Assembly (NCBI GenBank): GCA_020072655.1
Contig: JAIQGH010000064.1
Span: 1 to 37,313 of the forward strand
Reading direction: 5' to 3'
Source of the DNA: Terriglobia bacterium
Lineage (GTDB): Bacteria; Acidobacteriota; Terriglobia; UBA7540
Length of the DNA stretch: 37,313 nucleotides
The notes beneath the pieces are model-generated. The model made no database searches and had not been told where the DNA came from. It worked only from the letters and a program-made list of their open reading frames with translations. Of the stretch, positions 1 through 37,313 are shown piece after piece. Position 1 is the stretch's first letter. Each line of letters begins with the position of its first letter. Made by a program: the position numbers and the translations under genes.

Positions 1-1472
1 GGTCGGTGCTGGCCGATTCTCAGCACGACCCGGAAACGATGGAGAATCACGGTAATCGGCCGGAGGTCCTGGAGGCGCACCGCAGCGGGCAAGGAGCGGC
101 GATCCGGCACAGCGCTACACTCAACCACGACCTCTGCTACCTGGCAATGACGTTTGCTTACGACGGCAAGCCCGGCCACATCCTGCGCTTGGCCGTACCT
201 CTCGAAGATGTGGACGCGGCGATCGCCGCCGTCCGCTGGAGGATCCTCGGGGCTTCGGTGGCTGCGGCGTTGGTGGCGCTGATCGTCGCCTACTTCTTCT
301 CCCGCTCTTTCACCCACCGCATCAGCCGCCTGCGAGCGTTTGCCGAGGGGCTGGTGGATGCCCGCCTTCCGGCGGGCGGCCTGGCGGCGGATGCGGAGGA
401 CGAACTCGGCTCGCTGGCGCGCTCGCTTGACCGCACGGCGACGCAGCTCCGCGAGCTGGTGGACGGCCTGAGCCTGGAATCGGCGGACAACGAGTTGCGC
501 GTTACCTTCTGCAACCAAGCCTTCGCGCGCGCCGTGGGGCGAAGCGGCGACGTCCCTCAGCGGCTGCCCCTGCTCGAATTGGTCCGCGATCCGGACTTGC
601 TGGACATGCTCACGCTCGTGCTGGCCTCCGGCAAATCCGAGAAGCGTCGCCTGGAACTGGCCTCTGCGGTGGGGCGGACCTTCGAGGTGCAGGCCACGCC
701 CCTCCCCGTCACGCCCCACCGCGGAGCCATCGCTATCCTCTATGACATCACGGACCTCGAACGGCTGGAACGCGTGCGGAAGGACTTCGTGGCCAATGTC
801 TCGCACGAACTCCGGACGCCCCTCACTGCGATCCGAGGCTATGCGGAGACGCTGCTCGAGGGCGCGCTGGAAGATCCGGAGAATAACCGCCGGTTTCTCG
901 AAATCATTAAGGCGCACGCCATCCGCCTCAACAACATCGCCTCGGACCTGCTGGTGCTTTCGGAACTTGAGTCCGGCAAGCCCGGCGCGGAGCTAGGAAG
1001 GGTCTCCGTGCGCGGCGCGCTCGAAACCGCACTGCATACGGTCGAGTCTGAGGCCCGGTTGCGGGGGGTCGCGGTCTACTGCGCGAAGGTCGAAGACGCC
1101 GAAGTAATGGGCGATAAGGTCCGCCTCGAGCAAGCGCTGATTAATCTGCTCGACAACGCTGTGAAGTTCAACCGGCCGGACGGGGAAGTTCACGTCGATG
1201 TCCTGCGCGCCGACGCGCACGTCCGGATCGTTATTGCCGACTCAGGGATCGGCATTCCTTCGGGAGACTTATCCCGCATCTTTGAGCGCTTCTACCGTGT
1301 GGACAAAGCACGCTCCCGCGAGGTGGGGGGCACCGGTCTGGGGCTTTCCATCGTCAAGCACGTCGTCGAGCGCATGGGCGGCTCGGTGTCGGTAGAGAGC
1401 AAGTTGGGCAAAGGGTCCACATTCACTGTGGTCTTGCCCCGGATAGAAAATGCAGTCTCAGTTCACGCCTGA
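1..1472 (+). CDS. phoR: PhoR-like sensor histidine kinase, 5'-truncated by window edge
   Basis: This is a membrane histidine kinase that probably senses phosphate status through Pst/PhoU and phosphorylates a PhoB-type regulator lying outside the window. The open frame runs off the left edge, and the GTG at 6 is unlikely to be the start because it falls inside the periplasmic sensor domain (ADSQHDPETMEN). In order there are: the end of the periplasmic domain, a TM segment at about residues 80-97, a HAMP region, a PAS region with FCNQAFARAVG, the H-box VSHELRTPL with phospho-acceptor His near residue 267, the N-box (NLLDNAVKF), and the G boxes (ADSGIGIP, GGTGLGLSI). The family is strongly supported. 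The PhoR assignment rests on the neighbouring Pho boxes and the pst operon. The join between HAMP and PAS (LSLESADNELRV) looks about 18 residues shorter than in relatives I remember, as if the first PAS elements were lost in frame. Confidence 0.88.
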   Translation, partial: SVLADSQHDPETMENHGNRPEVLEAHRSGQGAAIRHSATLNHDLCYLAMTFAYDGKPGHILRLAVPLEDVDAAIAAVRWRILGASVAAALVALIVAYFFSRSFTHRISRLRAFAEGLVDARLPAGGLAADAEDELGSLARSLDRTATQLRELVDGLSLESADNELRVTFCNQAFARAVGRSGDVPQRLPLLELVRDPDLLDMLTLVLASGKSEKRRLELASAVGRTFEVQATPLPVTPHRGAIAILYDITDLERLERVRKDFVANVSHELRTPLTAIRGYAETLLEGALEDPENNRRFLEIIKAHAIRLNNIASDLLVLSELESGKPGAELGRVSVRGALETALHTVESEARLRGVAVYCAKVEDAEVMGDKVRLEQALINLLDNAVKFNRPDGEVHVDVLRADAHVRIVIADSGIGIPSGDLSRIFERFYRVDKARSREVGGTGLGLSIVKHVVERMGGSVSVESKLGKGSTFTVVLPRIENAVSVHA

Positions 1473-1489
1473 CAGAATCTCCCTGTTCG

Positions 1490-1540
1490 CTTAACCGAAG
1501 CTTAACCTTTCCTTCACACGCCTTGCACAAACCTGTAGCA
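1490..1540 (+). promoter_or_regulatory. Probable Pho box, upstream of small membrane protein A
   Basis: Repeats of 7 bp occur with a strict 11-bp period: CTTAACC at 1490, CTTAACC at 1501, CTTCACA at 1512, TTGCACA at 1523 and a weaker TGTAGCA at 1534. This 7+4 layout is that of PhoB direct-repeat boxes. The first ATG downstream is at 1557, and TATAT just before it could be part of a -10 element. Binding by PhoB is inferred from the repeat form and from a matching site before pstS. Confidence 0.75.
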
Positions 1541-1556
1541 CCCTGCTAACTGGTAT

Positions 1557-1829
1557 ATGAGCCTTCAGCTGGCTCAAAGCGGTGAGGTCATCCTGGCCGC
1601 AGCCCTGCTGGCCATCGTCCTTTGGGCCGTGTGGTGCCAGCTCCGCAGCCCCCGCGAGGATCCGAAATTCGCTCTCTGGATGGCGTTACTGGCGGAACTC
1701 CCTCACAATGATGCTGGTGCGAGGGAGGCCCCTTTTCACGACCCCGCGCACTCCCCTTCCTCGGCCACGGAGCAAGACGTACACAATCGCAGCGAGCAGG
1801 CGGGCTTGGTAGCGCACATGAAAGGATGA
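1557..1829 (+). CDS. Small single-TM protein A (90 aa), putative Pho-regulon member
   Basis: This 90-residue protein is of unknown function. An N-terminal hydrophobic helix (about residues 11-27, VILAAALLAIVLWAVW) is followed by a basic stretch and then the element DPKFALWMALLAELP, after which the tail is hydrophilic and probably disordered. The next small gene (2134-2379) has the same plan and a matching DPRRAFLLAALHDLP element, so the two look paralogous. There is no clear Shine-Dalgarno. The start follows a Pho box by only 17-28 bp, so the transcript may be leaderless or short-leadered. It is probably expressed under phosphate starvation. A regulator or accessory of the PhoR/Pst membrane complex is possible, but nothing in the sequence shows that directly. 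Confidence 0.6.
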   Translation: MSLQLAQSGEVILAAALLAIVLWAVWCQLRSPREDPKFALWMALLAELPHNDAGAREAPFHDPAHSPSSATEQDVHNRSEQAGLVAHMKG

Positions 1830-2070
1830 GCGCTGGTTTTCCGAGTCACATCTCTCCGGCAGCGCTGAAGCTCATCGGCGAAATCGTCACCTTAGCCTTC
1901 AGCGGCTCCGAATACTGGCCCTCCATCCAAGGACGCCGACCGTCCAGTCGTGCGGTGCGCCCACACCGCATGGGGAATCGGCAGGGTCGTCAACCACAAG
2001 GCATCCGGACGCCGCTTCGACTTGGCCCCGCCACCCTGCGGAGCTAGTGCCCCCAGCCCGCTCCCCCAAA
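1830..2070. other. Gap between the two small membrane-protein genes
   Basis: A 73-codon frame at 1826-2047 overlaps the stop of the preceding gene by ATGA. Its product is basic and low-complexity, with no recognisable domain, so I do not call it a gene. Nothing else is convincing until the Pho box at 2071. Confidence 0.5.
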
Positions 2071-2110
2071 GTTAACCGGACTTTTATGGACCCGTCATCA
2101 CGAGTCAATA
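2071..2110 (+). promoter_or_regulatory. Probable Pho box, upstream of small membrane protein B
   Basis: Repeats with an 11-bp period are GTTAACC at 2071, TTTTATG at 2082, CGTCATC at 2093 and GTCAATA at 2104. The downstream ATG is at 2134. The arrangement matches the sites at 1490, 2999 and 12516, though individual units are more diverged. Confidence 0.68.
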
Positions 2111-2133
2111 CGCCCCAGGCAGACTGGTGTCCG

Positions 2134-2379
2134 ATGATAAGCATCGAGTTTCAATTGTTGGTGCTAGCTGGACTTCTGATAGTACTGGCGGCATTGGTGC
2201 TGGGGCTCGCCGGCAGAAGAAGGACGTCGGATCCAAGGAGGGCATTCCTTCTCGCTGCTTTGCACGACCTCCCTGGAGGGAGCGAGAAGGCAAAGGCACA
2301 CGAGAGCGCGTCCGGAAGTGCCGACTCCGTTGCCGCTGATAGCATGCCCGGACCGCGGAGCTCCGACTTCTTTGCGTAA
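2134..2379 (+). CDS. Small single-TM protein B (81 aa), paralog of protein A
   Basis: This is an unknown protein of 81 residues. I chose ATG 2134 because the in-frame codons upstream lie across the Pho box. A hydrophobic helix (about residues 6-26, LLVLAGLLIVLAALVLGLAG) is followed by RRRTS and then DPRRAFLLAALHDLP. Over the 15 residues from DP to LP it shares 7 identities with protein A plus several conservative changes. The tail is rich in Ser, Ala and charged residues. The predicted topology is a short periplasmic N terminus, one TM helix and a cytoplasmic amphipathic segment with tail. It has its own Pho box rather than reading through from protein A, which argues that both are real and separately controlled. 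Confidence 0.62.
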   Translation: MISIEFQLLVLAGLLIVLAALVLGLAGRRRTSDPRRAFLLAALHDLPGGSEKAKAHESASGSADSVAADSMPGPRSSDFFA

Positions 2380-2502
2380 CCTCAAAACGAGCTTGGCGAG
2401 CCTAGTTGTGTTACCTCGATGCGGGTTCGGCGAGGCACGCTCAGTCCGCCGCTGAGTCCATAGAACCCCTGGAGTTCGTCTCCGGGCCTGAAAGGAGTCG
2501 CT

Positions 2503-3003
2503 ATGGTCGAAATGACTTGGGCCCTTCTGGTTTGTGACGGAAATCAAGTGTTTGAGCCGTTGAAACTGATCCTGCATAATCAATGTATTACGACCCGAGT
2601 CGCAAAGAGCTGCGGAGAGGCGTTACTTTTGCTCTGGGGTAAGCAGCCTCCGCACTTGGTGTTTACCGATGTTCACCTGACGGATGGGAATTGGACCGAC
2701 GTGCTCTCCCTGGCAGACAAGAGCTCGCTGCCCATCAACGTCATCGTAGTGTCGCGCCTGATGGATGTGAAGCTCTACATCGACGCGATGCAGCGGGGCG
2801 CATTTGACTTCATCTCGCCGCCCTTCGAGGGTCCTGACGTGGCCCATGTCGTGCGGTGCGCAACGCAAAACATTCTGCGGCGCCGATTAGCTCTTGTTAA
2901 GTCCACGGATAGCAAGCCTATCCCCGCTGCCCGCACCGAGTGGCAACAAGCCGTCATTTCGGGCTTGACGGCCATCAGTTCTCCGGCCGATCCCGACCCT
3001 TAA
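2503..3003 (+). CDS. Stand-alone degenerate response-regulator receiver protein
   Basis: This 166-residue protein has one CheY-like receiver domain (about 6-125) and a short unstructured C-terminal tail, with no output domain. The phospho-acceptor Asp is present (VFTDVHL, D56) and the Ser/Thr switch position is S84 (VIVVSRL). The acidic pocket is reduced to a single Asp (VCDGN, D12), and the invariant Lys of the usual KP(F/L) motif is replaced (DFISPPF, Pro at the Lys position). Phosphorylation chemistry is therefore likely impaired, and it may act as a pseudo-receiver or phosphate sink. A good AAGGAG ribosome site precedes the ATG. It lies between the Pho-box small genes and the Pho-box porin, so a role in phosphate signalling is plausible but unproven. 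Confidence 0.8.
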   Translation: MVEMTWALLVCDGNQVFEPLKLILHNQCITTRVAKSCGEALLLLWGKQPPHLVFTDVHLTDGNWTDVLSLADKSSLPINVIVVSRLMDVKLYIDAMQRGAFDFISPPFEGPDVAHVVRCATQNILRRRLALVKSTDSKPIPAARTEWQQAVISGLTAISSPADPDP

Positions 3004-3049
3004 CCGAACTTTCATCATCGATTCATCTCGATTTAACCGGCTGCGGTCA
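2999..3049 (+). promoter_or_regulatory. Probable Pho box, upstream of the porin gene
   Basis: This site overlaps the stop codon of the receiver gene. Units with an 11-bp period are CTTAACC at 2999, TTTCATC at 3010, ATTCATC at 3021, TTTAACC at 3032 and a weaker GCGGTCA at 3043. Four good units in phase make this one of the clearest sites in the window. Confidence 0.78.
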
Positions 3050-3098
3050 AACTGAAGGGCTTCCCAGATGAACAACCGACCTGAAATATACCTCGTCG

Positions 3099-3123
3099 AC
3101 CTCGCCGAAAGGCACGGCGAGGT
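3099..3123 (+). promoter_or_regulatory. Hairpin in the porin 5' leader
   Basis: A perfect 9-bp stem (ACCTCGCCG with CGGCGAGGT) closes a 7-nt loop between the Pho box and the porin ribosome site, which is AAGGAGCG starting near 3138. A stable leader hairpin this close to the start could affect mRNA stability or translation of an abundant outer-membrane protein. Confidence 0.5.
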
Positions 3124-3148
3124 GTCGAACATCCAAAAGGAGCGAATA

Positions 3149-4942
3149 ATGCAGATGAAAAGCAGGACGTACCGACTTGCCTGGAGTTCATTCATCCTGG
3201 TCATGTCGCTGGCGGCGAGCCCCCTCGCGGCAGCCGCCCGACCTGGTGAGGAACGGGCGGTCGTGGCAAGTCCCGTGAATTCCGCAAACGCGGCCCCGGA
3301 CAGTACACCGGCGAAGGCGGCCTCGCCGCAACCGGACGATGTAGCCCTCCTCAAGCAGCAGGTGGCCTTTCAGCAGAAGCAGATCGAGCGGCTGAATTCC
3401 GCGCTTGAAGAGCAGAAGCGCAAGCTTGAACAAGTCCTCCAGAACCCCCAGGGGCCAACCCTGCAGGCTCCGAACCTTGGGCAAGTCGCGAGCATCGACC
3501 CGGTGATTCCCAAGAGCGCATCGAAAGCGGAGAGGGCTTCCGCAACGCTTGCGGCCGCACCTTCGACAGCCCCGGCAGCCAATCCGGCGGCGGCGCCGGA
3601 CCCGGCGCCCGTGCAGTTTCACATCGGCACCGCCTATATCACCCCGGTGGGATTCATGGATTTTACGAGCGTCTGGCGTGACCACAACGCGGGCACCGGC
3701 ATCGGGACGAATTTCGCTGGCATTCCGTACGGCAATGTCTTCCAGAACAACCTGAGCGAAGTCCGCTTTAGCATGCAAAACTCCCGCATCGGCTTCCGCG
3801 TGGATGCGGACGTAAAAGGCGCTCACGTGCTCGGTTATATGGAGGCCGACTTCCTGGGGAATAACCCCGGAAACGTCGTCGTGAGCAGCAACAGCAATAC
3901 GATGCGCTCGCGGTTGTACTGGGTCGACGTACGGAGAGGCTCATGGGAAGTGCTGGGCGGCCAGACCTGGAGCTTGATTACTCCGGGCCGTGCTGGCCTT
4001 TCACCGCTCCCCGGCGACATCTTCTTCACCCAAAACATGGACGTCAATTACCAACTCGGCTTGTTCTGGGGACGCATCCCGGAATTCCGGGTCGTTTACC
4101 ACCACCCCTCGAACAAAGTGCACTTCGCGGTTGCTCTCGACAGCCCGGAGCAGTACGTGGGAGGTTCGGCAGGCGGCAGCCTCATTACCATCCCGTCCAC
4201 GCTCAACAGCGCCTATTCGAGCGAACTGGACACCGGCAGCAGCGGCACCGCCGTCCCGAACGTTGCTCCCGACGTGATTGCGAAGCTCACTCTGGAACCC
4301 TCCAAGAAGGTCCACTTCGAGATTGGAGGGATTGAGCGCAATTTCAAGCTCTGGAATCCGGCGAATTCGACCAACTATTCGGCAGTCGGTGGTGGGGGCT
4401 TCCTGAATGTGAATTTTGAACTTTTCAAGGGCTTCCGCGTGCTGACGAACAATTTCGTGAGCGATGGTGGCGGCCGATACATCTTCGGTCAGGCCCCCGA
4501 CCTAATCGTAAAAGGGGACGGCAGCCCCTCCCTGGTCCATGCCGATTCCACGGTTTCGGGCATCGAGTACACGCACAAGAGTAGTGTGATTTACGCCTAC
4601 TATGGCGGCCTTTACGTCGGGCGGAATTCCACCATTGTCCCCGTGACCACCACTTCCGGTACCCCGCCCGTCACCACGACCAAGCTGACCCCCTTCGGTT
4701 ACGGGTACACCGGTTCGCCCTCCGGCCAGAACCGGGCCGTCCAGGAGGGCACCTTCGGTATCATCCAGACTTTCTGGAAAGATGCCAGATACGGCGCGCT
4801 CAGCTTGATCACTCAGTATTCGTACCTGACCCGGAACCCGTGGTATATCGCAACCGGACAACCGAAAGACGCGCATCTAAACATGGTGTTCCTCGACCTG
4901 CGTTATACGCTGCCAGGGTCCGCGCCAACCCTAGGGAAGTAG
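3149..4942 (+). CDS. Outer-membrane porin, coiled-coil N terminus (DcaP-like), probably Pho-regulated
   Basis: This 597-residue secreted protein starts at ATG 3149, chosen because AAGGAGCG lies just before it and a signal peptide (residues 1-30, ending SPLAAAA) follows directly. An earlier in-frame ATG at 3068 would place the leader hairpin inside the gene. After the signal comes a coiled coil (about 63-98, LLKQQVAFQQKQIERLNSAL), an Ala/Pro-rich linker, and from about residue 155 a long alternating beta-strand region typical of a 16- to 18-stranded barrel, ending near an aromatic strand (FLDLRYTL). This plan resembles DcaP-type trimeric porins, in which the coiled coil extends into the periplasm. 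The Pho box suggests a role like that of OprP/OprO in phosphate or phosphoester uptake. That function is inferred from position only. Confidence 0.8.
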   Translation: MQMKSRTYRLAWSSFILVMSLAASPLAAAARPGEERAVVASPVNSANAAPDSTPAKAASPQPDDVALLKQQVAFQQKQIERLNSALEEQKRKLEQVLQNPQGPTLQAPNLGQVASIDPVIPKSASKAERASATLAAAPSTAPAANPAAAPDPAPVQFHIGTAYITPVGFMDFTSVWRDHNAGTGIGTNFAGIPYGNVFQNNLSEVRFSMQNSRIGFRVDADVKGAHVLGYMEADFLGNNPGNVVVSSNSNTMRSRLYWVDVRRGSWEVLGGQTWSLITPGRAGLSPLPGDIFFTQNMDVNYQLGLFWGRIPEFRVVYHHPSNKVHFAVALDSPEQYVGGSAGGSLITIPSTLNSAYSSELDTGSSGTAVPNVAPDVIAKLTLEPSKKVHFEIGGIERNFKLWNPANSTNYSAVGGGGFLNVNFELFKGFRVLTNNFVSDGGGRYIFGQAPDLIVKGDGSPSLVHADSTVSGIEYTHKSSVIYAYYGGLYVGRNSTIVPVTTTSGTPPVTTTKLTPFGYGYTGSPSGQNRAVQEGTFGIIQTFWKDARYGALSLITQYSYLTRNPWYIATGQPKDAHLNMVFLDLRYTLPGSAPTLGK

Positions 4943-4979
4943 GCAACGTAGCGCGGAGCCCTAGGCCAGACTCATCCCC

Positions 4980-5019
4980 CATCATTCCGTTGTGAGTTTC
5001 GACCTACAACGGAATGATG
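4980..5019 (+). terminator. Long perfect hairpin after the porin gene
   Basis: A 14-bp perfect stem (left arm from 4980, right arm ending 5019, core ATCATTCCGTTGT) closes a 12-nt loop 37 bp after the porin stop. No T-run follows, so it may be a Rho-type end, an mRNA 3'-stabiliser or a protein-binding palindrome rather than a standard intrinsic terminator. Confidence 0.5.
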
Positions 5020-5341
5020 AGGTGATTCCTGGCGCGAGCCATCACAAAGGCATGGTGGATACGGACCTCCGCTACTTTCTGCGATTGACACTAGCTATCC
5101 GTCGGCCGCGAGGCTGGCATCAAAAGGCGGACCGCCCGGCATTTGTCAGACATCCCTTTCATACTGTGAAGCTTCTAACCTGCTGTTGACTCCGTGAGGA
5201 GCGAGAGGAGAAGTTAGTCCGCCTCCTAAGCACGGCGGCTTTGGCGTCCGGTCGGGTTGGCACTTGCGGAATCGCCTGCTTGAGGGCATCATATTAGGTG
5301 CAGGGCCAGTTGAATCACAATTTGAAAGGTTCTCTGAGATC
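5020..5341. other. Non-coding stretch before a doubtful small ORF
   Basis: No recognisable gene is present. A frame at 4992-5189 overlaps the hairpin and has no domain. Weak 11-bp spaced units (TTTGTCA at 5142, CTGTGAA at 5164, CTAACCT at 5175, TTGACTC at 5186) recall a Pho box but are too poor to call. Confidence 0.4.
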
Positions 5342-5674
5342 GTGAAGCGAGCCCGCCCGCTCTATCGATGCATTCTGGTCGTCAGCACGCTCGTTGTACT
5401 CTGGGGCGTAGTGGGCTTGTCCACTGCCTCTCGCCAGCCTTTCTTTAGGGCTCACAGCGCGACATGGCACGTATCGAAGATCAGCCGGATGAGCGAGGGC
5501 CGCGAGGATTCCTTGCCGCCCCAACGCCAGCCGGAGCGTGCGGCCCGGCGGGTGCGCATCGAAGTCAAGCCCCAAAGCCCGATCAGGCTTGACCAGGACC
5601 AGCAGCCCGTCGCTCGTTCCCTCCTAACCTCCTTGCTTTTGCCGTTCCGTTCCCCGCCTTCCTTTCTCTGCTAG
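5342..5674 (+). CDS. Doubtful small protein with one TM segment
   Basis: This is a possible 110-residue product from GTG 5342, with in-frame upstream extension to TTG 5264. The only clear feature is a hydrophobic helix near the N terminus (YRCILVVSTLVVLWGVVGLS), followed by a basic, Pro/Gln-rich tail. GAAAGG lies about 13 bp upstream of the GTG. No family is recognised and it bears no clear similarity to the two small Pho-box proteins. It could be a chance frame in a long intergenic region. Confidence 0.25.
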   Translation: MKRARPLYRCILVVSTLVVLWGVVGLSTASRQPFFRAHSATWHVSKISRMSEGREDSLPPQRQPERAARRVRIEVKPQSPIRLDQDQQPVARSLLTSLLLPFRSPPSFLC

Positions 5675-5742
5675 GGCTTTCTTTCTACTAATTGTGCGTC
5701 TCACCAAACTCTTGAGGACAAATCCCGCGACGGGGGCTGAGC

Positions 5743-6483
5743 TTGAAAAGTACAGCAACAGGGATTCAGTTGGAGGAGCTGCGTCGGTTCGACACCTGCA
5801 CGATTGCCGACGCCATCGAGGCGTTCGGTATCCGGATGCGCAACGAAGGGTTCGCGACCGCGGGTTTTCGGTGTCTGTTCAAGGCCTTTCCGCCCATGGT
5901 TGGCTATGCGGCAACCTGTCGGGTCCGTTCCGCTGCTCCGCCCATCGTGGGGAGCGGCTACGTCGAGCGCGCTGATTGGTACAAGTACATTACAGGCATT
6001 CCGGCGCCGCGCGTGGTCGTCATCCAGGATCTCGATGAGCAACCGGGCACGGGCGCGTTCCTGGGGCGGGTGCATGTCAACATCCTCTTAGCTTTGCAGT
6101 GTGTGGGCGGGGTAACCAACGGCGCCGCGCGCGAACTGCCGGGGATCGAGGCGAGCGGCTTTCAGGTCTTTGCCGGTCGCCTTGCCATCTCCCGCGCCTA
6201 CGTGCACATCGTGGACTATGGGCTGCCAGTGGAAGTGGGCCACCTGAGAATCCGGCCCGGCGAACTGATCCACGGTGACCGCCACGGCATCCTGACTATC
6301 CCGCCGGACATTGCAGGCCAACTCCCGGAAGTCGCGAACAGAATTCTCGAAAAGAAGCAGCAGGTGATCGAATTGAGCCAGCAGCCGAAGGTGTCGCTCC
6401 AAGAACTGGAGCAGGGACTGGAGGAATTGCACAACCTCACTGCCAACCGAAATAGCAATGAAGTACCCCAGAGGAAACCATGA
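5743..6483 (+). CDS. RraA-like family protein (aldolase/demethylmenaquinone-methyltransferase-like fold)
   Basis: This 246-residue protein belongs to the RraA/HMG-aldolase superfamily. Members either cleave 4-hydroxy-4-methyl-2-oxoglutarate or related acids, or, as in E. coli RraA, bind RNase E. Family signatures are the N-terminal TCTIADAIEAFG, the central GGVTNGAARELPGIEASGF and the C-terminal LIHGDRHGILTIP. The metal-binding GxxRD motif reads GAARE, with R130 and E131, so Asp is replaced by Glu. The start is uncertain: TTG 5743 gives a full-length protein but has a weak ribosome site. Its stop overlaps the ATG of the RND adaptor (ATGA), so the two are translationally coupled. That makes it the first gene of the efflux operon, an unusual partner for an RND pump. 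Confidence 0.75.
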   Translation: MKSTATGIQLEELRRFDTCTIADAIEAFGIRMRNEGFATAGFRCLFKAFPPMVGYAATCRVRSAAPPIVGSGYVERADWYKYITGIPAPRVVVIQDLDEQPGTGAFLGRVHVNILLALQCVGGVTNGAARELPGIEASGFQVFAGRLAISRAYVHIVDYGLPVEVGHLRIRPGELIHGDRHGILTIPPDIAGQLPEVANRILEKKQQVIELSQQPKVSLQELEQGLEELHNLTANRNSNEVPQRKP

Positions 6484-7736
6484 AGAATAAGAGTCGCATC
6501 GCCCGCAACTGGCTGACAGCCGCCTGGATGGGTCTCGGGATCCTACAGCTTGCCTTGCTTACCTCCTGCGGCCGTGAGACCGACGGGGAGCCCAGTACCG
6601 ACCCGTCACAGGTCGTAACAGCGGAGGTGGTGAAGGCCACACGCAAAGACCTCTCCAACAATCTGGAGATCGCCTCCGAGTTCGAGCCCTTTCAAGAAAT
6701 CGACGTTCACGCGAAAGTCTCGGGCTATGTCCAGAAGCTCTATGTCGATTGGGGAAGTCACGTGCAGAGGGGACGACTCCTGGCGAGTCTTGAGGTTCCC
6801 GAACTCGAAGACCAGATCAAACAAGATCAGGCCGCCCTGAGCCGAAGTGAGCAGAACCTGACCCGTGCCAAGGAGGAAGTGCGGCGGGCGGAATCCGCGC
6901 ACGCGGTCGCGCATATCACTTTCGCGCGCTTAAACGGAGTCGCCCAAACCCGCCCCGACCTCGTGGCGCAGGAGGAAATTGACGTCGCCCAAGGCAAAGA
7001 CAGCGAAGACGAGGCACAAGTTTCAGCGGCCAAGGCTGCCCTGGCGGCGGCCAGCGAGGAACGGGACGTCGCCCGGGCTTCACTCGCCAAGGACGAAACC
7101 CTCTACGCGTACTCGCGCATTACCGCTCCCTTCACGGGCGTCGTCACGAAGCTTTATGCCTATACGGGAGCGTTGCTTCCCGCCGGAACTTCGACCAGCA
7201 CGTCAGGACTGCCCTTGCTGAGGCTCTCCCAGAATGACCTGCTGCGACTGGTAATCCCCCTGCCCGAGAGCGTGGTCCCTAAGATTCATGTCGGAAACCC
7301 CATCCAGGTGCGGGTTTCGGCTCTGAACACGGCGTTCGCGGGGACGGTCGTCCGCTTCTCGGGAGAGGTGGATGAGGCCACGCGGACGATGCACACGGAA
7401 GTGGACGTTCCGAATCCGGACTACGTCTTGGTGCCGGGGATGTACGCCTATGCCGAAATCCCTGTTGATCACAAGCCGGGCGCACTGGCCGTACCGATTC
7501 AAGCCTGCGCCGCCTCGACCACCCCCGGCCAAGGCAGGGTGCTGGTGGTGAACGCCCAAGGTCAGATCGAGCAGCGACACGTCACAACGGGGGTCCAAAC
7601 CGCACAAAACGTCGAAATCCTCTCGGGTATCAAGGAAGGCGAGTTAGTGGTGGCGGGCAATCAGGGCCGATACCGTGCTGGCGAAAGCGTCCGTCCGGTG
7701 AAGGCCGCCCTGGCGAACCCGCAGGGAGAACAGTAA
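6480..7736 (+). CDS. RND efflux periplasmic adaptor lipoprotein (membrane fusion protein)
   Basis: This 418-residue adaptor of a tripartite RND pump bridges the inner-membrane permease and the TolC-type channel. A lipobox (LALLTSC, Cys30) indicates a lipoprotein anchored to a membrane in the periplasm. The lipoyl half-motif (HAKVSGYVQKLYVDWGSHV, about 79-97), an alpha-helical hairpin (about 115-200), the second lipoyl half (APFTGVV), the beta-barrel and the membrane-proximal domain (LSGIKEGELVVAGNQGRYRAG) are all present. Overlaps on both sides (ATGA with the RraA-like gene, TAATG with the permease) show tight coupling in one operon. The substrate cannot be told from sequence. Confidence 0.9.
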   Translation: MKNKSRIARNWLTAAWMGLGILQLALLTSCGRETDGEPSTDPSQVVTAEVVKATRKDLSNNLEIASEFEPFQEIDVHAKVSGYVQKLYVDWGSHVQRGRLLASLEVPELEDQIKQDQAALSRSEQNLTRAKEEVRRAESAHAVAHITFARLNGVAQTRPDLVAQEEIDVAQGKDSEDEAQVSAAKAALAAASEERDVARASLAKDETLYAYSRITAPFTGVVTKLYAYTGALLPAGTSTSTSGLPLLRLSQNDLLRLVIPLPESVVPKIHVGNPIQVRVSALNTAFAGTVVRFSGEVDEATRTMHTEVDVPNPDYVLVPGMYAYAEIPVDHKPGALAVPIQACAASTTPGQGRVLVVNAQGQIEQRHVTTGVQTAQNVEILSGIKEGELVVAGNQGRYRAGESVRPVKAALANPQGEQ

Positions 7737-8668
7737 TGCCAAAGTTTGCGTTGCGTTACCCCTACTTCATCATCGTGGTTTGCCTCATCGTTGCGGTGGT
7801 TGGCGTGACCAGCTTGGTACGCATGCCGGTCGATCTGTTCCCGACGATCAACATTCCGGAAGTCGTCGTAGCCACCTTTTACAATGGCATGCCGCCTGAA
7901 GATATCGAGACGGAAATCACCGGCCGCTTCGAACGGTTTTTCACCCTCGGCGCCGGGATCGACCACATGGAATCCCGTTCGCTGCCCGGCGCCAGCATCA
8001 TCAAAATCTACTTTCGGCCGGGGACGAGTGCAGACTCAGATGTGGACGAGATCTCGAACTTGGCGATGGCCGACTTGCGGCGCCTCCCCCCAGGCACCCT
8101 CCCGCCGGTGGTAATGAAGTTCGACGCCTCCAGCCTCCCGGTCTGCCTGATCACTTTGAAAGGCCAAGGCCTTAACGAGACGCAACTGCGGGACCTGGGC
8201 CAGTTCGCGGTTCGGAACCAGGTTGCCACCGCGCCGGGCGCCTCCGTGCCGCCACCCTTCGGCGGAAAGTACCGGCAGATCATGGTGTACGTCGATCCGT
8301 TGAAGTTGCAGGCGAACGGGTTGAGTCCGATGGACGTCGTGCGAGCGGTGAACAACGCTAATCTGATCCTCCCCGCCGGCGACGCCAAGATCGGGCCTTA
8401 TGATTACAACATCTACACGAATAGCCAGATCCAGGATGTCGTCGACATTAACAGCGTCCCCTTAAAGACGGTGGGGGAACGGTCGGTCACGGTCGGGGAC
8501 GTGGGTCGGGCGGAAGACGCCTCAACGATTCAGACGAACATTGTCAGGGTCGATGGTCAGAAGTCCGTTTACCTGCCCATTATGAAGCAGGGCGGCGATA
8601 CGAACACCATCTCCGTCGTGAATACCGTCAAAGCGGTGGTTTCCCATCTCTATGACGTTCCGGAATAA
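7736..8668 (+). CDS. RND permease, N-terminal piece, ended by premature in-frame TAA
   Basis: These 310 residues correspond to the first third of an HAE1-type RND pump of about 1050 residues. Present are TM1 (YFIIVVCLIVAVVGVTSL), the PN1 and PN2 porter subdomains, and the start of the region leading to TM2. The product stops at TAA 8666-8668 after LYDVPE. The same reading frame continues without a shift into the rest of the permease at 8681, so this is a nonsense codon, not a frameshift. The upstream overlap with the adaptor stop (TAATG) confirms the start. Alone this piece has only one TM helix and cannot form a pump. Confidence 0.85.
   Translation: MPKFALRYPYFIIVVCLIVAVVGVTSLVRMPVDLFPTINIPEVVVATFYNGMPPEDIETEITGRFERFFTLGAGIDHMESRSLPGASIIKIYFRPGTSADSDVDEISNLAMADLRRLPPGTLPPVVMKFDASSLPVCLITLKGQGLNETQLRDLGQFAVRNQVATAPGASVPPPFGGKYRQIMVYVDPLKLQANGLSPMDVVRAVNNANLILPAGDAKIGPYDYNIYTNSQIQDVVDINSVPLKTVGERSVTVGDVGRAEDASTIQTNIVRVDGQKSVYLPIMKQGGDTNTISVVNTVKAVVSHLYDVPE
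8666..8668 (+). other. In-frame TAA interrupting the RND permease
   Basis: Reading through this codon gives DVPE-stop-LVTRVVFDQSRF in one frame, matching the expected continuous family sequence. A single base change from several sense codons (for example TCA, CAA, GAA or AAA) would create it. It is either a true nonsense mutation, a sequence error or a recoded stop. Confidence 0.85.
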
Positions 8669-8680
8669 CTGGTAACGCGC

Positions 8681-10909
8681 GTGGTGTTCGATCAATCGCG
8701 GTTTGTCAAGACGGCCATCGGCACCCTGGTGCACGAGGGAGCGATCGGCTTATTGCTCACGGGCCTCATGGTGCTGATCTTCCTAGGGAGTCTGCGTGCC
8801 ACGGCGGCCGTCTTCCTCTCCATACCGCTTTCGGCGCTGGCCGCAATCATCCTGCTTTATTTTGGCGGCAGTTCGATCAACAGCATGGTGCTGGCAGGAT
8901 TGGCCATCGTCTTTTCGCGCTTGATTGACAACTCGGTAATCGTCCTGGAGAACATCTTTCGGCACCTGGAATTGGGGGAGCGTCCTGAGGTCGCCGCTGA
9001 GAAGGGGGGCCAGGAGGTCTCGATGGCTGTTCTGGCGGCCACGCTTACCAGTTCCGTGGTCTTTTTCCCGGTGACCTTCCTCTATGGTGTCAGCCGGTTC
9101 TTGTTTTCGGCACTGGCGCTGGCGGTGGTGCTGGCGCTGTTTGCTTCTTACTTTGTTGCCATGACGGTAGTCCCGCTCTTTTGCGCCAAATTGATCAAAG
9201 GCCACCCTGCGGGGGAAAAAGCTACTCGACCGCTGGAAGAAGCGAGCACGGAGTTTGCCCCACCCGTGAAGTCGTGGGGAAGCCGATTCAACAGTGCCTT
9301 CCACCGCCGCTTCACACAGGCACTCGATTGGTACGAAGGGCAGGTCCGGCGGGCCCTGGTCCGGCCGGTGAAAGTAGTGGCGGCCGTGACCGGAGCCTTC
9401 CTTCTGAGTCTCGCGATTTATCCTTTCCTGGGCGTGTCGTTCTTTCCCAGAACCGATGCGGGACAGTTCGTAATCAACCTGAAGGCTCCTTCCGGAACTC
9501 GTATCGAATTAAGTAATCGGCTGGTGACGCAGGTGGAGCAGATCGTGCGTGAGGTTATTCGACCGAAGGACCTCAAGCTGATTGTATCGAATATCGGCGT
9601 GATCCCGGGTTTCTCCTCAATTTACGCCAGCAACTCGGGACCCCACACGGCCACCATCCAGGTTGCCCTGACGGAGGACCACAAAGTCGGCAGTTACGAG
9701 TACATGGACCGCGTTCGGGCGCGACTGGCCTCGGAGATGCCTGAAGTCAGTGCCTTCCTTCAAACGGGAGGGCTCCAGGACGCCGTGCTGAACCAGGGGC
9801 TACCCGCCCCCATCGACGTCCAAGTGAGCGGCTCGGACCTCGAACAAAACGACAAGGTAGCCATTGACCTCGCCAATGCCATCCACCGGGTGCCAGGAGT
9901 CAGCGACGTCTATATTCCTCAAGATCTGGACTATCCGGCTCTCCGCTTGGACGTCGACCGTGTGCGCGCCAGTGAACTTGGTCTGAGCCAGAAGGAAGTG
10001 ATTGACAATGTCATCACGGCCCTCACCTCGAACGGAATGATCGCGCCGAGCTACTGGATTGATCCCAGGACAGGCAATGACTACATGCTGACCGTCCAGT
10101 ACCCGGAGCGCAGAATCAACGACCTGCTGGATGTGAAAGCCATCCCTCTGCGTGCAGCAGGTCAGAAAGAGCCGGCGCTCCTCGATGCGGTCAGCAAGGT
10201 CGCCCGCAGCGAGTCACCAACCGAGGTCGATCATTATCAGATTCAGCGGGTCATCGATGTCTATGTCACGCCGGCGGGTGAAGATCTCGGCAAGGTCGCC
10301 AGCGCCATCGACAAAATCATCGCCCGGGCGCGGCTCCCCGAAGGGCTGCGTGTCAATCTGCGGGGGATGGTGCAGGGCATGAGAGCCTCCTTCCGGAGCT
10401 TCGGGGTGGGCCTTTTGCTGTCTCTTGTGCTGTTGTACCTCATCCTGGTGGCTCAGTTCCGTTCCTTCCTCGACCCGTTCCTCATTCTGCTGGCTGTCCC
10501 GACAGGCATCATCGGCGTCCTGGTGACCCTGTTCGTCACGGGCACGACCTTGAATGTGCAGTCCCTGATGGGCATCGTCATGATGGTAGGCATCGTCGTG
10601 TCGAATAGTATCTTGATTGTGGAGTTCGCCCATCGGCTCGAAGAAGGCGCCAGCTCGATCCGTGACGCGGTGATTGCCGCTTGCCGCGTACGCCTGCGCC
10701 CGATTCTCATGACTTCGCTGGCTACCCTCGTGGGTCTGTTGCCCATGGCCTTCAAGTTGGAGGCCGGAAGCGAAGCTTACCGGCCGCTGGCGATCGCCAT
10801 CATCGGCGGCCTGACATTTTCCGTGATCTTGACAATCTTTGTCCTTCCCTCCGCCTACTTGCTCGTCTACGGGAGGAAGGAAATTCGCTCCTCAGCGAGC
10901 CAGTCCTAG
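8681..10909 (+). CDS. RND permease, C-terminal piece (in frame with the N-terminal piece)
   Basis: These 742 residues carry TM2-TM6, the second porter repeat and TM7-TM12 of the same permease. GTG 8681 is only the first possible codon after the stop, and there is no ribosome site for it. In TM4 the proton-relay motif reads RLIDNSVIVLEN, so the second Asp of the AcrB pair (D408) is Asn. In TM10 the motif is GIVVSNSILIVEF, with Ser where AcrB has K940. Such D-N-S variants occur in part of the HAE1 family, so coupling may differ from AcrB. The stop overlaps the AGGAGG ribosome site of the downstream channel gene. With the piece at 7736 it makes a full-length protein of about 1057 residues if the TAA is read. 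Confidence 0.85.
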   Translation: MVFDQSRFVKTAIGTLVHEGAIGLLLTGLMVLIFLGSLRATAAVFLSIPLSALAAIILLYFGGSSINSMVLAGLAIVFSRLIDNSVIVLENIFRHLELGERPEVAAEKGGQEVSMAVLAATLTSSVVFFPVTFLYGVSRFLFSALALAVVLALFASYFVAMTVVPLFCAKLIKGHPAGEKATRPLEEASTEFAPPVKSWGSRFNSAFHRRFTQALDWYEGQVRRALVRPVKVVAAVTGAFLLSLAIYPFLGVSFFPRTDAGQFVINLKAPSGTRIELSNRLVTQVEQIVREVIRPKDLKLIVSNIGVIPGFSSIYASNSGPHTATIQVALTEDHKVGSYEYMDRVRARLASEMPEVSAFLQTGGLQDAVLNQGLPAPIDVQVSGSDLEQNDKVAIDLANAIHRVPGVSDVYIPQDLDYPALRLDVDRVRASELGLSQKEVIDNVITALTSNGMIAPSYWIDPRTGNDYMLTVQYPERRINDLLDVKAIPLRAAGQKEPALLDAVSKVARSESPTEVDHYQIQRVIDVYVTPAGEDLGKVASAIDKIIARARLPEGLRVNLRGMVQGMRASFRSFGVGLLLSLVLLYLILVAQFRSFLDPFLILLAVPTGIIGVLVTLFVTGTTLNVQSLMGIVMMVGIVVSNSILIVEFAHRLEEGASSIRDAVIAACRVRLRPILMTSLATLVGLLPMAFKLEAGSEAYRPLAIAIIGGLTFSVILTIFVLPSAYLLVYGRKEIRSSASQS

Positions 10910-10922
10910 GAGGCACCCGATA

Positions 10923-12281
10923 ATGTTCAAACCCAGGGCAACTCTCTGGGCGGCAATTTTCAGCGTCGGGCTCGCCAGCGCTGCTGCCCAGACTCCGCCA
11001 ACCTCGCCCCTGCCTCAAGGGCCGCAAACCTCCCAAGCAGGCCAGGCTACTCCGCCGCCTCCGACTCTAACTTTGAAGCAAGCCGCGGCGATCGCGCTCA
11101 AGAACCACCCCCGAGTCCTGGCTGCACAACTCACCGCCCTAGCGTCCTATCAGGTAGCCAGGCAGACCCAGGCCGCTTATTTTCCAGGTGTCTTCGGAAA
11201 TGTGACCGGCGCTGCGGCTGACCGCAACAGTCGGATCGGGGCAGGGCTCTTCAGCAACCCCCGCATTCTCTCGCGTTTTGCCCAAGGAATTACCCTTAGC
11301 CAGCTCATTACGGACTCCGGCCGCACACCGAACTTGGTGGCCAGCTCGAAACTCCAGGCGCAAGCTGAGGAGCAGAACGCGCAGGCCACTCGTGACGACG
11401 TTACGTTGCGAGTGGAGCAGGCCTACTTCAACGTGCTGCGCGCCCAGGCCCTGGTGAAAGTGGCCCAGCAGACGGTGGCGGCGCGTCAACTGGTGCTGGA
11501 CCAGGTGACGGCGCTCGCCAAAAGCAAATTGAAGTCGGAACTGGACGTCACTTTTGCCAGCGTGAATCTGGCGGAGGCAAAACTGCTCCTGATCAGCGCG
11601 CAGAACGGGCTGGACACGTCCTTCGCGGAGCTTTCGCGGGCTCTCGGCTTCCAACAGGAGCAGCGCTACGCTTTGGTGGAAGAGCCCCTTCCTTCCTCAA
11701 CGCCCTCCGACGCCAACGCACTCGTTCAAGAAGCGATGACCCATCGGCCGGAATTGATTGGCCAGCGGCTCACTCGGGACGCGGCGATTAAGTTCGAAAG
11801 AGCGGAGAGAGACCTTTCCTTTCCTACGGTGAGCCTCGTGGGATCGGCGGGGTTCATTCCGGAGGTATCGAATCTGGTCCCCGTGCCCGATCACTATGAA
11901 GCTGCCGCCATCAACGTCGAGATCCCAATCTTTAATGGCCATCTCTTTGCCGCGCGCAGGGCTGCAGCCAACCTCAGGGCGCAAGCCGAGGCGCAGAGGC
12001 TCCGCGACCTGGAAGACCGCATCGCTCGCGATGTGAGAGCAGCCTGGGCGGATTCGACCACCGCCTTTCAGCGCTTGGCGGTGACTGAACAGCTGCTCAA
12101 GCAGGCCGTGCTGTCCCTGGACTTGGCGCAGGCAAGGTACAACCTGGGATTGGGTTCAATTGTCGAACTCACCCAGGCCCAGCTCAACCTGACCCAGGCG
12201 CAGATTGAACAAGCCAGCGCGAAATACGACTACCAGATTCAACGGGCCCTCCTCGATTACCAGCTCGGGCTGATGCACTGA
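10923..12281 (+). CDS. TolC-like outer-membrane efflux channel
   Basis: This 452-residue outer-membrane factor completes the RND system. ATG 10923 is chosen over upstream in-frame codons because AGGAGG lies at 10908-10913 and a signal peptide follows (cleavage after ASAAA or SAAAQ, about residues 20-23). A Pro/Gln-rich spacer is followed by two OEP repeats: LTLKQAAAIALKNHPRVLAA begins the first, and AMTHRPELIGQRL then EIPIFNGHLFAARRAAANLRA belong to the second. A long helical end has QARYNLGLGSIVELTQAQLN. Only 13 bp separate it from the permease stop, so it is in the same operon. Confidence 0.9.
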   Translation: MFKPRATLWAAIFSVGLASAAAQTPPTSPLPQGPQTSQAGQATPPPPTLTLKQAAAIALKNHPRVLAAQLTALASYQVARQTQAAYFPGVFGNVTGAAADRNSRIGAGLFSNPRILSRFAQGITLSQLITDSGRTPNLVASSKLQAQAEEQNAQATRDDVTLRVEQAYFNVLRAQALVKVAQQTVAARQLVLDQVTALAKSKLKSELDVTFASVNLAEAKLLLISAQNGLDTSFAELSRALGFQQEQRYALVEEPLPSSTPSDANALVQEAMTHRPELIGQRLTRDAAIKFERAERDLSFPTVSLVGSAGFIPEVSNLVPVPDHYEAAAINVEIPIFNGHLFAARRAAANLRAQAEAQRLRDLEDRIARDVRAAWADSTTAFQRLAVTEQLLKQAVLSLDLAQARYNLGLGSIVELTQAQLNLTQAQIEQASAKYDYQIQRALLDYQLGLMH

Positions 12282-12294
12282 AAACCTTCCTCGT

Positions 12295-12315
12295 GGACAC
12301 GGTGCACGGGTGTCC
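12295..12315 (+). terminator. Weak hairpin after the efflux operon
   Basis: A 6-bp stem GGACAC/GTGTCC with a 9-nt loop is followed by TTCTC. It lies 13 bp after the TolC-like stop and before the Pho-controlled pst operon. The stem is short, so termination here is a guess. Confidence 0.35.
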
Positions 12316-12515
12316 TTCTCGGCGAAGAGCCCAGTCGAGCAATGCGGGTCTCCCACCACCAAAAGTTTCGCGCGCAGTTCATAGACGGGTAATACCCGTG
12401 TAACCGCGGATGGCCATACTCGTACCGACGTGCAATAAGACAAAATGAGCGCAGTAATGCTGAGTCCAGTTCTGTTTCCTGTTATTGAGAGCTGGGGAGG
12501 GCCTTTGCGTCCCTT
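12316..12515. other. Intergenic region before pstS
   Basis: This lies between the efflux operon and the pst Pho box. Only antisense shadow frames are present. A TACCCGTGTAACC-like stretch near 12392 weakly recalls a Pho unit but is not in phase. I see no gene. Confidence 0.5.
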
Positions 12516-12555
12516 CGTTAATGCAGCTTAACAGAGGCTTAACCTGCCTGTAACA
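12516..12555 (+). promoter_or_regulatory. Pho box upstream of pstSCAB-phoU
   Basis: Units with an 11-bp period are CGTTAAT at 12516, CTTAACA at 12527, CTTAACC at 12538 and TGTAACA at 12549. The ribosome site GAGGAGG follows at about 12574 and ATG at 12588. Because the pst operon is a standard PhoB target, this site anchors reading the other three phased-repeat sites as Pho boxes. Confidence 0.82.
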
Positions 12556-12587
12556 AAGAAAATCCAATCTATTGAGGAGGATTCCAC

Positions 12588-13628
12588 ATGAGGAAGTTCT
12601 TGGCATGCGTGACTGTTCTAGGCGCCGTCCTGTCTTTGGGGGTTGGAACGGTTGCATCAGCGCCACCATCGCCTGACGCGGCATTGATCAACGGGGCGGG
12701 GGCGACGTTTCCATACCCGATTTACTCCAAGTGGTTCGACGAATATCACAAGCTTCATGGGGATCTGCAGATCAATTACCAGTCCATTGGCTCGGGCGGG
12801 GGCATCCGCCAGCTTCAATCGGGGACCGTCGACTTTGGCGCCTCCGACATGCCTCTGAACGACCAGATGCTGAACGACTTTAAGTTTAAGGTCCTACACT
12901 TTCCGACCGTGCTCGGGGCGGTTGTCCCGACCTACAACATCCCGGGTGTGAGCCAGGAATTAAAGTTCACCCCGGAGGCGTTGGCCGGGATTTACCAGGG
13001 AAAGATCACCAAGTGGAATGACGGCGCGCTGACGAGCGCCAATCCTGGCGTAAATCTTCCCGGCGAGGACATCGTAGTGGTGCACCGTTCCGACGGCAGC
13101 GGGACGACATTTGTTTGGACGGATTATCTTTCGAAGGTCAGCCAAGATTGGGCAAACAAAGTGGGAAAGAACACTTCCGTGAATTGGCCCGTCGGTTTGG
13201 GGGGCAAGGGAAATGAAGGCGTCGCTGGCTTGGTCAAGCAGACGCCCAACTCGATCGGCTACGTTGAGCTGATTTACGCCATCCAGAACAAGCTCCCGTA
13301 TGGGAGTGTCCGGAATGCGGCAGGCGTGTTCGTCAAGGCAGAGCTTTCCAGCGTTACGGCCGCTGCGGGCTCGGTGGCTAAATCGATGCCTGCGGATTTT
13401 CGCGTTTCCATTACCAACGCGCCCGGAAAGGCGGCGTATCCGATTTGCAGCTTCACTTATCTCCTGGTTCCCGAGAGCATTCCTGAGGCGTCAAAGAGGG
13501 ACGCCATCAAGGAATTCCTCCACTGGATGCTGACGGATGGGCAGAAGGACGCTGAGCCTCTCGCTTACGCCCGCCTTCCGAAGGAAGTGGTCGACAAAGA
13601 GTTGAGGGCCATTTCCGAGATCAAATAG
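12588..13628 (+). CDS. pstS: Phosphate ABC transporter, periplasmic phosphate-binding protein PstS
   Basis: This 346-residue high-affinity phosphate-binding protein carries a signal peptide (residues 1-24, ending TVASA) and no lipobox. Phosphate-contacting elements are visible: INGAGATFPYPIYSKW at the mature N terminus, IGSGGGIRQL, VDFGASDMPL, and VHRSDGSGTTFVWTDYL, in which the RSDGSGTT loop is the classic anion site. Length and end (EFLHWMLTDGQKDAEPLAYARLP) are normal. It is the first gene of the operon, with a strong GAGGAGG ribosome site and a Pho box. One base separates it from pstC. Confidence 0.96.
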   Translation: MRKFLACVTVLGAVLSLGVGTVASAPPSPDAALINGAGATFPYPIYSKWFDEYHKLHGDLQINYQSIGSGGGIRQLQSGTVDFGASDMPLNDQMLNDFKFKVLHFPTVLGAVVPTYNIPGVSQELKFTPEALAGIYQGKITKWNDGALTSANPGVNLPGEDIVVVHRSDGSGTTFVWTDYLSKVSQDWANKVGKNTSVNWPVGLGGKGNEGVAGLVKQTPNSIGYVELIYAIQNKLPYGSVRNAAGVFVKAELSSVTAAAGSVAKSMPADFRVSITNAPGKAAYPICSFTYLLVPESIPEASKRDAIKEFLHWMLTDGQKDAEPLAYARLPKEVVDKELRAISEIK

Positions 13629-13629
13629 C

Positions 13630-14613
13630 ATGGCCAGCACAGCAGTTGCGGTCGGAGGCGCGCCCCGCCCGGGGCGGGTGCGCGCCTTCCTTTTGCGCCT
13701 TCGAAGCGGGGACGAGATCGCGCATCTCATCACCCTCATTTTCGCCTCCGCCATTTTTCTGGTCACTGTTCTGCTCGTCTTCGAGCTTTATCGGAACTCC
13801 GCCCTGGCGCGCGAAAAGTTCGGCTGGCAGTTCTTCTACTCGCGAACCTGGGATCCGGTTTTCGAACAGTTCGGGGCTTTGCCTTTCATCTTCGGCACGG
13901 TGGTGACGTCAGCGGTGGGGCTGCTGATGGCGGTCCCGCTGGGCGTGGGCGCGGCCATCTTCCTGGCGGAGATGGCCCCCGCGCGCGTTTCCGACGCGCT
14001 CACTTTTGTCATCGAACTGCTGGCGGCGGTTCCGAGTGTCATCTACGGCCTACTGGCCATCTTCACCCTGGTGCCGCTGCTACGGACCACCGTGCAGCCC
14101 TTTCTAAAGCGAACACTCGGTTTTCTTCCCCTCTTCCAAGGACCTGCCTACGGCGTGGGGTTGCTGGCTGCCGGGCTCATCCTCGCCATCATGATTGTTC
14201 CCTTTATCGTTTCGATATCGCGCGAGGTACTGCTGGCCGTCCCGGTCGAGCAGCGAGAGGCGGCGTTGGCGCTGGGCGCCACGCGCTGGGAGTCAACCTG
14301 GAAGGTCGTGGTCCCTTACGCGCGGGCCGGTATCCTGGGATCGATTTTCCTGGCGATGGCGCGCGCGCTGGGAGAAACGATGGCCGTCACCATGGTCATT
14401 GGCAACGATCCCAAAATCTCCTCCTCGTTGTTCGCGCCGGGCTATTCCATTGCCGCGGTCATCGCCAATGAATTCACGGAGGCGACTGGCGACCTTTACG
14501 TTCACGCCCTGATTGAGCTGGGCTTGGTGCTCTTTATTCTGACGATCGTTCTCAACGGCCTGGCGCGCTTGCTCATCTTGGCAACGCATCGGAAGGGGAC
14601 CGCGCATCCATGA
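13630..14613 (+). CDS. pstC: Phosphate ABC transporter permease PstC
   Basis: This 327-residue inner-membrane permease pairs with PstA to form the phosphate channel. There are six TM helices, the first at about 37-58. The cytoplasmic EAA loop that contacts PstB reads VPVEQREAALALGATRWESTW. AVPSVIYGLLAIF is typical of PstC/PstA. It begins one base after the pstS stop and overlaps pstA by ATGA. No unusual residues were seen. Confidence 0.95.
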   Translation: MASTAVAVGGAPRPGRVRAFLLRLRSGDEIAHLITLIFASAIFLVTVLLVFELYRNSALAREKFGWQFFYSRTWDPVFEQFGALPFIFGTVVTSAVGLLMAVPLGVGAAIFLAEMAPARVSDALTFVIELLAAVPSVIYGLLAIFTLVPLLRTTVQPFLKRTLGFLPLFQGPAYGVGLLAAGLILAIMIVPFIVSISREVLLAVPVEQREAALALGATRWESTWKVVVPYARAGILGSIFLAMARALGETMAVTMVIGNDPKISSSLFAPGYSIAAVIANEFTEATGDLYVHALIELGLVLFILTIVLNGLARLLILATHRKGTAHP

Positions 14614-15461
14614 ACTACCGGACGCTCTGGAGAAAATCCGTCAACGCCGTCATGTTCAGCCTGACCGGGCTTGCGACCGTCCTGACCGTCTCGGTGCTCT
14701 TTTTCATCCTCGGCTACCTGGTGTGGTACGGCGGGCGGGCCATCAATTGGGACTTCTTCACGAAGCTGCCGAAACCCGTGGGAGAGACCGGCGGCGGCAT
14801 GGCCAACGCCATCGTCGGAAGTGTCAAGCTGTTGCTCCTGGCGACCCTGACCGGAGTTCCCATCGGCTTCATGGGCGGCGTTTATCTGGCGGAGTTTGGT
14901 GGGAAAACCTTTTCGTTTCTGCTTCGGTACACGACGGACCTGCTGAACGGCGTGCCTTCAATCGTGATGGGGATCTTTGCATACACCATGGTCGTTCTCC
15001 CCATGAAGCATTTTTCAACCCTGGCCGGTGGGCTGGCGCTGGGCGTGATGATGATTCCTATCGCTGTGCGCAGCACGGAGGAATTTCTGCGCACCGTGCC
15101 GGTCACCCTGCGAGAGGGGGCTCTGGCCTTGGGAGCATGTAAATGGAAAGCCATCACGACGGTCGTGATTCCAGCGGCGATCCGGGGCATCCTGACCGGA
15201 ATCATCCTCGACCTGGCCCGCGTGGCGGGCGAGACAGCGCCTCTGCTCTTCACTGCTTTTAACAACCGATTCTGGAGTCCGGGATGGAATCAACCCACGG
15301 CGTCGCTTCCCGTCATGATCTTTACTTATGCCATAGCTCCTTATGAAGACTGGCACCGGCAGGCTTGGGCGGCAGGACTGGTTTTGTTAGGGTTGGTGTT
15401 ACTTACCAACATCACGGCACGCGTGGTGCTGGCTCGAAAACTCTCTTCGGCGGCGGGCTAA
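14610..15461 (+). CDS. pstA: Phosphate ABC transporter permease PstA
   Basis: This 283-residue second permease subunit has six TM helices and the PstA signatures LLNGVPSIVMGIFAYTM and an EAA loop RTVPVTLREGALALGACKW. It also carries RVAGETAPLLFTAFNNRFW, which is characteristic of PstA. It starts inside the pstC stop (ATGA overlap) and ends 3 bp before pstB, so the subunits are made together. Confidence 0.95.
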   Translation: MNYRTLWRKSVNAVMFSLTGLATVLTVSVLFFILGYLVWYGGRAINWDFFTKLPKPVGETGGGMANAIVGSVKLLLLATLTGVPIGFMGGVYLAEFGGKTFSFLLRYTTDLLNGVPSIVMGIFAYTMVVLPMKHFSTLAGGLALGVMMIPIAVRSTEEFLRTVPVTLREGALALGACKWKAITTVVIPAAIRGILTGIILDLARVAGETAPLLFTAFNNRFWSPGWNQPTASLPVMIFTYAIAPYEDWHRQAWAAGLVLLGLVLLTNITARVVLARKLSSAAG

Positions 15462-15464
15462 AAT

Positions 15465-16301
15465 ATGGGCGTGACTATGGACCCCCTTCTCGTAACTGCG
15501 ACGGCCGGCAAAGACCAACCGGAGAAGTCGCGGACGACACACCCTGCGAAGACACAAGCCAAGCTCCGGGTGGTCGATCTGAATTTCTATTACGGCAAAG
15601 TCCAGGCCCTGCACGCCATTAGCTTGGACATCGCGGCAAACCGCATCACGGCGCTGATTGGGCCGTCGGGATGCGGGAAGTCAACGTTCCTGCGCAGCCT
15701 GAACCGCATGCACGAGATGGTCCGCCACGCTCGTGCGGAAGGCCAAATCTTGCTGGACAACCAGAACGCGCTGGAAATGGAAGTTTCACAATTACGCCGG
15801 CGTGTGGGGATGGTCTTCCAAAAATCCAATCCCTTCCCGAAATCTATCTTCGACAATGTTGCCTACGGCTTGAGGGTGAACGGCTTGAAAGGTAAAGGGA
15901 CACTCCGGGAAGCCGTGGAACGAAGCCTAGTGCGTGCTGCCCTCTGGGATGAGGTCAAAGACAAGCTCCACAAGTCGGCTTACGCGATTTCCGGAGGTCA
16001 GCAGCAGCGGCTCTGTATCGCGCGCGCCCTGGCAGTCGATCCGGAGGTGCTGCTTCTTGACGAGCCGTGCTCAGCCCTCGACCCCATCGCCACCGCGAAG
16101 ATCGAAGAGCTTTTGTTCGAACTCAAGAACCAGTGTACCATTGTGATTGTCACCCACAACATGCAGCAGGCGGCGAGGGTGGCGGACTTCACGGGATTCT
16201 TCCTGCTGGGTGAGCTCATCGAATTCAATGAAACGGGGATCATCTTCAAGACGCCCGCAAAGAAGGAGACCGAGGACTACATCACCGGCCGCTTCGGATA
16301 A
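15465..16301 (+). CDS. pstB: Phosphate ABC transporter ATPase PstB
   Basis: This 278-residue ATP-binding subunit has a Walker A (GPSGCGKST, about 66-74), a Q-loop ([15 protein letters not shown]), the signature ISGGQQQRL (about 175-183), Walker B with catalytic Glu (LLLDEP, about 196-201), a D-loop (SALDP) and a switch His (IVTHNM). The C-terminal [10 protein letters not shown] is the usual PstB end. The N terminus carries a polar extension of about 30 residues before the domain. ATG 15465 or ATG 15477 could be the start. Phosphate uptake and, with PhoU, repression of PhoR are its known family roles. Confidence 0.95.
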
Positions 16302-16357
16302 ACGGGTGAGCGCACGACACTTCGGCGGCGGATCCAGGCTGTGGGGTACGGAGGACC

Positions 16358-16891
16358 ATGAAACACTTCCAAGAGGAACTCGAAGACCTCAAGAAGCGGC
16401 TGCTCGAAATGGGTGGTCTGGTGGAATCGGCGGTTTTCCGGAGTGTTCTTGCGGTGATCGACAGGGACAGCAACCAAGCGCAGGAAGTCCTGAAGAATGA
16501 AGCGCGCATCAACCAGATGGAGATCGAAATCGACGATCTCGCCACCCGCCTGCTGGTCCTCCAGCAGCCGATGGCGACCGACCTGCGGTTCCTCACCGCG
16601 GCCATCAAGATTAACAACGACCTCGAGCGCATGGGCGACCTGGCGGTGAACATCGTCGAGCGCGCGCTGGCGCTCGTGGACGATCCTGTCACGATGCCCA
16701 TGATCGACATCCCCCTGATGGCCAAGCAGACGGAGTCCATGGTGCACAAATGCCTGGACGCTTTCGTCCGGGGTGACGCCGAGCTGGCACGCAGCGTACT
16801 GCTCTCCGACGACGCGGTCGTGAACAGCAAGCACGTCCTCTTCCTTGTGCAGGGCGTCGACGTCCGCCACCACGCGGAAGTCCGACGATAG
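16358..16891 (+). CDS. phoU: PhoU-like phosphate signalling protein, internally shortened
   Basis: PhoU links the Pst transporter to PhoR and represses the Pho regulon when phosphate is plentiful. The usual protein is about 215-240 residues with two three-helix repeats, each carrying an E/DxxxD metal site. Here 177 residues remain. The first repeat is complete (LTAAIKINNDLERMGDLAVNIVERA, with E90 and D94), and the second begins normally (MVHKCLDAFVRGDAELARSVL). Then SDDAVVNSK joins directly to HVLFLVQGVDVRHHAEVR, which is the normal C-terminal end. About 42-45 residues, including the second metal motif, are absent without a frameshift. A GGAGG ribosome site precedes ATG 16358. It is last in the pst operon, 56 bp after pstB. 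Confidence 0.88.
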   Translation: MKHFQEELEDLKKRLLEMGGLVESAVFRSVLAVIDRDSNQAQEVLKNEARINQMEIEIDDLATRLLVLQQPMATDLRFLTAAIKINNDLERMGDLAVNIVERALALVDDPVTMPMIDIPLMAKQTESMVHKCLDAFVRGDAELARSVLLSDDAVVNSKHVLFLVQGVDVRHHAEVRR

Positions 16892-17024
16892 CCGCGCCCG
16901 CTCTTCGATGACATCTCCCCTCTAACCTTCGCGTGCGGTATGCTTTGCACCTCAATGGGTTGCCCGCGAGCAGGCGAGAGCTCTCCCCGGCCAACTCCCA
17001 GCGGGAGCTTGCATCGAACTCAAA

Positions 17025-17042
17025 AGGCGGCGCTTTCCGCCT
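17025..17042 (+). terminator. Likely intrinsic terminator after the pst operon
   Basis: A stem AGGCGG/CCGCCT with a 6-nt loop is followed by AATTTTCTCTTT after a short spacer. It lies about 130 bp after the phoU stop and before the next promoter region. Confidence 0.5.
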
Positions 17043-17073
17043 GCCAGTGTAATTTTCTCTTTGACTGACCACG

Positions 17074-17103
17074 ACGACCGATGGTGAAATGGGTATCGGT
17101 CGT
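17074..17103. promoter_or_regulatory. Inverted repeat upstream of secreted-protein gene
   Basis: Perfect 9-bp arms (ACGACCGAT at 17074, ATCGGTCGT at 17095) flank 12 nt, shortly after a TTGACT hexamer at 17061. The position, 30 bp before the likely start at 17135, fits an operator or leader hairpin. It contains the alternative start ATG 17081. Confidence 0.45.
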
Positions 17104-17134
17104 GATATCTGAGGGTAGTGAGGGAAGAGACTTT

Positions 17135-17806
17135 ATGCGAGCTTTGGAGTTAAAACAACGCGTCCTGGCCTCGGCGCTGGCTGGCGCGCTGACGGCGGGG
17201 CTGGCTCCCTGCCTGCCGGCGGGGCAAAGTGCCTCGGACAATGTTGAGGAGTGGACTGTTCCGGAAGGAACAGAATTCAAGCTTCAACTTCACACCACGG
17301 TTAGTTCCAAGACTTCCAAGGCCGGCGACCGCGTGCTGACCACGCTGATCGATCCGGTGGCCGTCGAGGATCGGGAAGTCCTGCCCAAAGGCGTACGCAT
17401 CGATGGTCACGTCGGCGAGGTTAGGGAGGCAGGCCACAAGGGGAGGGGGGGATACCTCTACGTGGTCTTTGACACTGTTGAGCTGCCGAACGGCGAAAAG
17501 GTTGCGATCGTTGGCTCGCTGACCGAGATCTTCTCAAGTGAAGGCAGCGCGGATTCGACGGTCGGGCTGGAAGGCGAACTTAAGGGGCGCGGGCCGTCGC
17601 GCAAGAAGCAGGTGGCCATCGTCGGCGCTGCCGGGGTTGCCGGCGCGGCCGGAGGTGTTGGCCCCGCGGCCGCCGCGCTAGTGGGTGGCGCGATCGCCGC
17701 CTATCTTCTGCCGCGGGGCAAGCAGGCGAGCCTGGCGGCCGGCTCGCTAGTCGGCATGCGCTTGGATCGGGACGTCTCTTTCTCTCTTCCCGGAACCGCG
17801 AATTAA
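17135..17806 (+). CDS. Secreted protein of unknown function (VirB10/TrbI-like beta domain)
   Basis: This 223-residue exported protein starts at ATG 17135, chosen over 17081 because GAGGGAAGAG precedes it and a signal peptide follows at once (about 1-31). The mature region begins WTVPEGTEFKLQLHTTVSS and runs through KAGDRVLTTLIDPVAVEDREVLPKG. This style, a request for low-valued entry followed by pre-set barrel strands and a G-H-V-EVREAG turn, recalls the outer domain of VirB10/TrbI-like proteins and related acidobacterial envelope proteins. A Gly/Ala-rich hydrophobic stretch (about 168-205) could be a membrane-inserting or glycine-zipper segment. No secretion-system partners are nearby, so a conjugation role is not implied. 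Confidence 0.7.
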   Translation: MRALELKQRVLASALAGALTAGLAPCLPAGQSASDNVEEWTVPEGTEFKLQLHTTVSSKTSKAGDRVLTTLIDPVAVEDREVLPKGVRIDGHVGEVREAGHKGRGGYLYVVFDTVELPNGEKVAIVGSLTEIFSSEGSADSTVGLEGELKGRGPSRKKQVAIVGAAGVAGAAGGVGPAAAALVGGAIAAYLLPRGKQASLAAGSLVGMRLDRDVSFSLPGTAN

Positions 17807-17958
17807 CCGCCGATTTCCCGCCCTTCGGATTCCTGCAAACTGGGCTCTCCTCTGCCGTTGTCCCAACCCAACAAGGTGCATCCCGATCCCGGAACCCGCC
17901 CCCGGCTGGTTGGGCAATCATGCTGGCCGACATAATGACAACCGCCCTGGCGCGGGGA

Positions 17959-19140
17959 TTAACGCGAGGCGGAACGGGGTGGGAAGAGCCGGGCGACCTC
18001 CGGCAGGCTCACGAGCTGGGAGGCCGGGAGTAGCTGGATGTCGTCGCGCTCCAGCTCAGGAAGGAAGCGCGCCAGCGCCGAGAGCGTGCTCGCATAAGGG
18101 TGGCCGATGGCGATTGCCACGCCATGCTCTTCGATGGCCTGCCGGAATTCGCGAAGCTGGCCGAGGGTGTAAGGAACTGTTTCCGTGTCGTCCAGGAACA
18201 CGGACCGATAGAAGGCTGGCAGCCCTTCGCGACGCGCGATATCGAGGGCGACGCTGGCCGGGGTCGTGCGGCTGTCCACCAGATACAATCGGCGCTGGAC
18301 GAGCTCCCGAATGACCGCGGTCATCAATCGAGCGTCGGCCGTGGCGCGCGAGCCCATATGGTTGTTGACTCCAACCGCGTAGGGTACGGAGTCCAAATCC
18401 TCCCCGATGACGCGGGCGACTTCGGCGGGCCGCATTCCAGTGCGAATCTCGCCAGGGCCGGGCGTAGCGGCGGAATCCGGCTCCATCGGCAGGTGCAGCA
18501 TGACCTCGTGGCCGGCGCGATGCGCCTCTTTCGCCGTGGCGGCAGAATAGACGAGGTGGGGGAGCACCGAGAACGTCACGGGATAGGGAAGCGCCAACAA
18601 CTTCTGCGCCGCCACTAGGTCCCCGCCGAGATCGTCAATGATGATGGCGGCGCGCCGGATCTCAGGAACTTCACGCAGCCACCAGCGACATGCCAACGCA
18701 CCGTCACGAGAGACGCGAACGTCCGCCGCCTGGCCGTCCGCTCGTCTGACGCTCATGCGGGTTTTGACCTCGAGGTTATCGGTCTTTGCCCCCCCCTCAA
18801 GGACACCAAGAACGGCGCGAAAGGCATCCGAAGTTACTACGGCCTCGATAGGCACGTCGGCCTTGAGAGGCGGGAAAGCCGCGGATGGCGGAATCTTGAT
18901 CCAGACTCGGTCCCCCCCAACCTCCTCAATACGCTCTTTGACCTGACAGGTGATCCGGCGGCGTTCAGCTTCGTTCAGCCCTACCCGTTTGGGGGCGAAC
19001 CAGCTACACCTCTCCAGAAGGATAATCGCAGGGAAAAATAGCGCAGCGAGGGCCGCGAGGAGGCTGCGCCTGTGGCGCGCTGGTTTTCTGCCTCTTGGCC
19101 GGCGAGCGGAACGGCTGTTCCGGACTATGGGGTCGGCCAC
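17959..19140 (-). CDS. Divergent polysaccharide deacetylase family protein (YibQ-like)
   Basis: This 393-residue protein has an N-terminal basic segment and one TM anchor (about 26-43, SLLAALAALFFPAIILL), then a periplasmic region. The last 230 residues form the divergent polysaccharide deacetylase domain: AAIIIDDLGGDL, EVMLHLPMEP, GVNNHMGSRATAD, YLVDSRTTP and VAIAIGHPYASTL. These carry the expected Asp, His and Asn residues of the NodB-like fold. The start is GTG 19140, 3 bp after the S41 stop, so the two share a transcript. In Gram-negative bacteria this family often lies by envelope proteases or amidase activators, suggesting a cell-wall role. The substrate is unknown. Confidence 0.85.
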   Translation of the reverse strand: MADPIVRNSRSARRPRGRKPARHRRSLLAALAALFFPAIILLERCSWFAPKRVGLNEAERRRITCQVKERIEEVGGDRVWIKIPPSAAFPPLKADVPIEAVVTSDAFRAVLGVLEGGAKTDNLEVKTRMSVRRADGQAADVRVSRDGALACRWWLREVPEIRRAAIIIDDLGGDLVAAQKLLALPYPVTFSVLPHLVYSAATAKEAHRAGHEVMLHLPMEPDSAATPGPGEIRTGMRPAEVARVIGEDLDSVPYAVGVNNHMGSRATADARLMTAVIRELVQRRLYLVDSRTTPASVALDIARREGLPAFYRSVFLDDTETVPYTLGQLREFRQAIEEHGVAIAIGHPYASTLSALARFLPELERDDIQLLPASQLVSLPEVARLFPPRSASR

Positions 19141-19143
19141 CGT

Positions 19144-20358
19144 TTAGGCGGCTTTCGTGGTTTTCTGCTTCAGGACTTCGATGGCCCTGTGAAGCTCCTG
19201 GTCGTTCTTGTCGCCAAAGTGCTCGGGCTCGGTCGGTTCGTTGTCGTCGTCATCCGCGCTTGCCGAGTCGTCGGCGGAGGTATCGACGACGTTGGGCGTG
19301 ACGCCGTTGTCCTGGATGGCTTTCCCGTCCGGACCGTAGTACTTGGCCACGGAGAGCAGCAAGGCCGAGCCGTCGTCCATGGGAATGAGTTTCTGGTAAA
19401 CACCGACGCCGAAACTGCGGACACCCACCGCCTCGCCGCGCTTATTGCCCTGGATGGCCGAGGCCACGAGTTCGGCTGGTCCGGCGGTGGACTGGTTGAT
19501 CATGACCACCAGCGGGAGTGCGCAGACGTGCGCCGAGGGAATGGCGTTCAGATCCTGCCGCGGATAGCGTTGACCTTCGAGGTAGGCGACCACCCCCTTC
19601 TCGAGAAACAGGCTGGCCGTTTTCACCGCTTCCTCGGGATTCCCGCCGGCGCAGTTTCTCAGGTCGAGCACGACCTTATCGGCGCCCGCGGCGGTCAGTT
19701 CCTTCAGCTTCGCGGCGATTTCGGCGGCTTGGCCCTTGCTGAAGCTGGCGACGCGGATGTACCCCGCATTATCCTCGGCCATTTTGCCGACGGTCGGAGG
19801 TTCGCTCAGCACAGCGCGGGTGATCTCCACCTTCTGGGGCTCGCCCCGCGCCTCATGGACCAAGGTGAGCGACACCGTGCTTCCGGCAGGGCCGGCCAGC
19901 ATCCGTTGGAGCTGAACGACGGAGAGTTCTCGCGTTGCCGAATCTTCCACCCGGTCGATGAGGTCGCCGGGCTTCACCCCGGCCTTCTCGGCCGGACTCC
20001 CGGGCAGCACCGCCACCACCGTGGCGAAACCCATGCGCTTGGCGAGGAAAATGCCGACGCTGGCGGCACCCGCCTCCGGCTGCTTCAGGTATTCCTGATA
20101 CTCCTGCGGGGTGAAGTAGGTACTGTAAGGGTCGAGGGCCTCGAGCAGGCCGCGGATGGCGCCACCCGTCACTTTTCTCAGATCGGGCTCGGTGACGTAG
20201 TCGCTCTTGATGCGGGAAAGAACTTCGCTATACACACCGAGGTCCCGATAGGTCTTCTCGCTCGACGTGTCACTCTTGCCAAGCAGTCCGCCCAGCAGAA
20301 CATAAAAAACCACGACGCACGAAGCCGTGATCAGAAATAGACGAACACGATTGCTCAT
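19144..20358 (-). CDS. S41 (CtpA-like) protease homolog lacking catalytic Ser and Lys
   Basis: This 404-residue membrane-anchored protein starts at the ATG at 20358 rather than the upstream GTG 20430, because GAGGAG precedes it and a TM helix follows (about 7-26). Domains are an N-terminal helical region (LLEALDPYSTYFTPQEY), a PDZ domain (about 98-175, VLPGSPAEKAGVKPGDLI) and an S41 core (GYIRVASFSKG, VLDLRNCAGGNPEEAV). Where active members have SASASE with the second-motif Ser nucleophile, this one reads STAGPAE, with Gly293. Where the general-base Lys is expected in FGKG, it reads FGVG, with Val318. Both positions are lost, so it is probably a pseudo-protease. An acidic tail (SADDDDNEPTEPEH) follows. 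It is the first gene of a pair with the YibQ-like deacetylase. Confidence 0.86.
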   Translation of the reverse strand: MSNRVRLFLITASCVVVFYVLLGGLLGKSDTSSEKTYRDLGVYSEVLSRIKSDYVTEPDLRKVTGGAIRGLLEALDPYSTYFTPQEYQEYLKQPEAGAASVGIFLAKRMGFATVVAVLPGSPAEKAGVKPGDLIDRVEDSATRELSVVQLQRMLAGPAGSTVSLTLVHEARGEPQKVEITRAVLSEPPTVGKMAEDNAGYIRVASFSKGQAAEIAAKLKELTAAGADKVVLDLRNCAGGNPEEAVKTASLFLEKGVVAYLEGQRYPRQDLNAIPSAHVCALPLVVMINQSTAGPAELVASAIQGNKRGEAVGVRSFGVGVYQKLIPMDDGSALLLSVAKYYGPDGKAIQDNGVTPNVVDTSADDSASADDDDNEPTEPEHFGDKNDQELHRAIEVLKQKTTKAA

Positions 20359-20401
20359 CGGGAATACAACTCCTCTCGGCCCAGACGCCCCACCTGATTT
20401 C

Positions 20402-20407
20402 AGTATA
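20402..20407 (-). promoter_or_regulatory. Possible -10 element for the S41-deacetylase operon
   Basis: On the minus strand TATACT lies about 45 bp upstream of the chosen start. The -35 region (TGAAAC, 16 bp further) is poor. A plus-strand TAGAAT near 20450 could serve the divergent macro-domain gene. Confidence 0.35.
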
Positions 20408-20464
20408 GCACGGGAGCCTGCCGGTTTCACCCGTTGCCGATCTGCGTGCTAGAATCCCCCTGGA

Positions 20465-20977
20465 ATGGGACGAGAACGCATCGAACTCATCCTCGGCGAC
20501 ATCACGAAGCAGAAGGCGGATGCTGTCGTGAATGCGGCGAACACGGCGCTGCTGGGCGGGGGCGGCGTGGACGGAGCGATCCATCGCGCCGCAGGGCCGA
20601 AGCTGCTCGAAGAGTGCCGAACACTCGGTGGCTGCCCGACCGGTGAGGCGCGGGTCACCAAGGGTTACAAGCTGCCCGCCCAGTACGTGATTCACACCGT
20701 CGGCCCCGTCTGGCACGGCGGCACGCGCGGCGAAGACGAATTGCTGGCCTCCTGCTACCGGAACTCGCTTGCCCTTGCAGCCAAGCAGGGCGTGAGGACG
20801 ATTGCCTTCCCCTGCATCGGCACGGGCGTGTATGGGTTCCCGCACGACCGCGCCGCGGAGATTGCCGTGAGAGAAGTGAAGAGTCTCCTGGAACGGACAC
20901 CTACTCTCGAGAAAGTCGTTTTCGTCTGTTTCCTGGCGCGCGACTATGAGTGTTACAGGAAGCTCCTCGAGGGCTAA
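20465..20977 (+). CDS. Macro-domain O-acetyl-ADP-ribose deacetylase / ADP-ribose hydrolase
   Basis: This 170-residue single macro domain of the MacroD/YmdB type hydrolyses O-acetyl-ADP-ribose and removes ADP-ribose from acidic residues. Signatures are [20 protein letters not shown], with the adenine Asp and catalytic Asn, [15 protein letters not shown], with the catalytic GGVDG loop, [23 protein letters not shown] and [13 protein letters not shown], the diphosphate loop. Length is typical and there is no signal, so it is cytoplasmic. It is divergent from the S41 operon, with 107 bp between the starts, and stands alone. Confidence 0.93.
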
Positions 20978-20995
20978 TGGGAGCACACCTCTAGG

Positions 20996-21024
20996 CACGT
21001 CCTCCAGACGGCCGGAGGGACGTG
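20996..21024 (+). terminator. Hairpin after the macro-domain gene
   Basis: A 10-bp stem with one bulge (CACGTCC and TCC with GGA and GGACGTG) and an 8-nt loop lies 18 bp after the stop. There is no T-run. Confidence 0.4.
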
Positions 21025-21110
21025 GGCATTCGCGAGGGTGACCACTTTCATTGACTTTCCGGCCCTGCTATTGTAGTTTCACATCTGGGAATTGTCACAC
21101 CCCGCGAGCT

Positions 21111-21569
21111 ATGGCTGCTGACGCGAGTGTGGTCGAGGTAGTTCTCGAAAGCGATCTCAAGAACGTCGAGGTCGCCGAGGAGGTCACGCGACGCGTTTCC
21201 AGCACGGCGGGGTTCGACGAGGACGACCAGCACAAAATCGATATGGCCGTGCACGAATCGGTGATCAACGCCATCTGGCACGGCAACAAGAACGACCCGA
21301 GCAAGCACGTCTGGTTACGGTTTGAGATCTTCCGGGACCGCCTGGAAATCCACATCCGCGACCAGGGAAATGGTTATGACCCGAGCCATTTGCCCGACCC
21401 TCTGCTAGCCGAGAACTTGCTGAACGTTTCGGGGCGGGGCATTTTTCTGATTCGTACGTTCATGGATGAATTTCGGGTCGAGAGTCGCGCGGGACAAGGC
21501 ACGGAAGTGGTTCTAGTGAAGCGGTTGCATACAGACAATTCAGCCCCGTCAAGGAGGGAAGGACCGTGA
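21111..21569 (+). CDS. Anti-sigma-factor serine kinase, RsbW/SpoIIAB-like
   Basis: This 152-residue GHKL ATPase domain resembles RsbW and related switch kinases that phosphorylate a STAS antagonist. The N-box reads HESVINAIWHGNKND (about 46-60), G1 DQGNGYDP and G2 SGRGIFLIRTFMDE. ATG 21111 is preferred to the in-frame start at 21051 because it begins exactly at the domain. The stop overlaps the STAS gene start (GTGA), so kinase and antagonist are made together. The order is kinase first, the reverse of the Bacillus rsbV-rsbW pair, and no sigma factor lies nearby, so the true target is off-window or not a sigma factor. Confidence 0.88.
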   Translation: MAADASVVEVVLESDLKNVEVAEEVTRRVSSTAGFDEDDQHKIDMAVHESVINAIWHGNKNDPSKHVWLRFEIFRDRLEIHIRDQGNGYDPSHLPDPLLAENLLNVSGRGIFLIRTFMDEFRVESRAGQGTEVVLVKRLHTDNSAPSRREGP

Positions 21570-21925
21570 GCATGAAAGCGACAGTGCGTCAGGTTAATTC
21601 CGTCACCGTAGTGGACATGAGCGGGCGAGTCACCTTGGGTGAGGGATGCACGCAGTTGCGGGAACTGATCCGCGAGCAGTTGGGCAAAGGCAACAAGCAC
21701 CTGCTCCTGAACCTCGCGGACGTCACCTATATCGACAGTTCGGGGATCGGCGAGTTGGTCAGCGGTTTCACGACCGTGTCGAATCAGGGCGGCCAGTTAA
21801 AACTGTTGAATCTCACGAAAAAGGTTCACGACCTCTTGCAGATCACCAAGCTCTACACCGTCTTCGATGTGCATGAAGACGAGGCCAAAGCGATCAGCAG
21901 CTTTGAGAAGTCGGCGAAAGCGTAG
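21566..21925 (+). CDS. STAS-domain anti-sigma-factor antagonist, RsbV/SpoIIAA-like
   Basis: This 119-residue single STAS domain is a substrate of RsbW-type kinases. The phospho-acceptor motif reads YIDSSGIGEL, with adjacent serines after Asp, as in RsbV. The N-terminal sequence VVDMSGRVTLGEG and the helix KKVHDLLQITKLYTVFDVH are typical. AAGGAGG lies just before GTG 21566, and ATG 21572 is an alternative start. The overlap with the kinase gene implies coupled translation and stoichiometric amounts. Phosphorylation state probably controls a partner protein. Confidence 0.9.
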   Translation: MSMKATVRQVNSVTVVDMSGRVTLGEGCTQLRELIREQLGKGNKHLLLNLADVTYIDSSGIGELVSGFTTVSNQGGQLKLLNLTKKVHDLLQITKLYTVFDVHEDEAKAISSFEKSAKA

Positions 21926-22001
21926 CCCCGCCGCCTTCCGCATTCTTGTTTCCACCTTTGTCCGTCTTGTTCCTTGGGAATAGTCTAACGGCCGAACGTC
22001 T

Positions 22002-22078
22002 CTTCCGCCCTCGCTGCGGGGGCGGAAGTGCGCCGCGGGGGCGAGGGCTCGGGGAGCCCCTCCCGGGTCCCTCCGAGC
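22002..22078 (+). promoter_or_regulatory. Cluster of GC-rich hairpins, possibly competing
   Basis: A 9-bp stem (CTTCCGCCC at 22002, GGGCGGAAG at 22020) shares its CCCTCGC strand with a second pairing to GCGAGGG at 22041, so the two exclude each other. A third stem follows, GCTCGG at 22047 with CCGAGC at 22073. It lies between the STAS stop and the next promoter. It could be a terminator for the switch genes or a structured leader. Confidence 0.45.
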
Positions 22079-22092
22079 TCCGCGCAAGGGGC

Positions 22093-22120
22093 TTGGCGGC
22101 TGCAGGAAAAAAGGTATAAT
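22093..22120 (+). promoter_or_regulatory. Sigma70-type promoter for the HD-GYP gene
   Basis: TTGGCG (22093-22098), a 16-bp spacer and a perfect TATAAT (22115-22120) lie 46 bp before ATG 22167. Confidence 0.6.
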
Positions 22121-22166
22121 GGCAGCGCGTATTTGCCCGACGGCCCATTTCTGACGACGCACAGCG

Positions 22167-24092
22167 ATGGCCAAGCACCTCTACTACTTCCGACCCTCAG
22201 CATTGAACAAGGTGCTGCGACCGTTGTCCGATTCCTACCGAGTCGTCGCCCTCGATCGTGACCAGGGGACGAATGCGGACTGGATCTTTCCCGCGGTGCT
22301 CGTCGCCAACGCCCGCGAGGACGACCCGAAGGCGATTGAACGCCTCGCGCCGAAGAGCGGGGCTTGGCGGCTGATTTACTTCCTCGAGGGCCACAGCCTA
22401 CCGAAGACTCGCTTCGATGGCCGACTCTTCGCCATGCTGCCGAGTCCGACCCCTCAAGCCGTCTTGGCGCGGACCATCGAAAGCGCCTTTGATACCCTCC
22501 GATTGGAAGAGGAGAGCCGCCGCACCGCTGCGCAGCTTCACCTGGTTGCCACCGAGCTGGAAACGCTCAACAAGATCGGCATTGCGCTCTCGACCGAACG
22601 CAGCCCGGACGCGCTCCTCGAGTTGATCCTTACGAAGAGCCGCGAGATCACCGGCTGCGACGCCGGCTCCCTCTATCTGGTTGAAGAGGACCCCGAGGGC
22701 GCTAAGCATCTCGTCTTCAGGCTCACACAGAGCGACAGCCACTCGGTTCCGTTTCGACAGTTCACGCTGCCCATCGACACGCGCAGCATCGCTGGCTACG
22801 CGGCCGCCACCGGCAAGATCCTGAACATCAAGGACGCTTACCGCATCCGCAACCTGCCCTTCCGCGTGAACCGCGACTTCGACGAGAAGTTTGGCTACCG
22901 GACCAAATCGATGTTGACCGTGCCGATGAAGAACCAGAAAGACGAGGTCATTGGGGTCCTGCAACTCATCAACGCCAAACGGGACCCTTCCCTCAAGCTG
23001 ACCTCGCGGCAGGTTGTGCATCGGGAGGTCCTGCCGTTTTCCGAGCGCAGCCAGGAACTCGCTTCTTCGCTGGCCAGCCAAGCGGCCGTGGCGCTCGAAA
23101 ACAGCCAGCTCTACCGCGAGATTGAGAACCTCTTTGAAGGCTTTGTTAAGGCTTCGGTGCTGGCGATTGAATCCCGCGACCCGACCACCTTCGGCCACTC
23201 CGAGCGGGTGGCAAAACTCACGGTGGGCTTGGCGGAAGCGGTGGACCGCTCTGACACCGGCCCCTATGGCGATATCCACTTCACGGGCGAAGACATTCGT
23301 GAAATCCGTTATGCCTCCATCCTGCACGACTTCGGCAAAGTCGGCGTGAAGGAGGAAGTCCTGGTCAAGGCGAAGAAACTCTATCCTTCCCAGCTCGAGC
23401 TCATCCACAAACGCTTCCAGTACATCCGCAAGGTTCTGGAACTCGACTCCTATCGCAAGAAACTGGATTTCGTCCTGGCCAATGGGAATCAGAACTACCA
23501 GCAGACCTTCGCGGAGATAGAGTCAGCGGGGTGCAAAGAGCTCGGTCAGCTCGAAGAATTCCTCTCACATATCCTGCAGGCGAACGAGCCCACCGTGCTT
23601 CCCGAAAAGACTTCAGAGGAGCTCGTGGAAATTGCCGGGTGGACTTTTCAGGATCCCTCCGGCCCCACCGAGCCGCTGCTTTCTGAGGAGGAGTTGCGTT
23701 TCCTCACCATCCCCAAAGGCAGCCTGGACAGCGACGAGCGCATCCAGATCGAGTCCCATGTCATCCACAGCTTCCGGTTTCTCAGCCAAATCCCCTGGAC
23801 CAAGGAGCTCAAGCGGATTCCGCTGATTGCCAAGGCCCACCACGAGAAACTGGACGGAAGCGGCTACCCGTACCATATGGCAAGCACGGAAATTCCCTTC
23901 CAGGCCAAGATGATGACCATTTCGGACATTTTCGACGCCTTGACCGCCCGCGACCGTCCCTACAAACGGGCTGTCCCTGTCGAACGCGCCTTGGACATCA
24001 TCGGGCAGGAAGTGAAGTCCCAGCTTCTCGACCCCGTCCTGTTCCGGCTCTTCGTTGACGCAAAAATCTTCCAAATTACTGCAAAAGAATGA
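22167..24092 (+). CDS. GAF / HD-GYP domain protein, probable cyclic-di-GMP phosphodiesterase
   Basis: This 641-residue cytoplasmic protein has in order: an N-terminal domain of about 110 residues that looks like a receiver fold but lacks the usual acidic residues, a short coiled coil (about 112-140), a GAF domain (about 150-310, GSLYLVEEDPEGAKHL then LTVPMKNQKDEVIGVLQLIN) and an HD-GYP domain (about 330-641). HD residues are in ILHDFGKVGV (His near 387). The GYP motif is complete, HHEKLDGSGYP (about 558-568). About 170 residues separate the two motifs, roughly 100 more than in simple HD-GYP proteins, a known variant with a helical insert. It likely degrades cyclic di-GMP under control of a GAF ligand. 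Its own TATAAT promoter separates it from the switch pair upstream, though a link is possible. Confidence 0.88.
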   Translation: MAKHLYYFRPSALNKVLRPLSDSYRVVALDRDQGTNADWIFPAVLVANAREDDPKAIERLAPKSGAWRLIYFLEGHSLPKTRFDGRLFAMLPSPTPQAVLARTIESAFDTLRLEEESRRTAAQLHLVATELETLNKIGIALSTERSPDALLELILTKSREITGCDAGSLYLVEEDPEGAKHLVFRLTQSDSHSVPFRQFTLPIDTRSIAGYAAATGKILNIKDAYRIRNLPFRVNRDFDEKFGYRTKSMLTVPMKNQKDEVIGVLQLINAKRDPSLKLTSRQVVHREVLPFSERSQELASSLASQAAVALENSQLYREIENLFEGFVKASVLAIESRDPTTFGHSERVAKLTVGLAEAVDRSDTGPYGDIHFTGEDIREIRYASILHDFGKVGVKEEVLVKAKKLYPSQLELIHKRFQYIRKVLELDSYRKKLDFVLANGNQNYQQTFAEIESAGCKELGQLEEFLSHILQANEPTVLPEKTSEELVEIAGWTFQDPSGPTEPLLSEEELRFLTIPKGSLDSDERIQIESHVIHSFRFLSQIPWTKELKRIPLIAKAHHEKLDGSGYPYHMASTEIPFQAKMMTISDIFDALTARDRPYKRAVPVERALDIIGQEVKSQLLDPVLFRLFVDAKIFQITAKE

Positions 24093-24219
24093 GATGGCGA
24101 GAAGGGTAGGCCTGCCCTGAGGGCCGTCTTGTCACACCCTCTACGCGACCTGAGTTTGCGGTCACGTTTCGTGAGGCGGATTCTCGCCGCCGCCGGTGTG
24201 CTCTCGGAAGGATCAAGCC

Positions 24220-25557
24220 CTATTTTTGACTCTTTGCGGCCTCACGCACCGCGTTCATTAACTCGTCCCCACCCCCGGCCTGACGGATGTCCAGGAGATC
24301 ATTCTCGGTGGGGGAGAATTTGAGGCCGTATTGTCGGACCAGCCCGGCCACACGCGTGCTGGGCACGTAGTTCTTGAGCAGATCAAGGATGGCGTCTTTG
24401 CTGAAAGCCTTAGGATTGGGCTCTGGAGGCGGCGCGGGGGGTGGCGCTGGCGGTGTGTACTTGGCAACGAACGCCAGTTTCGCCTGCACCTGGGCGCGGT
24501 TGGTGACAAGAATTTCGAACTTGTTTTCGCCCTCGTGGAGCGGAATCGCCTCTGACCAGAATTCGGCGGCCTGGGGGTTTTGGGGCCGCAGGCTGGCGGG
24601 AGTCCCGTTGATGCTCACCACGGGAATGCCGGCGTTGTCCATGGCCACCCCGCGGATCTTGAGGGCGGGGTTCGTGACCTCGATCGTCTGCCCGGGCGTG
24701 GCGACCGAGGGCTCGACAAGCACGACCGTGGGCGGAGCCGCTTGCGTGACCTCGACGCGCGCCGTGGCCGTCTTTGTGCCCCCGGGTCCTTGCGCGGTGA
24801 GGGTGTACGTTGTGGCTTCCTGCGGGGTCACGCTCCGCGAACCCGCGGCCTCGACCGTGCCCACCTCGGGATCAATCCGCACGCTCGTGGCGTTTTGCGA
24901 CGTCCAGACCAGCGTCAGTGCATGGCCGCGCTCCACGCTCGATGGATTCGCGTTAAAGGTGACTTCGGGCGCGGGCGGCGGAGGTGGCATCACCTGCACC
25001 AGCACTCGGTCGAAATTCCTCAGCGCCTGTAGCATCGAGGCGGTTCCGGCCGCCCCGGCGCCTGCTAAGCCCATCGCCCCCGGACCGCTGTGAACGGACC
25101 CCCACTGTTCCTCGGGCGTATAGAAGATCATTCGCTTCTTGCTTTGTGTCTTGAAGCGCAGGTAGGCGTATTGCAGTTGGACTTCGGAAATCTCCGCCGA
25201 CGTCGCTTCAAAAGCTTCGGCGAGCTTGCCCTGAGGCTGGACGACAGTGTAGCGGATGCCGTCGCGCGCGATGTCGAACCAGCCGTAAGAAGTACTGAAG
25301 ACCGACCAGCCGGAGAAACTCGCGACCGGATACCGTAACGTAGGGTGTCCAGTATCTGCGTTCAGAAGCTGAGGCTTGGCGTATTCGCTGGTACCTTCGG
25401 AGACCGCACCCCGTTTCGACCTCTTGGCAAATTGCGCGGCAGCGGCCGGGGCAGCAATCAGGCCGATTCCCGTGGCCGCGATGAGAAATAACACTGCCCC
25501 TCGACAACGCTGCCGGCGAGATTTGAGACGATCCGCTGACGACCAACCCCGCATCAT
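24220..25557 (-). CDS. Secreted modular protein with two Ig-like domains, unknown function (paralog 1)
   Basis: This 445-residue exported protein starts at ATG 25557, chosen because GGAGG precedes it and a signal peptide (about 1-41) follows. It has an N-terminal beta-rich domain (TLRYPVASFSGWSVFSTSYG through QWGSVHSGPG), a Pro linker, and an Ig-like domain present only in this copy (VTFNANPSSVERGHALTLVW, with TTYTLTAQGPGG). A second Ig/Big-like domain (VVLVEPSVATPGQTIEV then LHEGENKFEILVTN), a Pro-rich spacer and a C-terminal helical domain (STRVAGLVRQYGLKFSPTEN) follow. The last domain also occurs in other acidobacterial signalling or envelope proteins. No enzymatic motif is seen. The upstream gene on the same strand is a paralog. 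Confidence 0.78.
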   Translation of the reverse strand: MMRGWSSADRLKSRRQRCRGAVLFLIAATGIGLIAAPAAAAQFAKRSKRGAVSEGTSEYAKPQLLNADTGHPTLRYPVASFSGWSVFSTSYGWFDIARDGIRYTVVQPQGKLAEAFEATSAEISEVQLQYAYLRFKTQSKKRMIFYTPEEQWGSVHSGPGAMGLAGAGAAGTASMLQALRNFDRVLVQVMPPPPPAPEVTFNANPSSVERGHALTLVWTSQNATSVRIDPEVGTVEAAGSRSVTPQEATTYTLTAQGPGGTKTATARVEVTQAAPPTVVLVEPSVATPGQTIEVTNPALKIRGVAMDNAGIPVVSINGTPASLRPQNPQAAEFWSEAIPLHEGENKFEILVTNRAQVQAKLAFVAKYTPPAPPPAPPPEPNPKAFSKDAILDLLKNYVPSTRVAGLVRQYGLKFSPTENDLLDIRQAGGGDELMNAVREAAKSQK

Positions 25558-25823
25558 GCTCGATTCCTCCTGGCTGTCAGGTTGAGGGCGTGATCGGTCG
25601 AACCACAGCACAAACCGCGGCGTCCGACCCGCTTGACGGCGTGATTATGCTCCCAGGTGGCTTGGATTGGCAATGTCTGAGGAAGTGAAAGCGCAGCCTG
25701 CGGAGATTTGCCTTAGAAGCCCTGATGTTCCTCCCCCACCGGCCGGAAAGATTCGGCCTCGAACCGCCGCGACGGCGCGAAAATGCGGGACAGCCGGGGG
25801 TGCTCGCTTCCGGAGGTCCGATT

Positions 25824-26981
25824 CTATTTTCGCCCTTTCGCCACATCGCGTATAGCGTCGATCAGGCCGTCGTCGCCGCCGGCTTTGCGGATATCCTGAA
25901 TATCGTCCTCCGTGGGCGAAAACTTGAGGCCATACTGTCTGACCAGTTCGGCGACGCGCGCGCTGGGGACGTAGCTCCCCAGCAGGTCAATAATCTCACT
26001 TTTAGCGAGCGCCTTGGGATTGGACGGGGGCGACGGTGCGGTGGGGGGCGCTGCTTGGGGGGGAGTGGGCGCGGCCGCGGGCGGTGCCGGCGCTGTATAA
26101 TGAGCAACAAAACGGAATCGGGCCTGCGCCTTGGCAGGGTTGGATGCCACGATTTCGATAATGTTCCCCCCGGGCGATAACGGGAGCGCGTCCGACCAGA
26201 ATTCCACCGCTTGGGCGTTACGAGGTTTCAGGTTTGCAGTCACGCCGTTAATCGTAACGACGGGCAGGCCGGTGGAATCGGTAGCAATACCGCGCACGGT
26301 CAGCGTTGCGGATTGGACGTGAACGATTTCGCCGGACTTCCCGGCCGAGGGCTCCATGAGGACAATCATGGGAGGCTCGGGCGGGGGCGGTGCTACGATG
26401 GGCTCCGGTTTTTTCTCGACCCGCGGGGGCGGTGACGGTGCGGGCGGCGGACGGACCAAGGCCAGAGCGCGCTGAAAGTTCTGGAGGGCTGCTACGATGC
26501 TCCCCGTTGAGGCCAAGTATTGCTTGCCGGCGCTGAGCATTCCGGGACCTGTGTGGACCGATCCCCAACGGTCAGGAGGCAGATAGACAACGTGGCGACC
26601 CTTCCCGGCCGCGTGGAATTCCAGCCAGGGCACCTGCCACTTCAGTTTGCTGACCGCCGCATGGGAGGTGGTAAAGCCGTGGTCCTGCTTGCTGGCAGGC
26701 TGCTGCACCTCATAGCGGACGGTGTCCCGGCTGATGTCCAGCCAACCATAGCTCACGCTCCAGATCGAGCCGTACCAGTGCATGACGGGATAGCGCAAGG
26801 TTGGGTCACTGCCCGCATTGAGGAGTTCAGGCCCTGACATCAGGCCCCGCTCTGCCTCAAGAACCTGTGATTTCTTGTCGGGAGCTGCGTCGAGGAAGAG
26901 CGTGCCGCTCAGGAGGGCCGCGAGGACAAGCAGTGACCGAACCCCTGCACCGCCCGCGGTCCGTCCCCAGCATGGCTTCAT
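25824..26981 (-). CDS. Secreted modular protein, one Ig-like domain, unknown function (paralog 2)
   Basis: This 385-residue paralog of the next gene on the strand lies 266 bp upstream of it. A signal peptide spans about residues 1-33. The N-terminal beta domain (TLRYPVMHWYGSIWSVSYGW, then RWGSVHTGPG) and C-terminal domain (SARVAELVRQYGLKFSPTED) align closely with paralog 1. Between them lies only one Ig-like domain (MIVLMEPSAGKSGEIVHVQ), flanked by two Pro/Ala-rich linkers. The extra Ig domain of paralog 1 is therefore an insertion or this copy lost it. The repeated GSVHxGPG and YGLKFSPTE motifs mark the conserved modules. Function is unknown. Confidence 0.78.
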   Translation of the reverse strand: MKPCWGRTAGGAGVRSLLVLAALLSGTLFLDAAPDKKSQVLEAERGLMSGPELLNAGSDPTLRYPVMHWYGSIWSVSYGWLDISRDTVRYEVQQPASKQDHGFTTSHAAVSKLKWQVPWLEFHAAGKGRHVVYLPPDRWGSVHTGPGMLSAGKQYLASTGSIVAALQNFQRALALVRPPPAPSPPPRVEKKPEPIVAPPPPEPPMIVLMEPSAGKSGEIVHVQSATLTVRGIATDSTGLPVVTINGVTANLKPRNAQAVEFWSDALPLSPGGNIIEIVASNPAKAQARFRFVAHYTAPAPPAAAPTPPQAAPPTAPSPPSNPKALAKSEIIDLLGSYVPSARVAELVRQYGLKFSPTEDDIQDIRKAGGDDGLIDAIRDVAKGRK

Positions 26982-27302
26982 CTCGGATTACCTCGCTGGT
27001 TTCACTGCGTGAGAAGTGCCGACCCCACGAGGGGAGTATTTCGCAAACCGTAGAGCCATGCAAGGTCTATCTTGTCACGCGGACTCTCTCGGCAATCGCA
27101 GGCGACCTCAGATGGTCTCATCCGGATGTGGGAAGATGCCGCTCCGATTATGCGCCCTTGAAATTGCCCTAAGCCGTCGGCAAGATTGGCGCTTGCGCTC
27201 AGAGCCAATTTTCTGAGATTTTAGTGTGACCCTTTGCTACCTCGCGAGGGCATGGTAAGCAAGGATTTATCGCCGTGAATTTTATGGCGCGCCAAACCGA
27301 GA
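26982..27302. other. Intergenic region between paralog 2 and dprA
   Basis: This is about 320 bp between divergent genes. Only low-complexity shadow frames are present. A small stem CTCAGA/TCTGAG at 27198-27217 is followed by ATTTTAG. No clear promoter for either gene was found. Confidence 0.5.
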
Positions 27303-28463
27303 ATGGCGCGGCGAGGGAAACTGCAGATGTCGGGTGAACCCATGCAGTATTGGCTGGGATTGACGCGGATCGAGGGTTTGGGTGTCCGGACCGCCCACGC
27401 GCTGGTGGAGCATTTTGGGTCTGCGCAGGCCGCTTACATGGCGTCGCTGACGGAACTCGAGGCCTGCGGAATCCCCGCGCATATCGCCCAAGCGGTTTTC
27501 GCCCAGACCGGGCTGAAAGAAGCCGAAAAGGAAATGGCGGCGGCGGCGAAAGCCCAGTGTCAATTGCTCGCTTACGACAGCCCGGATTACCCGCCGCTGT
27601 TGCGCCAGCTCCCAGACCCGCCTTTGGTGCTCTACGTCCGCGGAGACGTCCACGTGCTTTCCCAGCACGCGTTGGCGATTGTGGGGACGCGGCGCCCAAG
27701 CGCCTACGGCAGCCAGGTGGCGCATCGCCTCGCGCGCGACTTGGCGGAGCGGCAGTTGGTGATTGTGAGCGGCCTGGCGCGAGGGATCGATTCCTGCGCT
27801 CACCGCGGCGCCCTGGAGGGGAAGGGCAAGACGGTGGCCGTGCAAGGCCGGGGGATGGATGCGATCTATCCTTCCGAGAACCGTAAGCTGGCGGAGAAGA
27901 TTGTGGAGAACGGCGCGATTATTTCGGAGTTTCCGCTGGGCACGGGACCGACGCCGGAGAATTTCCCCATCCGCAACCGGATCATCAGCGGGCTCTCACT
28001 CGGCGTAGTGGTGGTGGAGGGTGCCGAATACAGCGGCTCGCTCATCACGGCGCGGCTGGCGCTTGAGCAGAATCGTGAAGTCTTTGGCGTGCCCGGCAAC
28101 ATCACCGCCGCTCAGAGCTTCGGCCCGAACCAACTTATCAAGCAGGGAGCGAAACTCGTGGACCAGTGGGTGGACGTCATCGAAGAATTTCCCGCCGAAG
28201 TCCGCAAGCAACTCCTTCCGCCCGTAGAGGCATCGGAAGGGAAATCGGAGGCGCCCGAGACGGGAACACTCTTCGAGCAATCGCTCAGCCCCGAGCAGAA
28301 GGCCGTCTTCAATGTGTTGCGCGCCGATGAGGCGACTTTTGTTGATTCTATCTTCGGCTCGGTAGCGCTGCCGCCACCACAGATTCTCCAGGCGTTGCTC
28401 GAGCTGGAGATGACGGGGCTGATTCGGCAGTTGCCGGGAAAGAACTTTATCCGTAAACTGTGA
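27303..28463 (+). CDS. dprA: DNA-processing protein DprA
   Basis: This 386-residue cytoplasmic DprA/Smf binds incoming single-stranded DNA and loads RecA during natural transformation. A helical N-terminal domain (WLGLTRIEGLGVRTAHALVE) is followed by the Rossmann-like core (LAIVGTRRPSAYGSQVA, SGLARGIDSCAHRGAL, ISEFPLGTGPTPENFPIRNR, VVEGAEYSGSLITARLALEQ, FGVPGNITAAQSFGPNQLI) and a C-terminal winged-helix region (LLELEMTGLIRQLPGKNF). The usual LGxGLDxxYP loop reads QGRGMDAIYP. Start ATG 27303 gives 8 extra residues; ATG 27327 is equally likely. It is the first gene of the dprA-topA-trmFO-xerC block, an order shared with Firmicutes. Confidence 0.94.
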   Translation: MARRGKLQMSGEPMQYWLGLTRIEGLGVRTAHALVEHFGSAQAAYMASLTELEACGIPAHIAQAVFAQTGLKEAEKEMAAAAKAQCQLLAYDSPDYPPLLRQLPDPPLVLYVRGDVHVLSQHALAIVGTRRPSAYGSQVAHRLARDLAERQLVIVSGLARGIDSCAHRGALEGKGKTVAVQGRGMDAIYPSENRKLAEKIVENGAIISEFPLGTGPTPENFPIRNRIISGLSLGVVVVEGAEYSGSLITARLALEQNREVFGVPGNITAAQSFGPNQLIKQGAKLVDQWVDVIEEFPAEVRKQLLPPVEASEGKSEAPETGTLFEQSLSPEQKAVFNVLRADEATFVDSIFGSVALPPPQILQALLELEMTGLIRQLPGKNFIRKL

Positions 28464-28469
28464 CAAGGG

Positions 28470-28583
28470 CAGTCGTCAGTTGTCAGCTCTCAGTGATCAG
28501 TTGCCCCCAGGTGGCAAAGCTGGGGGGGCAGACTTATTCTTCCAGACGAGGCCTTGATTCCGCTTACTGACAACTGACGACTG
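28470..28583. repeat. Intergenic inverted-repeat element, family copy 1
   Basis: A perfect 17-bp inverted repeat (CAGTCGTCAGTTGTCAG at 28470-28486, complement at 28567-28583) flanks 80 bp that hold an inner stem, CCCCCAG with CTGGGGG. Diverged flanking units (CAGTGATCAG, CTGATTACTG) extend the symmetry. It fills the dprA-topA gap. Related CAGTTGTCAG/CGACAGTCGAGAG-like sequences fill the gaps at 31021, 33085 and 33993. Confidence 0.7.
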
Positions 28584-28602
28584 AAAACTGATTACTGGTC
28601 TT

Positions 28603-31020
28603 ATGCCCAAATCGCTCGTCATCGTCGAATCGCCCACCAAGGCGAAGACCATCAACCGGTACCTGGGGCCGGACTATACCGTCAAAGCCTCGATGGGCCA
28701 TGTGATGGATCTGCCCAAGAAAGAACTGGGCGTCGACCTCGAGAAGGGTTTTGAGCCCACTTACCTCGTCATCCCCGGAAAGAGACACGTCATCCAGGAG
28801 TTGAAGGCGGCCGCGACCAAGGCGGACGCAGTCTATCTTGCCGCCGACCCCGACCGCGAAGGCGAGGCTATCTGTTCGCACCTCCAGAGCCTGCTCAACG
28901 GCAAGAAACGCCGGTTCCACCGCGTCCTTTTCAATGAGATTACGCGCGAGGCCGTGCGCGAGGCCTTCGAGCATCCCGGCGAGATCGACTCGCACCTGGT
29001 GGATGCTCAGCAGGCGCGGCGCATCCTGGACCGCCTGGTGGGTTATCAGATCAGCCCCTTGCTCTGGGACAAAGTGAAGCGAGGAATCTCCGCCGGACGG
29101 GTGCAGACCGTCGCGCTGCGTCTGATCGTCGAGCGCGAGCGCGAGATCCAGGCTTTCCAGAAAAAAGAGTATTGGACGATCGAGGCGCACCTCGAAGGCA
29201 AGAACCCGCCGCCCTTCGACGCGCGCCTCATAAAGTTACAGGGGAAGGATCTCGAAATCCCCAACCAGGTGAGCGCCGACCATCACACCACCGCGATCAG
29301 GGCATCGAAATTCGTCGTCCAGTCGGTGACCACGAAGGAGAAGCGCAAATATCCCGTCCCCCCGTTTATCACCAGCAAGCTCCAGCAGGAGGCCGTGCGC
29401 AAGCTGCACTTCTCGGCCAAGAAGACGATGCTGCTCGCGCAGCGGCTTTATGAAGGCGTCGAGCTCGGGGAGGAAGGCTCGGTCGGGCTCATCACTTACA
29501 TGCGCACCGACTCGGTCCGGGTGGCGGAAGGCGCACTGAGCGCGGTGCGCGCGTACGTTCAGAAGACCTTCGGCCCTCCGTATTTGCCTTCCGAAGCCAT
29601 CCACTACCGGAGTAAGAAAGACGCGCAGGACGCCCACGAGGCCATCCGGCCGACGGCCGTGGAGCGGACTCCGGAATCTGTTCGCGCCTTGCTCGGGCCG
29701 GACGAATTCAAGCTCTACAAACTCATCTGGCAGCGCTTTGTGGCTTCCCAGATGACCCCGGCGGTCTTCGATCAGACGACCATCGACATCACGGCGGGCG
29801 ATTACCTCTTCCGGGCCACCGGATCGGTGGAGAAGTTCAACGGCTTCCGCGCCGTCTATGAAGAAGGCAAGGACGAAAAAGGGGAGATGGAAGACGAGGA
29901 AGAGCTCAAGCACCGCCTGCCTGCGGTCCAGCAGGGCGAGCCGCTGCGCCTGCGCCGGCTGCATCCTGAGCAGCACTTCACCGAGCCGCCGCCGCGCTTC
30001 AATGAGGCCACGCTGGTGAAGGCGCTGGAAGAGAAGGGCATCGGCCGGCCCTCGACCTACGCGCAAATCCTCGCCGTCATTCAGAATCGCGAATACGTCA
30101 GCAAGCAACAGGGACGCTTCTTTCCCACCGAACTGGGCATGGTGGTGAGCGATCTGCTGGTCAAGAATTTCAGCGACATCTTCGATGTCGCCTACACGGC
30201 GCGCATGGAAGAGGAACTCGACGAGGTCGAAGAGGGCAAGCTCACCTGGACCCAGGCGCTCGACGAGTTCTATAAGAAGTTCAAGCGAGACCTGCGCCTC
30301 GCCGAACGCGAGATGGAAGACATCAAGGGCGAAGGTATCCCCACCGAAGAGAAATGCGAGAAATGTGGCCGGCCGATGGTCGTGCGGCTGGGGCGCAATG
30401 GCGCGTTCCTCGCCTGTACGGGTTATCCGGATTGCGAGGGCACAAGCGATCTGACGCCGGAGCTCGCGGCGAAATTCGGCAGCGGCGGCCCGCCCGCCCC
30501 CGAAGTCCCGGAGCAGACGTGCGAGAAATGCGGGAAGCCGATGGCCGTCAAGCGCGGGCGGTTCGGATTCTTCCTCGCCTGTACAGGTTACCCCGAGTGC
30601 CGCAACACCAAGAAGATTGTGATGAAAGAAGGCACGGCAACCGCTGTCCAGGATAAGGTGCTCGACGAGAAGTGTCCTGAATGCGGCAACAACTTGGTGG
30701 TCAAGCACGGCCGCTATGGCGAGTTCACGGCGTGCAGCAACTACCCCAACTGCAAATACATCAAGCGAGAGACCATCGGAATACCCTGCCCCGAGAAAGG
30801 CTGCACGGGAGAGTTAGTGGTGCGCCGCACGCGCCGTCGAAAGACCTTTTACGGGTGCAGCCGCTACCCCGAATGCAAGTTTACCGCATGGGATAAGCCC
30901 GTTGCCGAGCCCTGTCCCGATTGCGGCTCGCCCATCCTGCTCGAGAAGCAGACCAAGAAGTCAGGCCCCGTGCGCTACTGCCCCAACGAAGCCTGCAAGT
31001 ACGAACACGCCGCGGCGTGA
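28603..31020 (+). CDS. topA: DNA topoisomerase I
   Basis: This 805-residue type IA topoisomerase relaxes negative supercoils. The Toprim domain has LVIVESPTKAKTI and the metal motif ADPDREGEAI. The active-site Tyr is in GLITYMRTDSVRV. DAHEAIRPT and EKGIGRPSTYAQIL are also standard. The C terminus carries five Cys-rich zinc-binding modules: EKCEKCGRPM with ACTGYPDCEG, CEKCGKPM with ACTGYPECRN, CPECGNN with ACSNYPNCKY, CPEKGCTG with GCSRYPECKF, and CPDCGSP with YCPNEACKY. This is a longer tail than the three in E. coli. The start is directly after a repeat element, so translation signals there are unclear. ATG 28603 gives the usual MPKSLVIVES start. Confidence 0.95.
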   Translation: MPKSLVIVESPTKAKTINRYLGPDYTVKASMGHVMDLPKKELGVDLEKGFEPTYLVIPGKRHVIQELKAAATKADAVYLAADPDREGEAICSHLQSLLNGKKRRFHRVLFNEITREAVREAFEHPGEIDSHLVDAQQARRILDRLVGYQISPLLWDKVKRGISAGRVQTVALRLIVEREREIQAFQKKEYWTIEAHLEGKNPPPFDARLIKLQGKDLEIPNQVSADHHTTAIRASKFVVQSVTTKEKRKYPVPPFITSKLQQEAVRKLHFSAKKTMLLAQRLYEGVELGEEGSVGLITYMRTDSVRVAEGALSAVRAYVQKTFGPPYLPSEAIHYRSKKDAQDAHEAIRPTAVERTPESVRALLGPDEFKLYKLIWQRFVASQMTPAVFDQTTIDITAGDYLFRATGSVEKFNGFRAVYEEGKDEKGEMEDEEELKHRLPAVQQGEPLRLRRLHPEQHFTEPPPRFNEATLVKALEEKGIGRPSTYAQILAVIQNREYVSKQQGRFFPTELGMVVSDLLVKNFSDIFDVAYTARMEEELDEVEEGKLTWTQALDEFYKKFKRDLRLAEREMEDIKGEGIPTEEKCEKCGRPMVVRLGRNGAFLACTGYPDCEGTSDLTPELAAKFGSGGPPAPEVPEQTCEKCGKPMAVKRGRFGFFLACTGYPECRNTKKIVMKEGTATAVQDKVLDEKCPECGNNLVVKHGRYGEFTACSNYPNCKYIKRETIGIPCPEKGCTGELVVRRTRRRKTFYGCSRYPECKFTAWDKPVAEPCPDCGSPILLEKQTKKSGPVRYCPNEACKYEHAAA

Positions 31021-31125
31021 AGGCAGTCAATAGTCGAGAGTTCAGAGTCGAGAGCCGGAGCCAAGGAAGGACTGCGCAGGCAGCCGGCTTTAACTGTCGA
31101 CTGTCAACCGTCGACTGTGAACTGG
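31021..31125. repeat. Intergenic repeat element, family copy 2
   Basis: Direct and inverted copies of AGTCGAGAG and GTCGACTGT fill the whole gap between the topA stop and the Uma2 stop. AGTTCAGAGTCGA near 31038 pairs with TCGACTGTGAACT near 31108 with one mismatch. It could form a hairpin separating two convergent genes and act as a bidirectional terminator. Confidence 0.55.
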
Positions 31126-31130
31126 CCTTC

Positions 31131-31679
31131 TCACCTTTCCCAGAGGCTGGAAACATGCAGGCTAAGGCCGGGAAACAGTGGCGAAGTTAGCTCGTCGCCG
31201 ACGCCCAGGCTGGCGGCGAGATCGTAGTTGCCGAGATGCAACTGGAATACTTCAACGGTCTGCACCCAGGGATCGATCCGCCAGAATTCGGGCACACCGT
31301 GGAGCGCGTATTGTTTGGGTTTGATCTCGCGATCCAGTCGGGAAGACGATTCCGACAGGACTTCCACGACAAGGTCGGGCGGCCCGGACAGATTCTTCTC
31401 GCCAATAATGTGCAGCCGGGCTTGGGAGACAAAGAGGATGTCGGGCTCGAGAACCGTGATGTCCGAGAAAACGATATCCAAAGGCGCGGTGAATACCTCG
31501 CCCAGGCCGTGCGTTCGGACATGCTGCCAGAGTTGCGCTGACAAGTTCATGATAATCCGCTGGTGCAGGGGAATGGGTGAAGGGGTCACGAAGAGTTCTC
31601 CATCCACGATCTCGTACCGGTTTCCATCGTCGGGGAAGTGCTGCAAGTCCTCGTAGGTGAACTTGGTGGTGATGCGCAT
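31131..31679 (-). CDS. Uma2 family endonuclease-like protein (DUF820)
   Basis: This 182-residue single-domain PD-(D/E)XK nuclease-fold protein is of a family abundant in Cyanobacteria, Acidobacteriota and Planctomycetes, with poorly known function. The N terminus reads TYEDLQHFPDDGNRYEIVDG. The catalytic acids and Lys are visible in EPDILFV, PPDLVVEVLSES and DREIKPKQYALHGVPEFW. It interrupts the dprA-topA-trmFO-xerC order on the opposite strand. A minus-strand TGTTATAAT ends 6 nt before the ATG, so the mRNA probably begins at or next to the start codon (leaderless). No partner antitoxin or methylase is nearby. Confidence 0.87.
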   Translation of the reverse strand: MRITTKFTYEDLQHFPDDGNRYEIVDGELFVTPSPIPLHQRIIMNLSAQLWQHVRTHGLGEVFTAPLDIVFSDITVLEPDILFVSQARLHIIGEKNLSGPPDLVVEVLSESSSRLDREIKPKQYALHGVPEFWRIDPWVQTVEVFQLHLGNYDLAASLGVGDELTSPLFPGLSLHVSSLWER

Positions 31680-31685
31680 GGGGAG

Positions 31686-31718
31686 ATTATAACACCGCCT
31701 CTGTCACGCTGTTATAAT
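31686..31718. promoter_or_regulatory. Symmetric divergent extended -10 promoters (Uma2 and trmFO)
   Basis: TGTTATAAT occurs on the minus strand (31694 to 31686) and the plus strand (31710 to 31718), forming a 9-bp perfect inverted repeat 15 bp apart. Both fit the extended -10 form TGnTATAAT. Neither has a good -35. The minus copy lies 6 nt before the Uma2 ATG and the plus copy 14 nt before GTG 31733, so both transcripts would have little or no leader. Confidence 0.6.
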
Positions 31719-31732
31719 GGCCGCCAGAGAGA

Positions 31733-33106
31733 GTGGACGTGAGACCAGCCATCATCGCGGGCGGAGGCTTGGCGGGCAGCGAAGCGGCCTGGCAACTGGC
31801 GGAGCGCGGAATTGCCGTCACGCTCTACGAGATGCGTCCCACAAAGTCGACTCCCGCCCACAAGACCGACAAACTCGCCGAGCTCGTCTGCAGTAATTCT
31901 CTGAAATCCAATGCGCCGCAATCCGCCTCAGGCCTCCTCAAGGAAGAGCTGCGCCGCGCCGGCTCGCTACTGCTGCGCTGCGCTGACGCTTCTGCGGTTC
32001 CCGGCGGCGCGGCGCTGGCAGTGGATCGAGAGCGCTTCGCGGATGCGGTCACGCGAGCGGTTGGCGGACATCCGCTCATCACGCTTCGTCGCGGGGAGTT
32101 GCGCGAAATTCCGGCCGAGGACCTGACACTTATCGCCACGGGCCCGCTGACTTCCGACGCCTTGGCGGCGCAGCTCCAGTCGCTAACCGGCGCCGCGAGC
32201 CTCGCCTTCTACGATTCCATCAGCCCCATCGTGGATGCCGAAACACTCAACATGGCCCGCATCTTCCGCGCGTCGCGCTACGGGAAGGGTGGAGAGGACT
32301 ACCTCAACTGCCCGTTAACGGAAGAAGAGTATCGCGCTTTCTACGAGGCGCTGGTGTGCGCGGCGAGCGTGCCGCCGCATCCCTTCGAAGACGCGAGCTA
32401 CTTCGAAGCCTGCCTGCCGATTGAAGAACTGGCACGACGCGGTTACGACACGCTCCGTTTCGGCCCGATGAAGCCCGTGGGGCTGACCGATCCTCGGACG
32501 GGCCGGCGACCGTATGCCGTCGTCCAACTACGTCCCGAGGATCTGCGCTATTCCAGCTACAACCTAGTCGGGTTTCAAAACCACCTGAAATTCCCGGAGC
32601 AGCAGCGCATCTTGCGGATGATTCCCGGCCTCGAACGCGCCGAATTTCTGCGCTATGGGCAGATCCATCGCAACACTTACCTCAACGCGCCGGCGCTCCT
32701 CCAACCCGATCTGAGCCTGCGCGCGGCGCCAAAGGTTTTCATTGCTGGACAACTTTCGGGCGTGGAAGGTTACGTCGAGTGCGTCGCCACGGGCCTATTG
32801 GCTGCATTCGCCATGGCGTCGCGCGTGCGGGGCGAAGATTTCGCACCTCCGCCGCGCACCACCGCGCTTGGTTCGCTGGTCCACTACGTCACCCACGCTG
32901 ATCCGCGCCAGTATCAGCCGGCGAACATCACCTTTGACCTGCTGCCGCCCGTCGATGACCTTCCACTCGCGGTGGCCCGCGACCGGCAAGCTCGGCGGGC
33001 CCGGCAATGCGAGCGCGCGCTTGCTGACCTGGCTGCTTGGCTTGAGACCCTGTCCTTCCATTCGCCTGGGGAGCGAACGGATGAGGTTCTGACAACCGAT
33101 AGCTGA
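31733..33106 (+). CDS. trmFO: tRNA (uracil-54-C5)-methyltransferase TrmFO, folate/FAD-dependent
   Basis: This 457-residue enzyme forms ribothymidine at U54 of tRNAs using methylene-tetrahydrofolate and FADH2. The FAD dinucleotide motif is at the N terminus, IIAGGGLAGSEAAWQLAERG. TrmFO signatures follow: YEMRPTKSTPAHKTDKLAEL, CSNSLKSN, FYDSISPIVDAETLNM, LRFGPMKPVGLTDPRTGRRP, QLRPEDLRYSSYNLVGFQ and FIAGQLSGVEGYVECVATG. Starts at GTG 31733 or GTG 31739 differ by two residues. The last residues (after SFHSPGERTDEV) run into a copy of the intergenic repeat, so the C-terminal tail may come from that element. Confidence 0.94.
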   Translation: MDVRPAIIAGGGLAGSEAAWQLAERGIAVTLYEMRPTKSTPAHKTDKLAELVCSNSLKSNAPQSASGLLKEELRRAGSLLLRCADASAVPGGAALAVDRERFADAVTRAVGGHPLITLRRGELREIPAEDLTLIATGPLTSDALAAQLQSLTGAASLAFYDSISPIVDAETLNMARIFRASRYGKGGEDYLNCPLTEEEYRAFYEALVCAASVPPHPFEDASYFEACLPIEELARRGYDTLRFGPMKPVGLTDPRTGRRPYAVVQLRPEDLRYSSYNLVGFQNHLKFPEQQRILRMIPGLERAEFLRYGQIHRNTYLNAPALLQPDLSLRAAPKVFIAGQLSGVEGYVECVATGLLAAFAMASRVRGEDFAPPPRTTALGSLVHYVTHADPRQYQPANITFDLLPPVDDLPLAVARDRQARRARQCERALADLAAWLETLSFHSPGERTDEVLTTDS

Positions 33107-33118
33107 GAACTGACAACT
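33085..33118. repeat. Repeat family copy 3, overlapping the trmFO 3' end
   Basis: GTTCTGACAAC then GAACTGACAACTG resemble the arms of the element at 28470. It begins inside the last codons of trmFO and ends just before xerC. Confidence 0.4.
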
Positions 33119-33126
33119 GTATTTTT

Positions 33127-33993
33127 ATGGATGACCTGATCGAGCGTTACATCCAGTACCTTCAATACGAGCGCAACGCCTCGCCCCATACGGTGCGCAA
33201 CTACCGCAGCGACTTGATGCAGTTCCGCAATTTCCTCGCTCAGTCTCTCGCCACGGGCGAGCAGCCGGCGGCGAAAGTCAGTCTCAAGTCTGTGGACGCG
33301 CTGCGCATGCGAGGTTTCCTGGCCCACCTGTTCGCGAAAGAGACAAAGAAGAGCTCGATCGCTCGCAAGCTGGCGGCGGTGCGCGCCTTTTTCAAGTTCC
33401 TCAGTCGCGACCGCGTCCTGGCAGAGAATCCCGCCGCGGCCGTCTTCCTCGACCGCATCGCGCAGGGAGCGCAGACGGGCGACCCGTTGCTGGTGCGCGA
33501 CCGCGCGATCCTCGAGTTGCTCTATGCCTCGGGTCTGCGCGTCAGCGAACTGGTGGGGCTCGATCTGCGCCATGTGAATTTCGGCGACGGTATGGTGCTC
33601 GTGCGCGGCAAGGGGAACAAGGAACGCATCGTGCCCTTCGGCTCGAAGGCGCGCGAGGCGATGGAGGCATACCTGCCGGTGCGTGAGAGGGTTCTGCACG
33701 AGAACAAAGCCCACACGCCGGCGCTTTTCTTGAACACTCGCGGCGGGCGGCTGACGACGCGCTCCGTCGGCCGCTTGCTGAAGAAATACGTGCGGCGGCT
33801 CGGCCCGAATGTGAAGGTGAGCCCGCACTCGCTCCGGCACGCCTTCGCGTCCCATTTGCTCGCCGAGGGCGCCGACCTGCGCGCCATCCAGGAAATGCTA
33901 GGCCACAAAAGCTTGGCGACCACACAGAAGTACACCCAGGTTTCCATCAAGCAACTGATGGAGGTTTACGACAAGGCCCACCCGAAAGCATGA
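33127..33993 (+). CDS. xerC: XerC-like tyrosine recombinase with missing interdomain linker
   Basis: This 288-residue tyrosine recombinase likely resolves chromosome dimers at dif. It has an N-terminal core-binding domain (about 1-104) and a catalytic domain with the full set R138 (ASGLRVSEL), K162 (RGKGNKERI), H234 and R237 (PHSLRHAF), H260 (MLGHKSL) and nucleophile Y269 (TTQKYT). Between NPAAAV and FLDRIAQG the usual linker of about 21 residues is absent, the part that in E. coli XerC contains the PKxPxxLP stretch and the start of the first catalytic helix. The reading frame is intact. It is the last gene of the dprA-topA-trmFO-xerC block. Confidence 0.9.
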   Translation: MDDLIERYIQYLQYERNASPHTVRNYRSDLMQFRNFLAQSLATGEQPAAKVSLKSVDALRMRGFLAHLFAKETKKSSIARKLAAVRAFFKFLSRDRVLAENPAAAVFLDRIAQGAQTGDPLLVRDRAILELLYASGLRVSELVGLDLRHVNFGDGMVLVRGKGNKERIVPFGSKAREAMEAYLPVRERVLHENKAHTPALFLNTRGGRLTTRSVGRLLKKYVRRLGPNVKVSPHSLRHAFASHLLAEGADLRAIQEMLGHKSLATTQKYTQVSIKQLMEVYDKAHPKA

Positions 33994-34028
33994 AGACGAG
34001 TCGACAGTCGAGAGTCGAAAGTTGAAAG
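33993..34028. repeat. Repeat family copy 4, between xerC and mqnA
   Basis: GAGTCGACAGTCGAGAGTCG is followed by AAAGTTGAAAG, with the same AGTCGAGAG unit as the element at 31021. It lies directly after the xerC stop and upstream of the mqnA promoter. Confidence 0.5.
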
Positions 34029-34054
34029 CAAGATCCACCCGTCCATCCTCAGTG

Positions 34055-34082
34055 TTGACAGGAGTGAGGAGTGGGCTAAAAT
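34055..34082 (+). promoter_or_regulatory. Sigma70-type promoter for mqnA
   Basis: A perfect TTGACA (34055-34060), a 16-bp spacer and TAAAAT (34077-34082) lie 28 bp before ATG 34111. It is the best constitutive-type promoter of the housekeeping region. Confidence 0.7.
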
Positions 34083-34110
34083 TCCGCTTTGGCCGTTTGG
34101 CTGAATCTCC

Positions 34111-34902
34111 ATGCCCCTGCCCAAAGTTTCGGTCGTCCAATATCTCAATTCGGTGCCCCTGATCTGGGGGATGGTGCGAGGCGAGCAGCAAGGGCGCTAC
34201 GACTTAGCCTACACGATACCTGCCGCGTGCGCGGACGCCGTGCACCAGGGCAAGGCCGACATCGGCATCGTCCCCTCGATCGAGTACCAGCGCATCGAGC
34301 GCGCGCAGATTCTGAGCGGCCTCTCGATTGCCTCGAAATCCGAGGCCAAGAGCGTGCTGCTGCTCAGCAATGTTCCCATCGAGAAGGTCAAGACCATCGC
34401 CGTGGACAATTCCTCGCGGACCTCCGCGGCGCTGGTCCGCATTCTGATGAGGAAGTTCTATTCGCGCTTCATCACCGTGGCGCCCTCGCTGCCCAAGCCC
34501 GCCGACATGCTCAAGCGCGCCGACGCGGCGCTGGTGATCGGCGACCCGGCGCTCACCTTTAACGGCCAGGTCGCGTGCGTCTATGACCTTGCGGCGGAGT
34601 GGAGGAAGTTCACGGGCCTGCCCTTCGTTTTCGCGCTCTGGGTGGGCCGCGAAAGCGCCCGGCTCGCACGCTTTCGCAAGGACTTCGAGGACTCGCGCAG
34701 TTTCGGCCTCGCGCACGTGGATGAGATTGCCGTTGAGTACGCGGCGAAACTCCACCTGCAGCCCGCCGCGGTGAAGGTTTACTTGACCGAGAACATCGAC
34801 TATTCTCTGGATGAGGAGAACCGCAAGGGCTTGCGCCTCTTCTTCAAGCTAGCGCGCGAGGCGGGAATCATTCCGATCGAGAAGGATTTGCTGTTCGTCT
34901 GA
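34111..34902 (+). CDS. mqnA: Chorismate dehydratase MqnA (futalosine menaquinone pathway)
   Basis: This 263-residue protein has the periplasmic-binding-protein fold of MqnA, which dehydrates chorismate to 3-enolpyruvyl-benzoate, the first step of the futalosine route to menaquinone. Signatures are VSVVQYLNSVPLIWGM at the start, ADIGIVPSIEYQRI, LSGLSIASKSEAKSVLLLS, VDNSSRTSAALVRIL, ALVIGDPAL and ENIDYSLDEENRKGLRLFF. No signal peptide, so cytoplasmic. It is followed 59 bp later by mqnC, an expected pathway partner. Confidence 0.93.
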   Translation: MPLPKVSVVQYLNSVPLIWGMVRGEQQGRYDLAYTIPAACADAVHQGKADIGIVPSIEYQRIERAQILSGLSIASKSEAKSVLLLSNVPIEKVKTIAVDNSSRTSAALVRILMRKFYSRFITVAPSLPKPADMLKRADAALVIGDPALTFNGQVACVYDLAAEWRKFTGLPFVFALWVGRESARLARFRKDFEDSRSFGLAHVDEIAVEYAAKLHLQPAAVKVYLTENIDYSLDEENRKGLRLFFKLAREAGIIPIEKDLLFV

Positions 34903-34961
34903 GGTCTGCGGTGCGGAAAGTTCCGGGCAGGTTCCGACGCAGACCTCTTAATGACCGCACC

Positions 34962-35999
34962 ATGGCCATCAGCCAAGCACAGGCTCTCGAAATGCTGCGC
35001 TCCGATGACCTCCTCGGCATCGGTATGGAGGCCGATGCCGTTCGCAAGCGGCTTCATCCCTTCGATGTCGTCACCTATCAGATCGACCGCAACATCAATT
35101 ACACGAATATCTGCACGGAGTACTGCTCGTTCTGCGCGTTCTACCGGCCGGTGGGATCGCCCGAGGGTTACATTCAGCCGCTCGAGTCCATCTTCGAGAA
35201 GATTGATGAAACCCTGGCGCTCGGCGGCACCGGCGTGCTGATGCAAGGGGGGCTGCATCCTGACCTCAAGATTGACTACTACGAAAACCTGCTCGCGAGC
35301 ATCAAGCGGCGTTATCCGCAGCTCCATCTGCATTGCTTCTCATCTCCGGAGGTCTTGAACATCGCCGAAGTTTCGGGATTGCCGCTGCGCGATACGATCG
35401 CCCGCCTGATGGACGCCGGCCTCGATTCGATTCCGGGCGGGGGCGCGGAGATTCTCGACGACGAAGTCCGCCGGCGCATTGCCCGCCTGAAATGCACAAC
35501 CGCGGAATGGCTCGCCGTTCATCGCGTCGCGCATCAGCTCGGGCTGCGCACCACGGCGACGATGATGTTCGGCTGCGGCGAGACGCTCGAGCACCGCGCG
35601 AACCACCTCGAGCGCCTCCGCCAATTGCAGGAAGAGACGGGAGGCTTTACGGCGTTCATCCCCTGGATTTTCCAGCGCGAGAACACCTCGCTCGGCAACT
35701 TCATCAAGGAAGAGGCCACGGCGGTGGATTACCTGAAGACGCTCGCCGTCTCGCGGATTTTCCTCGACAACATCCCGAACGTGCAGGCATCGTGGCTCAC
35801 GCCCGGCCACAAGGTCTGCCAGATCGCGCTGCGCTTCGGCGGGAACGACGTGGGCAGCATCCTGATCGAAGAGAACGTGGTGCGCGCCGCGGGCGTCACT
35901 CGCACCTCGAATGAAGAGCAGCTCCGCCGCCTGATCGCCGACGCCGGCTTCCGTCCCATTAAGCGGGATACCCTCTACCGCGCGTACTTTCTGAACTGA
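34962..35999 (+). CDS. mqnC: Cyclic dehypoxanthinyl futalosine synthase MqnC (radical SAM)
   Basis: This 345-residue radical SAM enzyme cyclises dehypoxanthinyl futalosine in menaquinone synthesis. The iron-sulfur cluster motif CTEYCSFC (CxxxCxxC) follows NINYTNI. GGTGVLMQGGLHPDLKIDYY, CFSSPEVLNIAE, AGLDSIPGGGAEIL, MMFGCGETLEHRANHL and NVQASWLTPGHK are typical of MqnC and its relative MqnE. The GGGAEIL and TSLGN context favours MqnC. ATG 34962 is preferred to GTG 34911 as it begins at the family's start. It is co-directional with mqnA. The other pathway genes are not in this window. Confidence 0.92.
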   Translation: MAISQAQALEMLRSDDLLGIGMEADAVRKRLHPFDVVTYQIDRNINYTNICTEYCSFCAFYRPVGSPEGYIQPLESIFEKIDETLALGGTGVLMQGGLHPDLKIDYYENLLASIKRRYPQLHLHCFSSPEVLNIAEVSGLPLRDTIARLMDAGLDSIPGGGAEILDDEVRRRIARLKCTTAEWLAVHRVAHQLGLRTTATMMFGCGETLEHRANHLERLRQLQEETGGFTAFIPWIFQRENTSLGNFIKEEATAVDYLKTLAVSRIFLDNIPNVQASWLTPGHKVCQIALRFGGNDVGSILIEENVVRAAGVTRTSNEEQLRRLIADAGFRPIKRDTLYRAYFLN

Positions 36000-36036
36000 A
36001 ACGCTCTCTACTTCGCAATGTGGTCTGGTGGGTGGC

Positions 36037-36068
36037 GGAAGTGGTCCCACGTGGTGTGCACCACTTCC
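36037..36068 (+). terminator. Hairpin after mqnC
   Basis: A perfect 9-bp stem GGAAGTGGT/ACCACTTCC with a 14-nt loop lies 37 bp after the mqnC stop. No T-run follows. Confidence 0.45.
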
Positions 36069-36105
36069 CAGAGGGCGGGGCCGGCCCGGCAGCAAACTAG
36101 TCCTC

Positions 36106-36134
36106 TTGACAATTGTCGTTATAACACCTATATT
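36106..36134 (+). promoter_or_regulatory. Strong sigma70-type promoter with palindrome, before the MarR remnant
   Basis: TTGACA (36106-36111), a 17-bp spacer and TATATT (36129-36134) are present. The 10-bp palindrome GACAATTGTC (36108-36117) overlaps the -35, as expected for a MarR-family operator. Only a broken MarR gene lies downstream. Confidence 0.7.
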
Positions 36135-36151
36135 GGCCGCAGGGAAGAACA

Positions 36152-36416
36152 ATGACAAAGATGCTTCGCTGCGCTCAGCATGACAGCGGGGCGTGGGAAC
36201 AGCGAGGGGCGTGGAAACAGCGAGGGGTGTGCGGACTCGCGGCGGAGATCAAGCAGCGCAAGCCTTTTCTTGAAGCTGGAAGCAGAGGTTTACTTGAACC
36301 TCCTCCGCGCCGCGGAAGTGTTGTCGCAGGACGCGGAGCGCACGATGAATCCCCACGGCCTGACGGGTCCCCGGTACAACGTCCTAAGGATCCTGCGCAT
36401 CGCGGTCGTCACCTGA
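36152..36416 (+). pseudogene. Decayed MarR-family regulator gene
   Basis: Two overlapping frames hold pieces of one MarR N terminus. AAEIKQRKPF lies in the frame of ATG 36152, and the continuation LEAEVYLNLLRAAEVLSQ then GLTGPRYNVLRILR lies in another frame, so a frameshift sits near 36264-36272. After LRIL the winged-helix DNA-binding part is missing: the frame ends at 36416 and I could not find the recognition helix downstream. The upstream half also contains a short duplicated stretch (two AACAGCGAGGGG-like copies near 36188 and 36212). The gene is both frameshifted and truncated, while its promoter and operator-like palindrome look intact. Confidence 0.65.
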
Positions 36417-36470
36417 ACGACCAGCGAAGCACAACGCTGGCGTTTGTCCTTCAGGCTCGCGGCCCATTGC

Positions 36471-36499
36471 TTGACAACCCTCTTGCCGAAGGGTACTGT
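36471..36499 (+). promoter_or_regulatory. Probable promoter for the small secreted peptide
   Basis: TTGACA (36471-36476), a 17-bp spacer and TACTGT (36494-36499). ACCCT/AGGGT arms flank the spacer. The next start codon with a ribosome site is ATG 36552. Confidence 0.5.
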
Positions 36500-36551
36500 C
36501 TGCCAACCTAGTCCTCTCGACGCCTTGCAATCAGGAGGACCGACGGCTCCC

Positions 36552-36668
36552 ATGCGTATAGTTTGGCTTGTGCTCGCCCTCATTCTGAGCCTTCTGCTAC
36601 CTTTGGGGGGAGCGTCCGCCGCGCAGGACGAGCGGCACGCGGCCGGGGAGGAGAAGCCACATGGGTAA
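36552..36668 (+). CDS. Small secreted peptide (38 aa), unknown
   Basis: This 38-residue product has a clear signal sequence (MRIVWLVLALILSLLLPLGG, then ASA cleavage site) and a short polar mature part of about 15 residues, AQDERHAAGEEKPHG. AGGAGG lies 13 bp upstream of the ATG, rather far. It overlaps the next gene by 8 bp. The product is too short for family assignment. It could instead be a leader that couples translation to the next gene. Confidence 0.5.
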   Translation: MRIVWLVLALILSLLLPLGGASAAQDERHAAGEEKPHG

Positions 36669-36942
36669 CTCCTATCGCTGCCAATACCCCCACGAGCTGC
36701 CCAACGACATCCCGTCCAAGATGATTGGGACGGCCATGTGGCCGGGGAACGAGCGCAAATGGGTGGCCATGCCGGGTGTCCCCTGGAGGCTGCGCTGGCT
36801 GCCGGGCGCCGGGTGGGAGTTCCAGGAGACCGCGCCGGGCGAGGGCGGCGAAATCGACTGGCAGGCCCAGGATGAGAAGGAGAAGCAGTACTGGGGAGCA
36901 GCCTATGGAGGCGGGGACAAGCCCCCAGGCGATGCCGCTTAG
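36661..36942 (+). CDS. Small protein of unknown function (93 aa)
   Basis: This 93-residue hydrophilic, tryptophan-rich protein starts at ATG 36661 with GGGGAGGAG just before it, inside the end of the secreted-peptide gene. It has about eight Trp residues in motifs such as MWPGNERKWVAMPG and WRLRWLPGAGWEF. The N terminus has one Cys (SYRCQYPHELPNDIP), and the Gly/Lys/Glu-rich C terminus is probably disordered. No family is recognised. The overlap implies co-translation with the peptide. Confidence 0.55.
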   Translation: MGNSYRCQYPHELPNDIPSKMIGTAMWPGNERKWVAMPGVPWRLRWLPGAGWEFQETAPGEGGEIDWQAQDEKEKQYWGAAYGGGDKPPGDAA

Positions 36943-37018
36943 ACGCAGTAGCGCCGACCGGAACCTGTCCCGACCTCGTCCGGAGAGCCTGCCCTGTCCC
37001 CCTTCGCTGTCATCCTGA

Positions 37019-37046
37019 TCCCGCAGTCGCGGGAGAAGGACCTTTT
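37019..37046 (+). terminator. Probable intrinsic terminator
   Basis: Stem TCCCGC/GCGGGA with a 4-nt loop, then GAAGGACC and TTTTT. It lies 77 bp after the 93-aa gene. Confidence 0.5.
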
Positions 37047-37192
37047 TCATTTCCCTCTTCTGAAACGCAGGGTAAACCCCGCGAAGGTGCCGGCAGTCGT
37101 GCGTTTTCGTCGCTGGTTATGAAAACCGCCGCAGGGCCGCGGAGTTTCAAGGAGACGAAACTCTGCGCTAGCCCGCTGCCCAGGGCCCAAAC

Positions 37193-37206
37193 CGGAGTAT
37201 ACTCCG
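37193..37206. promoter_or_regulatory. 14-bp perfect palindrome, possible operator
   Basis: CGGAGTATACTCCG is perfectly symmetric and includes TATACT (37198-37203), a possible -10, about 60 bp before the GTG at 37264. No good -35 is seen. Confidence 0.4.
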
Positions 37207-37263
37207 ACATGAGGCCGTGGATACGTATCCTATGATGCTGGCCGAAAAATCGAGAGGAAACTT

Positions 37264-37313
37264 GTGGCCACTTCCGTAAGAAGTTCGACCGGACTCACAT
37301 TGGTCGATAGCAA
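37264..37313 (+). CDS. Probable start of a CDS cut by the window edge
   Basis: GTG 37264 follows GAGAGGAAA by 3 bp and is open to the edge (MATSVRSSTGLTLVDS). It is too short to identify. Confidence 0.4.
   Translation, partial: MATSVRSSTGLTLVDS

Follow-up and report, generated by a model that had tools for sequence, protein, structure and literature searches.

Most known examples of small membrane proteins that are encoded within a regulon and tune sensor kinases or transporters come from Enterobacteria; AcrZ, which works with AcrB, is an example of a small helix acting with a transporter. In Enterobacteria, the small single-transmembrane (TM) protein MgrB is induced by the regulon whose sensor, PhoQ, it inhibits (PMC2789325). 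Small DUF1127 proteins (the SDPs of Agrobacterium and YjiS of E. coli) bind PhoR and act on the phosphate regulon (PMC12501420), and MgtS, a small membrane protein of 31 aa, binds PitA (PMC10710835). Pseudo-receivers are defined as having the receiver fold while missing one or more of the D, DD, T and K residues (PMC12632262).

Two neighbouring genes (gene 1 and gene 2) in the window, the whole 37,313-nt stretch of Terriglobia DNA analysed here, encode proteins that are, like MgrB, small, single-TM and regulon-encoded, the last as predicted from Pho boxes, but the regulon is a different one and the proteins match no Pfam family. With the DUF1127 proteins they share small size and a tie to the phosphate regulon; unlike them, they have a TM helix and Pho boxes of their own, and are not recovered by Pfam DUF1127. 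MgtS works on a PIT phosphate transporter and one relative of the present proteins precedes a PIT gene, but there is no sequence match, a Pho box stands in place of Mg control, and most members are pst-linked. The product of the gene that follows gene 2 resembles stand-alone pseudo-receivers in lacking DD and K (PMC12632262), and differs from them in its placement in a predicted Pho-box operon, coupled to a small TM protein. We found no description of this pairing in the literature searched, and a search on Acidobacteria and Pho, whose coverage was partial, returned nothing on proteins of this kind. By analogy, the family may work like MgrB, the DUF1127 proteins or MgtS, without belonging to any of them by profile.

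Results

Two small coding genes in the window

The original prediction described twin small ORFs of 90 and 81 aa, and both are present (Table 1). Each encodes an N-terminal TM helix of ~19 hydrophobic residues, a basic patch, a short amphipathic helix, the element DPxxAxxxAxLxxLP and a low-complexity tail. Both proteins fit the element at every position; its back-translated DNA pattern has three matches in the 4.36-Mb genome, namely gene 1, gene 2 and one on another contig (G000:C136:7490-7533), compared with none for the reversed pattern, and it also matches the equivalent locus of a relative, G001. In a single BLASTP comparison the two proteins are weakly similar (29% over 45 aa, E=0.002). 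An AlphaFold model of the gene 2 product from a shallow alignment has helices at 2-28 and 34-44 followed by disorder (mean pLDDT 65).

Table 1. Features of the phosphate locus in the window (all on the + strand; half-sites separated by n4).
Feature	Position	Details
phoR-type sensor kinase	6..1472	5' end cut by contig start; HisKA/HATPase
Pho box of gene 1	1490..1529	CTTAACCgaagCTTAACCtttcCTTCACA; CTTAACC n4 CTTAACC n4 CTTCACA n4 TTGCACA; 28.3 bits, best site of window
Gene 1	1557..1829	90 aa; TM residues ~11-29; motif DPKFALWMALLAELP (1659-1703); variable tail
Pho box of gene 2	2071..2099	GTTAACCggacTTTTATGgaccCGTCATC; GTTAACC n4 TTTTATG n4 CGTCATC; 19.3 bits
Gene 2	2134..2379	81 aa; TM residues ~8-26; RRR; motif DPRRAFLLAALHDLP (2230-2274); variable tail
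Stand-alone pseudo-receiver	2503..3003	166 aa; Pfam Response_reg 4.5e-9
Pho box of porin, four half-sites	2999..3038	CTTAACC n4 TTTCATC n4 ATTCATC n4 TTTAACC; 25.5 and 25.6 bits
Porin-like outer-membrane protein	3068..4942	N-terminal coiled coil; homologues in 29/61 relatives
Pho boxes of pst operon	12377..12555	best at 12527; 26.5 and 20.1 bits
pstS, pstC, pstA, pstB	12588..16301	ORFs; homologous to pst genes of related loci
phoU	16361..16825	TIGR02135 2.6e-42; matches only positions 1-156 of 212

Gene 2 shows the substitution pattern of coding DNA: against its G001 relative, dN is 0.32 and dS 1.46, and substitutions fall 13/12/25 by codon position. The resulting dN/dS of ~0.22 is well away from the value near 1 that would have spoken against the prediction. 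Codon usage is coding-like in frame for gene 1; the signal of gene 2 is weak, yet best in frame. A further ORF at 1826-2047 (73 aa), which overlaps the gene 1 stop, was rejected as a gene for want of a convincing homologue and for its weak codon signal. No RNA element of Rfam matched in 1400-3200.

Each gene lies behind its own predicted Pho box

The claim that each gene has its own 11-bp phased site was borne out with a half-site matrix trained only on boxes of other genomes and slid over the window as triplets at 11 bp. By chance, ~0.25 sites of at least 14 bits are expected per window; the four top sites in the 37 kb were, in descending order, those of gene 1, pstS, the porin and gene 2. 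A strict three-half-site pattern had three matches genome-wide, all at this locus (gene 1 and porin), and its control had none. The gene 2 box aligns with a box in G001 (GTTAACC n4 TTTCATG n4 CGTCATC). Conversely, a matrix built from the window alone found boxes upstream of all seven members of the family outside it (see below); of 300 shuffled upstream regions, 0-3 scored as high. The 11-bp-phased PhoB half-sites that serve as the sequence criterion for the Pho regulon are thus present upstream of family members, and both genes are, by their predicted boxes, putative members of the regulon.

An unnamed family recovered by synteny and profile

Searching 60 relatives with the gene 1 protein alone gave nothing convincing, and the family appeared only through synteny combined with profiles. 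Scanning genome contigs with a receiver profile led to G001, L102 (in G003), L105 (in G017) and other loci, and small TM ORFs of the same plan lay upstream of the receivers there. A five-member profile then newly found a second G003 copy (G003b, on G003:C141; 2.9e-8) and members in G009 (1.9e-6) and G059 (8.8e-6; all E-values per genome), the three lying outside its training set. An eight-member profile added G052; across about 400 class genomes and 396 phylum genomes it gave no other convincing member. Matches at E 0.0001-0.005 in these searches were rejected as members, being TM-only and in longer ORFs.

The family so defined has nine members in seven genomes, each behind a Pho box. Seven, in six other genomes of the class, lie beyond the window: five in one bacterial family and two in one genus of another; six head pst clusters and one precedes a PIT phosphate transporter. 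Homologues at equivalent loci, syntenic with phoR, porin and pst, thus exist in related genomes; their absence would have spoken against the prediction. In leave-one-out tests, eight of the nine members rank first among 19,640 ORFs (gene 2 with E=2.6e-7), and the membership of G052 rests on its congener G059. Gene 1 itself ranks first of 19,640 at E=4e-4 vs 6e-4 for the best background, and its post-TM part alone ranks eighth; by sequence alone its membership is borderline.

The comparison also corrects the predicted plan. The conserved unit is the TM helix plus D[PA]xxxx[FL]LxxL[ML]xx[LF]P, retained in two bacterial families despite low identity, so that DPxxAxxxAxLxxLP is too narrow for the family. 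The disordered tail holds for the two window proteins, as low-complexity sequence, but it is no family feature, being absent from G059 and running into the receiver ORF in G001. Aligning the small proteins jointly with this continuous G001 ORF produced a misalignment, which was left out of modelling.

As predicted, no named family fits, since there was no Pfam, NCBIfam or PHROGs match above cut-off. Neither the products of genes 1 and 2 nor the scanned relatives matched DUF1127 (PF06568) in Pfam at E<=1, and no match to MgrB, KdpF or AcrZ-type families was found in Pfam or NCBIfam at the same threshold. We discounted a Gram_pos_anchor match of gene 2 (below cut-off; generic TM plus basic residues) and matches of the small-protein profile to PDB chains, the best of which (0.008, photosystem II X protein) covered the TM only.

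Distribution is patchy: the family occurs in 5 of ~38 genomes of one bacterial family and in one genus of another. In G061, a congener of G003, the Pho box and the receiver are retained and the small gene is missing; this locus (L203, G061:C70) adjoins DNA resembling L102, an apparent lineage loss. This patchiness and the absence in G061 indicate that the small proteins are dispensable. We conclude that, judged by profile, synteny and predicted boxes, genes 1 and 2 belong to a real, unnamed family of putative small single-pass inner-membrane proteins led by Pho boxes.

Gene neighbourhoods and the pseudo-receiver

The window kinase matches the NCBIfam models PnpS (5.5e-103) and phoR_proteo (1.9e-87), both below the curated cut-off. 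Porin homologues adjoin phoR in at least eight relatives, and the signal-peptide start of the window porin is likely near 3149. Both phoR and the Pho-box porin flank the small genes, as had been proposed, but the prediction left out the pseudo-receiver gene that follows gene 2. The pstSCAB-phoU genes lie 10 kb downstream on the same contig; because the phoU match stops at position 156, its 3' part may be frameshifted or divergent. An RND efflux triad (6480-12281) occupies the interval between porin and pstS, and porin and pst are close together in G001, G003 and G017.

In the window genome (G000), phoR is followed by the small genes, the pseudo-receiver and the porin, and pst lies 10 kb further along. 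In G009 the order is phoR, small TM gene, receiver, pst, and phoR adjacency is limited to these two genomes. G017 has small TM gene, receiver, porin, pst; at the first G003 locus (G003a) the small TM gene overlaps the receiver by 17 nt, followed by porin and pst. In G001 a barrel gene and a Pho box precede a small TM segment in frame with the receiver (252 aa), then porin, pstS and pstC. Since the G001 receiver start has a ribosome-binding site of its own, the unbroken frame may be fortuitous. G059 and G052 have the small TM gene, a wHTH-like protein, then porin and pst, and in G003b the small TM gene is followed by the PIT transporter. A small wHTH-like protein lies beside a small TM gene or upstream of a receiver at L141, L194, L202, L205 and L208.

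The 2503-3003 protein keeps the phospho-Asp and has lost the acid pair and the Lys (C/D at 12/13 and P at 109, CheY numbering); with DD and K missing, it fits the definition of a pseudo-receiver (PMC12632262). The Lys is replaced in every pseudo-receiver homologue read, and the model of the G001 homologue has a receiver fold (pLDDT about 95) that matches PDB receivers. The window gene has no Pho box of its own and is therefore probably transcribed with gene 2 as one operon. In five genomes the small ORF lies directly upstream of the pseudo-receiver, which is the commonest immediate partner of the small gene. In many genomes of the bacterial family the pseudo-receiver stands without a small TM neighbour, in some cases immediately after phoR and a Pho box. 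Stand-alone pseudo-receivers form a multi-copy family in 34 of the 121 genomes searched, represented by the window gene and loci L094, L102, L105, L206 and L214; several copies follow phoR and a Pho box directly.

Discussion

Modulation of PhoR or Pst by the small proteins, as first proposed, is plausible, and the PIT-linked copy and the pseudo-receiver widen the candidate targets to Pst, Pit, PhoU, PhoR and the pseudo-receiver itself. We tentatively favour, as a possibility somewhat short of probable, a Pho-induced membrane adaptor with its C-terminus inside, acting on a phosphate-uptake or phosphate-sensing complex with the pseudo-receiver as partner. Under low phosphate, PhoB-P would switch on the small gene, whose product would insert in the inner membrane with its C-terminus in the cytoplasm. 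This topology is suggested by the basic residues that follow the TM in most members and by the G001 frame, which runs on into a cytosolic receiver; G003b, G059 and G052 lack a positive charge on the C side. The amphipathic helix would lie on the cytoplasmic face of the membrane, docked on the complex (Pst or Pit, PhoU, PhoR). Where co-encoded, the pseudo-receiver would be recruited there by the small protein, and the pair would form a feedback arm of the regulon that tunes uptake or PhoR signalling. A partnership with the receiver cannot hold for every member, because the PIT-linked, G059 and G052 copies have no adjoining receiver. A narrower version of the adaptor, in which the small TM anchor and the phosphorylation-deficient receiver form a two-part Pho-induced module that holds a decoy receiver in place at PhoR or Pst, is clearly unlikely as it stands.

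The same unaccompanied copies, the PIT-linked one directly upstream of its transporter, could instead point to a transporter accessory subunit, whose helix would pack on Pst or Pit membrane subunits to stabilize or gate them, the receiver being a separate module. Small-protein control of PitA is documented (PMC10710835). Among the 30 PIT loci searched for adjoining small TM ORFs, however, one was found at the G003 copy only, and the receiver is the immediate neighbour in five genomes and continuous in one, so that we consider an accessory subunit rather unlikely.

In G000 and G009, Pho-box-driven genes immediately follow phoR, an arrangement that would also suit a PhoR-specific feedback peptide, in which the helix binds the TM/linker region of PhoR and switches it between kinase and phosphatase, with MgrB-PhoQ (PMC2789325) and DUF1127-PhoR (PMC12501420) as precedents. 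But phoR is not adjacent in G001, G003, G059 and G052, the proteins have no similarity to the DUF1127 or MgrB families, and the PIT-linked copy makes PhoR unlikely as sole target; such a peptide is distinctly improbable. That the ORFs make no functional proteins and are instead leader ORFs, or by-products of transcription driven by Pho, ahead of the real gene, would accord with the patchy distribution, the absence in G061, the borderline profile score of gene 1 and the weak codon usage of gene 2, but is very improbable given the substitution pattern and dN/dS of gene 2, the TM and motif kept across two bacterial families, the leave-one-out ranks and the lack of any Rfam match in the locus.

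The locus presents a family, driven by predicted Pho boxes, that leads pst and pit clusters in soil bacteria which are abundant but little studied, and that often has as its neighbour a receiver that should be hard to phosphorylate. It offers a test case for two questions, how Pst status reaches PhoR and what pseudo-receivers do. If the decoy-receiver module were true, it would be a feedback layer of phosphate sensing in Acidobacteriota not described elsewhere. More generally, the gene contexts suggest that this small single-helix family probably helps to tune phosphate uptake or sensing in soil Acidobacteriota.
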